This document shows, one piece after another, positions 1 to 64,000 of a stretch of DNA of 64,000 nucleotides. The stretch covers positions 148,185,229-148,249,228 of the forward strand of contig NC_061114.1 in assembly GCF_002878395.1 (NCBI RefSeq), given 5' to 3'. The first letter of the stretch is position 1; each line of letters starts with the position of its first letter. The position numbers and the translations under genes were made by a program. Source of the stretch: Capsicum annuum (lineage: Eukaryota; Streptophyta; Magnoliopsida; Solanales; Solanaceae). The notes below the pieces were generated by a model, which was not told the DNA's origin, ran no database searches, and was given only the letters and a program-made list of their open reading frames with translations.

Positions 1-1030
1 ATGTCTCATTTATTGATTTAAACATGGGAATGAGCGTGAATAGTTAGTGAAAATTAGTGGTAAAATCACCAATCATCAGTATATAGGACTAACTCAAAGG
101 AAAAAACCTATGTAGGAAACCTAAACCCCTTGAGGTAATCCTTACTAAGAAGTAAAGAAAATACTAGAATGATGCGGGTCTAAAGTCACACTGCGTAACC
201 ATTATATAATTATCCATAATATACTAAGCATAGAAAAAAACAAATCATAATCATACCTCAAATCTCAGTACTAGTCCATAATCAACTTTCTATTAAATAC
301 CATAATAACTACAATATAGTAACCATCTAATCTAGACCATTAATACATTAAATAGGACCCATAAATTAGAAGGTTCAATCAACACATAACACATAACAAG
401 AAGTTTCATAACCTATACCTATGATGACCTCTATAAGGATAATAGATATAGGGACCAAGAAAAATATTCATGATATAAAATCCACATACATAAATTAATA
501 CAAGTAAATACATAATACAATAATAGATCCAAGTTCCACTACATAATCCGGTGTATATACCTCCGTCAGTTTGATGTCTTACAATGGTAGAATCTACAAT
601 GATCTTGTCCCGATCAAGGATTTCCAATAAAAATTATCATTCCCAATCTTATTTGTACATATATATATATAGATATAGAGAGAGAGAGATAGATAACAAA
701 TGCACGAAATCTAATTGTGTATAAAAGAGTGTAAGTCTGTAAATATATTGCTCGGGATCAACTTTGGGTCTAAATTAGTATCAAAAGTAGTAAAGGTCAA
801 AATCTCTCTCGACCAAAGAAAAATGTAGTGGTAATACCATGGACCAACATCTATCTCGGTAAAATTTCTAAAACTTCATATTTAGTTCAAAAAACTCATA
901 CATCATCAATCAAGGTGGTATAATTACCATTATGAATGATTTCATTTTAAAAATGGAAAGTAAGAATAAATCCCTTTGAATAAAAATGATAGAAAAATTA
1001 TGATTTTAGTTTGAATCGTACCATTAAATG
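1..1030 (-). mobile_element. Reversed fragment of the A/B gypsy LTR
   Basis: Read on the minus strand, this stretch lines up by eye with the LTR at about 8550-9300. Shared landmarks include GGTACGATT...AGGGATT, the 'TTTGGTCGAG..GATTTTGACC' stretch, 'GAGGTATATACACC' and 'ATATCTATTATCCTTATAGAGG'. It has no coding content. It is diverged and truncated, and it appears to abut the copia remnant on its right. Which element it belonged to cannot be told from this window. Confidence 0.6.
659..697. repeat. AT/AG simple repeat
   Basis: A short (AT)n run passes into (AG)n and then GATA units. It is a low-complexity microsatellite inside the reversed LTR fragment. Confidence 0.85.
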
Positions 1031-1149
1031 AGGATGAAATATCAACTAATTCTTTGAGGAATTGAAGGAGTTGCTCTATATCTTCTTTATTTGGGAATCC
1101 GTTTTCACGTAGATCATTCATACCATTGAAAATAACATGAATACTTTAA

Positions 1150-1870
1150 TTAACATATAGATTCTATTTTATTAAATACTCTGTTTGAATTGATTTGAGA
1201 TGGATAACTAAGGAAGACTTCCTCATAACTTCTAGGATTAAAGTTTTCCAAGTTTTTATTGCTATTGTTTAGGATAAAGTAGTGTAAAAATGACATAACA
1301 TTTGATAACTTTGGATTTATTGTAAATATTAGTTCATAGAGGGTTTTATTATGCAGGGACCTAATCAAACACCTATTCATCATATAGCACATAGTGCCCC
1401 CTCTTTCTGTGCAAAAGCTTTTGCACAAACTATTGACAATCCAAATTATCCTTACATTATCTTAAAAAACCATATAATTTCTTTAAACAATTAAATTTTT
1501 ATGAGGTGATAAATAATTAATAGACTATTATCATCAAAAAACTCATCAAAGTTTGCATTCTAAAATTTAGTCTCATGATCTAATCAAATGCTTATTGTTT
1601 TACCACTCATCATGCCATGTACTTGTTTAACAAAGATAATGAAAACCTAAAGTGTATCATAATTACTTGTTAGGAACGAATTCCAATTATACCTTGAGTA
1701 GGCATCCACAATTAAAAAATTTTATTTCTTTCCTTCTCAACATGGATTCCATATAGGTCCATAAAGATCTAGGTTATGAGGATCAACTAATTTCGTTTAC
1801 ATTAAAGAGGAACAAACTTGCTTTCCTTTAAAACAAGTATCATACACGTTACATGCTATAATTTTTTATT
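1150..1870 (-). pseudogene. Copia integrase, degenerate
   Basis: The minus strand gives integrase landmarks in order: a zinc-finger remnant and 'CFKGKQVCSS', then 'LDLYGPI' (first catalytic Asp region), 'VDAYSRYNW', 'LDHETKF' followed by 'NANFDEFFDDNS' (second Asp region), and a C-terminal part with 'YMMNRCLIRSLHNKTLYEL' and 'FNPRSYEEVFLSYPSQ'. The enzyme would insert the cDNA into host DNA. Several in-frame stops and a frameshift split it. The C-terminal portion (1150-1428) is the longest open piece. Confidence 0.85.
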
Positions 1871-2039
1871 GGGTAGTGCATGCACCAGCTTATTTGATAT
1901 TAGTTTTTTGAGTAGTAAAATCTCACACGCCCCAAACTCTTATTCCATGCCTCATCATCATTTCTAATAACACATAGACAACTTAAATCCTTAGTATATA
2001 TATAATTGAGATATGTCACATACATATTTTTGTACCTTT

Positions 2040-2345
2040 GGGAAACTAAAATCTCATAAAGTTTTAACATTGGTCACTATACAAAAATTAGATATAAACT
2101 TCACATCATTACCATTGTCACAAACCTGAGATATACTCAGCAAATTATACTTTAGGTCATTCAAATAGTAAATATCTTAAATAGCCTAAGAAAGAGACAT
2201 ACCAATCTAACTTATACAATGAATATGTCCTTTCTTTCAATCACCGATTGACACACTACCTTCTTGAAATTCTTCGAAGAAGAGAAAATCCTCATTTTTA
2301 TTAGTCATAAATCTTGAGTAACCATTATACATAAACAATATTCTA
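2040..2345 (-). pseudogene. Copia protease region, degenerate
   Basis: The minus-strand reading resembles the copia protease and the linker to the pre-integrase domain. It includes a ruined active-site stretch ending 'YSRFMTNKNEDF', where a normal copy has a DSGxSxHMT motif, then 'EGSVSIGD' and 'YLNDLKYNLLSISQVCDNG'. The catalytic Asp-Ser-Gly is not preserved. Stops lie between the blocks. Confidence 0.75.
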
Positions 2346-2599
2346 TTTGTTGAGTTCTTTCTCCAACTTTGATCTTGTCATATAATTCATCATCAAATTT
2401 TTGCAATGAAAACCTACATGTAATCAGATCTTATTGAATCAACTTTCATGACCAACATAGATATGGTATAACCATCTACCTATTAATTTGAATCACTGAA
2501 AGAATCTTGCTTAACTACATTGTTAGTTTCTTCTCTTATTCTATCTTTATTAGAGACCTAGTTTCTTTTGGGGTAATTTTTGAGTTGGCTTGGTGAAAT

Positions 2600-3490
2600 C
2601 CTTGTCATACGACTTATGAAGAGGGTCATCTTTGATGTAATGACTAGGTTTTCCATATAAGTAGCATCGATCATTTACTCTATATCTTTACTTGAGTATC
2701 TCTATTCTAGAAACCTGTTCTTTGATAATCTTTTAAAATATTAAAGTGAGATAGGGAATGTTATGTTTGAATTTACTTGTCTCATTATTCCTTACCTTTA
2801 GAACCATGATCCTTTTTTTCTTGGGGGAATTCATTCAGTAATCTTGCTAAAATTTTAGCATATATGTTATTAAGTTTCAATTAAGCTCATCCACGTCATT
2901 GTTGTAGGTCCTTTTCCTCTAAGATGGCATTAACCTTTCTTTCCCATGGGGGAGGAAAGCTACTAAGAATATTCCAGACTAGTTTGTACATGTTGATATT
3001 TTTCCCTAACACTTGAGTTCAGTCAAAAATATGTGAATCAGTTATCCATGTCTTGAATGGATTCTTCCTTGCTCGTCTTAAGCAGCTCATACTGAATAGT
3101 AAGCATATCAATTATTGATTACATCACTTGATATGTACCCTTTTGAGCATTCGAAAAAGCCTACGATATTTCCTCAGCAGATTCAAAAATAGATACCTAA
3201 ATGTACTCACCAAGTCCTATCCCATATACAAGGATCTTCTTAGTATGGTAATTCTTTTTAATGTTCCTCATTCACCTTCATTACAGTCTTTTCTAGCTTA
3301 GGGAAAAGATATTGAGATTTACCCCTCTATAAACACTTTTTTAGGATCATGGGGACTTTCACAGATGAATTCCCACAGTCACTATCCTAAACAATGATAA
3401 AATCATGCTTTCTAGTTTTCCACAAAGTGTATAATTGCCCATTGAACCTTTGGGGTCATCTAGTATATTGTCCTTCCTAGTGAAAAGGTA
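2600..3490 (-). pseudogene. Copia gag, degenerate
   Basis: On the minus strand the capsid part shows 'RFNGQLYTLW' near the start, then 'TSKEESIQDMDN', 'YKLVWNILSSFPPPWERKV' and 'NAILEEKDLQ'. These are typical of the UBN2-type copia gag. A decayed nucleocapsid knuckle follows at about 2640-2680 ('CYLYGKPSHYIKDDP'), with the second and last Cys of the usual CX2CX4HX4C lost. Several stops are present. Confidence 0.8.
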
Positions 3491-3546
3491 GAGCTACCAT
3501 ATTAAATACAATCCTTTCTAGGTGTTAAAATTATAGAAATAATTTC

Positions 3547-3560
3547 TCTAATACCAAATA
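3547..3560 (-). other. Copia primer binding site (tRNA-iMet type), degraded
   Basis: The minus strand reads TTTGGTATTAGAG, close to the TGGTATCAGAGC primer site complementary to plant initiator tRNA-Met. It sits just upstream of the gag start and marks the 5' LTR boundary. Confidence 0.6.
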
Positions 3561-3561
3561 A

Positions 3562-3890
3562 TGGTTTTTAAGAGTCCACTAGTATAACTAAGACCTAATT
3601 CATCACTAAGTTCCTATATGACAATATTTAAGAATAATATGAACACAAAGAAAAGTTATAGATCATTAAATAGAAATGGATGTTTATTGGAAACTTCCTT
3701 TGCCAAGGGAGTAAAACCATGAACAACCAAAGTAAGTGTTCACAAAATACTCCATTAATATGATTATAACTTTACCAAAAAATAATATGGCACAACTCTT
3801 ATGCATTCTAGGAGTTACCACATGGTAACTCACTTGAATAGAACTTTAGCATTATCTTCTCATGACCAAGAAACCACTGGTTTTTGAGGT
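3562..3890 (-). repeat. Putative 5' LTR of copia J
   Basis: Non-coding AT-rich sequence lying where the 5' LTR should be, immediately beyond the primer site. No second copy is present in the window, so its outer end (near a T-rich run at 3890-3905) is a guess. Confidence 0.4.
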
Positions 3891-4008
3891 AAATTTTTTT
3901 TTTTTTAGATTAGTATAATCTTCATACTTGAGCCTAACGAACCCATAAGATAGATCTTTCCCTATCTCAACCATTATTCGAGGAAAAATGATCCTAATGG
4001 GGAGATTA
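3891..4008 (+). mobile_element. 3' end of gypsy K interior with polypurine tract
   Basis: The sequence ends 'TTCGAGGAAAAATGATCC' then 'TAATGGGGAGATTA', directly before a TG LTR start at 4009. The 'cgaggacgaatg...' plus purine tract is the usual end of chromovirus interiors. The remaining interior of this element is missing to the left. Confidence 0.65.
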
Positions 4009-5950
4009 TGTTAGGCCTAAAATCTTGATATTATTTTGATTGATATCATGAATTTTAAGGTAATACTGAGTTGTTCATTGGTATTGAATATTAGTGGGAG
4101 CATTACGAATTTAGGATTTTTAAAAGCAATTTGCGGCACTTTGGGAACCCAAAATAGATAGGGTCTGTGATTAGGGAATTCTATAGAAGCATGCAAAACT
4201 TGATGTGAAAACAGTCGCATAGTGTAAAAAGGGCATGCTAGACTAGTTGGTTGTCATATTAAGGGTGTTCCATGCCCTTGAAGTGGCGTAATAAAGGTAT
4301 GCCACACTAAATGTCTCAGTGATGCCAAATTTCACTTTTTCCTTTTGTTTTCAAGGATATTTTGGTATTTTACCTCCTAATCTATCCAACAACTAATACT
4401 AAATGAAATTCCCCATTCCCCAACTCAAAATTTTGACATTCATCTTCTCAAGAACTATAAAGGACAATAAATAAAGGGTCCTTCTCAAAAATTTATGATT
4501 CCTAGGCTCCAATTCAAGTTTCTCCAAACCAAGTTCATCAAGTCCATATATGTGGGGTTTGAGAAAGGATTAAATCTCATCCTTGTGTCCAGAATCTTTG
4601 CTTTATACTATTGAATTTAAGAAATTTCAGTAGGGTTTACACCCACATTACATGGTTTTGAAGCTATGATGTCCCTATATGAATTAAAGTACATCTATCA
4701 TGAAAATTCATAATTTAGTCAAATTTTTACCCTTACAGTAGTTGTCATGAATTAAATATAAGTGTTCATGACAAAAGTATCATAATATATGATTTTAGTA
4801 TGATTACTCAGGTTACAAGAATCTCAGACTTTTGATTTCAGATTAAAGGCTATTATAGTATGATTTTGATTTTAGTTTGTCCTTATGATCTCAGACAAGA
4901 CATGAAATTCACATATGTAATATAAAAATAGAATGATATTGTGTTTTTAGAATTATTAACATATAAGCGTATTTTAAGGTAAATTTTATATATTTTATGA
5001 ATTATATTAATATTTAGGAGTAGTACCTAGAAATGTTGATAGAAAGTTTAGCATACCCTAGTTCCATAAACAACTTGCCTTCATAGGTTATGCACAAACA
5101 TTATTCACCTTGTCCAAATGGACATCTATAGGTGATGACCTTACTTAGCTTTTATACCTTACAAACTCAAGTCAATCCCTTTCAATAGGGGTTGGTATAT
5201 CAGAATCAATGTTGATCGTATGGTTTCTATCATTTAAGAGAATTTTTCATATAAACGATGATTTCAGATACTATTTGTAAAATCTCACATACATTATGCA
5301 AATGCTAATGTATGACTTAAGCTTATGTTGATTCAATTTTTAAATTATTCATGATCATCGTAAGTCTATTTATACTTTGCATATTTGTTTTATAATTCTG
5401 ATAGGTTTTATTTTTACTTATTGCATTTACCCCATATACTTAGTACATTTAGTAAGTACCAAATACATATATGTCTATGTGGCTATATTATTTCATAATG
5501 TAGCTTCTAGTATTCGTACTCGGTAGCACGATTATTTACGATTATCACCTCTTACATTCTGACAGTTGTTGAGTCCTTATATTTTACGTAACAAGTTTAT
5601 GCCTAGTTTTAGATGTTTAGTTATTATCTGTTCAAACAATATTCTTTTAGTTTGGGTTAGCTAGGTCTATTCTTGTGGCTTTTCAAATGATCAAAATGCT
5701 TGTCAAGACTAGTTAGATGAATTGTTTTCCTTCAGATTCTCATGACTTTCAGATAATATTAAGTTTACAGTGTTTTATTGAGATTGTTTATGCATTTGAA
5801 CCCACTTTATAAAAAAAATCCTAGTTTCTACTTATGATTTAAGTTTACTTTATTATGTTTTCGTACTTAGTAAATATCATAGGTTAGATTTAGGGCTACT
5901 TGTAGTTATAAAAATCATGTGACATCCAGAGGTAGCCTCAGTTTATTACA
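4009..5950 (+). repeat. LTR of gypsy element K
   Basis: It begins TGTTAGGCC just after a polypurine tract and ends with TTACA at 5946-5950. It contains palindromic 'GGGCATGCTAGAC...' and 'GTTCCATGCCCTTG' repeats (about 4235-4310), then an AAGGATATTTTGGTA box (4353-4374). It is about 1.9 kb long with no coding content. Only one copy is in the window, so it is either a 3' LTR or a solo LTR with a bit of interior attached. Confidence 0.65.
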
Positions 5951-6914
5951 GGATGTAACTAAGTTATGCAAGACACAATAATAATTTCAACACTGAAGCT
6001 AAACTACTTGATTTTAACTATTCAAATCAATCCTGTCGATAAGTAAGTGTTCACATTCCACTAAGGGCATAACACATCAAGGCATAACCAAGAACTTAAC
6101 ATGGTTGCAAAAATAACTAATGGCATCTAAGACCCAAGAAACCTCGAAAATATGATCTTAATTATAACTTAAAAAAATAAATACTAAACCTATAACTATA
6201 AGTTCACTCTCACAGACACTTGTTTTGGTCACTGACAACTAATACACATACATATACCATAAGCAAAAGCACCCTACGAAGTCATACCAGGTTGAACAAA
6301 TACAAAAATAGGAAATTTCTAAAGTCACATATATGACCCAACCTGAGCTTAAAAAAATATGAATCATATTATAGAAAGAAATAAACTCAAACAACATCAA
6401 TATTAGGACTACTACCGTGAAACAAACCAAACAAATCAGAACACATCGCTCAGAATCATTAATAAGAGCAAGCTATTGAAAAATATCACCAAGGATTCAA
6501 TCACCACCAACTAAAGAAGGTAAAACCTTCCTTGACTCTTACAATTTGCTCAACAATTGACTATACTAACAGAAAAGGAAAAAAACCAACAAAGTTAGTT
6601 ATTTAAGTCAAATGGACAAATATTACAGAAAGGAGATACTAACTAGGTTACACTAGTCTAACAATTTATCAAGTAAGAATAAACCAATGTCAAAATAATG
6701 ACTGTAATCAAAACATAAAAAGGAAAGTTACACCAACAATGAAAAATAATAGTCAATACTACCCTAGTTCATAGCAAGGCCAAAATACCCAAGGATAGGA
6801 AAGTTAACCCAAAATTTATACCCTAAGAAAACCCAAATACTGATCCACTCAATCCCCTACTAAAAGAAATAATCTACAGGGGTAGTCAAACATGTATAAA
6901 TTTGCACAAAAGCT
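5951..6914. other. Unassigned AT-rich stretch, probably reversed LTR piece
   Basis: No gene or recognisable domain. On the minus strand it contains CCTTGGGTATTTTGGCC (6777-6794), the same kind of box seen upstream of TATA in other LTRs here. That suggests an LTR fragment in reverse orientation. Family and ends are not resolved. Confidence 0.35.
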
Positions 6915-9900
6915 TATATAGTGACCCTCCAGGTTATTTTTGTTTTTTTCATTTTTAGTATTTCAAGCTTTCCTATGATGGTTACAGGTCATTAAGGACT
7001 TATAAAAATTATTGATTTAATTATTGGATGGTTTATTTAGATTTATTGATCAATTTTTATTTCGGAGCATTCATTGTTAAAAAATTAGTGTCTCATAAAA
7101 ACACATAGTAAATGGACTCAGATGGAAATCCTAACAACACTATCAACTCTAGAACAATAATTTTAGGCTCAAAGGACCCTTGGGCTGGATCCTAACGCTT
7201 CCAAACTCATATTGGTTAGAATTTGGTTAAAACAATACAAGGGGCAGCATTATTTGTTCATAACGGCACCTAAATAAATATTTTAAAAAGTGCTAATTTC
7301 TAGTACATCACATGAACAACACTATTATTCCTAGGCAAGGTTTCCTTAGAGACAAAAGGTTCCTCCTATGTGATTATTGTCTACCAAGATTGTGATTTCC
7401 TAGGTGAGGGTTCCTTAGAGATAAAAATAGTAGCCTAGGCGATGGTTCTAGCCCTTTTTAGGCTTGAACACCCCCTCATCCAACCCAAACCATTTTTATC
7501 CATTTCCTATCTTCCTTAAACACCATTTGAGCCCAAAAATAAGTTGATAAACATCAGTTTAAGGTTGTTGTTTTAACGGGGATGTCGAGGCAAGATTCAT
7601 TTTGTAAGAATCTTATATGTTTATTTTGTAAGAATCTTATATGTTTAGAGTGTTCTCTCTCTTAATTTCTCAATTTGTACTATTGATTTCTCAAATGTTG
7701 GGGCTATTTTGGGAAAGCTTATGAGCTCAATTTGTGCTAATGTTTGGGGCACGAGTTTAGTAAATCATGAGGGACCTAATTACAAATCTAATTAGGGGAT
7801 ATCATATGTGGGTCCCACAAATCTATTTTAGATTTAATTTTTGACAAAATACTTATATAACATTATGAGAATCATTTTACTCTTATTAATGTGCGATTTA
7901 TTATTTTGATATTGCAGCTTTCTTTTTTGGATCATGAATTAAAAAAGAGCAATTCATGAATGATTTGAGATTATAGTATAATTATAATGTGGGATTTAAT
8001 ATACTTTTCTCTGTGGGATTGTATAGTGCAAAGATTGCATGCTAGTTAAGGATTATAGGACATATTTATATCTAGTAATACTCAAATTTGACATATCAAA
8101 GAGTCTTTGAATAGAAATTTGATGTGAACCTTAGGATAGAACATCCACAATAGTTATAGGACCCTACTATCCTTAAGTATAGATTTTTATAATCATAGTT
8201 TGACATTAAGGATCCTTAGTTCAAGACTCACTGTATCACTTAGAATAATGGATGGTATTTCCTGCACTTAGCCCTTCTAGTAGCTTTAAAACCTTGTTTA
8301 CCTTAGTTTCTCAATTTACAGTGTTAATATTATAAAAATTGTATATTATTGGTCCAAAATACATGTTTTCGATACCAATTAGAAACCAAGTTACTAGGAC
8401 ATAGTTACACTACCAGTTGGAAATTAGGTTAGTACTTTATCTTATGAGAGGACTTGGTTATAATTATGAAAGTGGTGATAATTTGTGTTGTTTGGATACT
8501 GGTGATGGAAAGTATACATTTACATATTTTAATACTTATTTAGTGGTATGATTTTAGTTATGACCTTTGGTTTTACTACTATTTTCCTAAAAAGGGATTA
8601 CAATGGAGATTGTACCATCCTTATTCTTTGAGTATAATGTTTAACTAAACATAAAAATTTGGAAATTTAACCAAGGTTGATTTTGGTCCACTATTAATCT
8701 ACTCTATATTGCCTCTATCTTTTACTTTAGTCGAGTGTGATTTTGACCGTCTCTACACTATTATTCTAGTGTATTCCAAAACTTGATCTTGAGAAATGAA
8801 TTTATAGATTTATACTCATTTGGTATTGATTTGAGTTTGAGAACTTATTATACAAATATATCTTTTTGGTATTAGATGGAGTAGATGATTATAATGGTCA
8901 CTGAAAGTCTTAGTTTGGGACCAGGTAGTACATACGGATATCCCAAGTCTTTTATGGGCTCCTTCATTTGTGAGCCATCGAGTAAAATAAGGATGGTCTT
9001 TGTAGGTCCTGCCGTTATGAGCTACTAATCTAGATGAGGTGTATACACATGGTGTATTTTGTTATGATCATTTTATCTTACATTTATTCATTTATATACA
9101 ACACCTATTACATGTATAATTGATTGGCACTTATATCTATTAGCCTTATTGAGGTTGTGTAAGTATAAGCTCAGGTTACTATATGTCTGGTGGTTTTTTG
9201 AACCTTCTAGGCTTATGGGGTCCTAGTTATGTTATCATTTATCTGAACTAGTTAATTATTATTTTATTAGTTATTATGATTTGTTTGTGGAAGAATTGTA
9301 ATAAAATGGTACCCATGATTATAATACTCTTCTAATTTCTTTTCTCTAATTTTACTTTGATACATTAATGGTAGATAATCTCATAAATAGTTTTACTTTG
9401 GGTTAGAGACCCTAATTAGGCTAGTGTTATCTTTTCTTCTTTGTTTTGACCTTGAGATATTGGGTTAGCTTCTTTAGGATATTACATTTGAGTTTAGTCT
9501 AATAACATGTATATATATGTATATACATTCACATATATATAATATTATCGTGTATACCTCACTTTTATTACATATTCATATCTTATATGTATCCTTTGGC
9601 CTTGCATTGCTGATATATATTGTTCTTTCATTCTTTATTTGTATATTTTCTAGTTAGATATGGCATTACTCTTTAGTTCCTAAATATTTTTAAAATAGGA
9701 TAGTTATCCATATAGTTTCATTAGAATTGTTATGTTTGATTTCTTAGATGTATGCCTCTAGTTTATATTCCTACTTGTTTATTTTGCTTAAATTATCTTT
9801 TGAGCTCAATTGACTGGTGCCTATTAAGTACCACGTGTTTGTTACTCATACTATACTTCTACCGCCTGCAGATCATAGTAAAAGTTCTCACTATTTATGT

Positions 9901-10270
9901 GTTCATCCTGCAATGATTTGGGATGAGCTCTATTCATTTGAAGTTATTTCTACTCTCCCACTTATTGTTAGACTAATCTCTAAATTATATTTCGGAGATG
10001 TCTTGTATAAGTTTATTTTGAATTCTACTAACACTTCTATTTTATTAAAAGATCTTGGAATAACCTTACTAGTTTCTAGGGATATAGTTATATTATTCAT
10101 ACTTTCTTTCTCCTTGTTGTTTAGATTTTTTTTTATTTTTCTTTTTCATTTGTTACTAGCTATTTTGGATTGTGGTTTAGCTTACCTACTAGTGGGTTAT
10201 AATAGGTATCATCTTGACCTAATAAATAGGGTCATGATAATTTAGTAACCGAACATAGGTTGACCAGTGT
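6915..10270 (+). repeat. 5' LTR of the A/B gypsy element
   Basis: About 3.35 kb, homologous by eye over its length to 23346-26336 plus 41926-42120. Shared start: 'TGACCC(T/G)CCAGGT'. Shared blocks include 'ACCCTTGG(G/T)CTG', 'GATGTCGAGG/GACGTCAAGG', 'GTTGGGGCTATTTT' and 'TATAGGACCCTA'. It has a GC-richer repeat zone with 'TCCTAGGTGAGG' and 'CCTAGGCGATGG' units (about 7325-7450). Its end is placed by the degraded primer site that follows. The 142-codon open frame at 9817-10245 is not conserved in the other copy. Confidence 0.75.
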
Positions 10271-10274
10271 TATT

Positions 10275-10286
10275 TGGTACAAGAGT
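10275..10286 (+). other. Degraded tRNA-iMet primer binding site of A/B
   Basis: TGGTACAAGAGT here compares with TGGTATCAGAGC in the younger elements. Its place directly after the LTR supports the A/B 5' LTR boundary. Confidence 0.5.
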
Positions 10287-12560
10287 TATATGCCCAGTAG
10301 AGTCCTGCAGATCAGTGCGAAGATGTTTGTATCCTTTCTTTGGGATGCTATAAGGGATTCTTAGGAAATTATATCCCTTGGATCCTAGTCGAGTGTTATT
10401 ACTTCTTTAAGAATCTAAGTACCTCTTTTTACTCTACACTTTTCAAGAATGATAACATAAGGTTGTTGATAGATGAAGACGAGATTTATATCAAAGAGCT
10501 TCACTGTCAGTTAGAGAGTTTAAAGCCATCATAGGCTCCAATAAAGTTTATAATCATCTCAGCTTTCAAAATACAACTTTGGGGATTCTGAATCTTTTCG
10601 TGGATACTTCATAGTCAGTGATGGTCCCTAGAACATCAAGTGCTTCTCATAATAAATTTAGGATTTAATGGTGCTCAATAGATATATTTATTAGTTTACA
10701 AGTATGAGAGTGGGTTTCTCAAATGGGCAAACATATGCTAATTTTATCTCCTACAAATCATTAAATTATGCATAGATTTATCAAAAGATTGATTCTACTA
10801 CTACACTTGGGGATGATCCATTTGATAGTAACTGAGTATACTTTTATTTAGGCTGTTGACCATAAGATAACTATAGAAAGAGTGTGATTATTACCTATAA
10901 GGTTGTAGAAAAAGGCCAAGTCAGTAGTTCAGTGTTAGTAGTATTCTATCGGGAGGTAGGTATTATCCTAATAGAGGTCAGTATCATTTATAGCCTATCA
11001 AGTTTGTATAGCAAACACTTCAGATTATGGGTAACTCATAAATATATCATGGTGGTCTTGGTAGACTGAGTTATAATTATGGGCTATTTATTCTAGGTCT
11101 TAAGGCTATGGTAATTCTTAGGTGTCAATATTTTTAGTGCATCAAAGAGTCCAATGGGCGTGTTTCAATTGTAGCGAGTTTGGTCATTGGATCAGGGAGT
11201 TTGCTAAGCATTATTTGGTTAGCTAGTTATGTTTAACCCATGTTTCTTATTGGGACAGTGCCTTAACGTTCTGTTGTGACTATAGAGAGACCATTTATTT
11301 GCCTAGAAAGTATCCCCAATGAGGGATTATTAAGCAGCCAATGCTGCCAATTTAGTCTATTAATGCAATGGCATCTTTGAATAGAGACAATGTACTTAGT
11401 AATTTAATCAGTCCTTCAGATTCTAAGTCTATGGTAAGACATATTTGAATTTATAATTCTTTGGGTAGTCAGGGATCCCATCACTCTGGTTTCCACCAAT
11501 ATAGGTGCACTTTTGATTTTTATCTTTTAGTTACTATTTGTATTGTGTTAGGGTTTCCATACCTAATGGTGGTTACATGCCTTGATGTTACTATATTGGT
11601 TATTATAGCCTCTATATAGATTCTTATTCTTATGTGGCTATCCTGATAGGTAAATTATTTTTGAAAGAGATTGAGCAGATCTGTATTATGGTTTCCTTAG
11701 GGTATAGCTTTGGGGTTAAAGTCCCTCTCATCAGGCATTTTGGCCTTGTTAAGGCACTAGGGTAGTAGTGGTTGTTGTTTTTATTTTTCATGCCACTTTT
11801 CCTTTACTTTTGTTATTATTTTCATTATTTTAAAATGATTACTTCTTACTTAATAGCTGACTAGACAAGCATTATCTAGTTAGTGTCTCTTTCTTTGTGA
11901 TTCTTATCCATCTATCCTACGGCCTTGGTTGGTTGGTTTTCTTTTCTATTATTGAGACAAGTTTGATTCTAAGTAGGTTGCGAGAGTGAAGGTGGATTTA
12001 TCCTTAATGGATTTATTGTTATTTTTGCATGAGCAACCTTTTTTATAGCTCGCTCCTATTATGGGATATTTTGATGTTTCCCTTCCAGTTTGCCTAGTTC
12101 ATCTCCTGATTGTAGTCTTAATTTTTTATATTAGTGTAGAGTTTGTTACTCATCTCTTTCTTCAAGGTGATTCATGTTTTATTTGTGTTAACATTGCTTT
12201 TAATGGGTGAATTCAGAAATTTCATATTTTTCTTATTATTCGACCTATTATAACTCTATTTAATGCACCCGATTGGTGATATGTGCTTATGGTAATCACT
12301 TGTATAAATCAAGTATTAGTTTGACCAAATATGAGGTCACATCTAGATTTTTCTATTTTTCTTAAGTTTTGGCTACTTTTAGTACCCTTTACAACCTTGG
12401 AGAGTTTTGTGTTCTGCTTTTTTGTGTTATGTCCTTAGCTGATGTGAATTGTACTAATTTAATCTTCTGCTTTTTATTTTCATTAGTTATTGTTTTTTTC
12501 TTTGAAAATATTTCAATTCCAATTCTTGTAGGAACTATTGAAGGATAAACTTGATTTTGA
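10287..12560 (+). pseudogene. A/B gypsy interior with gag remnant
   Basis: Heavily decayed interior. The clear landmark is a nucleocapsid knuckle at 11161-11202, reading 'CFNCSEFGHWIREF': a CX2CX4HX4C motif with the last Cys changed to Phe. Upstream gag and downstream protease cannot be read as continuous protein. The short open piece at 10340-10534 is unrecognised. Reverse transcriptase, RNase H and integrase are not recognisable in what remains. Confidence 0.5.
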
Positions 12561-12854
12561 TAGCGAGGTTTACTTGCGCATTCGACCGTAGTGAAGTATT
12601 ATAGGCTTCAATTTTGGGAGTTTTACTCTCTTGATTGGCAACTTAAAAGGTCTGATAATTTTTGAAATATTGATAAAGGTCGTCTTCGAAATTGATTTGG
12701 ATAGTTAAGATCAAGTAGTTCAGCTTTGAGTTGAAGTATACAACACTGACTTGTGTAGCTTGATTACAACTAAATTTTGTGATATTGATTCAATTGGGCA
12801 TTCGTTGATAAGTCATAGGCCTACTTGTTACGTAATGACTCAGTTTTGTTTAGT

Positions 12855-13612
12855 TCATATAGGTAGAGGGGGCATTCAGTTTTTTTGGTTTGGTTGTTTA
12901 ATGTCGGTTTGATTCTTTGGTTTTTAGATTGACGAAAATGACAATCGCAACCAGAGGAAAATAAATCTTTTTGGGTTTGGTTTTTTCAAATTCGAGTTGG
13001 TTATTTCAGAGTTTTATTTCAGTTTTGAATATTAAAGTAGCGACCCTTTCTTTGTCATGATTGGACTTATAAAATTCGTTATTTTTATAGAAAAATATTT
13101 TTTTCAAACCTATTTTTCATTCTCAAATATAAATATCTAAAGATAGATGAAATGAAACAAATGAACTATAAGCTCATCATAGTATATAACTGCAATCAGT
13201 AACTTGACACATATTTTCTCATCTTCTCGATGCACCACTGAATGCCTGAAATGAGTCAACAACCAGTGTTGAAATAAATACTTAGGGTTAGAGACAAGCT
13301 CGTAACTCATAAGACGTCTAAAAGTTTCGGTTACTTATTATATGTTATATTTATACTAAATATATATATATATATAATATATATAATATAATATGTATAT
13401 AATATATATATATATATATATTATTTATATAATTTTGGTTTTTAAATTTAACAATCTTTTTTTGGAAAAATAAAAATCGAACCGTTTAACTGAATTTCTA
13501 ATTTTTGAAATCAAAAGCAATCTGAAAAGCTTAAAAGCTGAAACCAAAATTAAATTTCAATTTGGTTTTTCAACTGTTTTGGTTTCAACTAAAATATTCC
13601 TAGACCTACTTA
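12855..13612. mobile_element. Possible non-autonomous DNA transposon (MITE-like)
   Basis: The left arm (from about 12858) is rich in 'TTTGGTTTGGTT' and 'CGGTTTGATT' strings. The right arm (about 13430-13610) carries 'AATCGAACCG', 'GAAACCAAAA' and 'TTGGTTTTTC'. The outer ends, AGGTAGAGGGGGCATT and AATATTCCTAGACCT, are roughly inverted. A long AT repeat lies between. There is no coding content and no clear target duplication, so this is tentative. Confidence 0.35.
13359..13431. repeat. (AT)n microsatellite
   Basis: About 70 bases of almost pure alternating AT, interrupted by a few AA and GT steps. Confidence 0.95.
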
Positions 13613-14107
13613 TGGGTTGTACTTGATACATACTCGAAATATGATTTGTCGTCTCATAGTGTTGGTTGTTGATGATTTTGATGTTGGTCCTCAATTTTTG
13701 TTAACATGTTAACTTTCTACTTAGCAGAAAAAGTGTACTCAAGTTGGGATTAGCATGGATTCATTCATATTTCGTGGGACACTCTTGAGAGAATCGTTCA
13801 ATTTCTATAGTTTGTGCTTTTAATTCCTAACTATCAATTTTGTTAGTCATCCGGATTAGTTATATCTTTGGCTAGACAGACCGTAGGCTTAAGTCATTAC
13901 CATTTGAGTATCAAAGTATCCCCTTATAGGACTTATTCATATGCTTGCCAGTATGGATTTTTTTTAGATCATCTTCAATATTTCTAGATTAATCAGAGGT
14001 GATTTGCCTAACATGGCTCAAATGATATTTCGAGTACATCAGAGTAAATGGCAATTTTGGAAAGGAAGAGATATTTTATTTAGAATTTAGAGTTGGTTAT
14101 ATAATTC
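13613..14107 (+). mobile_element. A/B interior, left of F insertion
   Basis: Non-coding remnant between the MITE-like stretch and the start of F. No domain is recognised. It is assigned to the A/B interior by position, because F sits in the middle and the A/B 3' end resumes at 23011. Confidence 0.4.
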
Positions 14108-14112
14108 ATGTC
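14108..14112 (+). repeat. Target-site duplication of F, left copy
   Basis: ATGTC directly before the TGTAATGC start of the F 5' LTR. An identical copy follows the F 3' LTR at 23006-23010. Confidence 0.85.
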
Positions 14113-14496
14113 TGTAATGCGTCGCAAAATTCTCTTCCGGTCTGAGCCTTAGAGCATATTTTGGTAAAGCAAAAATCTGAGTCTAAAAATTTCAGAAATA
14201 TCCTCCCAAGTATGAAATACTTTGAATCTTATGGGAATCAATTTGAGCATGAATAAAATTCATATAGGTCCCCTAACTCATGGACGAGTTGAAAGCTTTC
14301 CTATCGTTCAAGTTTTAGTAACCGTCAAAATTTGGGTCAACTTCAATCGACCATAACTCTTTGTATATATCTAATTAAAGGAGCTACTATACATCAAATG
14401 AAATCTATTTTAATTATCTTTCCAACCATACCTATTTCTTCCAAAATCGATATCGGAGCAAAGTGTTGTGCTTATTTTACTCCAGAATGGCAAGTT

Positions 14497-14670
14497 GGAA
14501 AATGTGTGATGACATTTTTGATGGCCCGTTACATTTCTGACGACATTTCTGATGGCCTGTCAAATTTGTAATGACATTTTTGATGACATCATCAGCCTTA
14601 GGAAGAAACTCACAAAATCCATCCTTTTATGATGACATTTTGTGACGTCCTGTCACAAATGTCGTCAGCC
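14497..14670 (+). repeat. U3 hairpin array of F 5' LTR
   Basis: Repeated units with 'GATGACATTT', 'GATGGCC(C/T)GT' and 'AATGTCGTC'. The last unit, at 14631-14666, is a near-perfect hairpin: GATGACATTTTGTGAC pairs with GTCACAAATGTCGTC around a GTCCT loop. The array lies about 70 bases before TATA. Confidence 0.8.
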
Positions 14671-14739
14671 ATTTTTTAAAGCAATTTAGAAACATTTTTG
14701 CAAGGGTATTTTGGTCATTTTTCACCTTTTGTGAGCCTC

Positions 14740-14747
14740 TATAAATA
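14740..14747 (+). promoter_or_regulatory. TATA box of F 5' LTR
   Basis: TATAAATA, 24 bases after the end of the GGGTATTTTGGTC box. It is conserved in the 3' LTR at 20133-20140. Transcription would be expected to begin about 30 bases downstream. Confidence 0.75.
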
Positions 14748-17578
14748 TGAGAACCCACTTCTAAAACCCTAATTTCATCATTTTTCTCTTCCAATTCTCT
14801 CAAGAATATCTAATTAGGGTTTCATCAAGAACCCTAATCTTCTAAAGTTCATCCGTAAATCTTCAAGCTTTCTTCAAGAATCAAGCTCCTCATAGTGTGG
14901 GCTTCAAGAATCATTTATTACAAGTGCAGATAGAGTCTCAAGCATTAGAATTCATCCTATTTCATACTTTAAGGTATGTATATGTTGATTCTTGGATCCC
15001 ATTCATCGAAGAAGCTCAAGAACCTTTTTTAAAACTAAAAGATTTTTATGTTTATGAGTTGTTAATGATTTGTATGAGTTGAAATTGATGCTTAATGTGT
15101 TGTTGAGTTTTGATTTATGTTTGCCTACAAAATTTATGAGCTTTGACCGTACTATGTGGAATCCATGTGATTTATGTGATAGACCCTCTGGAAGTTGTTT
15201 TTTTTATGTGATATGTTCATGACTTTTGGGTGTAGAAATGGTTGAATAAGTGAAGCATGTCCCCCATAGGTTTGATAAAGAGCTTAGGTGAAGCATAAGG
15301 GCCATTATATTATGTTGAATAGGAAACCCCAAATTGTGAGTTAGTTTGTGCTTAGTGTTTGATAAAATGCCCAAGTGAATAAATTATTCCGTAGTAGTAA
15401 GAAATTCCCATATAAGAGTGAACCCGTGCATGTCTAATGTTTTGTTAAAGGACCTTAGTGAACAAATGGAGAGGTGATAGTAGTAAATTCCCCAATTATG
15501 TGCTCTTGATATATGTTAAGCTTTTAATACATGCCAAGTGGTTAGCAAGTAGGTTATGACGTGATATTATGACATTTCTTCAAGCTATATGATATCCAAA
15601 CACGTGTCACGATTGATATAGGTATGAAATAGCTAAGGTGAAACCTTGTTAAATGGAGTATGATTTAGTAGCATGTTTCCCCTACGTTACTATATGATTA
15701 TGATTCCGAGATGCCTAAAGTGGCCCCTCAGCGACTGTGAAAATGATTTGATGATTGTGATGATAATAAATGAATGTGTTAATGAAAGAACGATTATGCT
15801 TTACTTTTATGTCATCAAGTCCTGGAGGTATTTATAACCAACAATAGAGCTATTATCTATAGCCTATGTCAGTTTCTCAATAACTCCAGTCGAGCCATGA
15901 TTCTCAGAACTCAGTGAACTATAAAACTCTGTATCCTCAGACAAGTGCAGAACTTAAGAAAGCTCAGTAATCTCAGTTATCTCTATAATCTCTATATCTC
16001 TAGTAATCTAGCCTCAGTCCTGTAATCACCTCAAACTAATAGTAATTAAGTCATTCAATTCTAATCTCAGAAGCAATTCGAGTAATCTATTCAAGTCAGA
16101 TACAATAATTCGATACCTTTTCCGTCAAATGTGGAACTAAGTAATCTCAACATAACTCAGTTAGCTCTTTTGAGAAACATGACCAGTATCAGATTCAGCT
16201 CAGTTGTGTTCAATTAAGATTGTAGTTCAGAGACTTTCAGTTGGGAGTAGAAGCTAGCACCGAGCGAGGGAAGGGATGGCGGCTCTCAGGTCAGAGAGGC
16301 TGAGTATTTAAGAGCAATCCCTAAACTCCAGAACTGCGAAGCCAGTGCTGGATGTAGGAGTCCCCCATCAGTAGAGGTTGTCACCGTCAGAGAGGTTTGA
16401 CTATTATATTTCCTCAAGCTGACTTCTTCAGAGGGTCATCCCATCAGAGAGGCTTGACTAGAGAGGTATTTACTCGTTGCACGGTACCCTTCCAGTTGTG
16501 GTCATAGGTTGGACCCTACTTGTGGTAGGTTGGGGCATTTCAGTTAAGTAACTACTTCCCATAGTTACAGTTTTAGTTGCGATCTTTACAAATCAGAACT
16601 ATGTGATACAGTCATCTCTCTCAGTGAGGAACTCAGATAGTTCTATTGATTCATGGACCATCCCATCAGATAGGATTGGTCTGATATACAGATACTTATT
16701 ATCTTATCATATCTAGAGATCTCCCGTTAGATAGGCTTGATCTCCATCTCAGATTCTGTTGTGTATTTTTGTTGTCAGATTTCGACATGATCATACTTCT
16801 TATCATTGATAATCACTTCCAGAATAATCTATTGGAAAGATTGATATCTAATTGTGTCTGTCGAAAGCAGTAAGCTCAGAATTTAGTTTTTGATATATGT
16901 ACATCCAGATCCTCATTTATTAGTATCAGATAAATTAGTGATTCAGTATCTTAGTGTTAGTAGTGAGTTCAATCTATAGTTAAGTGGTATTCAAGTTTTA
17001 GTATCTAGAGTTGTGATGACTGTGTTCATGGTCTATGCATTCATGTATGAGTTCTCATGCGGCATCTTCATGATTATTCAGTTTAGATATTGTGCATGCT
17101 TGAGCCCTTGCATTAGCCTACCTCATCTAAATACTCAGTATATTCCTGTACTAATGCATTTGTGCTGTGGTTTTTATTTAACACCATAGGTTCAGAGGCA
17201 CAGGATCCAGAGTATTCTCAGCAGTTCAGTCCCAGTCAGCAACAGTAGCAGTGAGTCCTCTTCTTTCAAGGACGACTCTCAGTTTACTATTATTATTTCT
17301 AACTTTGTTTATTTTCAGTTGACGGAGTTAGTTGGGGACCGGTCCCATCAACTTCACAGTTCAGACTGTTTAGAGGCTTTTTAGAGGGACGTATTAGTAT
17401 TTAGTTTTCTGTATCATGAGTATTCTAGATGTGTTTAACCTTATGTCTAGTTTTTGCATTTATTTAAGATATTATGCAGTGTACAGGTACAAATATCAGT
17501 AAAGGGTTAGCCTCTAGTCCTTTGGGGCCATAAATATCGTGTGACGTGTTAGGATGGGATCTCAGGGTGTTACAAACT

Positions 17579-17590
17579 TGGTATCAGAGC
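17579..17590 (+). other. tRNA-iMet primer binding site of F
   Basis: Perfect TGGTATCAGAGC, four bases after the LTR end. It is complementary to the 3' end of plant initiator tRNA-Met. Confidence 0.9.
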
Positions 17591-17816
17591 CTAACTTAGT
17601 ATCAGAGGCTAAGGTTCCAGAGTATCCGAGGGAGTCTGATAAGCCGCATCTAGTAGAGTCTTGTGCATGGGTGTGTAGCGCACTACATTTATGTTCAAGA
17701 GGCTATAGGATGTTCTTAGGAGAAGTTTTTCTTGTTTCAATGATAATTTTGTGTGAATGATCATAAGCTCAAGTTGATCCTTAGTCTAATCAACTTTATT
17801 CTTTCATTTATAGAGT

Positions 17817-18941
17817 ATGCCTCCTCACAAAGACTTAGTCAATAGGGTTGATGATCAGCCCACTCAGCTAATAGATCCTGAAAATGAGAGTGTGTCACAT
17901 GCAGAGTTTCAGGCAGCTTTCTAGGCGTTAGCCAAGGTGGTGACAAATGTTTCTAGCAACCATCAGGCTGCAGTCCCCACCTCAGCAAGATGGAAATTCT
18001 ACCATAGCCAGGATTAGAAGCTTTATGAATATGAACCCACACGAATTCTTTGGGTCAGTAGTAGGTGAGGACCTGCAGTTTTTTCTAAAGGAGGTGAAAA
18101 AGATCACCCAAATTATGTATGTTTCTGAGAAAGAGAGTGTTGAGTTAGAATCTTATAAGTTGAAAGATATTGCTCCTGATGGGATAGTGACGTGGAATAA
18201 GAGTAGAAGGAAAAATGCAGCTTTTGTGACTTTGCTAGTGTTTCAGAGTGCCTTGGTAGATAGGTTTTTACTTATAGAGATAAGAGAATCTAAGATAAAA
18301 GAGTTCATAAACATAAGACAAGGTTCCATGACAGTGAAAGAGTATTGTCTTAAGTTTAATTAATTAGCTAAGTATGCTCCTGACTTGATAGCTGACCCCA
18401 GAGCGAGTATGATTAAGATTTTAACTGGGGTATCAAGTGATGTGTTGAAAGAGTGTAGAGCTACCATGCTTAATAGAGATATGGATCTTTCTATGCTAAT
18501 GATGCATACGCAACAAATTGAGGCAGATAAAATAAAAGAAAGAAAGAGAGTGAGTAAGAGAGCCAAGATAGGTAGTCGTGGTTTACCGCAGTCAGGTCCT
18601 CAAGGTCGTAGTAGTTCTCAGTAAGGTTGGATATTTTTAGTTCCAGCTTCATCTTCAGCTAGTGTACCCGTACCTATGTTTGGGGGTGTTAGGTCTGAGG
18701 GAGTGCCAAGCTCCAAAGCCCAGAGTAGTGATAGTAGTGTTCGAACCTATTTGCATTGTGGAAAGTGTGATAGGTGCCACCAGGGTGTGTGTGAGCTGGT
18801 AGTGATATATGTATTGGGTGTGTTGAGCCTGGCCATAAAAGACGAGAATGTAGAGTGCTGACCCAAAGGGGTAGACTTCATGTGTTTCAGGCTCGCCTTG
18901 ATCGGGAAGGATTCTCTAATATAGACCCGGGTATGTTATGA
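17817..18941 (+). pseudogene. gag of F (gypsy retrotransposon), broken
   Basis: It starts at an ATG giving 'MPPHKDLVNRVDDQPTQ', the usual N-terminus of this gag. After a stop and a frameshift, the capsid core reads 'RIRSFMNMNPHEFFGS', 'SVELESYKLKDIA', 'FINIRQGSMTVKEYCLKFN' (then a stop), 'LAKYAPDLIADPRASMIKI' and 'CRATMLNRDMDLSMLMMHTQ'. A basic, Ser-rich linker follows. In another frame comes an intact CX2CX4HX4C knuckle, 'CIGCVEPGHKRREC' (about 18808-18851). It ends at a TGA after 'DPGML'. The protein would coat the element RNA. At least two frameshifts and several stops make it non-functional. Confidence 0.85.
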
Positions 18942-19489
18942 GCCCTGCATCTTTGCGATATGTATTTTTAGATCCTTTTCTCCCATTTTGAGCTTATGTG
19001 TAAGCATGAGTCATGCATAGGTTTTAGATCTTGATCACTCAATTATGACCCAGTTTGTAGGTGCCCCGTGCACCGCCCCAGTATTTCAACGAAGTGTGTT
19101 TAGAGGGACATAGAGTCCCAAGGGGGAGATACCCTATAATATTATGATGTTGCATTTCATTAGATTCATCCAGATGCATGTTCAAATTTTCTTTATGAAG
19201 TTACCATCAGTCTTTATTGCATTGTCAAGTCATGCTTTCAAAAATCAGCTTAGCAGGACATCCATGCATCAGATAAGCATATGTGTTATGAGAATTCAGG
19301 TATGAGTAGATTCAGTTGAGTATTCCATGCATCAGATATGCATGCCCAGTTTGAGAACTCTATATGTCAGTCGTTCCAGTTGCATAGTCCTAATCTGAGA
19401 TGTTTTTATTTATTGGGTAAATTTTGTTGATCCGTATTCTCAGTCTATCAAGCGACATTCAAGGACGAATGTTCTGAAGGGTAAGAAAA
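18942..19489 (+). other. Non-coding block and polypurine tract of F
   Basis: No coding content where pol would lie. It contains the purine tract 'CCCAAGGGGGAGATAC' (19117-19132) and two copies of the hairpin motif CATGCATCAGATATGCAT or a close variant (19263-19280, 19326-19343). It ends 'AAGGACGAATGTTC' then 'TGAAGGGTAAGAAAA', the polypurine tract touching the 3' LTR. The same landmarks occur in the same order in G. Confidence 0.8.
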
Positions 19490-22400
19490 TGTAATGCCCG
19501 TAAAATCCTCTTCCAGTTTGAGCCTTAGAGCATATTTTGGTAAAGCAAAAATCTGAGACTAAATATTTCAAAAATATCCTCCCAAGTATGAAATACTTTG
19601 AATTGTGTGGGAATCAATTTGAGCATGAATTAAGATCATAGAGGTCCCCAACTCATGGACGAGTTTAAAGCTTTCCTATCGTTCAACTTTTAGTGAGCAT
19701 CATAATTTGGGTCAACTTCAATCGACCATAGCTCTTTGTATATATCGAATTAGAGGAGCTACTATATATCAGTTGAAATCTCTTTGAATTATCTTTCCAA
19801 CATACCTATTTCTTCCAAAACTGATGTCGAAGCAAAGAGTTATGCTTATTTTACTCTAGAATGTCAAGTTGGGAAATGTGCGACGATATTTCTGATGGCC
19901 CATCACATTTCTAACGACATTTCTGACGGTCTATCAAATTTCTGACGATAGTTCTGACGACGTCGTCAGCCTTAGGCAGAAACTTACAAAATCCATCCTT
20001 TTCTGATGAAATTTTTTGATGGCCTGTCACAGGTTTGACAGCCTGTCATAAATGTCATCCGCCATATTTTTCAGCAATTTAGAGATATTTTTGCAGGGGT
20101 ATTTTTGTCATTTCCCACCTTTTGTGAACCTCTATAAATATGAGAACCCACTTCAAAACCCTAATTTCATTATTTTTCTCTTCCAATTCTCTCAAGAATA
20201 TCTAATTAGGGTTTTATCAAGAACCCTAATCTTCTAAAGTTCATCCGTAAATCTTCAAGCTTTCTTCAAGAATCAAGCTCCTCATAGTGTGGGCTTCAAG
20301 AATCATTTATTACAAGTGTAGATAGAGTCTCAAGCATTAGAATTCATTCTATTTGAATGGTTAAGGTATGTAGATGTTCATTCGTGGGTCCCTTTCATCC
20401 AAGAAGCACAAGAACCCTTTTTAAAACTAAAAGATTTTTATGTCTCTGAGTTGTTAATGATTTGTATGAGTTGAAATTGATTTTTAATTTGTTGTTGAGT
20501 TTTGATTTATGTTTGCCTACAAAATTTATGAGATTTGACCCTAGTATGTGGAATTCATGTGATGTTTATGATAGACCCTCTGGAAGTTGTTTTTTCATGT
20601 GATGTGTTCATGACTTTTGGGTGTAGAAATGGTTGAATAAGTGAAGCATGTCCCCCATAGGTTTGATAAAGATCTTAGGTGAAGCATAAGGGCCATTATA
20701 GTATGTTGAATAGGAAACCCTAAATTGTGAGTTAGTTTTTGCATAGTGTTTGATAAAATGCCCAAGTGAATAAAATATTCCGTGGTAGTAGAAAATTCCC
20801 AAATAAGTCTGAACTTGTGCATGTCTAGTGTTTTGTTAAAGGACCTTAGTGAACAAGTGGAGAGGTAATTGTAGTAAATTCCCCAATTATGTGCCCTTGA
20901 TATATGTTAAGCTTTTAATACATTCCAAGTGGTTAACAAGTAGGTTATGACATGATAGTATGAAGTTTCTTCAAGCTATGCTATATCCAAACACATGTCA
21001 AGATTGATGTAGGTATCGAATAGCTTAGGTAAAACCTTGTTGAATGAAGTACGATTTAGTAGCATGTTTCCCTACGTTACTATATGATTATGATTCCGTG
21101 ATGCCTATAGTGCCCCCTCGGCGATTGTGAAAATGCTTTGATAATTGTGATAATGCATGAATGATTGTGATGATATATGAATGAACGTGATGATGAATAA
21201 ATGATTATGCTTTACTTTTATGTCATCGAGTCATGGGGGTATATATTCTCGACAAAAGAGCTGTTATCTATAACCCATTTTAGTTTCTCGATAACTTCAG
21301 TTGAGCCATGGTTCTCAGAACTCAGTGAACTATAGAACTTTGTATCCTCAGACAAGTGAACAACATAAGAAAGCTCAATAATCTCAGTTATCTCTGTAAT
21401 ATCTTTATCGCTAGTAATCTAGCCTAAGTCCTATAATCATCTCAGATCTAATAGTATTCAAGTGATTCAATTCTAATCTCAAAAGCGATTCGAGTAATCT
21501 ATTCAAGATCTGCATCGTTAGTCAGATACCATGATTTTATACTTTTTTTGTTAGATACAGAACTAAGTAATCTTAGCATAACTCAGTCAGATCTATGGAG
21601 AAACATGATCAGTATCAGATTCAGTTCAGTTATGCTCAATTAGGATTTCAGTTCAGAGTCTTTCAGTTGGGAGTAGAAGCTAGCACTGAGCGAGGGAAGG
21701 GATGGCAGCTCTCCCTTTAGAGAGGCCGAGTTGTTAGGAGTAATCCCTGAACTCCAAAATTCTTTAGCCAGGGTAGGATGCAGGAGTTTCCCATCAGTAG
21801 AGGTTGTCACCGTCAGAGAAGGTTGAGTATTATATTGCCTCAGGTCGACATCCTGTGATGGTCACCCCATCAGAGAGGCTTGACCAGAAAGGTCTTTACC
21901 CGTGGCATGGTATTGACACCCTTCAAGTTGGGATCATATGTTGGACTCCACCTGTGGTAGGTTGGGGCACGTCAGCTAAGTAACTATCCCCACAGTTGCA
22001 GTTTCAGCAGCGATCTTCAGAAATTAGGACTGTATGGTACAGTCGTCTATCTTAGTGAGAAACTCAGATAGTTCCATTGATTCAAGGACCATCCCATTTG
22101 ATAGGCTTGGTCTCATATACAAATGCTTATTATCTTATCATATCTAGAGATCTTTAGTCATTTAGGCTTGATCTCCAACTCAGATTCTATTGTGTATTCT
22201 TATTATTAGATTTGGACATGGTTATACTTCTTATCATTGATAATCACTTTCGGAATAATCTATTAGAAAAATTGATCTCTAATTCCGTCAGTTGAAAGCA
22301 GTAAACTCAGAATTTAGTCCTTGATGTGGGTACATTGAGATCCTCAATTATCAGTATTAGATGAGTCACTGATTCAGCATCTCAGTGTTAGCAGTGAGTT

Positions 22401-23005
22401 TAGTCTATTGTTAATTAGTATCCGAGTTTCAGTATCTAGAGTTGCGATAATTGTGTTCATGGTCGATGCATTCATGTATGTGTTTTCATGCAGCATCTTC
22501 ATGATTATTCAGTTTAGATATTGTGCATGCATGAGCCCTTGCATTAGCCTACCTCATGTACATACTCAATACATTCCTTTACTGACATTTGCACTATGGT
22601 GTTTTATTTGACACCATAGTTTCATAGGCACAGGATCCAGAGTATTCTCAGCAGTTCAATCCCAGTCACCAACAGTAGCAGTAAGTCTTCTTCTTTCAAG
22701 GATGAATCTTAATTTACTATTATTGTTTCTGACTTTGTTTATTTTCAGTTGACGGCGTTAGTTAGGGACCTGCCCCATCAACTCCACAGTTCAGACAGTT
22801 TAGAGGCTTTTTAGATAGATGTATTAGTATTCAGTTTTCTGTATTATGAATATTCATATATGTGCTGAAACTTATGGCTAGTTTCCAAATTTATTTCATA
22901 TATTATGCAGTGTACAGGTACATATATTAGTAAAGGGTTAGCTTGTGGTCCTTCGGGGTCATAAGCACCATGTGATATCTCGGGATGGGTTTTCAGGGCG
23001 TTATA
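19490..23005 (+). repeat. 3' LTR of F
   Basis: It begins TGTAATGCCCG and ends GCGTTATA. It is collinear with the 5' LTR, including the hairpin array (about 19875-20065), the GGGGTATTTTTGTC box (20096-20109) and TATAAATA (20133-20140). No function beyond the LTR is seen. Confidence 0.9.
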
Positions 23006-23010
23006 ATGTC
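23006..23010 (+). repeat. Target-site duplication of F, right copy
   Basis: ATGTC, identical to 14108-14112. Confidence 0.85.
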
Positions 23011-23345
23011 TTGGGGTGTCTTCATCTTGTTTTAGTGTTTACATGGTTGTACTATTGGTGTGATGTCAATATGGAGTGATTTGGGTTTTCCTACTTTGGT
23101 GGTTCTCAGTTTAGTTGGAGGCCAGTTGGTTTTTGTAATTTAGTCTAGTCATATTGGAAGATGGAGTAAGGAAGTTGGTGAAAAGGCGATACCTTTGGTA
23201 AAATCCCTAGGAAGCGTTAGGTTTTCTTAAAGGTATTTAGTTATTTTTTCTCAAAACATGTAGGTCAATACCTCGTCCTGTTGAGCTTTTGGGCTCCTTC
23301 TTACTATTGAAATTTTTGGACGAAAGCACTTTTTGTAATGGATAT
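23011..23345 (+). mobile_element. 3' end of the A/B interior
   Basis: Non-coding remnant that resumes after F. Its end, 'TTTTTGGACGAAAGCAC', resembles the 'ggacgaa...' segment preceding the polypurine tract in related elements. It lies directly before the A/B 3' LTR start (TGTATTGACCCGCC). Confidence 0.55.
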
Positions 23346-26336
23346 TGTATTGACCCGCCAAGTCATTTTCTCAATTTTATGCATGTTTGTTATTTCAAGC
23401 CTTTGTACGGTGGGTATAAGTCATTTATGACTTATTGGAACTGTCGTTTTGATTAACAAATAGTTTGTTTGGATTTTAGGCTGAATTCTTTATTTTTGAA
23501 TATTCACTGATAAAAAATTGGTCTTGCACCAAAACTAGTAGTAAATGAACTTGGTGGAAATTCATGCACTGCTATCTACTTTAAAACATTGATTATATAC
23601 TAGGGGGACCCTTGGTCTGAATCCCATGGTTTTCAAACATATTTTGGGATATTGGTCGAAAGTTAGTTAAAATAGTACATAGGGTTTTGGGCCAATATTT
23701 TTTCAAAATGACAATTGTTGGCAATTCCATCAATTCTGTTAAGTCCAAAATGAAGTTTTTGATGGGTTAGCATTTTTTTTTGTATCCAAGGGAGCCCTAA
23801 TAGGTTCAAAGTATACAAATGAAAAATTTGTGAAGTGTTGGTTTCTGGTGCGTTGCCTGAGTGACCTCCTTGTAAAGTTGGTGAGGTCACCTTAGTGATA
23901 GTGGTGTTACTAGGCAATAGTTGGTATCCAAGATTAAGGTCTCATTAGCGATCAAAAAGGTTCCCTAGATAAGGCCACCTTGGTGACCAAAATGGTTGCC
24001 GAGAAGATGGTTCTGGCCTATTTTAGGATTGTCCCCCTCCCCACCCTTGGGCCCAAACCATTATTCTCTATTTCCAACTTTCATAAATACTGTTAGAGAC
24101 TAAATATCAGTTAGGAAACGTCAATTTAAGACCGAGGCTATTATGGGGACGTCAAGGTAAGCTTTATGTCATAAGAATCTCATAAGTTTTGATCTTTCTC
24201 TCTCTTAATTTATTTATTTTTAATTATTTATTTCTCTAATGTTGGGGCTATTTTAGAAAGGCTAATGATTTTTATTTGTGCTCAAATTTTGGACAAAAGT
24301 TGCTGGACTCATGCGTGACATAATGATGCATTCAATTTTGGGATTCCATTCATGGGACACAAGAACCAATTTTTGATCTAAATTTTGATCCCGAGATTTA
24401 TATAGTAATATGGATATCTTTTCATCCTAATAATGTGTAGTTTATGATTTTGATAATGCAACATCATTTCAAGATCGTGGGATGAAAATGAGTGATTCAT
24501 TTATAGTTTGAGGTTGCGGTTCTGCTATGCTATAGTCTTCAGTCTATTGTTCTCCATTATATTATATAGTGCATAGATTTCATTCTAATAGGGATTATAG
24601 GACATGTTTATATCTAGTAATACTGGTGTTTGACCTAGATAGAGACCTTAGAATAGAAATGTGACCTAGACCTTAGCATAGGATATCCGCAATCATTATA
24701 GGACCCTATTATCCTTGATTATAGAATTGTATTACCATAAAATTATATTAAGGATCCTTAGTTTGAGACTTACCATATTAATTAGCAAATTGTATGGTAT
24801 TTTCTCGATTAGGCCTTCGTAATAACTTTATGTTCTTTTTCACTTAGATTCCCAATTTATGGTGTTAATATTATGTTTAATCATATATTATAAGGCCTGA
24901 GAGTATGGTTATGATGCCAGTTGTACTCTAGGTTAGTACTTTATCGTTCAAAAGGATTGGTTATAATTCTAGATACATATACACTTACGGTTCTATTATT
25001 TTGATACTGGTGATGACATGCATATGTTTTGGTTTATTTTCCTTATAATAGATTTGTTCCCACCTTTAATTCTTATAATTTATTCTTTTATAATGGAGAT
25101 CGTATCCACTTATTCTTAGTATGATACTTAACCAAAAAAAACTAATTTGTAAATTTTACTAAGATTGATTCCTATCCACTTTTAATGTACTCTCTTTTAC
25201 CACTACTATTTAACTTCAGATGGGAGAGATTCTAACACCCTATACACTATAATTTCAATTTAGTCCAAAACTTGATCACGAGCAATGAACTTACAAATTT
25301 ATACTCTTTTAGTCTCGATCTGAGTGTGAGCACTTTTTATTCTTAGATATATCTTTGGTACTAGAGGGAGTTAGAAGTCCTGGTTTGAGACTAGGTAATG
25401 TATATGGATATACCCAGTCCTATATAGCCCCCTTCATCAATAATCCATAGTTCTAGAAAGGATAGCTTGTGTAGGTTCTACCTTTGCAAGATATTATGTC
25501 AGAGGAGGTGTATACACTTGTTGCATTACGTTACGAATTATTTATCCTCCATTTTTTTATTTAGATACACTGCTTATCACTAGTATAATATGTTGTTTCT
25601 TATATCTATCATCCTTATGGAGGATTGTATAGGTATAAGCTATGTGTACTATTTGCTGAGTGTTTATTTGAACCTTCTCTGCTTATGGTTGAAGGTTTAA
25701 GTTATTGTTTGTTGGGACTAGCTAATTAATTTATTTTTTGTTATTATGGTTAGTTCATGGTAGTTGTAGTAAGATATGTTCTTATTAGGTTATCTCTTGA
25801 TTAGTCTCATTTTGGGTTAGAGACCTTGACTAGGCTAGTATTAACTTTCCTTCTTGGTTTTGAACTCGAGATGTTTGGTTGGTTCCCTCAAGCTATTACG
25901 TTTAAGTTTAGTCCATTATATATTTACATGGTATTACCATGTATCCCACTCGTTCCTAAAGTATTCATATCATATATGTATCATATGTCTATATATTACT
26001 AATATCTACCCTTTGTTCAGGCTTCGTTTGTATATTGGCTTGTGATATACGGCATTGCTATTTAGTTGCTAAATGATGTTGGAATAGGAAAGTTTATCCT
26101 TATAGCTATTTTAGCATTATTATGTTTACATACTTAGATAATTGTTACATGTTATTTATTCTTACATTATCTTTTGATCATTGTCGGTCGATGCCTACTG
26201 CATAACATGTGTTTTGTACCCATACTACAATTTTGCAGCTTGTAGATCATAGTATGAGTACTTGTTGTTGATGTGTACATCCTGCAAAGAGGGCATGAAT
26301 TAGAGATTTAGATTAGACTAGGCATTCGGAGTTGCT
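23346..26336 (+). repeat. 3' LTR of A/B, first part
   Basis: It starts TGTATTGACCCGCC and is collinear with 6915-9945. It is broken at 26336 by element D and continues at 41926. It has the same repeat zone ('AGGTCACCTTAGTGA', 'AAGGCCACCTTGGTGACC') before the leader. There is no coding content. Confidence 0.75.
26332..26336 (+). repeat. Left flank of D, probable diverged target duplication
   Basis: TTGCT precedes the TGTAACACC start of D. The other side (41926-41930) reads TTTAT, matching at 3 of 5 bases. Together with the uninterrupted A/B LTR on both sides, this fits an old insertion. Confidence 0.5.
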
Positions 26337-27660
26337 TGTAACACCTTGAAAATAGGTCTCGAGACACACATGGTGCTCCAGACTACAAGTAGTCTCAAGC
26401 TAACCTTGTAAGCCTTCTACTAAATTTTAAACTCATATTAAATAGGTTTATGAAATACTGAGTTTGAACAAATCTGCAATGAGTTTAAATGAACATAATG
26501 TCTGAAAGTACTTAACTAGGAAATCTGAATAACCAAAACTGTAAAACTGAATATATATGTCGATCGGACAAACCTCTAACACTACAAACTAGAGATTCAC
26601 TGGGACAAACTCCCAGCTGACTGGAACTAACTGACAATATTGAATCAAACTACTTTGATAAGTTCAAAAATTGAATAACTTGGTCCCCAAATTATAAGGA
26701 CTCACCAACTATCAGGATGCAGATGGAGATGCTTGAAATCACTCATGCTACTGAAACTGAGCACTTGAACCTACATTATTAAACAATGTAGCACATATAC
26801 TTATATATGGATCCGTACATCACGAATGTACTAACTATGTCAGGGTGAAAGCATTAGTAAAACAATATCACAATGTTTATAAAAACTTGTAAAAGGATGA
26901 ATGAGAAGCATGACTCATATTGGCCTGAATAACTGAAAATTAGAAATGATAACTCATGAGAAATAAAGCATACTGTATAAATCTTGTGAGGTATAACATT
27001 TAGTTCTAAAAGATGTACTTGTATGGTATCTTTAAATCATGTAATTAAAGGGTTGAAAGGACTCACTATTATATCGATAAAAAGAAAGCTGAAATATTAT
27101 GACTAATATCTGATGTAAAATAAATTCTGAATAAAACTGTGCGTCTTCACACTTAGATTCTAAAGCTTTTCTACAAGTCTTTGTTGTTAGGGATTTCTTT
27201 TAAAATTTTTTATGATAGGCTTTAGGAAGGTTCTTCTAAACGACATACACTGTGTGAGCTATCATAGTGTCCAACGTCTAGTTCTCCAAAGGGAAAACCT
27301 AACATTGGAGAGGTTTCATAATCTTTTCAAGGAGTATAACATTAGCTATGTGATAAAAATCTGTTTCTGCCTTCCATATAAATTGGAATTATCTGCATCT
27401 GTACCAACATTGGCTCATAGTTCTAGGGAAGTAGGATACTCTAATCCGACACTTATAAAAGACATACTGCTTACACTACTGAATAGAATTCAGCTAAAAA
27501 ACCATTGTCTCAGAGCTGGAAAGGTCAACTTACAAATCATCAAAGTTCAAAGGGAGTCAAAATAACTAAACACCTCAACACATAACTTTATTTTCAGGCT
27601 CTATGTGCTATAGGCGCATACTAAGGGATAAGCTGAGCTTGGAAAATATGGGGTATAAAA
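26337..27660 (-). repeat. 3' LTR of D, with a 1.2-kb internal deletion
   Basis: It shares both ends with the other D LTRs ('ACTACAAGTAGTCTCAAGC' near one end, 'TAAGCTGAGCTTGG' near the other) but is only 1324 bp. The part equivalent to about 33095-34320, which includes the hairpin array and promoter, is missing. The 117-codon open frame at 27212-27565 spans this deleted LTR and is not a gene. Confidence 0.8.
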
Positions 27661-27690
27661 ATACTCCCCCTTGGTAACATTCATCCCCGA
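27661..27690 (-). other. Polypurine tract of D interior 2
   Basis: The minus strand reads GATGAATGTTACCAAGGGG then GAGTAT, directly before the LTR. This is the usual chromovirus interior end. Confidence 0.75.
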
Positions 27691-27839
27691 ATAAGACTAA
27701 TTAACCTGAGGTTACTGAGTAACTGAGACTATAACTAGCATGAGTAAACTGATTTGAAATGCAAGAATTATCAAGAGAGTTACTATATAAAGTTGAGACT
27801 TTCTTAGAAACAATTAGGGTACTTTATTCACATATCTGC

Positions 27840-29060
27840 TTCTGCTTCCCAAGTGGTGCCCTCAATAGATTGATTTCACCAAAGAAAGTTGACTAAGGGA
27901 ACTTTTTTGTTCCTTGTTCTACAAATTTGGTGATAAACAATCTCAACTGGAATCTCTTCTTAAGAGAGGTTATCGTGAATATCAGTGGTTTCTAAGGGTA
28001 ATATAATTGTTGGATCACCAATATACTTCTTTAATAAGGATGCATGGATCACAGGGTGAACAGATTACAAATTTGTAGGAAACTCAAGCTCGTATGCTAC
28101 TTTCCTAACACGACTCAATTTCTTGTAGGGGACAACATATCGACGACTAAGATTCCACTTTTTTCAAATAAACTATGTCATCAACATTTCAACTCAAGAT
28201 CCTTTCGCCTCACATCTGCATAAGATTTCTGACTACTTTGAGTTGTCTTCAACCTCTGTTGAATAAACTAGACTTTCTCCATAGCTTTAAATACAACATC
28301 TAGCCCATTTAAAGAGGACTTACCCAGTTCAAACCAACAGATAGGTGACTTATATCTCCTCTCATAAAGAGCCTCAAACAGGGCCATCTGAATCTAAAAT
28401 TGTAACTATTATTATAGGAAAATTTTTTCAACGGCAGATGATCATGCCAACTCCCCTTGAAGTTATGAACACTTGCCATAAACATATTATCTAGAGTCTG
28501 AATGGTCCTCTCTTCCTGACTATTTTTCTGAGGATGAAAAGCTGAACTGAGGTGAACGTGGGTACCAAGACCCTTCTGAAAGGCTTTCCAAAAGTGAAAG
28601 GTAAATTGGGTGCCCCTATCAAAAATTACAGACAAAAGAACTCTATGTAATCAGACCAATTCTTTAATATACAACTTAGCATAATCTTCGACTAAGTAGG
28701 ACAAACGAACTAGTAGGAAATGGGCTGATTTAGTCAACCTATCAATAATAACACAAATCAAATCATGCTATTAACGGGGTAACCCTATTACGAAATCCAT
28801 GTTTACCTCTTCCCAATTCCAAGTAGTAATATTAAACTAATGCAAGGTGCCACCAGGCCTTTGGTACTGTTGACAAATATTACAATTATCCACAAAGTTC
28901 GCAATATCTTTCTTCATACTACTCCACCAATATATTTCCCACAAATCTCTATACATCTTAGTAGAACCTGGGTAAATGGAGTAAGGCACACCATGCGCTT
29001 CAGTCTAAATCCATTGCCTAAAATCATCAATGAACGACACTCATAATTACTGTGGTATCT
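27840..29060 (-). pseudogene. D interior 2: integrase and chromodomain-like end
   Basis: The clearest open piece is 28309-28635: 'FDRGTQFTFHFWKAFQKGL', then 'LSSAFHPQKNSQEERTIQTL' and 'KGSWHDHLPLKKFSYNNSY'. These are the second catalytic-Asp region and the Glu region of a gypsy integrase. The zinc-binding N-terminal part lies at about 28850-29050 and the chromodomain-like end at about 27840-28100. Many stops are present. Confidence 0.85.
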
Positions 29061-29299
29061 AAACACACCATCTCCCCCGTGGGAGAAAACTTCAAATTTC
29101 TACTCTCTGAATAATTCTTTAAACTTAACTAGACTGGGTTCCTTATTAGGTTTCTCCTTTACCTCGGAAACTAAAGACAATTTTACACTACTCTAGACCC
29201 AAAAATTTTTCTCAACAAAATCAACAAATCATATACCTAGTGTAGACAATTGATAAACTTGTCTGATCAACACTTTCTTATCACCCTCTACATGAGCAA

Positions 29300-30520
29300 C
29301 ACAACCCATTAACAGTCTACTAAGGGCGTCTTCCATAATGTTGGCCTTTCTCGGATGATAAATAAAACTCATGAATAATCTTTCAACAACTCTAACTACC
29401 TTCTTAGATAAATATTTAATTCCCTCTATACAAATACATATTACAGACTTTTGTGGTCCATAATAAAATCAATATAAACCCCATAAAAATAGCTCCTCCA
29501 GATATTCAAAGAAAATACAACAACAGCTAATTCAGTATCATAAGTAGGACAGTTCTTTTCATGTGGCTCAAACTATCTAGAGGCATAGGCTATGACTCTA
29601 CCTCTATGCATCAAAACACAATCCGAACCAACTCTAGAAACATCAAAATAAATAATGAACCCATTTGTACCATCAGGTAAAACTAAGATGGGGTTGAAGT
29701 GAGCGGAGCCTTTATTTCCTGAAAACTTTTCTCACAAGAATCAGACCACTGAAACTTAACTTTCTTCGGAGTCAATCTATACATAGGGGAAGAAATTGAT
29801 GAAAACCCCTCAACAAACCACCTGTAAGAGTCACCTAAACCCAAAAAACTCCTGATGACTGATGGTGAAATGGGTCTAGGAGAGTTTCTCACTACTTTGG
29901 TCTTTTAGGGTTCAACTCTAATACCGTTACCAGAAATAATATAACTGAGGAAAGCTACTGATCTTAGCTAGAATTCATACTTTCTAAGTTTGGCAAACAA
30001 CTAGTGGCCTCTAAGAGCTTATAATACAATTCAAAGGTAGTCTGCATGATCATGCTCACAATGAGAATAGAGTAGGATACCATCAATAAGAACTATGACA
30101 AACTTATGTAGGTACTATTTGAACACTCAGTTCATCAAGTCCTTGAATTCTTCTGGAGCATTTGTTAGCCCGAAATACATGACTAGTTATTCAAAATGAC
30201 CATAAAGTGTTCTAAAAGTTGTCTAAGTTAGTGATAGCCGGATTTAATGTCTATCTTAGAGAAGTAACTCGCACCCTGAAGTTGATCAAATTAGTCATCA
30301 ATTTTAGGCAGAGGGTATCTATATTTAATTATGAATTTATTCAGCTGACGATAGTCAATTCACATTTCCAGCGCACCATCTTTCTTTCATACGAATAGGA
30401 AGAAAGCACCATATGGAGAAACATTAGGCCTTAAGAAACTTTATCTAAAAGATCGTTGAGTTGCCCGTTAAACTCTTTAAGTTAGGCTGGAAACATACAA
30501 TATGGAGTAATGGAGATGGG
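29300..30520 (-). pseudogene. D interior 2: reverse transcriptase and RNase H, dead
   Basis: The RNase H connection piece at 29683-29892 reads 'SPSVIRSFLGLGDSYRWFVE' and 'KVKFQWSDSCEKSFQEIK'. Upstream, the reverse transcriptase active site at about 30078 reads 'VLIDGILLYS' where a working copy has IDDI, so the second catalytic Asp is Gly. Frameshifts break the rest. Confidence 0.8.
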
Positions 30521-30529
30521 CTTAGTATT

Positions 30530-31758
30530 ATGAAGATCAACGCCGAATTATATTTGTTTGCCGAGAGGTACCCCTGGTAAATCTTTAGGAAAAACATCCA
30601 AAATCTCATTGACTACACAGACCGACTGAATAGTTGGAGCCTCACACTTAGTGTCTATGACTCAAACTAAATGATAAATGCACCATTTAGAGATCAACTT
30701 TCTAGCCTTAATATATGATATGAAATGACTCTTGGGAGATACAAAATTCCCTTCCCACACACGGATTGGCTCATCTAGACACTGAAACTTCACACCTCGA
30801 GTGCAACAGTCTATAGATACACAACAGAATTGAAGCCAATCATGCCTAGAATAAGGTCACAGTCTACTATATCTAACTCTATTAAGTATGCTACTATGAT
30901 CTTATGAAGGATAGTGATAGGACACTTTCATTTGATTTATTTGGCAACAACCGAATCACCACTAGGGTAGAAACTAAGAAGGTCTTAGAAAGCTTTTCAG
31001 GATCTACTCAAAAATTTTCCACAACCAATAGAGTCACATAATAGAGATTTGACCCTGGGTCTAATAGCACATAAACATCAAGATGAAAACATGAAGCATA
31101 CCAGTAACAATGTATGGTGAGCTCTCTTTCTCCTAGCGAGATAAAAGAGCAAAGAGCTAATTTTTCCACAGACTACCACCAGTAGAGAATGATGTGCCCT
31201 GAAGAGGGGATGGGCGAGCTAGAGGAGTAGGTGCACTAGTACCCTCAGTCTAGGGATGAACATCCCTATTTATTTTCTTAGAATACGGTGCACTCCTTCA
31301 TTTAGTGACCCAATTTACCACATATAAAACAACCTTTTAGTCCCAACAAACACTCACCAGGATGATTTTTACCTCACTTAGAACATGTAGGGAAACTAGG
31401 GTTTCCACCTATACTACTCAAAGACCTGGACATAAAAGTTTTTCCCTACTGCTTCTACTTGGTTTTGGGTGCGGGGGAACTAGCAAAAGATGGCGTGGAC
31501 AAAGATAGGAGACCCTAAAACTTGAATGATTTCCAATGCAAATCTTGATTGACCATACTCAAACTGCCCAGTTCTAGCCTTCTTATTTACTGATGTGGAA
31601 ATGCAACCCAATGGTTGCCCTGAACATTGGCAATCACAGTTGGGACAATGTCTGAAAGATAGCCAAAATTCAGCATAAGACACATTCTCTTTCAAAGGAT
31701 CAATAGTCTAGGATGGCTAGTTATCATTTCTGTGAGCATTCGCTTTGCAAGGAGGCAT
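30530..31758 (-). pseudogene. D interior 2: gag and protease, with deletion in gag
   Basis: The gag begins at 31758 with 'MPPCKANAHRN'. At about 31590 it jumps from the N-terminal part to 'NKKARTGQFEYGQSR', which in interior 1 lies about 545 bp further on, so the capsid core is deleted. The knuckle at 31285-31340 reads 'CFICGKLGH' then a stop, then 'MKEC', keeping all zinc ligands. The protease region near 30830-30900 shows only fragments. Confidence 0.8.
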
Positions 31759-31948
31759 ATTCTGTCATGTAAGAGTAGGAATTAAATGCAGATAAAAATA
31801 ACTGTAAGAATAATGGATCATGAGAGAAAAGAATGATTTCCTAAAATCTCCCATGCCGTCTTACTCATAAATGCAGTGCGCTTCACACCCATGATCCATA
31901 CTCTATGTAACGCGACTTGTATGATTCCCTAGGACTCTTTAAACCTTA

Positions 31949-31962
31949 GGCTCTGATACCAA
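31949..31962 (-). other. tRNA-iMet primer binding site of D interior 2
   Basis: The minus strand reads TTGGTATCAGAGCC next to the middle LTR. It shows that the middle LTR acts as the 5' LTR of interior 2. Confidence 0.85.
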
Positions 31963-31964
31963 AT

Positions 31965-34520
31965 TGTAATGCCTGAAAAAATATCCCTAGACATCACACG
32001 TTGCTCTAGACTACAAGTAGTCTCAAGCTAACCCTATAAGCCTTCTACTAAATCTGAAAGCATATTAAAGAAGTTTAAGAAAGCAATCACTACTGAAATA
32101 CTTTGTCTAAATTAATATGGAAAGAGTTTAAATAAACACAGTGTCTGAAAATACTTCAATAGAAATTTGAACAACCAACATTATAAAACTGAACATATCT
32201 ATTGGTTTAACAAGCCTCTGACACTACTAACAAGATAGTAACTAGGACAAAGCCCCAAATGACTCGATTTGACTAAAAATACTAAATCAACCTACTTTAA
32301 TAAGATGGAAAACTGAATAACTGGGTCCCTAAATTATGAGGACTCACCAACTATCGGGATGTAGATGGAGATGCTTTAAATCACTCATGCTTCTAAAATT
32401 GATCACCTGAACATATATTATTAAACATTGTAGCACATAGAAATATATGTGAATCAGTACTTCTGGAATATACTGAGCATATGGGGGTGAATGCATTAGT
32501 AAAACAATATCTCAATGTTTATATAAACTTGTAAAATGATTCATGCTAAGTATAAATGACTAACATTGGCTTGAATAACGGAAAAATGAAAATCATAACT
32601 CATGATACATAAAGCATTCCTTATAAATCTTATGAGGCATAACTATTTATTCTAAAAGATGTATTTGTATTCAATATTTAACTCATGCAATCTAAGTGTA
32701 GAACAGACTCAATTTTATATTTTTAAACTGAAACCAAAAATATCATCAATAATATCTGAATGGAATTGTGAGCCTTTATACTTAAATTCTAAAGATTTTC
32801 TGTAAGTCTTTTCTGTTAGAAAATTCATTTAAAATCTTTTCTATTATTCTGTAGGGAGGTTATTCTTACCAACGTACACCAGGTAAGTTATCATAGCGTC
32901 CAACATCAAGTTTAGCGTCCAATGTCTAGTTCCCCTAAGCACAATAACACACATTGGGGAGAGCTGTCATACTCTAACCAAGGAGTTTTAGCTAAGTGAT
33001 CGCAATCTGTATATGTCATCTATATAAATGGAAATAATATAAATCTATACCTATGTGGGCTCGTAGTTCTGGCGAAGTAAGATGTTCCAAACACACAATT
33101 CTGGCTAGGTGCTAAATGCTATGCTTTTATTTCTATGCTCATTCTATAGGAAATCCACTTTAAATACTTACATAAGGGTTTATAATGAAAACCAATTATG
33201 CATTTGTCTATTTTAAACTATAATCAAAACTAATCTGTTCTCTGTAAACTATAATTAAAATGTAAAGCGGATTCCATATCTTATCTAAGAATCAAAAGAT
33301 TAAATATTTTTCAAAATATGAATTTAAATTACTTATAAGGGGCTTAGAAGCATAATGTTCCTACGATATCAATATTCAAACTTGGACTTAGTAACCCATG
33401 CTTTAAATTTACGTCAAATTATCACAAATCATGCTCTATGGTAAAAATCATGAAGTTCTTGCATAATTCTAGTCAAAATAATGAAATTCATTCTTCAATA
33501 TATCTAAATCCACTTCACAAGCATAAATCTGCAAAAATAGGCATGCAATTCATCATCCAAGACACTTGAAATATCATAATCTTCAAATAGGAATATTTGG
33601 TCATGAATCCTAATTTGAAATTCATGTATATTCATATGAAATTATATTTAAAGATAACTTTGGGCACAAGTAAGAAAAAATTATCCTTGTTCATAACCCC
33701 ACTACCTTAAGTGATTAAATCGATGAATACACTTGGTTTTGAATTCCTATTGGTGTTCTTGAAGATTGTTTCTTGAATATCTTGAATCGGGAAACTCGAA
33801 TCTAGAATTATCTTGGAAAATGAATGGTGAATTTTTGAATTTTCTTGAAGTTGAATATTAAAGCCTAGTGTTTTCTTGGATAGAAATTTGGTGAAAAATC
33901 AATATAATATGCTTAGAATAGTTTACATATTTTGTTTATCAAGATTTCGGGTCTTGGGAAAAGACTAAACTACCCTTGGATTTTAAAACTCGGAAATGAA
34001 ATAAAGATTTAGGCTTTACCATAATGCATCGAACGGGACATCGCGATTCCCACTGTGATGCAGTGGAATCGTAGTGGCTCATTGGAAATGGACCACTGCC
34101 AATTTGACCTTTACTGAGATGTGGTGAGTTAGTCATTGTGATACCCACCATAATGCGGTTCAATTGTGGTGACTCACTAGATTTTGAAAAAAGCCTTTCA
34201 ACCCTTCACCGCGACACGGTGACCCCCTTCACCGCGATACTCACAGTGATGTGGCCTAATTGTGGTGAGCTACTATTTTGCCAATCCAAATGCGATCCAA
34301 ATCTTGGCCAAAAAATTTGAGACATACTTCTTACACCCCTTAATATAATTCAACTCAAAAATCATTATCTGGGAGCCCAGAAGGTAAACTTAAAAATCTT
34401 CGAAGTTCAAAGGGAGTTAAAATGACAAAAGCCCTTAACACTTACTTTTATTTTAAGGTTCTAAGAGCTATAGGCTTATACTAAGGACTAAGCTGAGCTT
34501 GGAACCTATGGGGTATTACA
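31965..34520 (-). repeat. Middle LTR of D, shared by both interiors
   Basis: Ends on the plus strand are TGTAATGCC and GTATTACA. It is 2556 bp. It has a primer site on its left and a polypurine tract on its right, so it is the 3' LTR of interior 1 and the 5' LTR of interior 2. It carries a hairpin array at 34030-34270 ('CACCGCGACACGGTG') and, on the minus strand, the AAGGGTAGTTTAGTC box (33957-33979). Confidence 0.85.
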
Positions 34521-34550
34521 ATATCTCCCCCTTGGGAACATTCATCGTTG
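34521..34550 (-). other. Polypurine tract of D interior 1
   Basis: The minus strand reads GATGAATGTTCCCAAGGGG then GAGATAT, touching the middle LTR. Confidence 0.8.
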
Positions 34551-34759
34551 AATGAGACTAATTAAGATGAGGTTACTGATGAATTAAGACTATAACTGGC
34601 ATACACAACTAAAAGCATGACTAAACTGATTTGCAAATGCATGATTATAAATAGAATGACTATATAAAGTTTAGACTTAGAATGAAAAGAGATGATCTGA
34701 GGAAACATTTTACCGTACGCTGAATCTGAACTTGCAGCCAAAAGATAAGGGTACTTGAT

Positions 34760-35050
34760 TCACATATCTACTTCTTCTTCCCAAGTGGCACTCTCAATGG
34801 ATTGATTTTGCCAAAGAACTTTGACCAAGGGAACTTCATTGTTCCTTTGTTTGGAAATCTGGTGATCAAGAATATCAACTGGAATCTCTTCATAAGAGAG
34901 GCTATTGTGAATATCAATGCTTTGTAAGGGTACTACAATAGCTGGATAAGCAATACACTTCTTTAACAAGGATACATGGAACATAAGGTGAACGGATAAC
35001 AAGTCTACAGGCAACTCAAGCTTGTATGCTACTTTTCCAACAGGACTCAA
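34760..35050 (-). pseudogene. D interior 1: chromodomain-like integrase C-terminus
   Basis: 96 open codons: 'VAYKLELPVDLLSVHLMFHV', 'SLLKKCIAYP', 'SLSYEEIPVDILDHQ', 'NNEVPLVKVLWQNQ' and 'ESATWEEEVDM'. In chromoviruses this region carries the chromodomain that guides integration to heterochromatin. This piece is intact but cut off from the rest of integrase by stops. Confidence 0.85.
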
Positions 35051-35289
35051 TATCTTGTAGGGGTTAAAATATTGGGACTAAGCTTTTACTTTTTCCAAAC
35101 CTCTTCGTCTCCCCACTTAATTGGCTAAACCTTTAAATAAACTAAGTCATAAACATACAAACTCGCGATCCTTTTCCTTCACATCTGTATAAGATTTCTA
35201 ATGACTATGAGATTTTTTCAACCTCTCTCAAATCAACTAGACTTTCTCCTTATCTTTAAATCCCACATCTGGCGCAATCAAAGCGACCT

Positions 35290-35990
35290 CACCCACTTCA
35301 AACCACCTGATAAGTGACCTATATCTCCTCCCACAAAGAGCCTCAAACAGGGCTATCTGAATACTACAATGGTAATTGTTATTGTAGGAGAATTCAATCA
35401 ATGACTAGTAATCATCCCAACTACCTTTGAAGTCAAGAACACATGTCCTCAATAGATCCTATAGAGTCTAAATGGTCCTCTCTACCTGACCATCTATTTG
35501 AGGATGAAAAGCTAAACAGTGTTGGACGTGGGTACCATGACCCTTCTTAAAGGCTTTCAAAAAGTGAGAGGTAAGATGAGTGCCCCTATCTACAATGATA
35601 GACAAAAGAACTCAGTGCAATCTGACCAATTCTCTAATATACAAATTATGTTTAAACTGGTAGAAAATAGGCTAAATTAGTCAACCTGTCTACAATAACC
35701 CAAATCAAATCCTGTTGACAATGCAAATTGGGTAAATCTATTAGGAAATCCTTGTTCACCTCTTCCCACTTGCAGGTGGGAATACTAAACAACTGTAAGG
35801 TGCCACCAAGCCTTTGGTGCTCCACCTTAACATGTCGACAAATAAAATACTTAAACATAAACTCCACAATATCTTTCTTCATACCACTCCACCAATAGAC
35901 TTCCCACAAATCTTTGTACATCTTAGTAGCACCTGGGTTAATGAAGTAACGCGTACCATGCGCTTTATCCATAATTAGCTACCTAAAACC
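35290..35990 (-). pseudogene. D interior 1: integrase, degenerate
   Basis: The N-terminal half (35652-35972) reads 'AHGTRYFINPGATKMYKDL', 'VYWWSGMKKDI', 'FKYFICRHVKVEHQRLGG' and 'WVIVDRLTNLAYFLPV'. The first Cys of the zinc-binding HHCC motif is lost ('KYFICRH' for KCpxCQ). The first catalytic Asp lies in 'NKDFLIDLP'. The catalytic core continues to about 35300 with frameshifts. Confidence 0.85.
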
Positions 35991-36149
35991 ATCAATGCAC
36001 AACACGCTCTATCTACTCTGGTATCTCAATACACCATCTTCCACTTGGGAAAAAACTTCTACCTTCTGCTCTCAGAATGATTGCTTCAACTTAACTAGAC
36101 TAGGATCTTTATCTTTTTTCTTCTATACTTCAGAATCTAAAGAAGATTC

Positions 36150-37500
36150 TACATTACTCTGGAGCAAAATATTTCCCTCAATCGGATAACTAACCGTACA
36201 ACTAGTCTAGCTAAGTGATGAACTTCTCGAACCAACTCTTTCATATCACCCTCTGCATGAGCAACACTACCGATCAATAGTCTACTAAGGGTGTCTACTA
36301 CAATATTGGCCTTGCTCGGATGATACAAAATACTCATTTCATAATCTTTCTAGAACTCTAACCTCTTTCTCTAACAAAGATTTAATTCTCTTTATGTAAA
36401 CACATATTACAGACTTTTGTGGTCCATAAACACATAAACATGCACCCCATAAAGATAGTTCTTGTAGATTTTCAAAGCAAACACAACAAAAGCAAATTCA
36501 AGATCATGAGTAGGATAGTTCTTTTTATGAGGCTTAAGCTGTCTAGAGGCATAGGCTATGACTCTACCTCTGTTTATCAAAACTTAACCTAGACCAACTC
36601 CAGAAGCATCACAATATACAATGAATCCATCTGTACCATTAGGTAATGCTAAGATTGGGATTAAATTGAGTCGAACCTTCAACTCTTGAAAACTTTTCTC
36701 ATAAGAATTTGACTATTGAAACGTAACATTGGTTTGAGTCAATTAGGACATAAGGGAGGCAATGGATGAAAACCCCTTAACAATCTATTTGTAATAGCCA
36801 ATAAACCCAAGAAACTCCAGATGTCTGATGGAGAAATTAGTCTAGGTTAGTTTCTCTTGGCCTTAGTATTTTGGGGATCAACTCTGATACCATCACTGGA
36901 AATAATATGCCAGAGGTAAGCTACTGTTCTTAACCAGAAATCACACTTGCTAAATTTGGCAAACACTGGTCGTCTTTAAGAGTTTGTAACAAAATTCTAA
37001 TATGGTCTACATAGTCATTCTCACTATGAGAATAGAAAAGAATATCATAGATAAAAACTATGACAAATGTGTCTAAGTATTGTTTGAATACTCGGTTTAT
37101 CAAGTCCATGAAGGCTGCAGGAGCATTTGTTAGCCCGAAAGATATGACTAGGAATTCCAAATGACATAAAGGACTCTCGAAATTTTCTTTGGTTTATCAC
37201 ATTCCGTTACTCTAAGTTGGTGATATCCGGATCTAAGGTCTATCAAAGAGAAGTAACTTGCACCCTAAAGTTTATCAAATAGGTCATTAATTCTATGAAG
37301 AGGGTGTATGTTTTTAACTATAAATTTATTCAGATGATGATAATCAATGCACATTTGCAAAGAAGCATCTTTATTTAACACTAATAGGACAAGAGTGCCC
37401 CATGGGGAAACACTTGGCCTTATGAAAACTTTATCTAAAATATTTTTGAGTTGCTCCTTTAACTCTTTATTCTCAGCTGGGACCACACAATATGGAGGAA
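36150..37500 (-). pseudogene. D interior 1: reverse transcriptase and RNase H, dead
   Basis: Reverse transcriptase start at 37265-37486: 'ENKELKEQLKNILDKVFIRP', 'SVSPWGTLVLLVLNKD', 'LQMCIDYHHLNK'. Palm part at 36930-37160: 'MEFLVISFGLTNAPAAFMDL', then 'VIVFIYDILFYS', where the first Asp of the IDDI-type active site is Tyr. The RNase H end at 36149-36337 reads 'MSILYHPSKANIVVDTLSR'. Stops and frameshifts separate the parts. Confidence 0.9.
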
Positions 37501-37509
37501 TGGAGATTG

Positions 37510-39245
37510 GTTGAGTATCATGAAGATCAATGCAGAATTTTATTTCACTATAAGGAGGTACCCTTGGTAAATCTTATGAAAAAAATTATGAAAACTCATT
37601 GACTACACGGGCCGACTGAACTATTGGATCCTCAACCTTAGTGTCTTTGACTCAAACTAAATGATAAATCAACCCTTTAGAGAGCAACTTTCTGGCCTTA
37701 ATATAGGCTATGAAATGACTCTTGGGAGATATGAAATTACCTTTCCACTCAAGGACTGTCTCATCTGGCCACTAAAACTTCACCACCCAGGTGCGATAAT
37801 CTATAGATACATAATAGAAATGAAGCCAATCCATGCCCAGAATAAAGTCACAGTCTACCATATCTAACTCTATTAAGTCTTTTAATATGATCTTATCAAA
37901 GACAATGATAGGACAGTTTTTGTAGATCTATTTTGCAATAATTGAGTGACCCACTAGGGTAGAAACTAAGAAGGGCTTAGAAAGCTTTTCTAGATCTACT
38001 AAAAAATTTACCGCAACCAATAGAGTCACATAATAGAGATTTGACCCTAGGACTAATAGCATATAAACATTAATAGGAAAGACACGAAGCATACTAGTAA
38101 CAATATCTGGTGAACTCTTCTACTCCTGGTAGGATGATAAAGCATAAAATTAATTTTTCCGTAGACCATCTGCAGTACTGGATGATTTACCCTGGGAGGG
38201 GCAAGCATCCTTATTTTATTGGTTAGCATATGGGTAGTCATTGATTCTGCCACCCAACTTACCACATCCAAAATAACCTTTCTATCCCATCATATACTCA
38301 CCAAGATGATTGTTACCACACTTAGCAAATGCAAGGTAACTAGGCTTTCTACCCATACTATTTTGAGACCTGGATATAGAAGTCCTTCCAAAAAGATATA
38401 ACCTTGTTCTGGGTGTGGGAGAACTGGCTAAAGATGGCACCGATAAAGATGGGTGATCCTAAAACTATGAACAGTTTTCCCTACAAATCATGATTGGCCA
38501 GACTCAAACAGCCCAGTTCTAGCCTTCTTATTTTCTCTATATCTCTCCTTCAGCTTTTCTGCCTCAATCTATTAAGCATGACTCATCAATATAGCAAGCT
38601 CCTTGTCCCCTTAAGCATGGAAATCCTACACTCCTTGACATCAAAGTAGAAACTCCAGTAAAAATCTTACTCATATAAGATCTAGGGTCAGCTATCAAAT
38701 AAAGAGCATTCTTATACAACTGGTTGAAGTTAAAGAAGTACTGCTTCACAGTCATAAAGCCCTACCTCAGGTTCATGAACTCCTTAATCGTTGCTTCTCA
38801 CAACATAGGCGGAAAGAAATTATCTAGAAACGCATCCTGAAATACCTGCCAACTCATAAGAGCTGCATTTTCACCCCTATATTTTTCCACATAATCACCT
38901 AATCATAAGTAACATCTTTCAACCGGTAGGATTCCAATTCTATGCTTACTTCTTCAGTAGCATGCATAATTTGGGTATTCTTTATCACCTTATTAAGAAA
39001 CTGACACCCAAAGAATTCAGGCGAATTCAAGCTCATAGAGTCATGAAGTCTAGCTACAGCTAGATCACTCTTTTGCTGATACAAGACTACAATGCGATGG
39101 GTTCCCTAAACATTGGCAATTATATTTTAGTCCAATGCTTGAAAGGCACCTTGAAATTCAACATGAGACACACTATTATTCAAAGGATCAACAGGCTGGG
39201 GTGGCGGGTATCATTTATGTGAGCATTAGCTCTATGGGGAGGCAT
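37510..39245 (-). pseudogene. D interior 1: gag and protease, broken
   Basis: The gag starts at 39245 ('MPPHRANAHIND'). Capsid pieces include 'RLHDSMSLNSPEFFGCQFL', 'VSIELESYRLKDVTYD', 'MTVKQYFFNFNQLYKNAL' and 'YLIADPRSYMSKIFTGVS'. The knuckle near 38225-38275 has lost three of its four ligands ('YFGCGKLGGRINDYP'). The protease/RT linker shows 'VDCDFILGMDWLHFYYVSID' (about 37800-37860). Many stops. It is the more complete of the two D gags and the closest relative here of the gag in F, E and G. Confidence 0.85.
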
Positions 39246-39438
39246 ATTCTATCATGTAAGAGCCTGAGTTAAAAGCAGATAAAGACAACTGTAAGCATGA
39301 TGGATTATGAAAGAAAAGAATGATTTCTTAAATTGACTCATAGCCTCTTACTCATAAATATGGTGCACTTCACACCCATGATCAAGACTCAATTTAACAC
39401 GGCTTGTCTGACTACATAGGACTCTTTAAACTTTAACG

Positions 39439-39452
39439 TCTAACACCAAGTT
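39439..39452 (-). other. Degraded primer binding site of D interior 1
   Basis: The minus strand reads CTTGGTGTTAGACG where interior 2 has TTGGTATCAGAGCC, directly beside the 5' LTR. Confidence 0.6.
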
Positions 39453-41925
39453 TGTAAAGCCCCCAAAAAATAGGCCCGGAGATATCACACAGTGATCTAG
39501 ACTACTAGTAGTCTTAATCTAACACTACAAGCCTTTTACTAAAGTTGATACTTATATAAAGGAGGTTTAAGAAAGCAATCATTACTAAAATACTTAGTCG
39601 GAACAAATCTGGACTGAGTTTAAATGAACAGAGTGTCTAAAAATACTTCACTGGGAAATCTGAACAACCAACACTATAAAACTAAACATATCTATTATTC
39701 ATACAAGCCTCTAACACTTCTAACTCGAGAGTAACAGGTTGAACCCCCAACTAACTCAAACTAACTGAATATACTAAATCAAACTACTTTAATAAGATGG
39801 AAAACTGAATAACTGGGTCCCCAAATTATGAGAACTCACCAACTGTCTTAATGTAGATTGAGATGCTCAAAATCACTCATGCTACTAAAACTGAGCACCT
39901 AATCCTACATTATTAAATAGTGTAGCACGTTGACATATATGTGGATCAGTACTCTTAGAATGTAATAGGAATATAGGGGTGAATACATTTGTAAAACAAT
40001 ATCTAAATATTTATATAAACTTGGAAGAGGATGTGTGTTAAGTATAAATGACTCACATTGGCTTGAATATCTAAAACAGAAAATCATAACTACAGAAATA
40101 AAGCATACTATATAAATCTTGTGAGGTACAACACTTAGGTCTAAAAGTTGTACTTGTATTCTACCTTTAAGTCATGCAGTATAAGTGTAGAAAGGACTCA
40201 CTTTTATAACTATAAACTGAAAGTTGAAATATCATCACTAATATCTGATGTAAAATAATATCTAAATAAAACTGTGAGCCTTCACACTTAAATTCCAAAG
40301 CTTTTCTGTAAGTCTTTACTATTAGGAACTTCTTTTAAAATCTTTTATGTTAGGCTTTAGGGAGGTTCTTCAAACCGACGTACACCATGTGAGCTATCAT
40401 AGTGTCCAATTTCTAGTAACCCTAAGGGGAAAACCTTATGTTAGGGAGATGTGTCATACTTTTGCAAAGGAGTACAACCTGAGCTATATGATCACAGTTT
40501 GTATCAATCATCAATAAAAATGAGAATAATCTGAATCTATACATACATTGGCATGTAGTTCAAGGGAATTTGTATTCTCTAGACCCACACTTCCCGATCG
40601 GTGCTAAATACTACTCCCTTAAATCTGTATGCTCACTCTATTGTAAATCCACTTTAAAAATATACATAAGGGTTTATAATGAAAACCAAGTTTGCATCTT
40701 TCTATTTTAAATTATAATCAAAACTAATCTGTTCTCTGTAAACTGTAATAAAACTGTAAAGTGGATTCCATATCTTAGCTAGGAATCAAAAGATCAAATC
40801 TTGTTCAAAATCTTAATGTAAACTAATAATGGGAGCTTAGAAGCATAATCTTCTTATGATATCAATATTCAAACTAGGGCTTAGTAACCCATGCTTCAAA
40901 TTCATGTCAACTTATCACAAATCATGCTCAATTGTCAAAATCATGAACTTCTTACACAATTCATCATCCAAGACACTTGAATATCATAATCTTCAAATAG
41001 AAATATTTAGGTATGAACCATAATTTAAAATTCATGTAAATTCATATGAAAAGATCTTTAAAACTAACTTTGGGAACAAGAATGAAAGAAGTATCCTTGT
41101 TCATAACCCCATATACCTTAAGTGATTAAATTGATGAAGACATTTGGCTTTGAATTCCATTTAGTGTTCTTGCAAACCTTAAATCGGGAAACTTGAATCT
41201 TGAATTATCTGTGAAAAGGAACATTGAATTTTTGAGTTTTCTTGAAGTTTAATATTGAAGCCTAGGGTTTTCTTGGAGATCAATTTGGTGGAAACCTAAT
41301 ATAATATACTTAGAATAGGTTAAATCTTTTATCTATCATGATTTGGGGGTTAGGAAAAGACTAAACTACCCTTGGATTATACAACATGAAATTGGAATCC
41401 CGATTGAGGCCTAATCATAATGCGCTAAACGGGTCATCGGGATACCCACTCCAACATGGTGAAATCGCGGTAGCTCACTAAAAATAGACAACTGCCAATT
41501 TGACCTTCACTGTGACATGGTGAGTGAGTTATTGCAATACAAACTATGATATGGTGTAATTATGAGGACTAACGAGATTTTGATTAATGTCTTTCACCCT
41601 TCACCGTGATATGATAACCCCCTCCTCGCGATACTCACTGAGATGCAGCCTAATAGCAGTGAACTGCCCTTTTGCCAATCTATATATGATCCAAACCTTT
41701 TCCTATAAATCTGAAACTTAACTATGACATACTGGTTACACCCCTGAATATAATTCAACTCAAAAATCATCATCTAGGAGCCTAAAAGGTCAACTTAAAA
41801 TTCTTCAAAGTTCAAAGGGATTTAAAATGAGTAAACCACTTAAAAGTTAACTTTATTTTCAAGTTCTAAGTGTTATAGGCACATACTAAGGGATGAACTG
41901 AGCTAGGAACTTACGACGTATTACA
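39453..41925 (-). repeat. 5' LTR of D
   Basis: Plus-strand ends TGTAAAGCC and GTATTACA, 2473 bp, collinear with the middle LTR. It has the hairpin array at 41420-41660 and the AAGGGTAGTTTAGTC box on the minus strand at 41353-41375. It differs more from the middle LTR than the two F LTRs differ from each other, by visual impression only. Confidence 0.85.
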
Positions 41926-42120
41926 TTTATCCTATTCACTATCTTATTGTAACATTGATCTCTACTTTTGAATTTTAGATATGGCTTGTATTTATTTAGT
42001 TTTTATTCTTCATGCACTCCTATTGTATTAGAAACTCTTGTACTAACTTCACTAGGTTTTGTGGACTCTTTATTCTTGCTTTCTTTCTCCTTGTTATTTA
42101 GTTTTGTTTCCATTTTATTT
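41926..42120 (+). repeat. 3' LTR of A/B, second part
   Basis: It resumes exactly where 26336 stopped. 'CTTATTGTAACATTGATCTC' and 'TTAGATATGGCTTGTATTTA' match 9960-10010. 'CTTTCTTTCTCCTTGTT' matches 10105-10120. About 130 bp of the LTR end are missing before the next segment. Confidence 0.7.
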
Positions 42121-43045
42121 TTAGATTGTTTTAGGAAACCTAATGAGCTCTGTTTGTACTCAAATTTTTGTTCCTTTAGACTTGAGGGACATAATGATGG
42201 ATCCATTTTGAGATTTAATGTGTGGGTCCCATAAAACCACATTATCTGAATTCTGACCCCGAGCTTTATATTGCAATAATGGTATCATTTTATTCCTATA
42301 AATGTATAGGTTAGGATTTTGATAATGCAACATCTTTGTAAGATCATGGAACAAAGATGATTGATTCATGGATGCTTTGAGGTCGTTGTTCGGCTACAAG
42401 GTAAGCTTCATTTTACTTTTCTCCATTAGATTTTGTAGTGTGTATATTGTATGCTAGATAGAGTTTGTAGGATATGATTATATATAGTAATACGCGTCTT
42501 TGACCTATCTAGGGGGCTTAGGATAGAAATATGACCCAAACCTAGGCATTGGATACCCACAATAGTTGTAGGACCCGATTATCCTTGATTATAGACTTGT
42601 TTAACCATAGTATTATATTAAAGATCCTTATTTTAAGACATGCCATATACTTAGCGAATTGGATGGTATTTCTCTGATTAGAACTTTTTAATATCTTTAT
42701 GCCCTTTTTACTTAGTTTCCCAATTTATGGTGTTAATATTAAGGTGAATTGTATATTGTTGGGCCTGAGGTCGTGGTTAAGATGCCAGTTGGATACCAAG
42801 TTAGTACTCTATCCTTATAAAGGATATGGTTGTGATTATGGGTGCATAAACACATTTAGTTGTGTTGTTTTGATAGTAGTAAGGACATGCATGTGTTTTG
42901 TTTCATTTGTACTTATTTAGGGGTACAATTTTGGTTAAAACCTTGGTTTCACAACTATTTTCCTAAATAGGGATTGATTCCCACTTTTCACCCTTAAAAC
43001 TGATTCTTTCAAAATGGAGATCATAGTTTCCTTTTTCTTAGAGTA
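42121..43045 (+). repeat. Extra partial copy of the A/B LTR, part 1
   Basis: Homologous to about 7690-8640 of the 5' LTR ('TAATGAGCTCTGTTTG', 'TGTGTGGGTCCCATAAAA', 'TGTAGGACCCGATTATCC'). It joins the preceding LTR segment without LTR ends, so it is an internal duplication or an illegitimate junction. The LINE interrupts it. Confidence 0.65.
43032..43045 (+). repeat. LINE target-site duplication, left copy
   Basis: TTTTTCTTAGAGTA, 14 bases, identical to 51111-51124. Confidence 0.9.
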
Positions 43046-43369
43046 CAACTACAACAATAGCATACCTAGTGTATTCCCACCTTGTGGGGTCTAGGAGGGT
43101 AGAGTGTACGCAGTCCATACCTCTACCTCAAGTGAAGTAGAGAGGCTGTTTTCGATAGACCCCCGACTTAGAATCAATAACAATATAACAAACGCAATTC
43201 TTAAATGAAATATAATATTGTACAGTATGCGAAATATACTAAAAACGCTAGCCATAAGACAATACTAAAACTGAAATCTGAAACCACAGAAAAAACTCAA
43301 CACCTAATACCAAGAAACATCAAACAAACTATAGAACACCCAACACCCTCCCACCCCTATCCTTCTACC

Positions 43370-44885
43370 CTAATCCGCATTCCCCTCACCTTCTTATTAA
43401 GGGTCATGTCCTCTGTAAGCTGTAACTGCTCCATATCATGTCGAATCACCTCTCTACAATATTTCTTCGGCCTACCTCTACCCTATCTAAAATTATCCAT
43501 AGCTAGTGTCTCACACCTACGTACTACCATATTAGTACACCCCTCATCACGTGACCGAACCAAAGCAACCTCACTTCTCGTATCCTGTCCTCCACAAAAG
43601 TCATTTCTACCTTTTCTCATGAAACCTCATTCCTCACATATCCTTCCTAGTCTGACCACACATCCACCACAGCATCCTCATCTCCACTACCTTTAACTTT
43701 TGAACATGGTATTTCTTAACTGGCCAACACTCTACTCTATACAACATAGCCAGTAAGGCAGCCACTCTGTAAAACGTACTTTTAAGCTTTGGGGCATCTT
43801 CTTATCAAATAAAACTACTGAAGCAAGCCATAATTTGATCTACTCTGCTCCAATACAATGCATGACATCCTCGTTAATCTCACCATTGCCCTAATATATA
43901 GACCCACATACATGAAACTTTCTTTTTTCTGAATGGCCTGAGAATTTAGCTATACAACTGCTTCTGTCTCCTATGACCCAACGCTAAACTTACACTCCAA
44001 TTACTTCATTTTGGTCCTTCTCAATAGAAAATCTTTAGACTCAAGGGTATGTCTCTAAGTCTCAAAATTAGCATTTACTCCTCCCCAAGTCTCGTCAATC
44101 AATACCATATCATCTGTAAATAACATACACTAAGACACCCCTCTCTAAATATGTCACATAAACACATCCATCACCAAGGAAAATAAAAAAGGCCTAATAC
44201 TCGATCCCTGATGCAAACCTATCAAAACCAGAAAGTGCTCCGAATCTTCACCTAACGTCCTTACTCGAATCTTTATTCCATCATACTTGTCCTGAATCAA
44301 CCTAATGTATGCCACAGGTACACTAATAGCCTCTAAGCACCAGCACAGAATCTCCCTAGGCACTCTGTCATATGCATTCTCAAGATTAATAAACACTATA
44401 TGCAAGTTCTTCTTCCTCTCCCAAAACTGCTTCGCTAATTTCTCATAAGGTGAATGGCCTCAGTAGTTGAGTGAACTAGCATGAAACTGAACTGATTCTT
44501 CGAGATTATCATAATCCTTCTCAATCTCAACTCTACCACATGTTCCCAAACCTTCATAGTATGACTCAATAACTTAATACCTCTATAGTTGTTGCAACTC
44601 TTAATATCTCCCTTGTTCTTATATAAAGGAATCATCATACTCTACCTCTATGCTTTTGGCATCTTTGTCGCCCTAAAAATGATGTTAAACAACCTTGTAA
44701 ACCACTTAAAACCTACCTCACTAGTTCTCTTCCAAAAATCTATCAGAATCATGTTTGGACCCGTCGCCCTACCCCGATGCATCCTGCGAATAACCCCTTG
44801 ATCTCCTCAACCTCAATATTTCTACAATGTCTATAATAACGACACTCCTCAGACTTATGCAGATCGCCCAACATGAAACCTGTGT
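43370..44885 (-). pseudogene. LINE reverse transcriptase and C-terminal region
   Basis: Open pieces: 44435-44638 'MMIPLYKNKGDIKSCNNYRG' and 'IKLLSHTMKVWEHVVELRLR', then 'SKNQFSFMLVHSTTEAIHLM'; 44154-44405 'MHIVFINLENAYDRVPREIL' and 'GLHQGSSIRPFLFSLVMD'. The active site at about 44106-44126 reads 'MLFTDDM', so both catalytic Asp residues are kept. The C-terminal part (43370-44100) shows 'RIREVRLLWFGHVMR'. It would copy LINE RNA at a nicked target. Stops and frameshifts break it. Confidence 0.88.
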
Positions 44886-44889
44886 CCCC

Positions 44890-45822
44890 CTTTGCTGATG
44901 GTGTTTGTCGATTATTAAGATCAAGTTCGAGCTTCTTTGGAGCTTAGGAATATGATACCATTCCTGTTAAAGCGCAAACAGTCTCTTCATAATCCGCAGT
45001 ATCTTCACGATCAAAATTCATAAGTACTGCGTCTAAGGGCTCAACAGCAAGCTACTCCTCTATTTGTACTTCCTACTCATCCTCATAATATACATCAACA
45101 ATTGAGAACACGCTCAACTCTTTATGTTATTTCATTGTTTTGCACACATCAAAATGCACCACTTCATCATTTATATTAAATAAGAGCTCATTATCTCATA
45201 AATCAATCAGCATACTTTCGATTGCAAGGAAAGTTGACCCAAGGTTATGGGCACCTCGAATCCACCTCGCAATACAGAATTAAGAAATCTACAGGAAATA
45301 TAAAGGCAGCATCCTTCACCAGTACATCATACAAAATACCAACAGGTCATTTTACTGACCTATCCACCATCACAAGTCACATGTTGTTGGGCGTGGGGTT
45401 TCTCAAACCCAAATTTGTATAAAAAACTAGCGGCATAAGGTTAATGCTAGCTCCCAGATCACATAAGGCCTTAGCAAATTCCAAATACCCTACCGTAAAG
45501 GAATAGTAAATGATCCTGGGTCTTCCTTCTTCTTCACCAAGGACCTTATAGAAATAGCGCTACAATAACAGAGATTATCCACCGATTCATAGATCACAGC
45601 TCTTTTCTTTGTCAACGGGTCCTTTATAAATTTGGTATACCCGAGAATTTGCTCAAGTGCCTCATCCAAAGGTACTTTTACCATTAACTTCTTTAACATG
45701 GCCATGAATTTACTAAACTTTATATCCTCAACCTTCTCCTTCAATCTTTGAGGAAAGGGAGATGGTGGTTTTGGGAGAGTGTTCACCACTACATTCTTTT
45801 CCTTGTCTTCCTCTCTTTTCAA
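44890..45822 (-). pseudogene. H protease region and upstream linker
   Basis: 45490-45822 reads 'NVVVNTLPKPPSPFPQRLKE', 'DIKFSKFMAMLKKLMVKVPL' and 'EQILGYTKFIKDPLTKKRAV'. The protease active site follows at about 45440-45470: 'ALCDLGASINLMPL', with the DLGAS form common in this clade. Further on, 'PKKLELDLNN' lies near 44910-44945, shortly before the break. Stops are present. Confidence 0.85.
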
Positions 45823-45831
45823 CTTTTTAGC

Positions 45832-47522
45832 CTACTGACTATTGGATGCAACATCATGAATAATCTCATCCATTTTTTCAAACTCTACCAAATGATCAAT
45901 ATCTACTTCATCAACATTTTCTGCCATAATATAAACTACAGGCTTACCCATAGATGGGCTTGCCAGTACTTTACCACTCCTAGTGGTAATTTCCATACAC
46001 GAACCATCCTTTCTTGATTTTTGAACTGTGTCACTTGGTAGGGTTCTAAATTTTATTTGATTAAATGCAGTAGAAAGTTGGTTCATTTGCTGCTCTAATT
46101 GTTTTATTAAAGTAGAGTACGAGTCAACAAATTGATTCATCGTGGATAAATCATTTTTCATCAGTACTACTCCAGTATTGTTTGCTTCCACCCCCTTCAA
46201 TAATTTAGCCATCATATCCTCCATGGACATCTTCCTAGAGCTAATTGTAGTAGCCTCATGATTTCCACGAGGCACATACAAACCACTGCTGTCATTTTTG
46301 TTTTTCAAATTTCCTTGGTCTCGATCTTTGTATCCAGATTTATCATAGTAGTTCCGACCTTGATTTCCTTAGCCACTACCTCGAAAACCCTATGATTGTT
46401 CTAATAATTAGCTTTCTTCTTCAAATCTGAGTCAGCTCTTCCTTGTGATACAACAAATTTAACCTTTTCTATTTTTACTAATAATAAAATCCTAGTAACA
46501 AGGTCCATTTATGTCTTCATGTAAGCCATGTCTTGGTCATATTCCTCTTTCCTTCGCCTCTGCTTAACAATCATACCAATAGATATAGTAGAGCTTCCTA
46601 CCTCAGAATCCCTAGTATGCCAAGCTCTACTCTGATTTATCATACTATCCAGCATCTCAGATGCCTTAAGAAAAGTAAGGTGCCTTAAGAAAAGTAAGGT
46701 CCATGAATAACCCACCGGCAGTATTATCCATCACTGTCTTACTCACTAAATTCAAGGCCCAATATAATATCTCCTTCAGGTGGATGTTGGTCATTTGATG
46801 ATTCAAGTACTGTGTGAGCTTCTTTTTGAACCTCTCCCATATTTCATAGAGAGATTCAGTTGGAAGCTGCCTAAGATTACTGATTTAATCTCTTAACTGT
46901 GACCTCTTGGATGGCGGAAAGAATCTTTCTAAGAATGGATCTTTCAATTGCCTTCAATTTGTAAAAGAATCGGGGGTTAGCCCATTCAATCATAAATTAA
47001 TTCTCTAGACAGACACAATGAAAATAATCATAATCGAATAGCATTTTGTCCTACTCCTGGATTGCCTAATGGTTTGCATGTCAAGATAAAGTTAATCAAA
47101 TGCATATTCAGATCATCACCCGCTAGTCCACCGAACAGTCCCTTCAGATGCAATAACTGGATCTTTATACTCGTGATACTAAACTTAGCTTCAGGTGCTA
47201 AGGGCGAAGAAATAATAGCCCCTGTAGCACCAGCCCCATCCAGGTCATCATCATTATATTCTAGCATAAACTGGACAGGTCAGCGTTTGGGTCTAATCCT
47301 AGCTTGCCTATTTATGTTGATATTCCTAGTCGCTGGTGTAGCTACATCATCTACACGCCTTAGGTTTAATAACTCATCATCGCCCAGGTCCTTATCATCT
47401 GGGTTTACTTCCTGACTATTATTATCTTCATTCTACTAGTTTACTTGTGCGACTACTAAGGCTACTAATCTAGCGTGCTCCTACTGAGTAGATATTATTT
47501 CTGGGTCCTATTGACCATCCAT
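45832..47522 (-). pseudogene. H gag, broken
   Basis: It begins at 47522 with 'MDGQ' and a stop. Open parts: 47028-47267 ('YNDDDLDGAGATGA', 'LLHLKGLFGGLAGDDLNMHL', 'NPGVGQNAIRL'), 46509-46715 ('EASEMLDSMINQ'-like and 'SRAWHTRDSEVGSSTISIGM') and 45832-46308 ('MSMEDMMAKLLKGVEANNTG', 'TSIKQLEQQMNQLS'-like, 'GSCMEITTRSGKVLASP'). A short direct repeat, CCTTAAGAAAAGTAAGG at 46665-46697, has disturbed one part. This is the long gag typical of Athila/Tat elements of Solanaceae. Confidence 0.85.
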
Positions 47523-47697
47523 TCAGCTAATGAGTTGCAATTCTAGATGAATAGGTAATAATGGTTGACCTAATATCTTCATACTTGGCAAATAAGACAC
47601 TAAACTACACTAAACAAAAATAATAAACAAAATAAAATTTTGGAATCTTTGACCAAAGGGTCAATTAACAATCACAACTATAGTTAACAACCGCATT

Positions 47698-47714
47698 CCC
47701 CAAAAACAGCACCA
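47698..47714 (-). other. tRNA-Asp-like primer binding site of H
   Basis: The minus strand reads TGGTGCTGTTTTTGGGG, a decayed form of TGGCGCCGTTGCCGGGG, which is complementary to the 3' end of tRNA-Asp. It differs from the tRNA-iMet sites of the other gypsy elements here. Confidence 0.7.
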
Positions 47715-48660
47715 AAATTTGATATGCCTAAATTATAACTCTCATAAGAAGTGCAAGCGGTCGCTATCAAATATTGAACCCAACTAAGTTGGGTGTCGAA
47801 TCCCATAGGGAATACTGTGCTCACTAAGTATTGTAATCATTACTGTACTGTTGATTAGAGGTTCCTGAATATGGGGGGTTTTGATTTTAACATATAAAGT
47901 AATTACTTATAACAAGAGTATTCCAAAGAATGATTCTCTTTGAATTTAGTACTTTAATGAGATTAAATAAACCAGGGCTAAGGTTACCAAAATACTAGCA
48001 GAACTAGGGTTATGAATCACTTAAGAGTTCCAATTAACAAATTCAACTGCAACAAGGGTTGGAACCTTTTCTTTATCACTTAGTTTCTCAATCGTAGTAG
48101 ATAGATTATCCTCTAATTCACTTAAACTCAAAGGAAACATTGTTCTTTCAATAATTTTCTCATGTAAGCGAATCCTGTTATGCCATTTGCTATTAATCCA
48201 AAGGTTAAAGCCCTTAGAATTCATGTAAACACTTCCTTTTTCCCAACAAACACTTTCCTTTCAAACAAGTGATGTTCTTGGGCTCACTTCTTAAGTTTGC
48301 AACCAAGAAAAGTCATTAACTTGAAGAAAGGTTTATATAATATCAATTATTCAGGGAACTAGATTAGATTCACAACCCATAGATACTTTTAACATTAAGG
48401 ATCCCATAACCCTAGTTATGGAAACTTACACACAAAATTCCATAATGAGGAAGAAATAATTTTTGTATTATTCATAAATACATTTAGAATTCACTTATAA
48501 AAATATCAAGAATCATTTCTTAAATCTTCAATAAAAGATTGAATGATTAACTTCCCCAAAGATATGCTTCAATCCCCAAAGTACTAGGTTATAGAGATTT
48601 TCGCTAGATGTAAAACTTGTAAAAGATAAAAAAAGCTCCTGTGCTAACCCTAATATTTAG

Positions 48661-48668
48661 TATTTATA
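48661..48668 (-). promoter_or_regulatory. TATA box of H LTR
   Basis: TATAAATA on the minus strand, downstream of the 92-bp repeat array. The leader begins 'TATTAGGGTTAGCACAGG'. Confidence 0.65.
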
Positions 48669-48778
48669 TGTTCCCAAGTCAAATAGAATTTAAAATTTAA
48701 AATTAGAAAAACTGCATCCAATTCGATGGCCAAAGTGGTAGTCCGTCGAAAGTGTGACAGTCTATTATTTGGTCCAAC

Positions 48779-49100
48779 TGGTGGTCCGTCGTAAGACTGA
48801 CGGTCTTCCATTTGGTCCATCACTGAGTCCTTCAGAAGAGTGGTATCTGGATAAGGCAAGATGATGCAACTGGTGGTCTGTCGCAAGAATGAAGATCCAC
48901 TATTTGGTCCATCACTGAGTCCTTTAGAAGAGTGCTTTCTGGATAAGGCCTGACGGTCCACCTGGTGGTCCATCGTAAGACTGACGATCTACTAATTTGT
49001 CCATCATCGAGTCCTTCAGAAGAGTGGTTTCTAGATAAGGCCTGACGGTCCACCTGGTGGTCCATCTCAAGACTGATGGTCTACCATTTTGACCATCAAA
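48779..49100 (-). repeat. 92-bp tandem array in H LTR
   Basis: Units start at 48779, 48871, 48963 and 49055, all 92 bases apart, with a partial unit at 48736. Each has 'TGGTGGTCC(G/A)TC', 'AAGACTGA(C/T)GGTC', 'TTTGGTCCATCA', 'GAGTCCTTCAGAAGAGTGG' and 'TCTGGATAAGG'. Complementary GGTCCGTC and GACGGTC parts allow hairpins. Confidence 0.9.
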
Positions 49101-49382
49101 TTCTCTTTCTTTTTACTTTTTCCAAGTTTCTTCTGTAGTTTACTCCTTTCCCTGAAACACTAAAAAGACTTACTTAAAACCACTTTGGTTGCTTGAAAAC
49201 ATACAATTTTCCCATGAATATGATGCTAAATATTCATCAAAAGTCAGAACATCACTTCTCTTCAACTTCTCCCCTATCTCTAAACCACTAGCCAATGTTA
49301 AACTACCCCTCTTACTCCTAGACAAAGCCTCGTACTCCTCCTCTTTCTTCCCTTTTTGATTACTAAGTCTATCACTAACAAC

Positions 49383-50150
49383 CTATGCTGAGTTGAAAGA
49401 CTCGCTAGGTATGTCTTTATAATCTTTACATAGCACTCTATCCCTCTTCCTATGGAGAAAAAAGTCAATCCAAGTCTTGGCCACTAAACTACAAAAAGTA
49501 ATAAGGTGTTTTTCCTTCTTTAGAAAGCTTGAATTCACTATCCACAACCCAAAAGCCCTAGAAAAATTCAAAAGAGAAGCCCCACCATCAATTCTTTGCC
49601 CAAAACCAAAAGAACCATGCAAATCATCATTCCCTCTAGACAACGACCCAATATGACCATTGAAATATCCTCTCACAAAAAGCTTTTCAATGCTCGGGAG
49701 GCCCCTCACTACCTCATCCGAAACCTCCCAAAATTTCTTTTTCTTTCTCTCGTCTAAACCTACTTGCGGATCATAAGCACTAATAATGTTCACCAAAGAC
49801 CTTCCAATGACCAACTAAATAGACATCAACCTATCACTGGCTCTCTTAATCTCCACCACCTGCTCCCTAAGATCTCCATCTACTAAAATACCTACCCTAT
49901 TTCGGTGTCTTACCCTACCCGAGTACCATAACTTATATCCATTAAAATCTCTCACCTTAGTTCCTACCCATTTAGTTTCTAGGAAATACGATATACTAGC
50001 CCCCTCTTTCTAAGAATCTTCACCATCTCTATGGACTTACCTTCAAGTGTCCCTATGTTCTAGGACCCAACTCTCAACCTAGAAGCATTCTTATCCCTCC
50101 TAGCCCTACTTTTCCTTGCCCTAACTCCAAACGCACATCTAGACTCGATC
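49383..50150 (-). pseudogene. LINE endonuclease (APE type), broken
   Basis: Upstream part (about 49815-50110): 'NIGTLEGKSIEMVKILRKRG' with the preceding conserved Trp turned into a stop, 'FLETKWVGTKV' (catalytic Glu present), 'GYKLWYSGRVRHRNRVGILV'. Open part 49383-49814: 'VNIISAYDPQVGLDE', 'GYFNGHIGSLSRGNDDLHGS' (a working copy has GDFN, so the Asp is Tyr), 'LLNFSRAFGLWIVNSSFLKK', 'LITFCSLVAKTWIDFFLHRK'. The enzyme would nick the target for reverse transcription. Confidence 0.88.
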
Positions 50151-51110
50151 CCTTCCATGACCCCAACTTAGGAAATAACCCTAATCCACAATATATAACC
50201 CCAGCCACCACTCAAAAGAATACACTAGAAAAAAATAAAGAACACAGGAGACAAAAAAACAACACGCAAAAGAGTACGGCTACAAACATCTAAATAATCA
50301 AATAAAAATTAGCAAACAAGGTTGCTACTGGCAAGCAACAACAGGCACTACACTAATAACCCAGATATGCTAACAAAGAATACCTATTAAGTTATGGAGA
50401 AATCAAAATCAGTAATCCCATAGAAGCAAGTCAAGATAAGTATAAAGGATATCAAGATAGACAAAGAGATAGAATGCCTACACAAAATAAACTAGAAAAA
50501 ATAAGCTAGAGAAGAATGTAATGAGTGCACCTGAGACACATAGTTATGGATGTTTTCTTGATTGTTTCATTGAATTTTGTCAAATTGCTGTAGAAATTGT
50601 TTGCCAAAATTCGTTATTACTTTCTTTAACCAATTGTTGTGCCACTTCCCTATATCGGGTCACCGAAATAATACTGTCAGAGCGTCACCTGGGTGTTGCC
50701 GGAATTAGAACTGGGTGAGCACCCCCTGTTTGCCAAGCCGCACAAACCCTATCCTACCAGCAATAATAGATCAAAGAGTAAAAATGGAATAAAAAAATTA
50801 GGAGAGAAAATAGGAGATATATGCATACACCTACCTGTCACCGGCGTGTCTACACCATCACCAGTGTTGGAATAAAAGGCTAACTATATTTACGAGAGTT
50901 GTTGTTGCTGGCTGTTGGTTTTTTATGGTGGTTAGTTGTCAAGTTTCACTTGTGGAAATCACGTCGGTGTTCGGAGAAACAGAATTTGCTGGAGTTATAT
51001 AGTGGCCGGTAAATTGGATCTTCAAGGTCTGCCCTATTTTTATCCTTATTTCAAATTTATTAGGCTAATTAAGCCACACCTAACAATCGCAAGAAAGTTG
51101 ATCTTCTTTA
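50151..51110 (-). mobile_element. LINE 5' region
   Basis: Non-coding on the minus strand as far as can be judged: stop-rich, with short CA-rich stretches. It ends at the target duplication. Small open pieces on the plus strand here are antisense to the LINE. Confidence 0.6.
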
Positions 51111-51124
51111 TTTTTCTTAGAGTA
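51111..51124 (+). repeat. LINE target-site duplication, right copy
   Basis: TTTTTCTTAGAGTA, identical to 43032-43045. Confidence 0.9.
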
Positions 51125-52507
51125 TGATATTTAAATTAACATACTAATTTGGAAATTTCAATAAGGTTGATTTCGGTCCACTATTAATCTTTTGTCTTTT
51201 GCCATTTCAAATATACTTAGATTGAGTGAATTGTAGAACTTGTCAAAACTATTATGTCTAGTTAGTCCCAAACATAATCTCAATCAATAAACTTAAAAAT
51301 TTATACTCTTTTAGTCCTTCTTTGAGTCCAACCACTTATCATTCTTATATATCTCTATGGACTAGACAAAGTAGATTGATTATTATGGTTGTTGAAAGTC
51401 TTTGTTTGGGACCATGTTGTTTATAGAGATATTTTATGTACCCTATGGTCTCTTTTATTCGTGAGCAATAGTGCTAAGAGTGATGGTCTCAATAAGTTCT
51501 ACCTTTATCATCTACTGAGCTGGAGAAGGACTATACTCTTGGTGAATTATCATATGATATGTTTATCTTGCTTTCATTCATTTATATGCATCGCCAATCA
51601 CCAGTATAATTTTTTTCTGCTTATATTTATTACCTTATACTAGGTCGTGTAATTATAAGCTATGGTTACTATTTTTTGAGTGCTTACTTGAACCTTCTAG
51701 GCTTATGGTGGCAGGGTTAAGTTATTGTTTGTTTGGACTAGTAATTGGACTAGCAGATTACTTTATTGATGGTAACTCTGGTTAGTTTTAGGATTAAGAT
51801 GAACTAGTACTCGATATTTTTAGTACATTTTTTATTTGTTTTCTTTATTTCAAGTAAGATACGCTATTATTAGATTATCTCATGATTAGGCTCATTTCTA
51901 GTTAGAGACCCCGTGAGGCTAGTATTAACTTTCTTTGTTGATTTTTTCCATGAGATATTATATTGGTTCCCTCGAGATATTACTTTTAAGTTTAGTATAA
52001 TATATATAAACATATATATATGGTATCACTGGGTATCTCTCTCTTTACTTACCTATCGATATAGTATATGTATCCTTTGATGTTGTATTTCAAAATATAC
52101 CCTTCTTTAATTCATCAACTGTATAAAGGCTAGTGATATACGGTATTTGTCTTTAGTCCCTAAATACTATCAAAATAGAATAGTTTTACCTTATTTCTCC
52201 GTAGGCATTATTATGCTTAATTTCTTGGATAATTGCCGGCAGTTTATAATACTACTTAACATGTTATTTATGATTACATTATTTTTGGAGCTGAGTCAGC
52301 ACATATCCACTAAGTATATTTTGTTTGGTACCCATACTACACTTTTGCAGCATATAAATAATAGTGTGAGTTCTTGTTGTTGATGTGTGCATCATGTAGA
52401 GCAGCCATGGATTGGAGATTTGGGGTGAGATCTAGGCCTTTGGAGTGGTTCCTAGTCTCCATTTTATTGTTAAACTGATCTTTACTTTTGTATTTTAGAT
52501 ATGGCTT
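51125..52507 (+). repeat. Extra partial copy of the A/B LTR, part 2
   Basis: It resumes 'TTTGGAAATTTCAATAAGG' and 'TTTCGGTCCACTATTAATCT', matching 8665-8700, and runs to the equivalent of about 9990 ('TTTTGTATTTTAGATATGGC'). It then meets the E LTR. Confidence 0.7.
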
Positions 52508-55068
52508 TTCTAATACCCGTGCTTATTCATAGCTAGAAATCATCTCAAGGATGCTAGTACTTGATTTGAAATACAAATCAATTTTTGTACCTGTGGTAGT
52601 TTTGAGATTTCTACTTTCTATCACATGAGAAATTGAGTTAGCTTTCTAACGATACCAATTTTGTCAAAATCCGACACCAGACGAGGAAGTTATGGATGTT
52701 TTACTCAGAACTGACCGAAATTCCTAGGTGCGACGTCCAAGTTGGCGGACCGCCAAAAAAGTGATGGACCGACACTTTGACCATCACAGACAAGGCAGTA
52801 GCGCCATGTTCTGGATAAGGATTAACAGACGAGTTGATGGACCGTAAGATTTTTTACGGACCGTCATCTAGGTTGTCAACTCTTATCCAGTGAACCCCAT
52901 TTTTGGTCCATGTATGACGGTCGAAATAATGGACCATCAAATTTCTGATGGATCGTCAGTCGAGTCATCACATACCACGTTCATTTTATTTCCAAGCCAT
53001 TTTAAAAGGGGTATTTTGGTCAAATACAACTCACCTATATATACCTAAATGAATTCGAATTCTGCCATTTTGCTCATTATTATTTCACTAAAAAAACTAG
53101 GGTTTCTCTTTAAATTTAATCTACAAAGAACAAGACCCAGTCTTCTTCAAAAATATCAAAGGATTTCAAATCCTTCAAGTTCAAAAACATCAAGAACCTT
53201 GAGTTAGGTATGTGTAGTGTTCATCTATGGATCCATTTCATTCATAGAGCTCAAGAACCATGTTTTAAATATTATTTTGTGATTTGCCTCCTTGTGATAT
53301 GAGCATGTACATGTTGATGATTGTTATTTAAGTTTTAAAATGATATCTAAAGGGGTTTTCATGAATTATATGTGTTTGTTTGTTGAAACCCATGATCCTT
53401 TTGTGGCTTAATATGGTGAAATTCATGATCACACTTAAGCTAAAATAATGCATACAAAGTGTTTGATAATATGCGTAGGATGATAGAATTCATGTCCCAT
53501 GATTTAATAGTGCTTAAATGACAAATCCATGCTCTATGCTTTACGATTTCCCGTGAATTTCATGTGAGTAATATGCGTTGTTGTTACGATATAGATTGAC
53601 CTTGATATGAAAGTATTCAAGTAAATACATGTATGAATTTCCCTTCCATGTATAAGATATTGAGAACTATGCTTATGGTGAAATCCCCTACTTATGATAT
53701 TGTAAATTGTGGACTCTACTCTTATGATCAAGTCAGTCATATGTGTCAGTTCCTTCCATCATGTCTTGGGGGTACTTGTACCCGAAAAAAATATAGTTAT
53801 GTTCCTAGAGCCATGTTATGTTATCACGATAATCTAGTCAAGCCATGATCTATAGAACTCAGTCGGGCATGTGACTTAGAAAACTCAAAAATCTTATGAT
53901 CTCAGTAAATTCTCAGCTTTTCATACTAATCCTTCAGTCAACAAAAGTCATTTACTCAGTCCATGTACCATCATTTAAATCATGTTCAGTCTCTATAGAT
54001 GGGTGTAGAAGTTAGCACTGAGTTAACCCAAGGATGGGAACTCACCCGCCAGTTTAGGATGTGATTCTTAGTAATTATCCTTGTGTTCCAGAAATACGTA
54101 GCCAGCGTAGGTTGAGACATCTTAACCTGTCATATTAGAGTTGATGAGGTGGCTTAATTCGTCAGTTTATGGTTCCTACCATTCTTATTTTCAGTACCTG
54201 CCAGCTAAGCATCACTCACAGCTTTCCTTACCAATGGCGTGGTATTGACGCCCTTCCAGTTGGGGTAGAGATTGGACCCCAACTTAGCTGTATGCGTTGT
54301 TGGGTCATGTCAATCAAACAACTACCTTCCACAGTTTCAGTCTCAGTCTCCATAAAAGAAGTCAGATACTTCTTTAGATTTTAGTATTCCAAGACTATTA
54401 GAGAAAGTAAATTTAGTTACAGTACGAAACTTTGGTAGTTTCATCATATTTAGGACTGTCAGATATAGCCAAATTTCATGATTCTAGTGTTATTCATGTT
54501 AGATATCAGTATACCATATATTAGTGTACAAATCTAATTATCATATATTCACGATACTAGTTAATATGTATGTATATGTAAAACCTTTTGCCATTTAGCC
54601 TACCTCACTCGCATACTCAGTACTCCTAATTGAATTGATGAATTTTCACTATAGTGCTTTCTTTCATGTTACACCATAGGTTTACAAATATGAGATCCAG
54701 ATCAGCAGTAGTGAGTCCTCATCCATTCTAGGATGATATTATTAATTTCAATTATTATTTTAGTTTAGTTTTGCTAGACAGAGTTAGTTGGAGACATGTT
54801 CCTTCAACTCCTTATTCAGACAGTATTTAGGGTCTTTCAAATTTGATTCAGATTTTAGTTGTTTTGGGTATTCGTTACCCCATATGGATGTTATGAATGG
54901 TTAGATATTTTATTCAGTTGAACCTTATGTCCTATTGATCATGTTTTCTGCATTATTACATCATATATTGCAGTATACAGGTACAAATATCAGTCATGGG
55001 TTAGCTGGTGGTCTTTCGAGGTCATAAGCACCGTGTGGTATTCTGATTCAAAAAATTGGGGCATTACA
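52508..55068 (+). repeat. 5' LTR of E
   Basis: About 2.56 kb, from a decayed 'TAATACCCGTGC' start to GCATTACA. It has a hairpin array at 52728-52975, the AAGGGGTATTTTGGTC box (53007-53022) and TATATATA (53037-53044). Blocks such as 'TTCCATC(A/G)(T/A)GTC(T/C)T', 'GGGGTACTTGTACCC' and 'TAGCACTGAG' are shared with F and G LTRs. It is shorter than either. Confidence 0.8.
52728..52975 (+). repeat. U3 hairpin array of E
   Basis: Units built on GATGGACCGT, GACCGTCA and GGACCATCA. One hairpin is TGATGGACCGTAA, loop GATTTT, TTACGGACCGTCA. It also contains TCTGGATAAGG, found in the H array too. Confidence 0.75.
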
Positions 55069-55072
55069 AACT

Positions 55073-55084
55073 TGGTATCAGAGC
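55073..55084 (+). other. tRNA-iMet primer binding site of E
   Basis: Perfect TGGTATCAGAGC, four bases after the LTR end. Confidence 0.9.
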
Positions 55085-55287
55085 CTAAGGTTCAATGGAG
55101 TCCTAGGAAGTCTATAAGCCATATCTAGTAGAGTCTTGTGCATGGGTGTGTTGCACGCCAATTTATGTGCAAGAGTCTATAAGATGTTTTAGGAATAGTT
55201 TTCCTTCTTTCAGTATTCATATCATGCTAGTGAGCTTAATCTCAAGTTAAACTCTCAGTCTAATCGTCTCTCCTCTTATTTCATAAT

Positions 55288-55997
55288 ATGCCTCCAAAGA
55301 GAGGAAACCAACTAGCTCCTCAGCCCGAAGATCCTTTGGGCAAAAATGTTTATCATGTGGATTTTAGGGCCACATTCACCATAATTGCTTAGTCTGTGGC
55401 TACCCAAAATGAACAACAACCAGTTATTCTGGCCAATCCAGTGGCCAACTCAGCCGCAGCTAGGATTTGGGACTTCACCCGAATGAACCCTCAATCTTTC
55501 TTTGGGTCTAAGTCTTATGAAGAATCTCAGGAATTTATTGACCAAGTCCAGAAGGTCATAGACATCATGGTAGTTACTTCTTGTCAGAGTGTTGACTTAG
55601 CCACATACGAGGTATAGGATGTTGCTCACACTTTCTACAAACAGTGAAAGTTTGAGAGGTTAGAGGATGCAAGTCCTATAGAGTGGGAGGAATTTGTCAC
55701 AACTTTCTTAGATAGATTCTTTCCAAAAGAGCTTAAGGAGGCAAAAGTTCTAGATTTCATCAACCTCAGGTAGGGAAATACAATAGTTAAGGAGTATTCT
55801 CTCAGATTTACTCAGCTAGCCAGATATGCCCCTTCTGTGGTTACAAACAACAGGACTAAGATGAGCAAGTTCATGTCAGGGGTGAATGATAGCATGGTAA
55901 ATGAGTATAGGTATGTGATGCTGAAGAGTGACATGAATTTAGCCAGGCTTATGACTCATGCTCAACAAATAGAGGAGCAGAAGTTTAGGACTAGGGA
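55288..55997 (+). pseudogene. gag of E, cut by insertion of G
   Basis: It starts 'MPPKRGNQLAPQPEDP'. Capsid parts: 'SAAARIWDFTRMNPQSFFGS', 'EEFVTTFLDRFFPKELKEAK', 'DFINLR', then a stop, 'KEYSLRFTQLARYAPSVVTN' and 'LKSDMNLARLMTHAQQIEEQ'. It stays in one frame over most of its length but has a few stops. It ends abruptly at 'EEQKFRTR', where the G LTR begins. The equivalent G sequence continues 'TRERQSKRA', so the break is exact. Confidence 0.88.
55993..55997 (+). repeat. Candidate left target duplication of G
   Basis: AGGGA precedes the TGTAATACTCC start of G. The right-hand copy would be beyond the window. Confidence 0.5.
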
Positions 55998-56383
55998 TGT
56001 AATACTCCATATTTTGGACTAGAATGAAAATTCATCATTCCTATACATAGACGTTTCAAAATCCTTGAATCAATTGTAAATTTAGAGTGTTAATAAATTA
56101 TGTTTTTTGGGGATCTATTTCAGCATGAATTTAGATCATAGAGGTTCCCTAACTCAAGTACAAGTTGAAAGCTTTCCTATCATTTAAGTTTTAGTGAGCG
56201 TAAAAACTTGGGTCAACTTTAATCGACCATAACTCATTTTTTATTACTAAATGGGTGGCTTGCTATATATCAAATGAAATATCTTTGAATTAGCTTTCCA
56301 ATGATATGAATTTTGCCAAAATCTAATATCGGAGCAAAGTGTTATAGCTATTTTACTCCAGCATGTCAAGCTAGAAATAGTGC

Positions 56384-56690
56384 GACGACATTGATGGTAG
56401 CTTACAACATTTGTGATGCCCTATCATGAAGGTCATTAGCCTTAGGCTGAAACCAGCTCCTAAGTAACGACATTCGTGGTAGCTTACCACATTTTTGATG
56501 CCATGTCACAAATGTCATCAGTCTTAGGCAGAATCCAACTTCTGTGTGACGACATTTTTTATGGCTTACCACATTTTTGACGCCATGTAACAAATGTCCT
56601 CAGCCTTAGGCAGAATCCAGCTTCTGTGTGATGATATTTTTGATGGCTTACCATATTTTTGATGCCTTGTCACACATGTCGTCAGCTATT
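56384..56690 (+). repeat. 82-bp tandem hairpin array in G LTR
   Basis: Units start at 56384, 56466, 56548 and 56630, all 82 bases apart. Each has GACGACATT, 'TGGCTTACCACATTTTTGA', 'GCCATGTCACAAATGTC' and 'CAGCCTTAGGCAGAATCCAG'. GACGACATTT and AAATGTCGTC can pair. The 3' LTR has the same array (63836 and 63919 onward). Confidence 0.88.
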
Positions 56691-57475
56691 ATCTATAGCA
56701 ACTGGGAATTTATTTCATAAGGGTATTTTGGTCTTTTCCCTTCACTTTCCATAACTTATAACCCTTAAAGAACTTATTATCTTCCATTCTCTTTAGTTAA
56801 AACATCTTAAAAAGCTCTCTCATACACTTTCAACCATAATATTAGTGTTTCCTCTCAAGATCATCTCCCCAGGAACAAGAGCATTCTTTCCCAAAGAGGT
56901 TAAACCCTACTCAAAAAAAAATCAAGGGCAAGCCTAAGGATTTTTTTCAGGAACCTTCAGAAACATTAGATTTCTTTCAAGATCAAGCTTTAAGGTATAC
57001 GTGTGGTCAATCATGGACTCCTTTCATCCATGAAGTTCAAGAACCCTTCTCTAAAACTATATATAATGGTTTTCATGTTATGAATGGATTGATGATTATT
57101 TTTATGTGTTGAATGATGACAAGATAGAATCTTTATGTGTTATTATGAATCGATGGCATTATATGAGTTGAAAACATGTAAGTTTTATTATTTATGATGA
57201 ATAATTATATGATTTACACCAATGCCTATGTTTTACATGTAAGGAGTTTGATAAAATACCTAAGAGACTAGAAATCATGGATCATAGCTAAATTGTGACT
57301 AAGGGAATAATTCATGATAGCCTCTATGATTCAATTTCATCTATGCTGATAATGTTCCCTGTGAACATTGTTGGATTACTCATGAACTAGTCTTATGGAA
57401 TTATGCTATGCTTACTTGCAAAACCCACTCATGTACAAGATGTAGAATACCCATGTACTTCATGAAATTCCCCAA

Positions 57476-60400
57476 GTTATGATAATATGGATTGTGGTTG
57501 TATTATGTAATGAGCATGATACAGAAAGCTTTGACAGTATATGTATGTTGTATGAAATTCCCTTATGAAATAGAATGTTGAGAACCATGCTTAGTATAAA
57601 ATCCCTTATGTATGAAATTGTGGATTATGGACTCTACTCTTATGATCAAGAAAGTAAAGTTGTGTCAGTTTCCTTCCATCGAGTCCTAGGAGTACTTATC
57701 CCCAAAAAATATAGTTGTGTGCCTAGAGTTGTGTCATGTTTTCACGATACTCTCAGTCAAGCCAAGATATATAGAAATTAGTTAGTCATTTGACTCACTA
57801 AAACACAGTAATCTCAGTAGTTCAGTATTCTCAGTAATCTCAATGCTCAGTAACCTAAGTAATCATAGTAAATCTCAGTAACTTTAGTACACTTAATCAG
57901 TCCTCAGAACATAGTATATTCCATCCGTCATCAGAATCCAGTAAAATTAGTTTTAGCTCTGCTAAATAATACCACTATTTTTAGTTCAGTTAATTAGTAT
58001 CAGTTAAGTAAATCTGTTCAGTTAAGTTATTCAGTTCAGCCCAGTTATTCAATTTAGTGTCTTTCAGATAGGTGTAGGTTTCAGCACCGAGCAAACCTAG
58101 GGATGGGGGCTCACCTGCTAGAATAAGACTGAGATCCCTAGAAGAAATCCCTAAGTTCAAGAAGTACAATCCTAGCGTAGGTACGAGACGTCAACTTTTA
58201 GATAGGACTGACATACTCTGGGGTCACCCGTTAGCACATTTATATGTAAAGGACTGATCGCAGGAGTCACTCGCTATATTACGACTAACTCCACAACAGA
58301 TTTCTTTACTGGTGGAGTGGTACTGACACTCTTCCAGTCAGGGTTGAGATTGCACCCCAGTCAGATTAGCTTGGAGTATATCTATTAGATGAAAACATCC
58401 CACAATTTCAGCGACAGATTCAGGACTGTCAGATATAGTCAACTCAGTTTAGTAGTACAGATTCAGTATTGTTAGAGATAATCAATCCTTATCATTACAA
58501 ATAGACATCAAGATCAGCCATTAAACCAGAATGATCTCAAATATAGTTAAACAGTATTAGAGTCATCATATTTAAAGATAACCCACTAGATAGGACTGAT
58601 CTCAAATTCAGTTACTCCATATAAAATATAAATCAAATAATTCCATCAGAAATTAGACTATAGATATAGTCGCTCAGTATCAGTTACATGGGTTAGGCTG
58701 ATCATCACAATTATATCATTTATATCAATTTTTTGAACTCATGTATCAGTTATATCAATTATTTGAATTCATGATATCAGTATTAAGCTTCAGGACTATA
58801 AGACATAGTCAACCAGACCAGTTATTCATAATTCAAACTATCAGAAATAGTTGTTCATCTATTCAGTATCTCAGTATCAGTAAACTCATGTTGTCACTAT
58901 TCATTCTTAGTAGTTAGTATCTCTACGAGTTTAGTTACAGTTATGTATGCATGAATGTATTCTCACATTCATAATTAGTCAGCATTGTTCATGCATATAA
59001 ACCTTTGCATTTAGCCTACCTTACTCGTATACTCAGTACATTCAAACGTACTAACGTAGTTGTGCTATAGTGATTTCCCTTTATGATAATATAGATTCTG
59101 GTTGTAATATGTAATGAGTATGATATTAAAAGCTATGCAAGTATATACATGTTGTATAAAATTCCCTTAGGAAATAGATTGTTGAGAACCATGCTTAGTA
59201 TGAAATCCCTTATGTATGAAATTGTGGATTATGGACTCTGCTCTTATGATCAAGAAAGTAAAGTTGTGTCAGTTTCCTTCCATCGAGTCCTAGGGGTACT
59301 TATCCCCAAAAAATATAGTTGTGTGCCTAGAGCTGTGTCATGTTTTCACAATACTCTCAGTCAAGCCATGATATATAGAAATTAGTCGGTCATGTGACTC
59401 ACGAAAACACAGTAATCTCAGTAGTTCAGTATTCTCAGTAATCTCAGTGCTCAGTAACCTAAGTAATTAGAGTAAATCTCAGTATCTTCTGTATACTTAA
59501 TCAGTCCTCAGAACTTAGTATATTCTATCCGTCATCAAAATCACGTAAGATCAGTTTTAGCTCTGCTAAATAATACCACTATTTTTAGTTCAGTTAATTA
59601 CTATCAGTTAAGCAAATCAATTCACTTAAGTTATTCAGTTCAGCCCAGTTATTCAATTTACTGTCTTTTAGATAGGTGTAGGATTCAACACCAAGCAAAC
59701 CTAGGGATGAGGCCTCACCCGCTAGAATAAGACTGAGATCCCTAGAAGAAATCCTTAAGTTCCAGAACTATATTACCAGCGTAGGTATGAGATGTCACCT
59801 GTTTGATAGGACTGACATACTCTGGGGTCACCCGTTAGCACATTTATATGTATAGGACTGATCCCAGGAGTCACTCGCTATATTAGGATTGACTCCACAA
59901 CAGATGTCATTACTGGTGGAGTGGTGCTGACACTCTTCCAGTCAGGGTAGAGATTAGACCCCAGTCAGATTAGCTTGGGGCATATCTATTAGATGAAAAC
60001 ATACCATAATTTCAGCTACAGATTCAGGACTGTTAGATACAGTCAACTCCGTTTAGTAGTACAGATTCAGTACTGTTAGAGATAATCAATCCTTATCATT
60101 ATAAATAGACATCAAGATCAGCCATTAAACCAGAATGATTTCAAATATAGTTAACCAGTACTAGAATCATCATATTTAAAGATCACCCACTAGATAGGAC
60201 TGATCTCAAATTCAGTTACTCCATATAAAATAGAAATCAATAGTTTCATCAGAAATTAGACGGTTAGATATAGTCGCTCAGTATCTGTTACATGGGTTAG
60301 GCCGATCATCACAATTATATCAGTTATATCAATTTTTTGAACTCATGTATCAGTCATATCAATTATCAAACTTCATGATATCAGTATTAAGCTTTAGGAC

Positions 60401-60680
60401 TATGAGACATAGCCAACCAGACCAGTTCTTCATAATTCAAACTAGTAGAAATAGTTGTTCATCTGTTCAGTATCTCAATATCAGTACACTTATGTTGCAC
60501 TATTCATTCTCAGTAGTCAGTATCTCTACGAGTTCAGTTACAGTTATGTATGCATAAATGTATTCTCACGTTCATAATTAGTCAGCATTGTTCATGCATA
60601 TAAACCTTTGCATTTAGCTTACCTCACTCGTATAGTCAGTACATTCAAATATACTGACGTAGTTGTGATATAGTGATTTC
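57476..60680 (+). repeat. 1.6-kb tandem duplication in G LTR
   Basis: Unit 1 about 57476-59074, unit 2 about 59075-60680, collinear throughout. Over 205 bases compared by eye (57570-57780 versus 59172-59385) there are about 6 differences. The join falls within 'CCCTTTATGATAATAT'. The sequences entering unit 1 and leaving unit 2 share TTATG, suggesting slippage or recombination at a short repeat. Confidence 0.88.
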
Positions 60681-61136
60681 CCTTATGTCACACCATAGGT
60701 TCACTGGCTCAAACTCCAGATCAGCAATAGCATTCCAATGTTTAGATTTTGCAGTTAGTCCTTCTCATTCGAGGACAATCTGATTATTGTTATATTTACT
60801 ATTTAGTTACTAGATGGAGTTAGTTGGAGACATATTCCATCAACTCCTTATTCAGTTCAGTTAGATGCTTTCAGACTAGATGTCAGATTAGATATTCAGA
60901 TCTTATTATTTTCAGTATTTATGACTTTTTTTGGTATTGTCATACCTTTTTTAGACATTTTCTTATCAGATGTTTATTCAGTTCGAGCCTTATGTCCTTT
61001 CATGTTCATGTTTCCGCATTTAATATATATTATGCAGTATACAGGTACAGTTATCATTCATGGGTTTACTTATGGTCCTTCGGGGTCATAAGAACCGTGT
61101 AGCATTCTAGTTCAAAAAATTAAGGTGTTACAAACT

Positions 61137-61148
61137 TGGTATCAGAGC
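61137..61148 (+). other. tRNA-iMet primer binding site of G
   Basis: Perfect TGGTATCAGAGC, four bases after the LTR end. Confidence 0.9.
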
Positions 61149-61342
61149 CTAAGGTTCAATAGAGTCCTAGGAAGCCTGAAAGCCACATCTAGTAGTGTCT
61201 TGTACATGCGTGTATTGTGCACCACACTTATGTGCAGGATGCTATGAGATGTTTTAGGAATTGTTTCCCTTCTTTCAGTAATCATGTCGTCCCCAATGAG
61301 TATAATCTCAGTCTTATCCACTTCTCCTATTCTTCTATAGAC

Positions 61343-62545
61343 ATATCTCCTAAAAGAAGAAATAGGAATTAATTACCCCCTCAGCCCAAAGAACCTTTGT
61401 GAGATCATGTTTCTCATATAGATTTCAGGGCCGCATACACCACTCTTGCTCAGTAGCAACCCCAGGATGAATAACCAGCTATCGTTACGGCCAAATCAGT
61501 GGCCAATTCTGCTGCAGCTAGAATTCGGGACTTCACCCTAATGAATCCTCCTTCCTTCACAGGGTCTAAGTCAGATGAGGACCCGCAGGAATTCCTTGAT
61601 CAGGTTCAGAAGGAGACAGATGTTATGGGGTTTACTACTGTTCAGAGTGTTGAGTTAGCTACATACCAATTATAGGATGTCTCACATACTTGATACAAGC
61701 AGTGGAAGTCAGAAAGGTTAGATGATGCAGACCCTATAGAGTGGGAGGAGTTTGCCTTTGCTTTCCTTGATAGATTCTTTTTGCTAGAGCTTAAAGAATC
61801 TAAGGTACTATAGTTTATCAACCTCAGGCAGGGAAGTATGACGGTAAAGGAGTATTCTCTTAAGTTTACTTAATTAGCCCGATATGCCCCTCATGTGGTT
61901 GCAGACGGTAGAGCTAAAATGAGTAAGTTCGTGTCAGACGTGAATAATAGTGTGGTAAATGAGTGCAGATCTGCCATGTTGAATAGTGATATGACTTTAG
62001 CCAAACTTATGACATGTGCTCAGCAGATCGAGGAGCAGAAGATTAGGACTAGAGAGAGACAGAGTAAGAGAGCAAGGACAGGAAGTTTCAGCTTTGCTTA
62101 GCCTAAGTCACATGGTGGTAACCGTTCTCCGCATAGTCAAAAAATTTTAGTCCTAGCTCCATCCTTAACTAGTATACCTACACCTAAGTCCAGAAATAAC
62201 CATCATGATAGAGCGCTAGGCTCCAAGGCCCAGGGTAGTAAAAATGGAGGTCTTACTTATCCACTTACCAAAGAGTGTGGTAAGAATAATCTAGGTATAT
62301 GTATAGAAGGCAGTGATGTATGATTTGGCTATGCCAAGACAGGCCACAGAATGTGAGAGTGTAGATTTCTAGCACAGAGGGGTAAGGAGTTACATCAACA
62401 AGGTACCAATAGTGGTTTGCGTCAGAATAGACTTTATGTACTCCAGACCCGTCCTAATCCAAAAAGTTTCCCTGACTTAGATTCGGGTATGTTACCAGTC
62501 TTCTATGTTTATAGTATGAATGTTAGATCTCTTTCTCTCATTTGA
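61343..62545 (+). pseudogene. gag of G, broken by stops
   Basis: A single reading frame of 401 codon positions can be followed from an ATA in place of ATG ('ISPKRRNRN') to the TGA after 'NVRSLSLI', broken by about nine stops but little or no frameshifting. Capsid: 'SAAARIRDFTLMNPPSFTGS', 'EFLDQVQKETDVMGF', 'EEFAFAFLDRFFLLELKESK', 'FINLRQGSMTVKEYSLKF', 'CRSAMLNSDMTLAKLMTCAQ'. A basic tail follows, then a ruined knuckle near 62321-62362 ('FGYAKTGHRM', first Cys now a stop, second Tyr). The end, 'DSGML' plus a short tail, matches the gag end of F. Confidence 0.85.
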
Positions 62546-63464
62546 GCATATGTTTTAGTATGAGATAGCTAGTAAAGCCACCAAGTCATTTTAGCAATCG
62601 AGCAGTCAGATTTTTATAGCTTGTTTTCTCATCCTTACATCTATTCATGCTATCTAAAACCTCAGAGAAGGTAACAATTTCAAGGTAGAACCTCCTAGTA
62701 GTTGCAAGTACAGTTCATCTCATGCATCATTCATTAGTTTTAGAATCACAAAGTTTTGTTATGATCTAGTTCATAGATGCCCTGTGCATCACCTAGTATC
62801 TCCATAAGGTAAGCGTTCTTAGAAGGGCATAGTGTCCCAAGGGGGAGATACGCCAATTTCTCCTAATGCACTCATGCCTTAGATCATTAATTTCTCCTTG
62901 CATAATGAATTCAGCCTAGAATAGAGGTTACTCATAAGCTAACTTTCAAGTTATACCTCAGCTATAAGTCAAGTATTCGAAGATTCAGTTTAGTTCATGA
63001 TGTGCAGTCCATATATCATGTAGCAGAATCAGCCATGTTCTCATGTTTTAGTTCAATCTTAGTGCCTTTACCATTGTATATTCAGTCACATATTGGTAAG
63101 TCAGTTCAATCATGTATTCATGTATCAGATATGTGTGGTCAGCTTATCAGTACTTTCAGTTATGCATTTACGTATCATGTTAGTCATATAATCATGCATC
63201 AGATATGCATGGATTCAACTTATCGGTTAAGCATTAGATATGCATTCTCAGTTTGAGAAACTTAACTTATCAGAACAATCAGTCATACATTCATAAATAA
63301 GCTACCCATGCATCAGATATGCATATAAATTATGATATGCTCAGTTTTCAGTCATGGAAGCAATGAAATCATGATCAGTCATTCATTTTATATATGCATC
63401 ATTTTATCTTTTCTCCCCTCTCAAGTAGCCATTATTCAGGATGAATGTTTCTATGGGGAGATAT
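62546..63464 (+). other. Non-coding block and polypurine tract of G
   Basis: No coding content. It contains 'CCCAAGGGGGAGATAC' (62836-62851) and copies of the hairpin motif CATGCATCAGATATGCAT at 63193-63210 and 63307-63324, with variants near 63119 and 63229. It ends 'GGATGAATGTTTC' then 'TATGGGGAGATAT' touching the 3' LTR. Order of landmarks as in F. Confidence 0.8.
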
Positions 63465-64000
63465 TGTAATACCCCATATTTTAGAGTAGAATGAAAATCC
63501 ATCATTCCTAGGCGTAGATGTTTCAAAAGCCTCAAATCCTATGTAAATTTAGTGTATTAATCAATTATGTACGGCATGAATTTAGATCATATAGATTTCC
63601 TAAATAAGGTACAAGTTGAAAGCTTTCCTATCATTCAAGTTTTAGTAAGCGTCAAAACTTGGGTCAACTTCAATTGACCATAACTCATTGTACATTACAA
63701 ACTGGGTGGCTTACTATATATCAAAGGAAATCTCTTTGAATTTTATTTCCAACGATACCAATTTTTTCCTAAATCTGATATTGGAGAAAGGAGTTATTCC
63801 TATTTTACTCCAGCATATCAGGATGGAAGTGGTGTGACGATACTCATGGTAGCTTACCACATTTATGATGCCCTATCACAAAGGTCGTCAGCCTTATATA
63901 AGAAACCAGCTCCTAAGTGACGACATTTGTGGTAGCTTACCATATTTTTGACGCTATGTCACAAATATCGTCAGCCTTAGGTAGAATCCAGCTTCTATGT
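63465..64000 (+). repeat. 3' LTR of G, start only
   Basis: It begins TGTAATACCCCATATTTTAG, collinear with 55998 onward, and includes the first two units of the hairpin array. The window ends inside it. Confidence 0.9.

Follow-up and report, generated by a model that had tools for sequence, protein, structure and literature searches.

A gag-only LTR retrotransposon family of pepper with an apparently exchanged capsid segment

It is a puzzle how LTR retrotransposons without enzymes of their own attain copy numbers in the thousands. Two gag-only families, F and G, of the 3.2-Gb genome of Capsicum annuum are described here. Both occur in the window, a stretch of 64,000 bp, together with the pol-bearing relatives A and D. 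F and G have a common backbone, and each capsid is closest to that of a different one of the pol-bearing families compared. The initial annotation had read F as a complete element bounded by identical 5-bp duplications and ordered as LTR, primer site, gag, non-coding block, polypurine tract and LTR, with no pol between gag and the 3′ LTR. As shown in Table 1, the flanking duplications are identical, every part was located with small corrections only, and no pol was found in the 548-bp gap after gag. The LTRs are very long as described, and their share of the 8,893 bp was corrected from 79 to 78%. The primer site TGGTATCAGAGC is presumably of the initiator Met tRNA type, and the 18 letters that follow the LTR in this region are identical in F, A and G.

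Table 1. Features of F and its relatives in the window (positions count from the first letter of the window).
Feature	Position	Strand	Basis or remark
F 5′ target-site duplication ATGTC	14108-14112	.	sequence; letters identical to 23006-23010
F 5′ LTR, 3,462 bp, TGTAATG...TTACA	14113-17574	+	sequence, LTR alignment
F primer-binding site TGGTATCAGAGC	17579-17590	+	sequence
F leader	17591-17816	+	identity 76% to A and G, 61% to D
F putative recombinant segment, gag N-terminus and capsid, D-like	about 17807-18551	+	site, quartet and tree tests
F gag remains, 374 codons and stop in the aligned family	17817-18941	+	21-copy alignment
F linker and zinc knuckle, grouping with G	18552-18941	+	knuckle 18810-18851, frame-shifted in F
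F post-gag non-coding block, 548 bp, partly conserved in G	18942-19489	+	alignment
F internal second polypurine tract CCCAAGGGGGAGATA	19117-19131	+	exact in F
F terminal polypurine tract, decayed	19477-19489	+	alignment
F 3′ LTR, 3,516 bp, ending TTATA	19490-23005	+	sequence, LTR alignment
F 3′ target-site duplication ATGTC	23006-23010	.	sequence
D1 interior: gag with F-like capsid, RT, integrase, chromodomain	34521-39452	-	RT by homology to the A RVT_1 stretch
A primer site, leader, gag N-terminus and capsid	55069-55997	+	resumes at L044:2918
G target-site duplication AGGGA, within gag of A	55993-55997	.	sequence
G 5′ LTR, 5,135 bp including a 1.6-kb tandem duplication	55998-61132	+	sequence comparison
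G interior: primer site, gag remains, post-gag block, no pol	61133-63464	+	sequence comparison
G 3′ LTR	63465-64000	+	runs 2,920 bp beyond the window to TTACA, then duplication AGGGA

F itself is old and dead. Its LTRs are 87.7% identical (K2P 0.136, 3,453 columns compared), and its gag, which starts at 17817 and ends with a TGA at 18939-18941, is disrupted by three premature stops in the codon alignment, one extra base between about 17920 and 17980, and the loss of one base near 18793 in the zinc-knuckle region. This deletion is private to F among the 21 aligned copies and explains the apparent loss of the zinc knuckle, so the idea that F lacks one was rejected. Another copy, L016, is without part of the same region. 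The best piece of F gave a weak Pfam gag match below the curated cut-off (E 0.0027), while a less decayed copy of the family reached E 5.7e-17, and Retrotrans_gag was above the cut-off in two pieces. A protein database search with a 138-aa piece of F gag compared four candidates and gave no hits; its length limits and content make it uninformative.

Only one F copy, a decayed one, lies in the window, and LTR elements commonly suffer deletions, so F could be a full Tekay/Del element that underwent a one-off internal deletion. The initial annotation had asked for many copies with an intact gag and the same short interior, and had named pol in most relatives at 18941-19117 as evidence to the contrary. 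Among the best 40 of 13,596 candidate genome matches, F included, all 39 other interiors run unbroken over the junction of gag and the non-coding block in one alignment, and none has pol there; the ranking favours interiors without pol, so pol-bearing relatives of F may exist. The terminal TGA, codon 375, is present in 19 of 21 copies, and a 27-mer specific to the block occurs at 6,258 places of the genome compared with none for the reversed control. In the 20 fetched relatives no RT was found with pieces of the D RT, integrase and chromodomain as queries, and the integrase or chromodomain matches at three loci (L011, L014 and L028) all lie beyond the element ends.

The copies also arose by separate insertions. 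Outer ends could be set in 13 of the 20 fetched copies and not in the other seven. Seven of these 13 have exact target-site duplications, F being the eighth element with one, and these differ among copies, which makes it unlikely that all copies spread by segmental duplication. For the remaining six, L012 has one mismatch, L014 and L027 have no duplication, and L018, L024 and L025 are tandem units that lie next to another primer site or polypurine tract and have no exact duplication. Dating covered 10 of the 20 fetched copies; L014 (87.2%) and L027 (88.8%) were added later, L018 has no 5′ LTR end, and seven are undated. The family thus has LTRs with duplications, gag as its sole coding region and a uniform, repeated structure as in TR-GAG elements, and its recognisable 374-codon gag frame sets it apart from LARDs, whose interior has no coding capacity. 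The expected intact gag was not recovered, as the frame is broken in F and in 20 of 20 fetched copies. These results support a real gag-only family of the TR-GAG type and exclude a single deletion as far as interiors were scored.

The second gag-only family is consistent with this. G sits nested inside the gag of A, and parts of its post-gag block are homologous to that of F, which further supports the gag-only reading. A one-off deletion in F is extremely improbable. The internal polypurine tract CCCAAGGGGGAGATA is found exactly in G (62836-62850) and as the terminal tract of D (34522-34536); a fourth place has two mismatches, against a chance expectation of 0.07 at two or fewer. The terminal tract is better preserved than in F in most of the 12 of 20 fetched relatives that entered the alignment of the post-gag block. 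A reading of the internal tract by eye as a buried LTR junction was rejected: the eight letters that equal the start of the D LTR are found in F-type elements and not in G.

Pepper reportedly has Tekay/Del chromoviruses and non-autonomous derivatives of them, as Park et al. are said to have described in 2012. A and D, with their pol domains and related gag, are probably of the same stock. F and G have no pol, and the derivatives of the 2012 report may include these families. The sequence of A was followed as far as RT and carries protease, zinc knuckle and RT. In D the chromodomain follows the integrase, as in Tekay/Del elements (Pfam Chromo E 7.1e-06, Integrase_H2C2 E 4.5e-08). From the gag, protease and chromodomain features, the stock of these families is probably Tekay/Del. 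D-like chromoviruses with a related gag had been put forward as candidate sources of enzymes. The relationship held mainly for the N-terminal and capsid part of gag: BLAST of the D LTRs against the F LTRs showed no similarity, in contrast to the matches of the F LTR with G and A, and the linker and zinc-knuckle region of D is the most distant one. The pol-bearing relative with the leader and LTR blocks of F is A, which the initial annotation did not name.

The leader, LTRs, zinc-knuckle end and post-gag block of F group with G and A, and its capsid segment groups with the pol-bearing family D. The diagnostic sites (F=D vs F=G) were 7:26, then 115:37 and then 22:97 in successive stretches, a split matched by 0 of 200 permutations in a sample of 9 of the 21 F copies, 5 D and 7 G; the other 12 F copies were also omitted from the trees and were included in the 21-copy mosaic test, in which 20 copies showed the mosaic. 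The exception, L024, was counted as failing as its extracted piece has no tail columns, probably because a second tandem unit was hit. At third codon positions the counts were 38:19 against 12:42. The quartet sites FD|AG, FG|DA and FA|DG were 82/7/5 in the capsid and 12/19/7 in the tail, where the difference between 19 and 12 is modest. The trees of capsid and tail, with one and two copies of A, respectively, were in conflict (AU p 0.000155 and 0.0031), although these p-values are optimistic because the identity tables from these data had already been seen when the groups for the AU tests were defined, and the site tests take columns as independent. F thus appears to have acquired its capsid segment from another, pol-bearing family of the same genome. 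Capsid identity between F and D is just 63-71% or so, and the donor would therefore have been related to D rather than D proper.

The same pattern might arise without recombination if one tree held for all of F, with a fast capsid in A and G and a fast linker in D. Linker and capsid do differ in evolutionary speed, the breakpoints lie at domain borders, the tail retains its 12 FD|AG sites, and the unrooted leader quartet leans to FD|AG (3 vs 1 and 1), D being mainly just distant there (23 D-only sites). However, the topology changes and not only the distance, the switch is visible at third codon positions, and the F LTR resembles those of G and A and not that of D, so we regard a single tree as quite improbable. 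An exchange in the other direction is unlikely, too. There the gag-only ancestor would have had a D-like capsid, kept in F, and G would have taken its capsid from A; the A-G identity of 74-82% in leader and capsid compared with 60-62% in the tail, where G is nearer to F, agrees with that history. But it requires an A-type capsid foreign to the stock of F, G and A, or further events, while one exchange in F accounts for all segments. The direction therefore follows from parsimony, with one event against at least two.

Whether the family needs its gag was judged from the pattern of changes. No open full-length gag was found in the 21 copies (F and the 20 fetched ones), premature stops recur in up to 7 of 21, and within the family third positions were no more frequent among shared variants than among singletons (p 0.51), which gives no sign that the last expansion required gag. 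In the tail, the F branch carries 8, 9 and 11 changes at the three codon positions, a weak third-position excess. The missing or weak codon-position signal and the recurrent stops would suit a family that moves as a pure RNA parasite, with gag as a neutrally decaying passenger. Against it, no premature stop is common to more than 7 of 21 copies, simulated neutral drift at the branch length of the F tail left the tail stop-free in only 6% (the share is larger at shorter branches), and the comparison between families showed a third-position excess in gag. We consider a passenger gag somewhat unlikely.

F is quite probably a dead copy of a large TR-GAG family of Tekay/Del stock, with a single pol loss in common with G and a D-like capsid gained later. 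The loss of pol was most likely a single event in an F/G ancestor derived from an A-like pol-bearing element; the homologous post-gag stretches and the common internal polypurine tract point to this shared origin. The gag of the F family closes at a stop of its own, close to where the protease coding region starts. Later, the F lineage would have swapped its gag N-terminus and capsid for the D-like version, probably by template switching between RNAs co-packed in one particle. F has retained the leader and LTR ends as well as the nucleocapsid end and the polypurine tracts, and A-type enzymes may therefore still have accepted it as a substrate. With the D-like capsid, its Gag could have joined D-type particles. 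A and D are accordingly candidate helpers from which enzymes would be borrowed in trans. Quite tentatively, and with slightly more doubt than belief, we propose that gag-only elements fit their helpers by capsid exchange: they would preserve the parts that mark their RNA and DNA for copying and change the capsid module to suit the particles of another pol-bearing family that is abundant at the time. F with its D-like capsid and G with its A-like one would be two solutions on one backbone, and the conserved internal tract would be a working second plus-strand start. The F/G pair lets the determinant of helper choice be tested, capsid against nucleocapsid and RNA leader, and recombination between families is a possible route to a change of helper in a large plant genome filled with retrotransposons.

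TR-GAG elements were reportedly described by Chaparro et al. in 2015, and F resembles them in its two LTRs and single gag ORF without pol. BARE-2 and LARDs, both named in PMC6696364, are like F non-autonomous LTR elements presumed to depend on helpers. BARE-2 reportedly has no working gag and keeps pol, the reverse of F, and LARDs code for nothing. A TR-GAG element of ATCOPIA63 transposed in Arabidopsis ddm1 (PMC8704663). For the TR-GAG elements of 195 plants in a database, the length quartiles are 3,608, 4,837 and 8,054 bp (PMC10025401), compared with 8,893 bp and LTRs of about 3.5 kb in F. Non-autonomous elements of Capsicum are treated in general in PMC7076952, and in the accessible portions of the literature on Capsicum TR-GAG elements, gag recombination or modular exchange, and pepper Del derivatives, the families F and G were not recognised. 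In the maize chromovirus CRM1, recombination between elements gave new, recently active subgroups (Sharma et al., 2008, as described in PMC2776974). The parents there were two variants of one subfamily, whereas the F capsid apparently came from a family with unrelated LTRs. F is therefore of the known TR-GAG kind, and differs from the known elements in its apparently recombinant capsid and second polypurine tract, both of which look new.

Element F, the gag-only LTR retrotransposon of the window, was complete as the initial annotation had proposed, with ATGTC duplicated on both flanks. Its very long LTRs, put there at about 3.5 kb, measured 3,462 and 3,516 bp, and the stretch of about 550 bp described as free of pol was found to be 548 bp between the gag stop and the 3' LTR, without recognised coding similarity. 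The two LTRs were 86% identical by BLAST and 87.7% by MAFFT (3,453 compared columns; K2P 0.136). At plant substitution rates (per site and year) of 6.96e-9 and 1.3e-8, this divergence places the insertion about 10 or 5 million years ago, respectively.

Coordinates of elements F and G and of other features in the window
Feature	Position	Content or remark
F, whole element	14113-23005	LTRs and interior
F interior	17575-19489	primer site, leader, gag remains, post-gag block
F gag stop	18939-18941	TGA
F post-gag block	18942-19489	
G 5' LTR	55998-61132	
Tandem duplication in G 5' LTR	57477-60684	1.6 kb, 92% identical
Tandem repeats near G LTR starts	56385-56686, 63832-64000	about 80 bp
G interior	61133-63464	
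G post-gag block	62502-63464	
G 3' LTR	from 63465	extends 2,920 bp past the window
D-type tandem	26336-41925 (minus)	LTR-interior-LTR-interior-LTR
Third LTR of D-type tandem	27644-26336	middle lost
RVT_1 match	44154-44459 (minus)	E 3.2e-09
Open frame	45832-46368 (minus)	178 aa
Related stretches	7396-9916, 23961-26290, 42129-42916, 51111-52513 (plus)	66-76% alike pairwise where matched

The F interior was searched against the 3.21-Gb assembly, in which the window lies at G000:C4:148185229-148249228. The best 40 of 13,596 first-look candidates were scored, F among them. All 39 others were 80-87% identical to F and gave a single alignment that began no later than query base 26, reached at least base 1687 and so crossed base 1367, the junction where pol would sit; 35 of the 39 also had about 70 bases absent from F, followed by a further matching piece. 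Since these interiors are continuous over the junction, F belongs to a real family, as had been suggested, rather than being a single deletion.

Twenty of the 39 copies (L009-L028) were fetched, and the outer ends could be defined in 13. Exact 5-bp duplications were present in 7 of these 13: CATGT, ACTAT, ATTAT, TTGTC and CTAGT, together with GGCAT and AAGGG, which were read from the flanks of L013 (LTR start mutated) and L010. The duplication of L012 had one mismatch, and none was present at the element ends of L014 and L027. L018 and L024 continue into another primer site and L025 is preceded by a polypurine tract, so these three look like tandem units without duplications of their own. L020 was grouped with them, the marks being an additional primer site or a polypurine tract next to the copy, or overlapping LTR repeats; F elements therefore occur as tandem units too. 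The LTRs were 3.45-3.73 kb and the interiors 1.94-1.99 kb in the eight fetched copies with both LTRs complete, and LTR identity was 86.7-95.2% across 12 dated copies. Queries with the RT, integrase and chromodomain pieces of D, a pol-bearing relative, gave no RT match in any of the 20 fetched loci, and the integrase or chromodomain matches in three of them (L011, L014 and L028) fell outside the element ends. A 27-mer around the internal polypurine tract occurred at 6,258 genomic places with up to 3 mismatches (reversed control, 0), a count that may take in part of G, the second gag-only family, and thus describes the gag-only stock, not F alone.

In the alignment of F with the 20 copies, gag is a frame of 374 codons starting at 17817, with a terminal TGA common to 19 of the 21. 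Copies with intact gag, named in the initial annotation as one sign of a real family, were not found among the 21: the frame was broken in all of them, with 2 to 11 premature stops each. Any one premature stop was common to at most 7 copies, and the 1-bp deletion that breaks the zinc-knuckle frame of F was unique to it; F also has a 1-bp insertion upstream of this deletion. A 266-aa open stretch of L014 matched Retrotrans_gag in Pfam (E 5.7e-17), and the source elements probably carried an open gag. Variants shared by at least 3 F copies were no more concentrated at third codon positions than singletons (p 0.51), so constraint on gag in the last F burst is unsupported. A third-position excess was clear in the gag core between families F-G, F-A and A-G (p 1.6e-5 to 5.5e-8), but these comparisons also cover time passed in pol-bearing ancestors.

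Family G has AGGGA on both flanks and is inserted within the gag of an element A, which resumes after G and is there 85.5% identical to a copy of A that has pol. The G interior gave 26,936 candidates, and the best 40 were scored, G among them. One alignment reached at least base 2,242 of 2,337 in 37 of the 39 others, and the remaining two aligned to 2,015 and 1,917; gag ends near base 1,419, so all 39 extended beyond it. G is thus a second gag-only family, nested in its pol-bearing relative. The duplication inside its 5' LTR is younger than the divergence of its LTRs, which are 82-84% identical. For A (13,819 candidates, 40 scored), gag led on into zinc knuckle, protease and RT in the two copies read downstream, and L042, an A copy, had RVP_2, zf-CCHC and RVT_1 Pfam matches, all above cut-off. 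For D (9,128 candidates, 40 scored), RT, integrase and chromodomain were found within the window and in all four loci that were fetched; the 102-aa RT piece had no Pfam match of its own and is called RT because it is homologous to the RVT_1 stretch of A.

The gag of F proved to be a mosaic. Mean leader identity was 76% for F-G and F-A and 61% for F-D. Over the gag N-terminus and capsid, F-D reached 63-71%, compared to 53-65% for F-G, 53-60% for F-A and 74-80% for A-G, while over the linker and zinc-knuckle end the values were 64-68% for F-G, 42-48% for F-D, 53-59% for F-A and 60-62% for G-A. Diagnostic sites (columns fixed within families) supporting F=D versus F=G ran 7:26, then 115:37, then 22:97 along three segments, and the best-fitting breakpoints were 17806/17808, ten bases upstream of where gag starts, and 18550/18552, where the capsid part ends; 0 of 200 permutations matched this fit. 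At third codon positions the ratio was 38:19 in the capsid and 12:42 in the tail. Quartet sites for FD/AG, FG/DA and FA/DG were 82, 7 and 5 in the capsid (one A copy), 12, 19 and 7 in the tail (two A copies), and 3, 1 and 1 in the leader, plus 23 D-only sites; capsid and tail differed in FD/AG against the rest (Fisher p 7e-10). The capsid tree joined F with D (support 100/100) and rejected F+G (AU p 0.000155, log-likelihood 229 lower), and the tail tree joined F with G (100/99) and rejected F+D (AU p 0.0031, log-likelihood 19.9 lower), p-values that are optimistic because the groups were named once the identities had been seen. The pattern held in 20 of the 21 F copies taken singly, the last (L024) being without tail columns.

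The simplest history is a single loss of pol followed by capsid exchange in the F line. Through one loss of pol, an A-like element would have given rise to a gag-only ancestor shared by F and G; the A-type capsid would have been retained in G, and the F lineage would have acquired a D-like one. Template switching between packed RNAs is the usual recombination route of retroelements, and the exchange may have taken this route. Capsid exchange in the opposite direction is possible, but it requires more events than the history of one loss and one exchange. Since gag-only elements encode no enzymes, these must be borrowed. The D-like chromoviruses proposed earlier as helpers do have a related gag in the capsid segment, but both D LTRs matched none of F's at E <1e-3. 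The F LTRs matched those of G over 1.1-1.2 kb (71-74%) and the partial LTR of A over 0.4-0.5 kb (72-73%). A, which has the same RNA- and DNA-level signals, and D, which has the same capsid type, are both candidate helpers.

Parts of the post-gag blocks of F and G are homologous, and the tract CCCAAGGGGGAGATA is exact in both; it is also the terminal polypurine tract of D, beside the D LTR. The post-gag blocks of F and of 12 of the 20 copies were examined for the 12-letter core. In 9 of these 13 it was present, with no more than one mismatch, both internally and adjoining the 3' LTR. Central polypurine tracts elsewhere start plus-strand DNA inside the element, and the conserved second tract may do so within F-type elements. 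The post-gag blocks also contain ATGCATCAGATATGCAT repeats (up to 3 mismatches), with 2-3 per block in the 13 of the F family and 4 in G.

Derivatives of pepper Del are reportedly named in the title of Park et al. 2012. TR-GAG elements, in which gag is the sole coding region, are known, one being mobile in Arabidopsis (PMC8704663), and a database covering 195 plants lists them (PMC10025401); Del elements make up 34.9-41.7% of three Capsicum genomes (PMC5664825), and recombination between elements is known in maize CRM1 (PMC2776974). In the accessible literature on Capsicum TR-GAG elements, gag recombination and pepper Del derivatives, neither a gag-only family with the capsid alone exchanged nor paired polypurine tracts in such elements were found.

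Elsewhere in the window, the repeat pairs of the D-type tandem were 74-80% alike, so it is no recent duplication. The RVT_1 match outside these elements appeared LINE-like by eye. The 178-aa open frame had no Pfam match at E 0.01 and contains an ITTRSGK stretch reminiscent of Athila-type elements. The four related plus-strand stretches, two of which flank the D cluster, are perhaps LTRs of another family.
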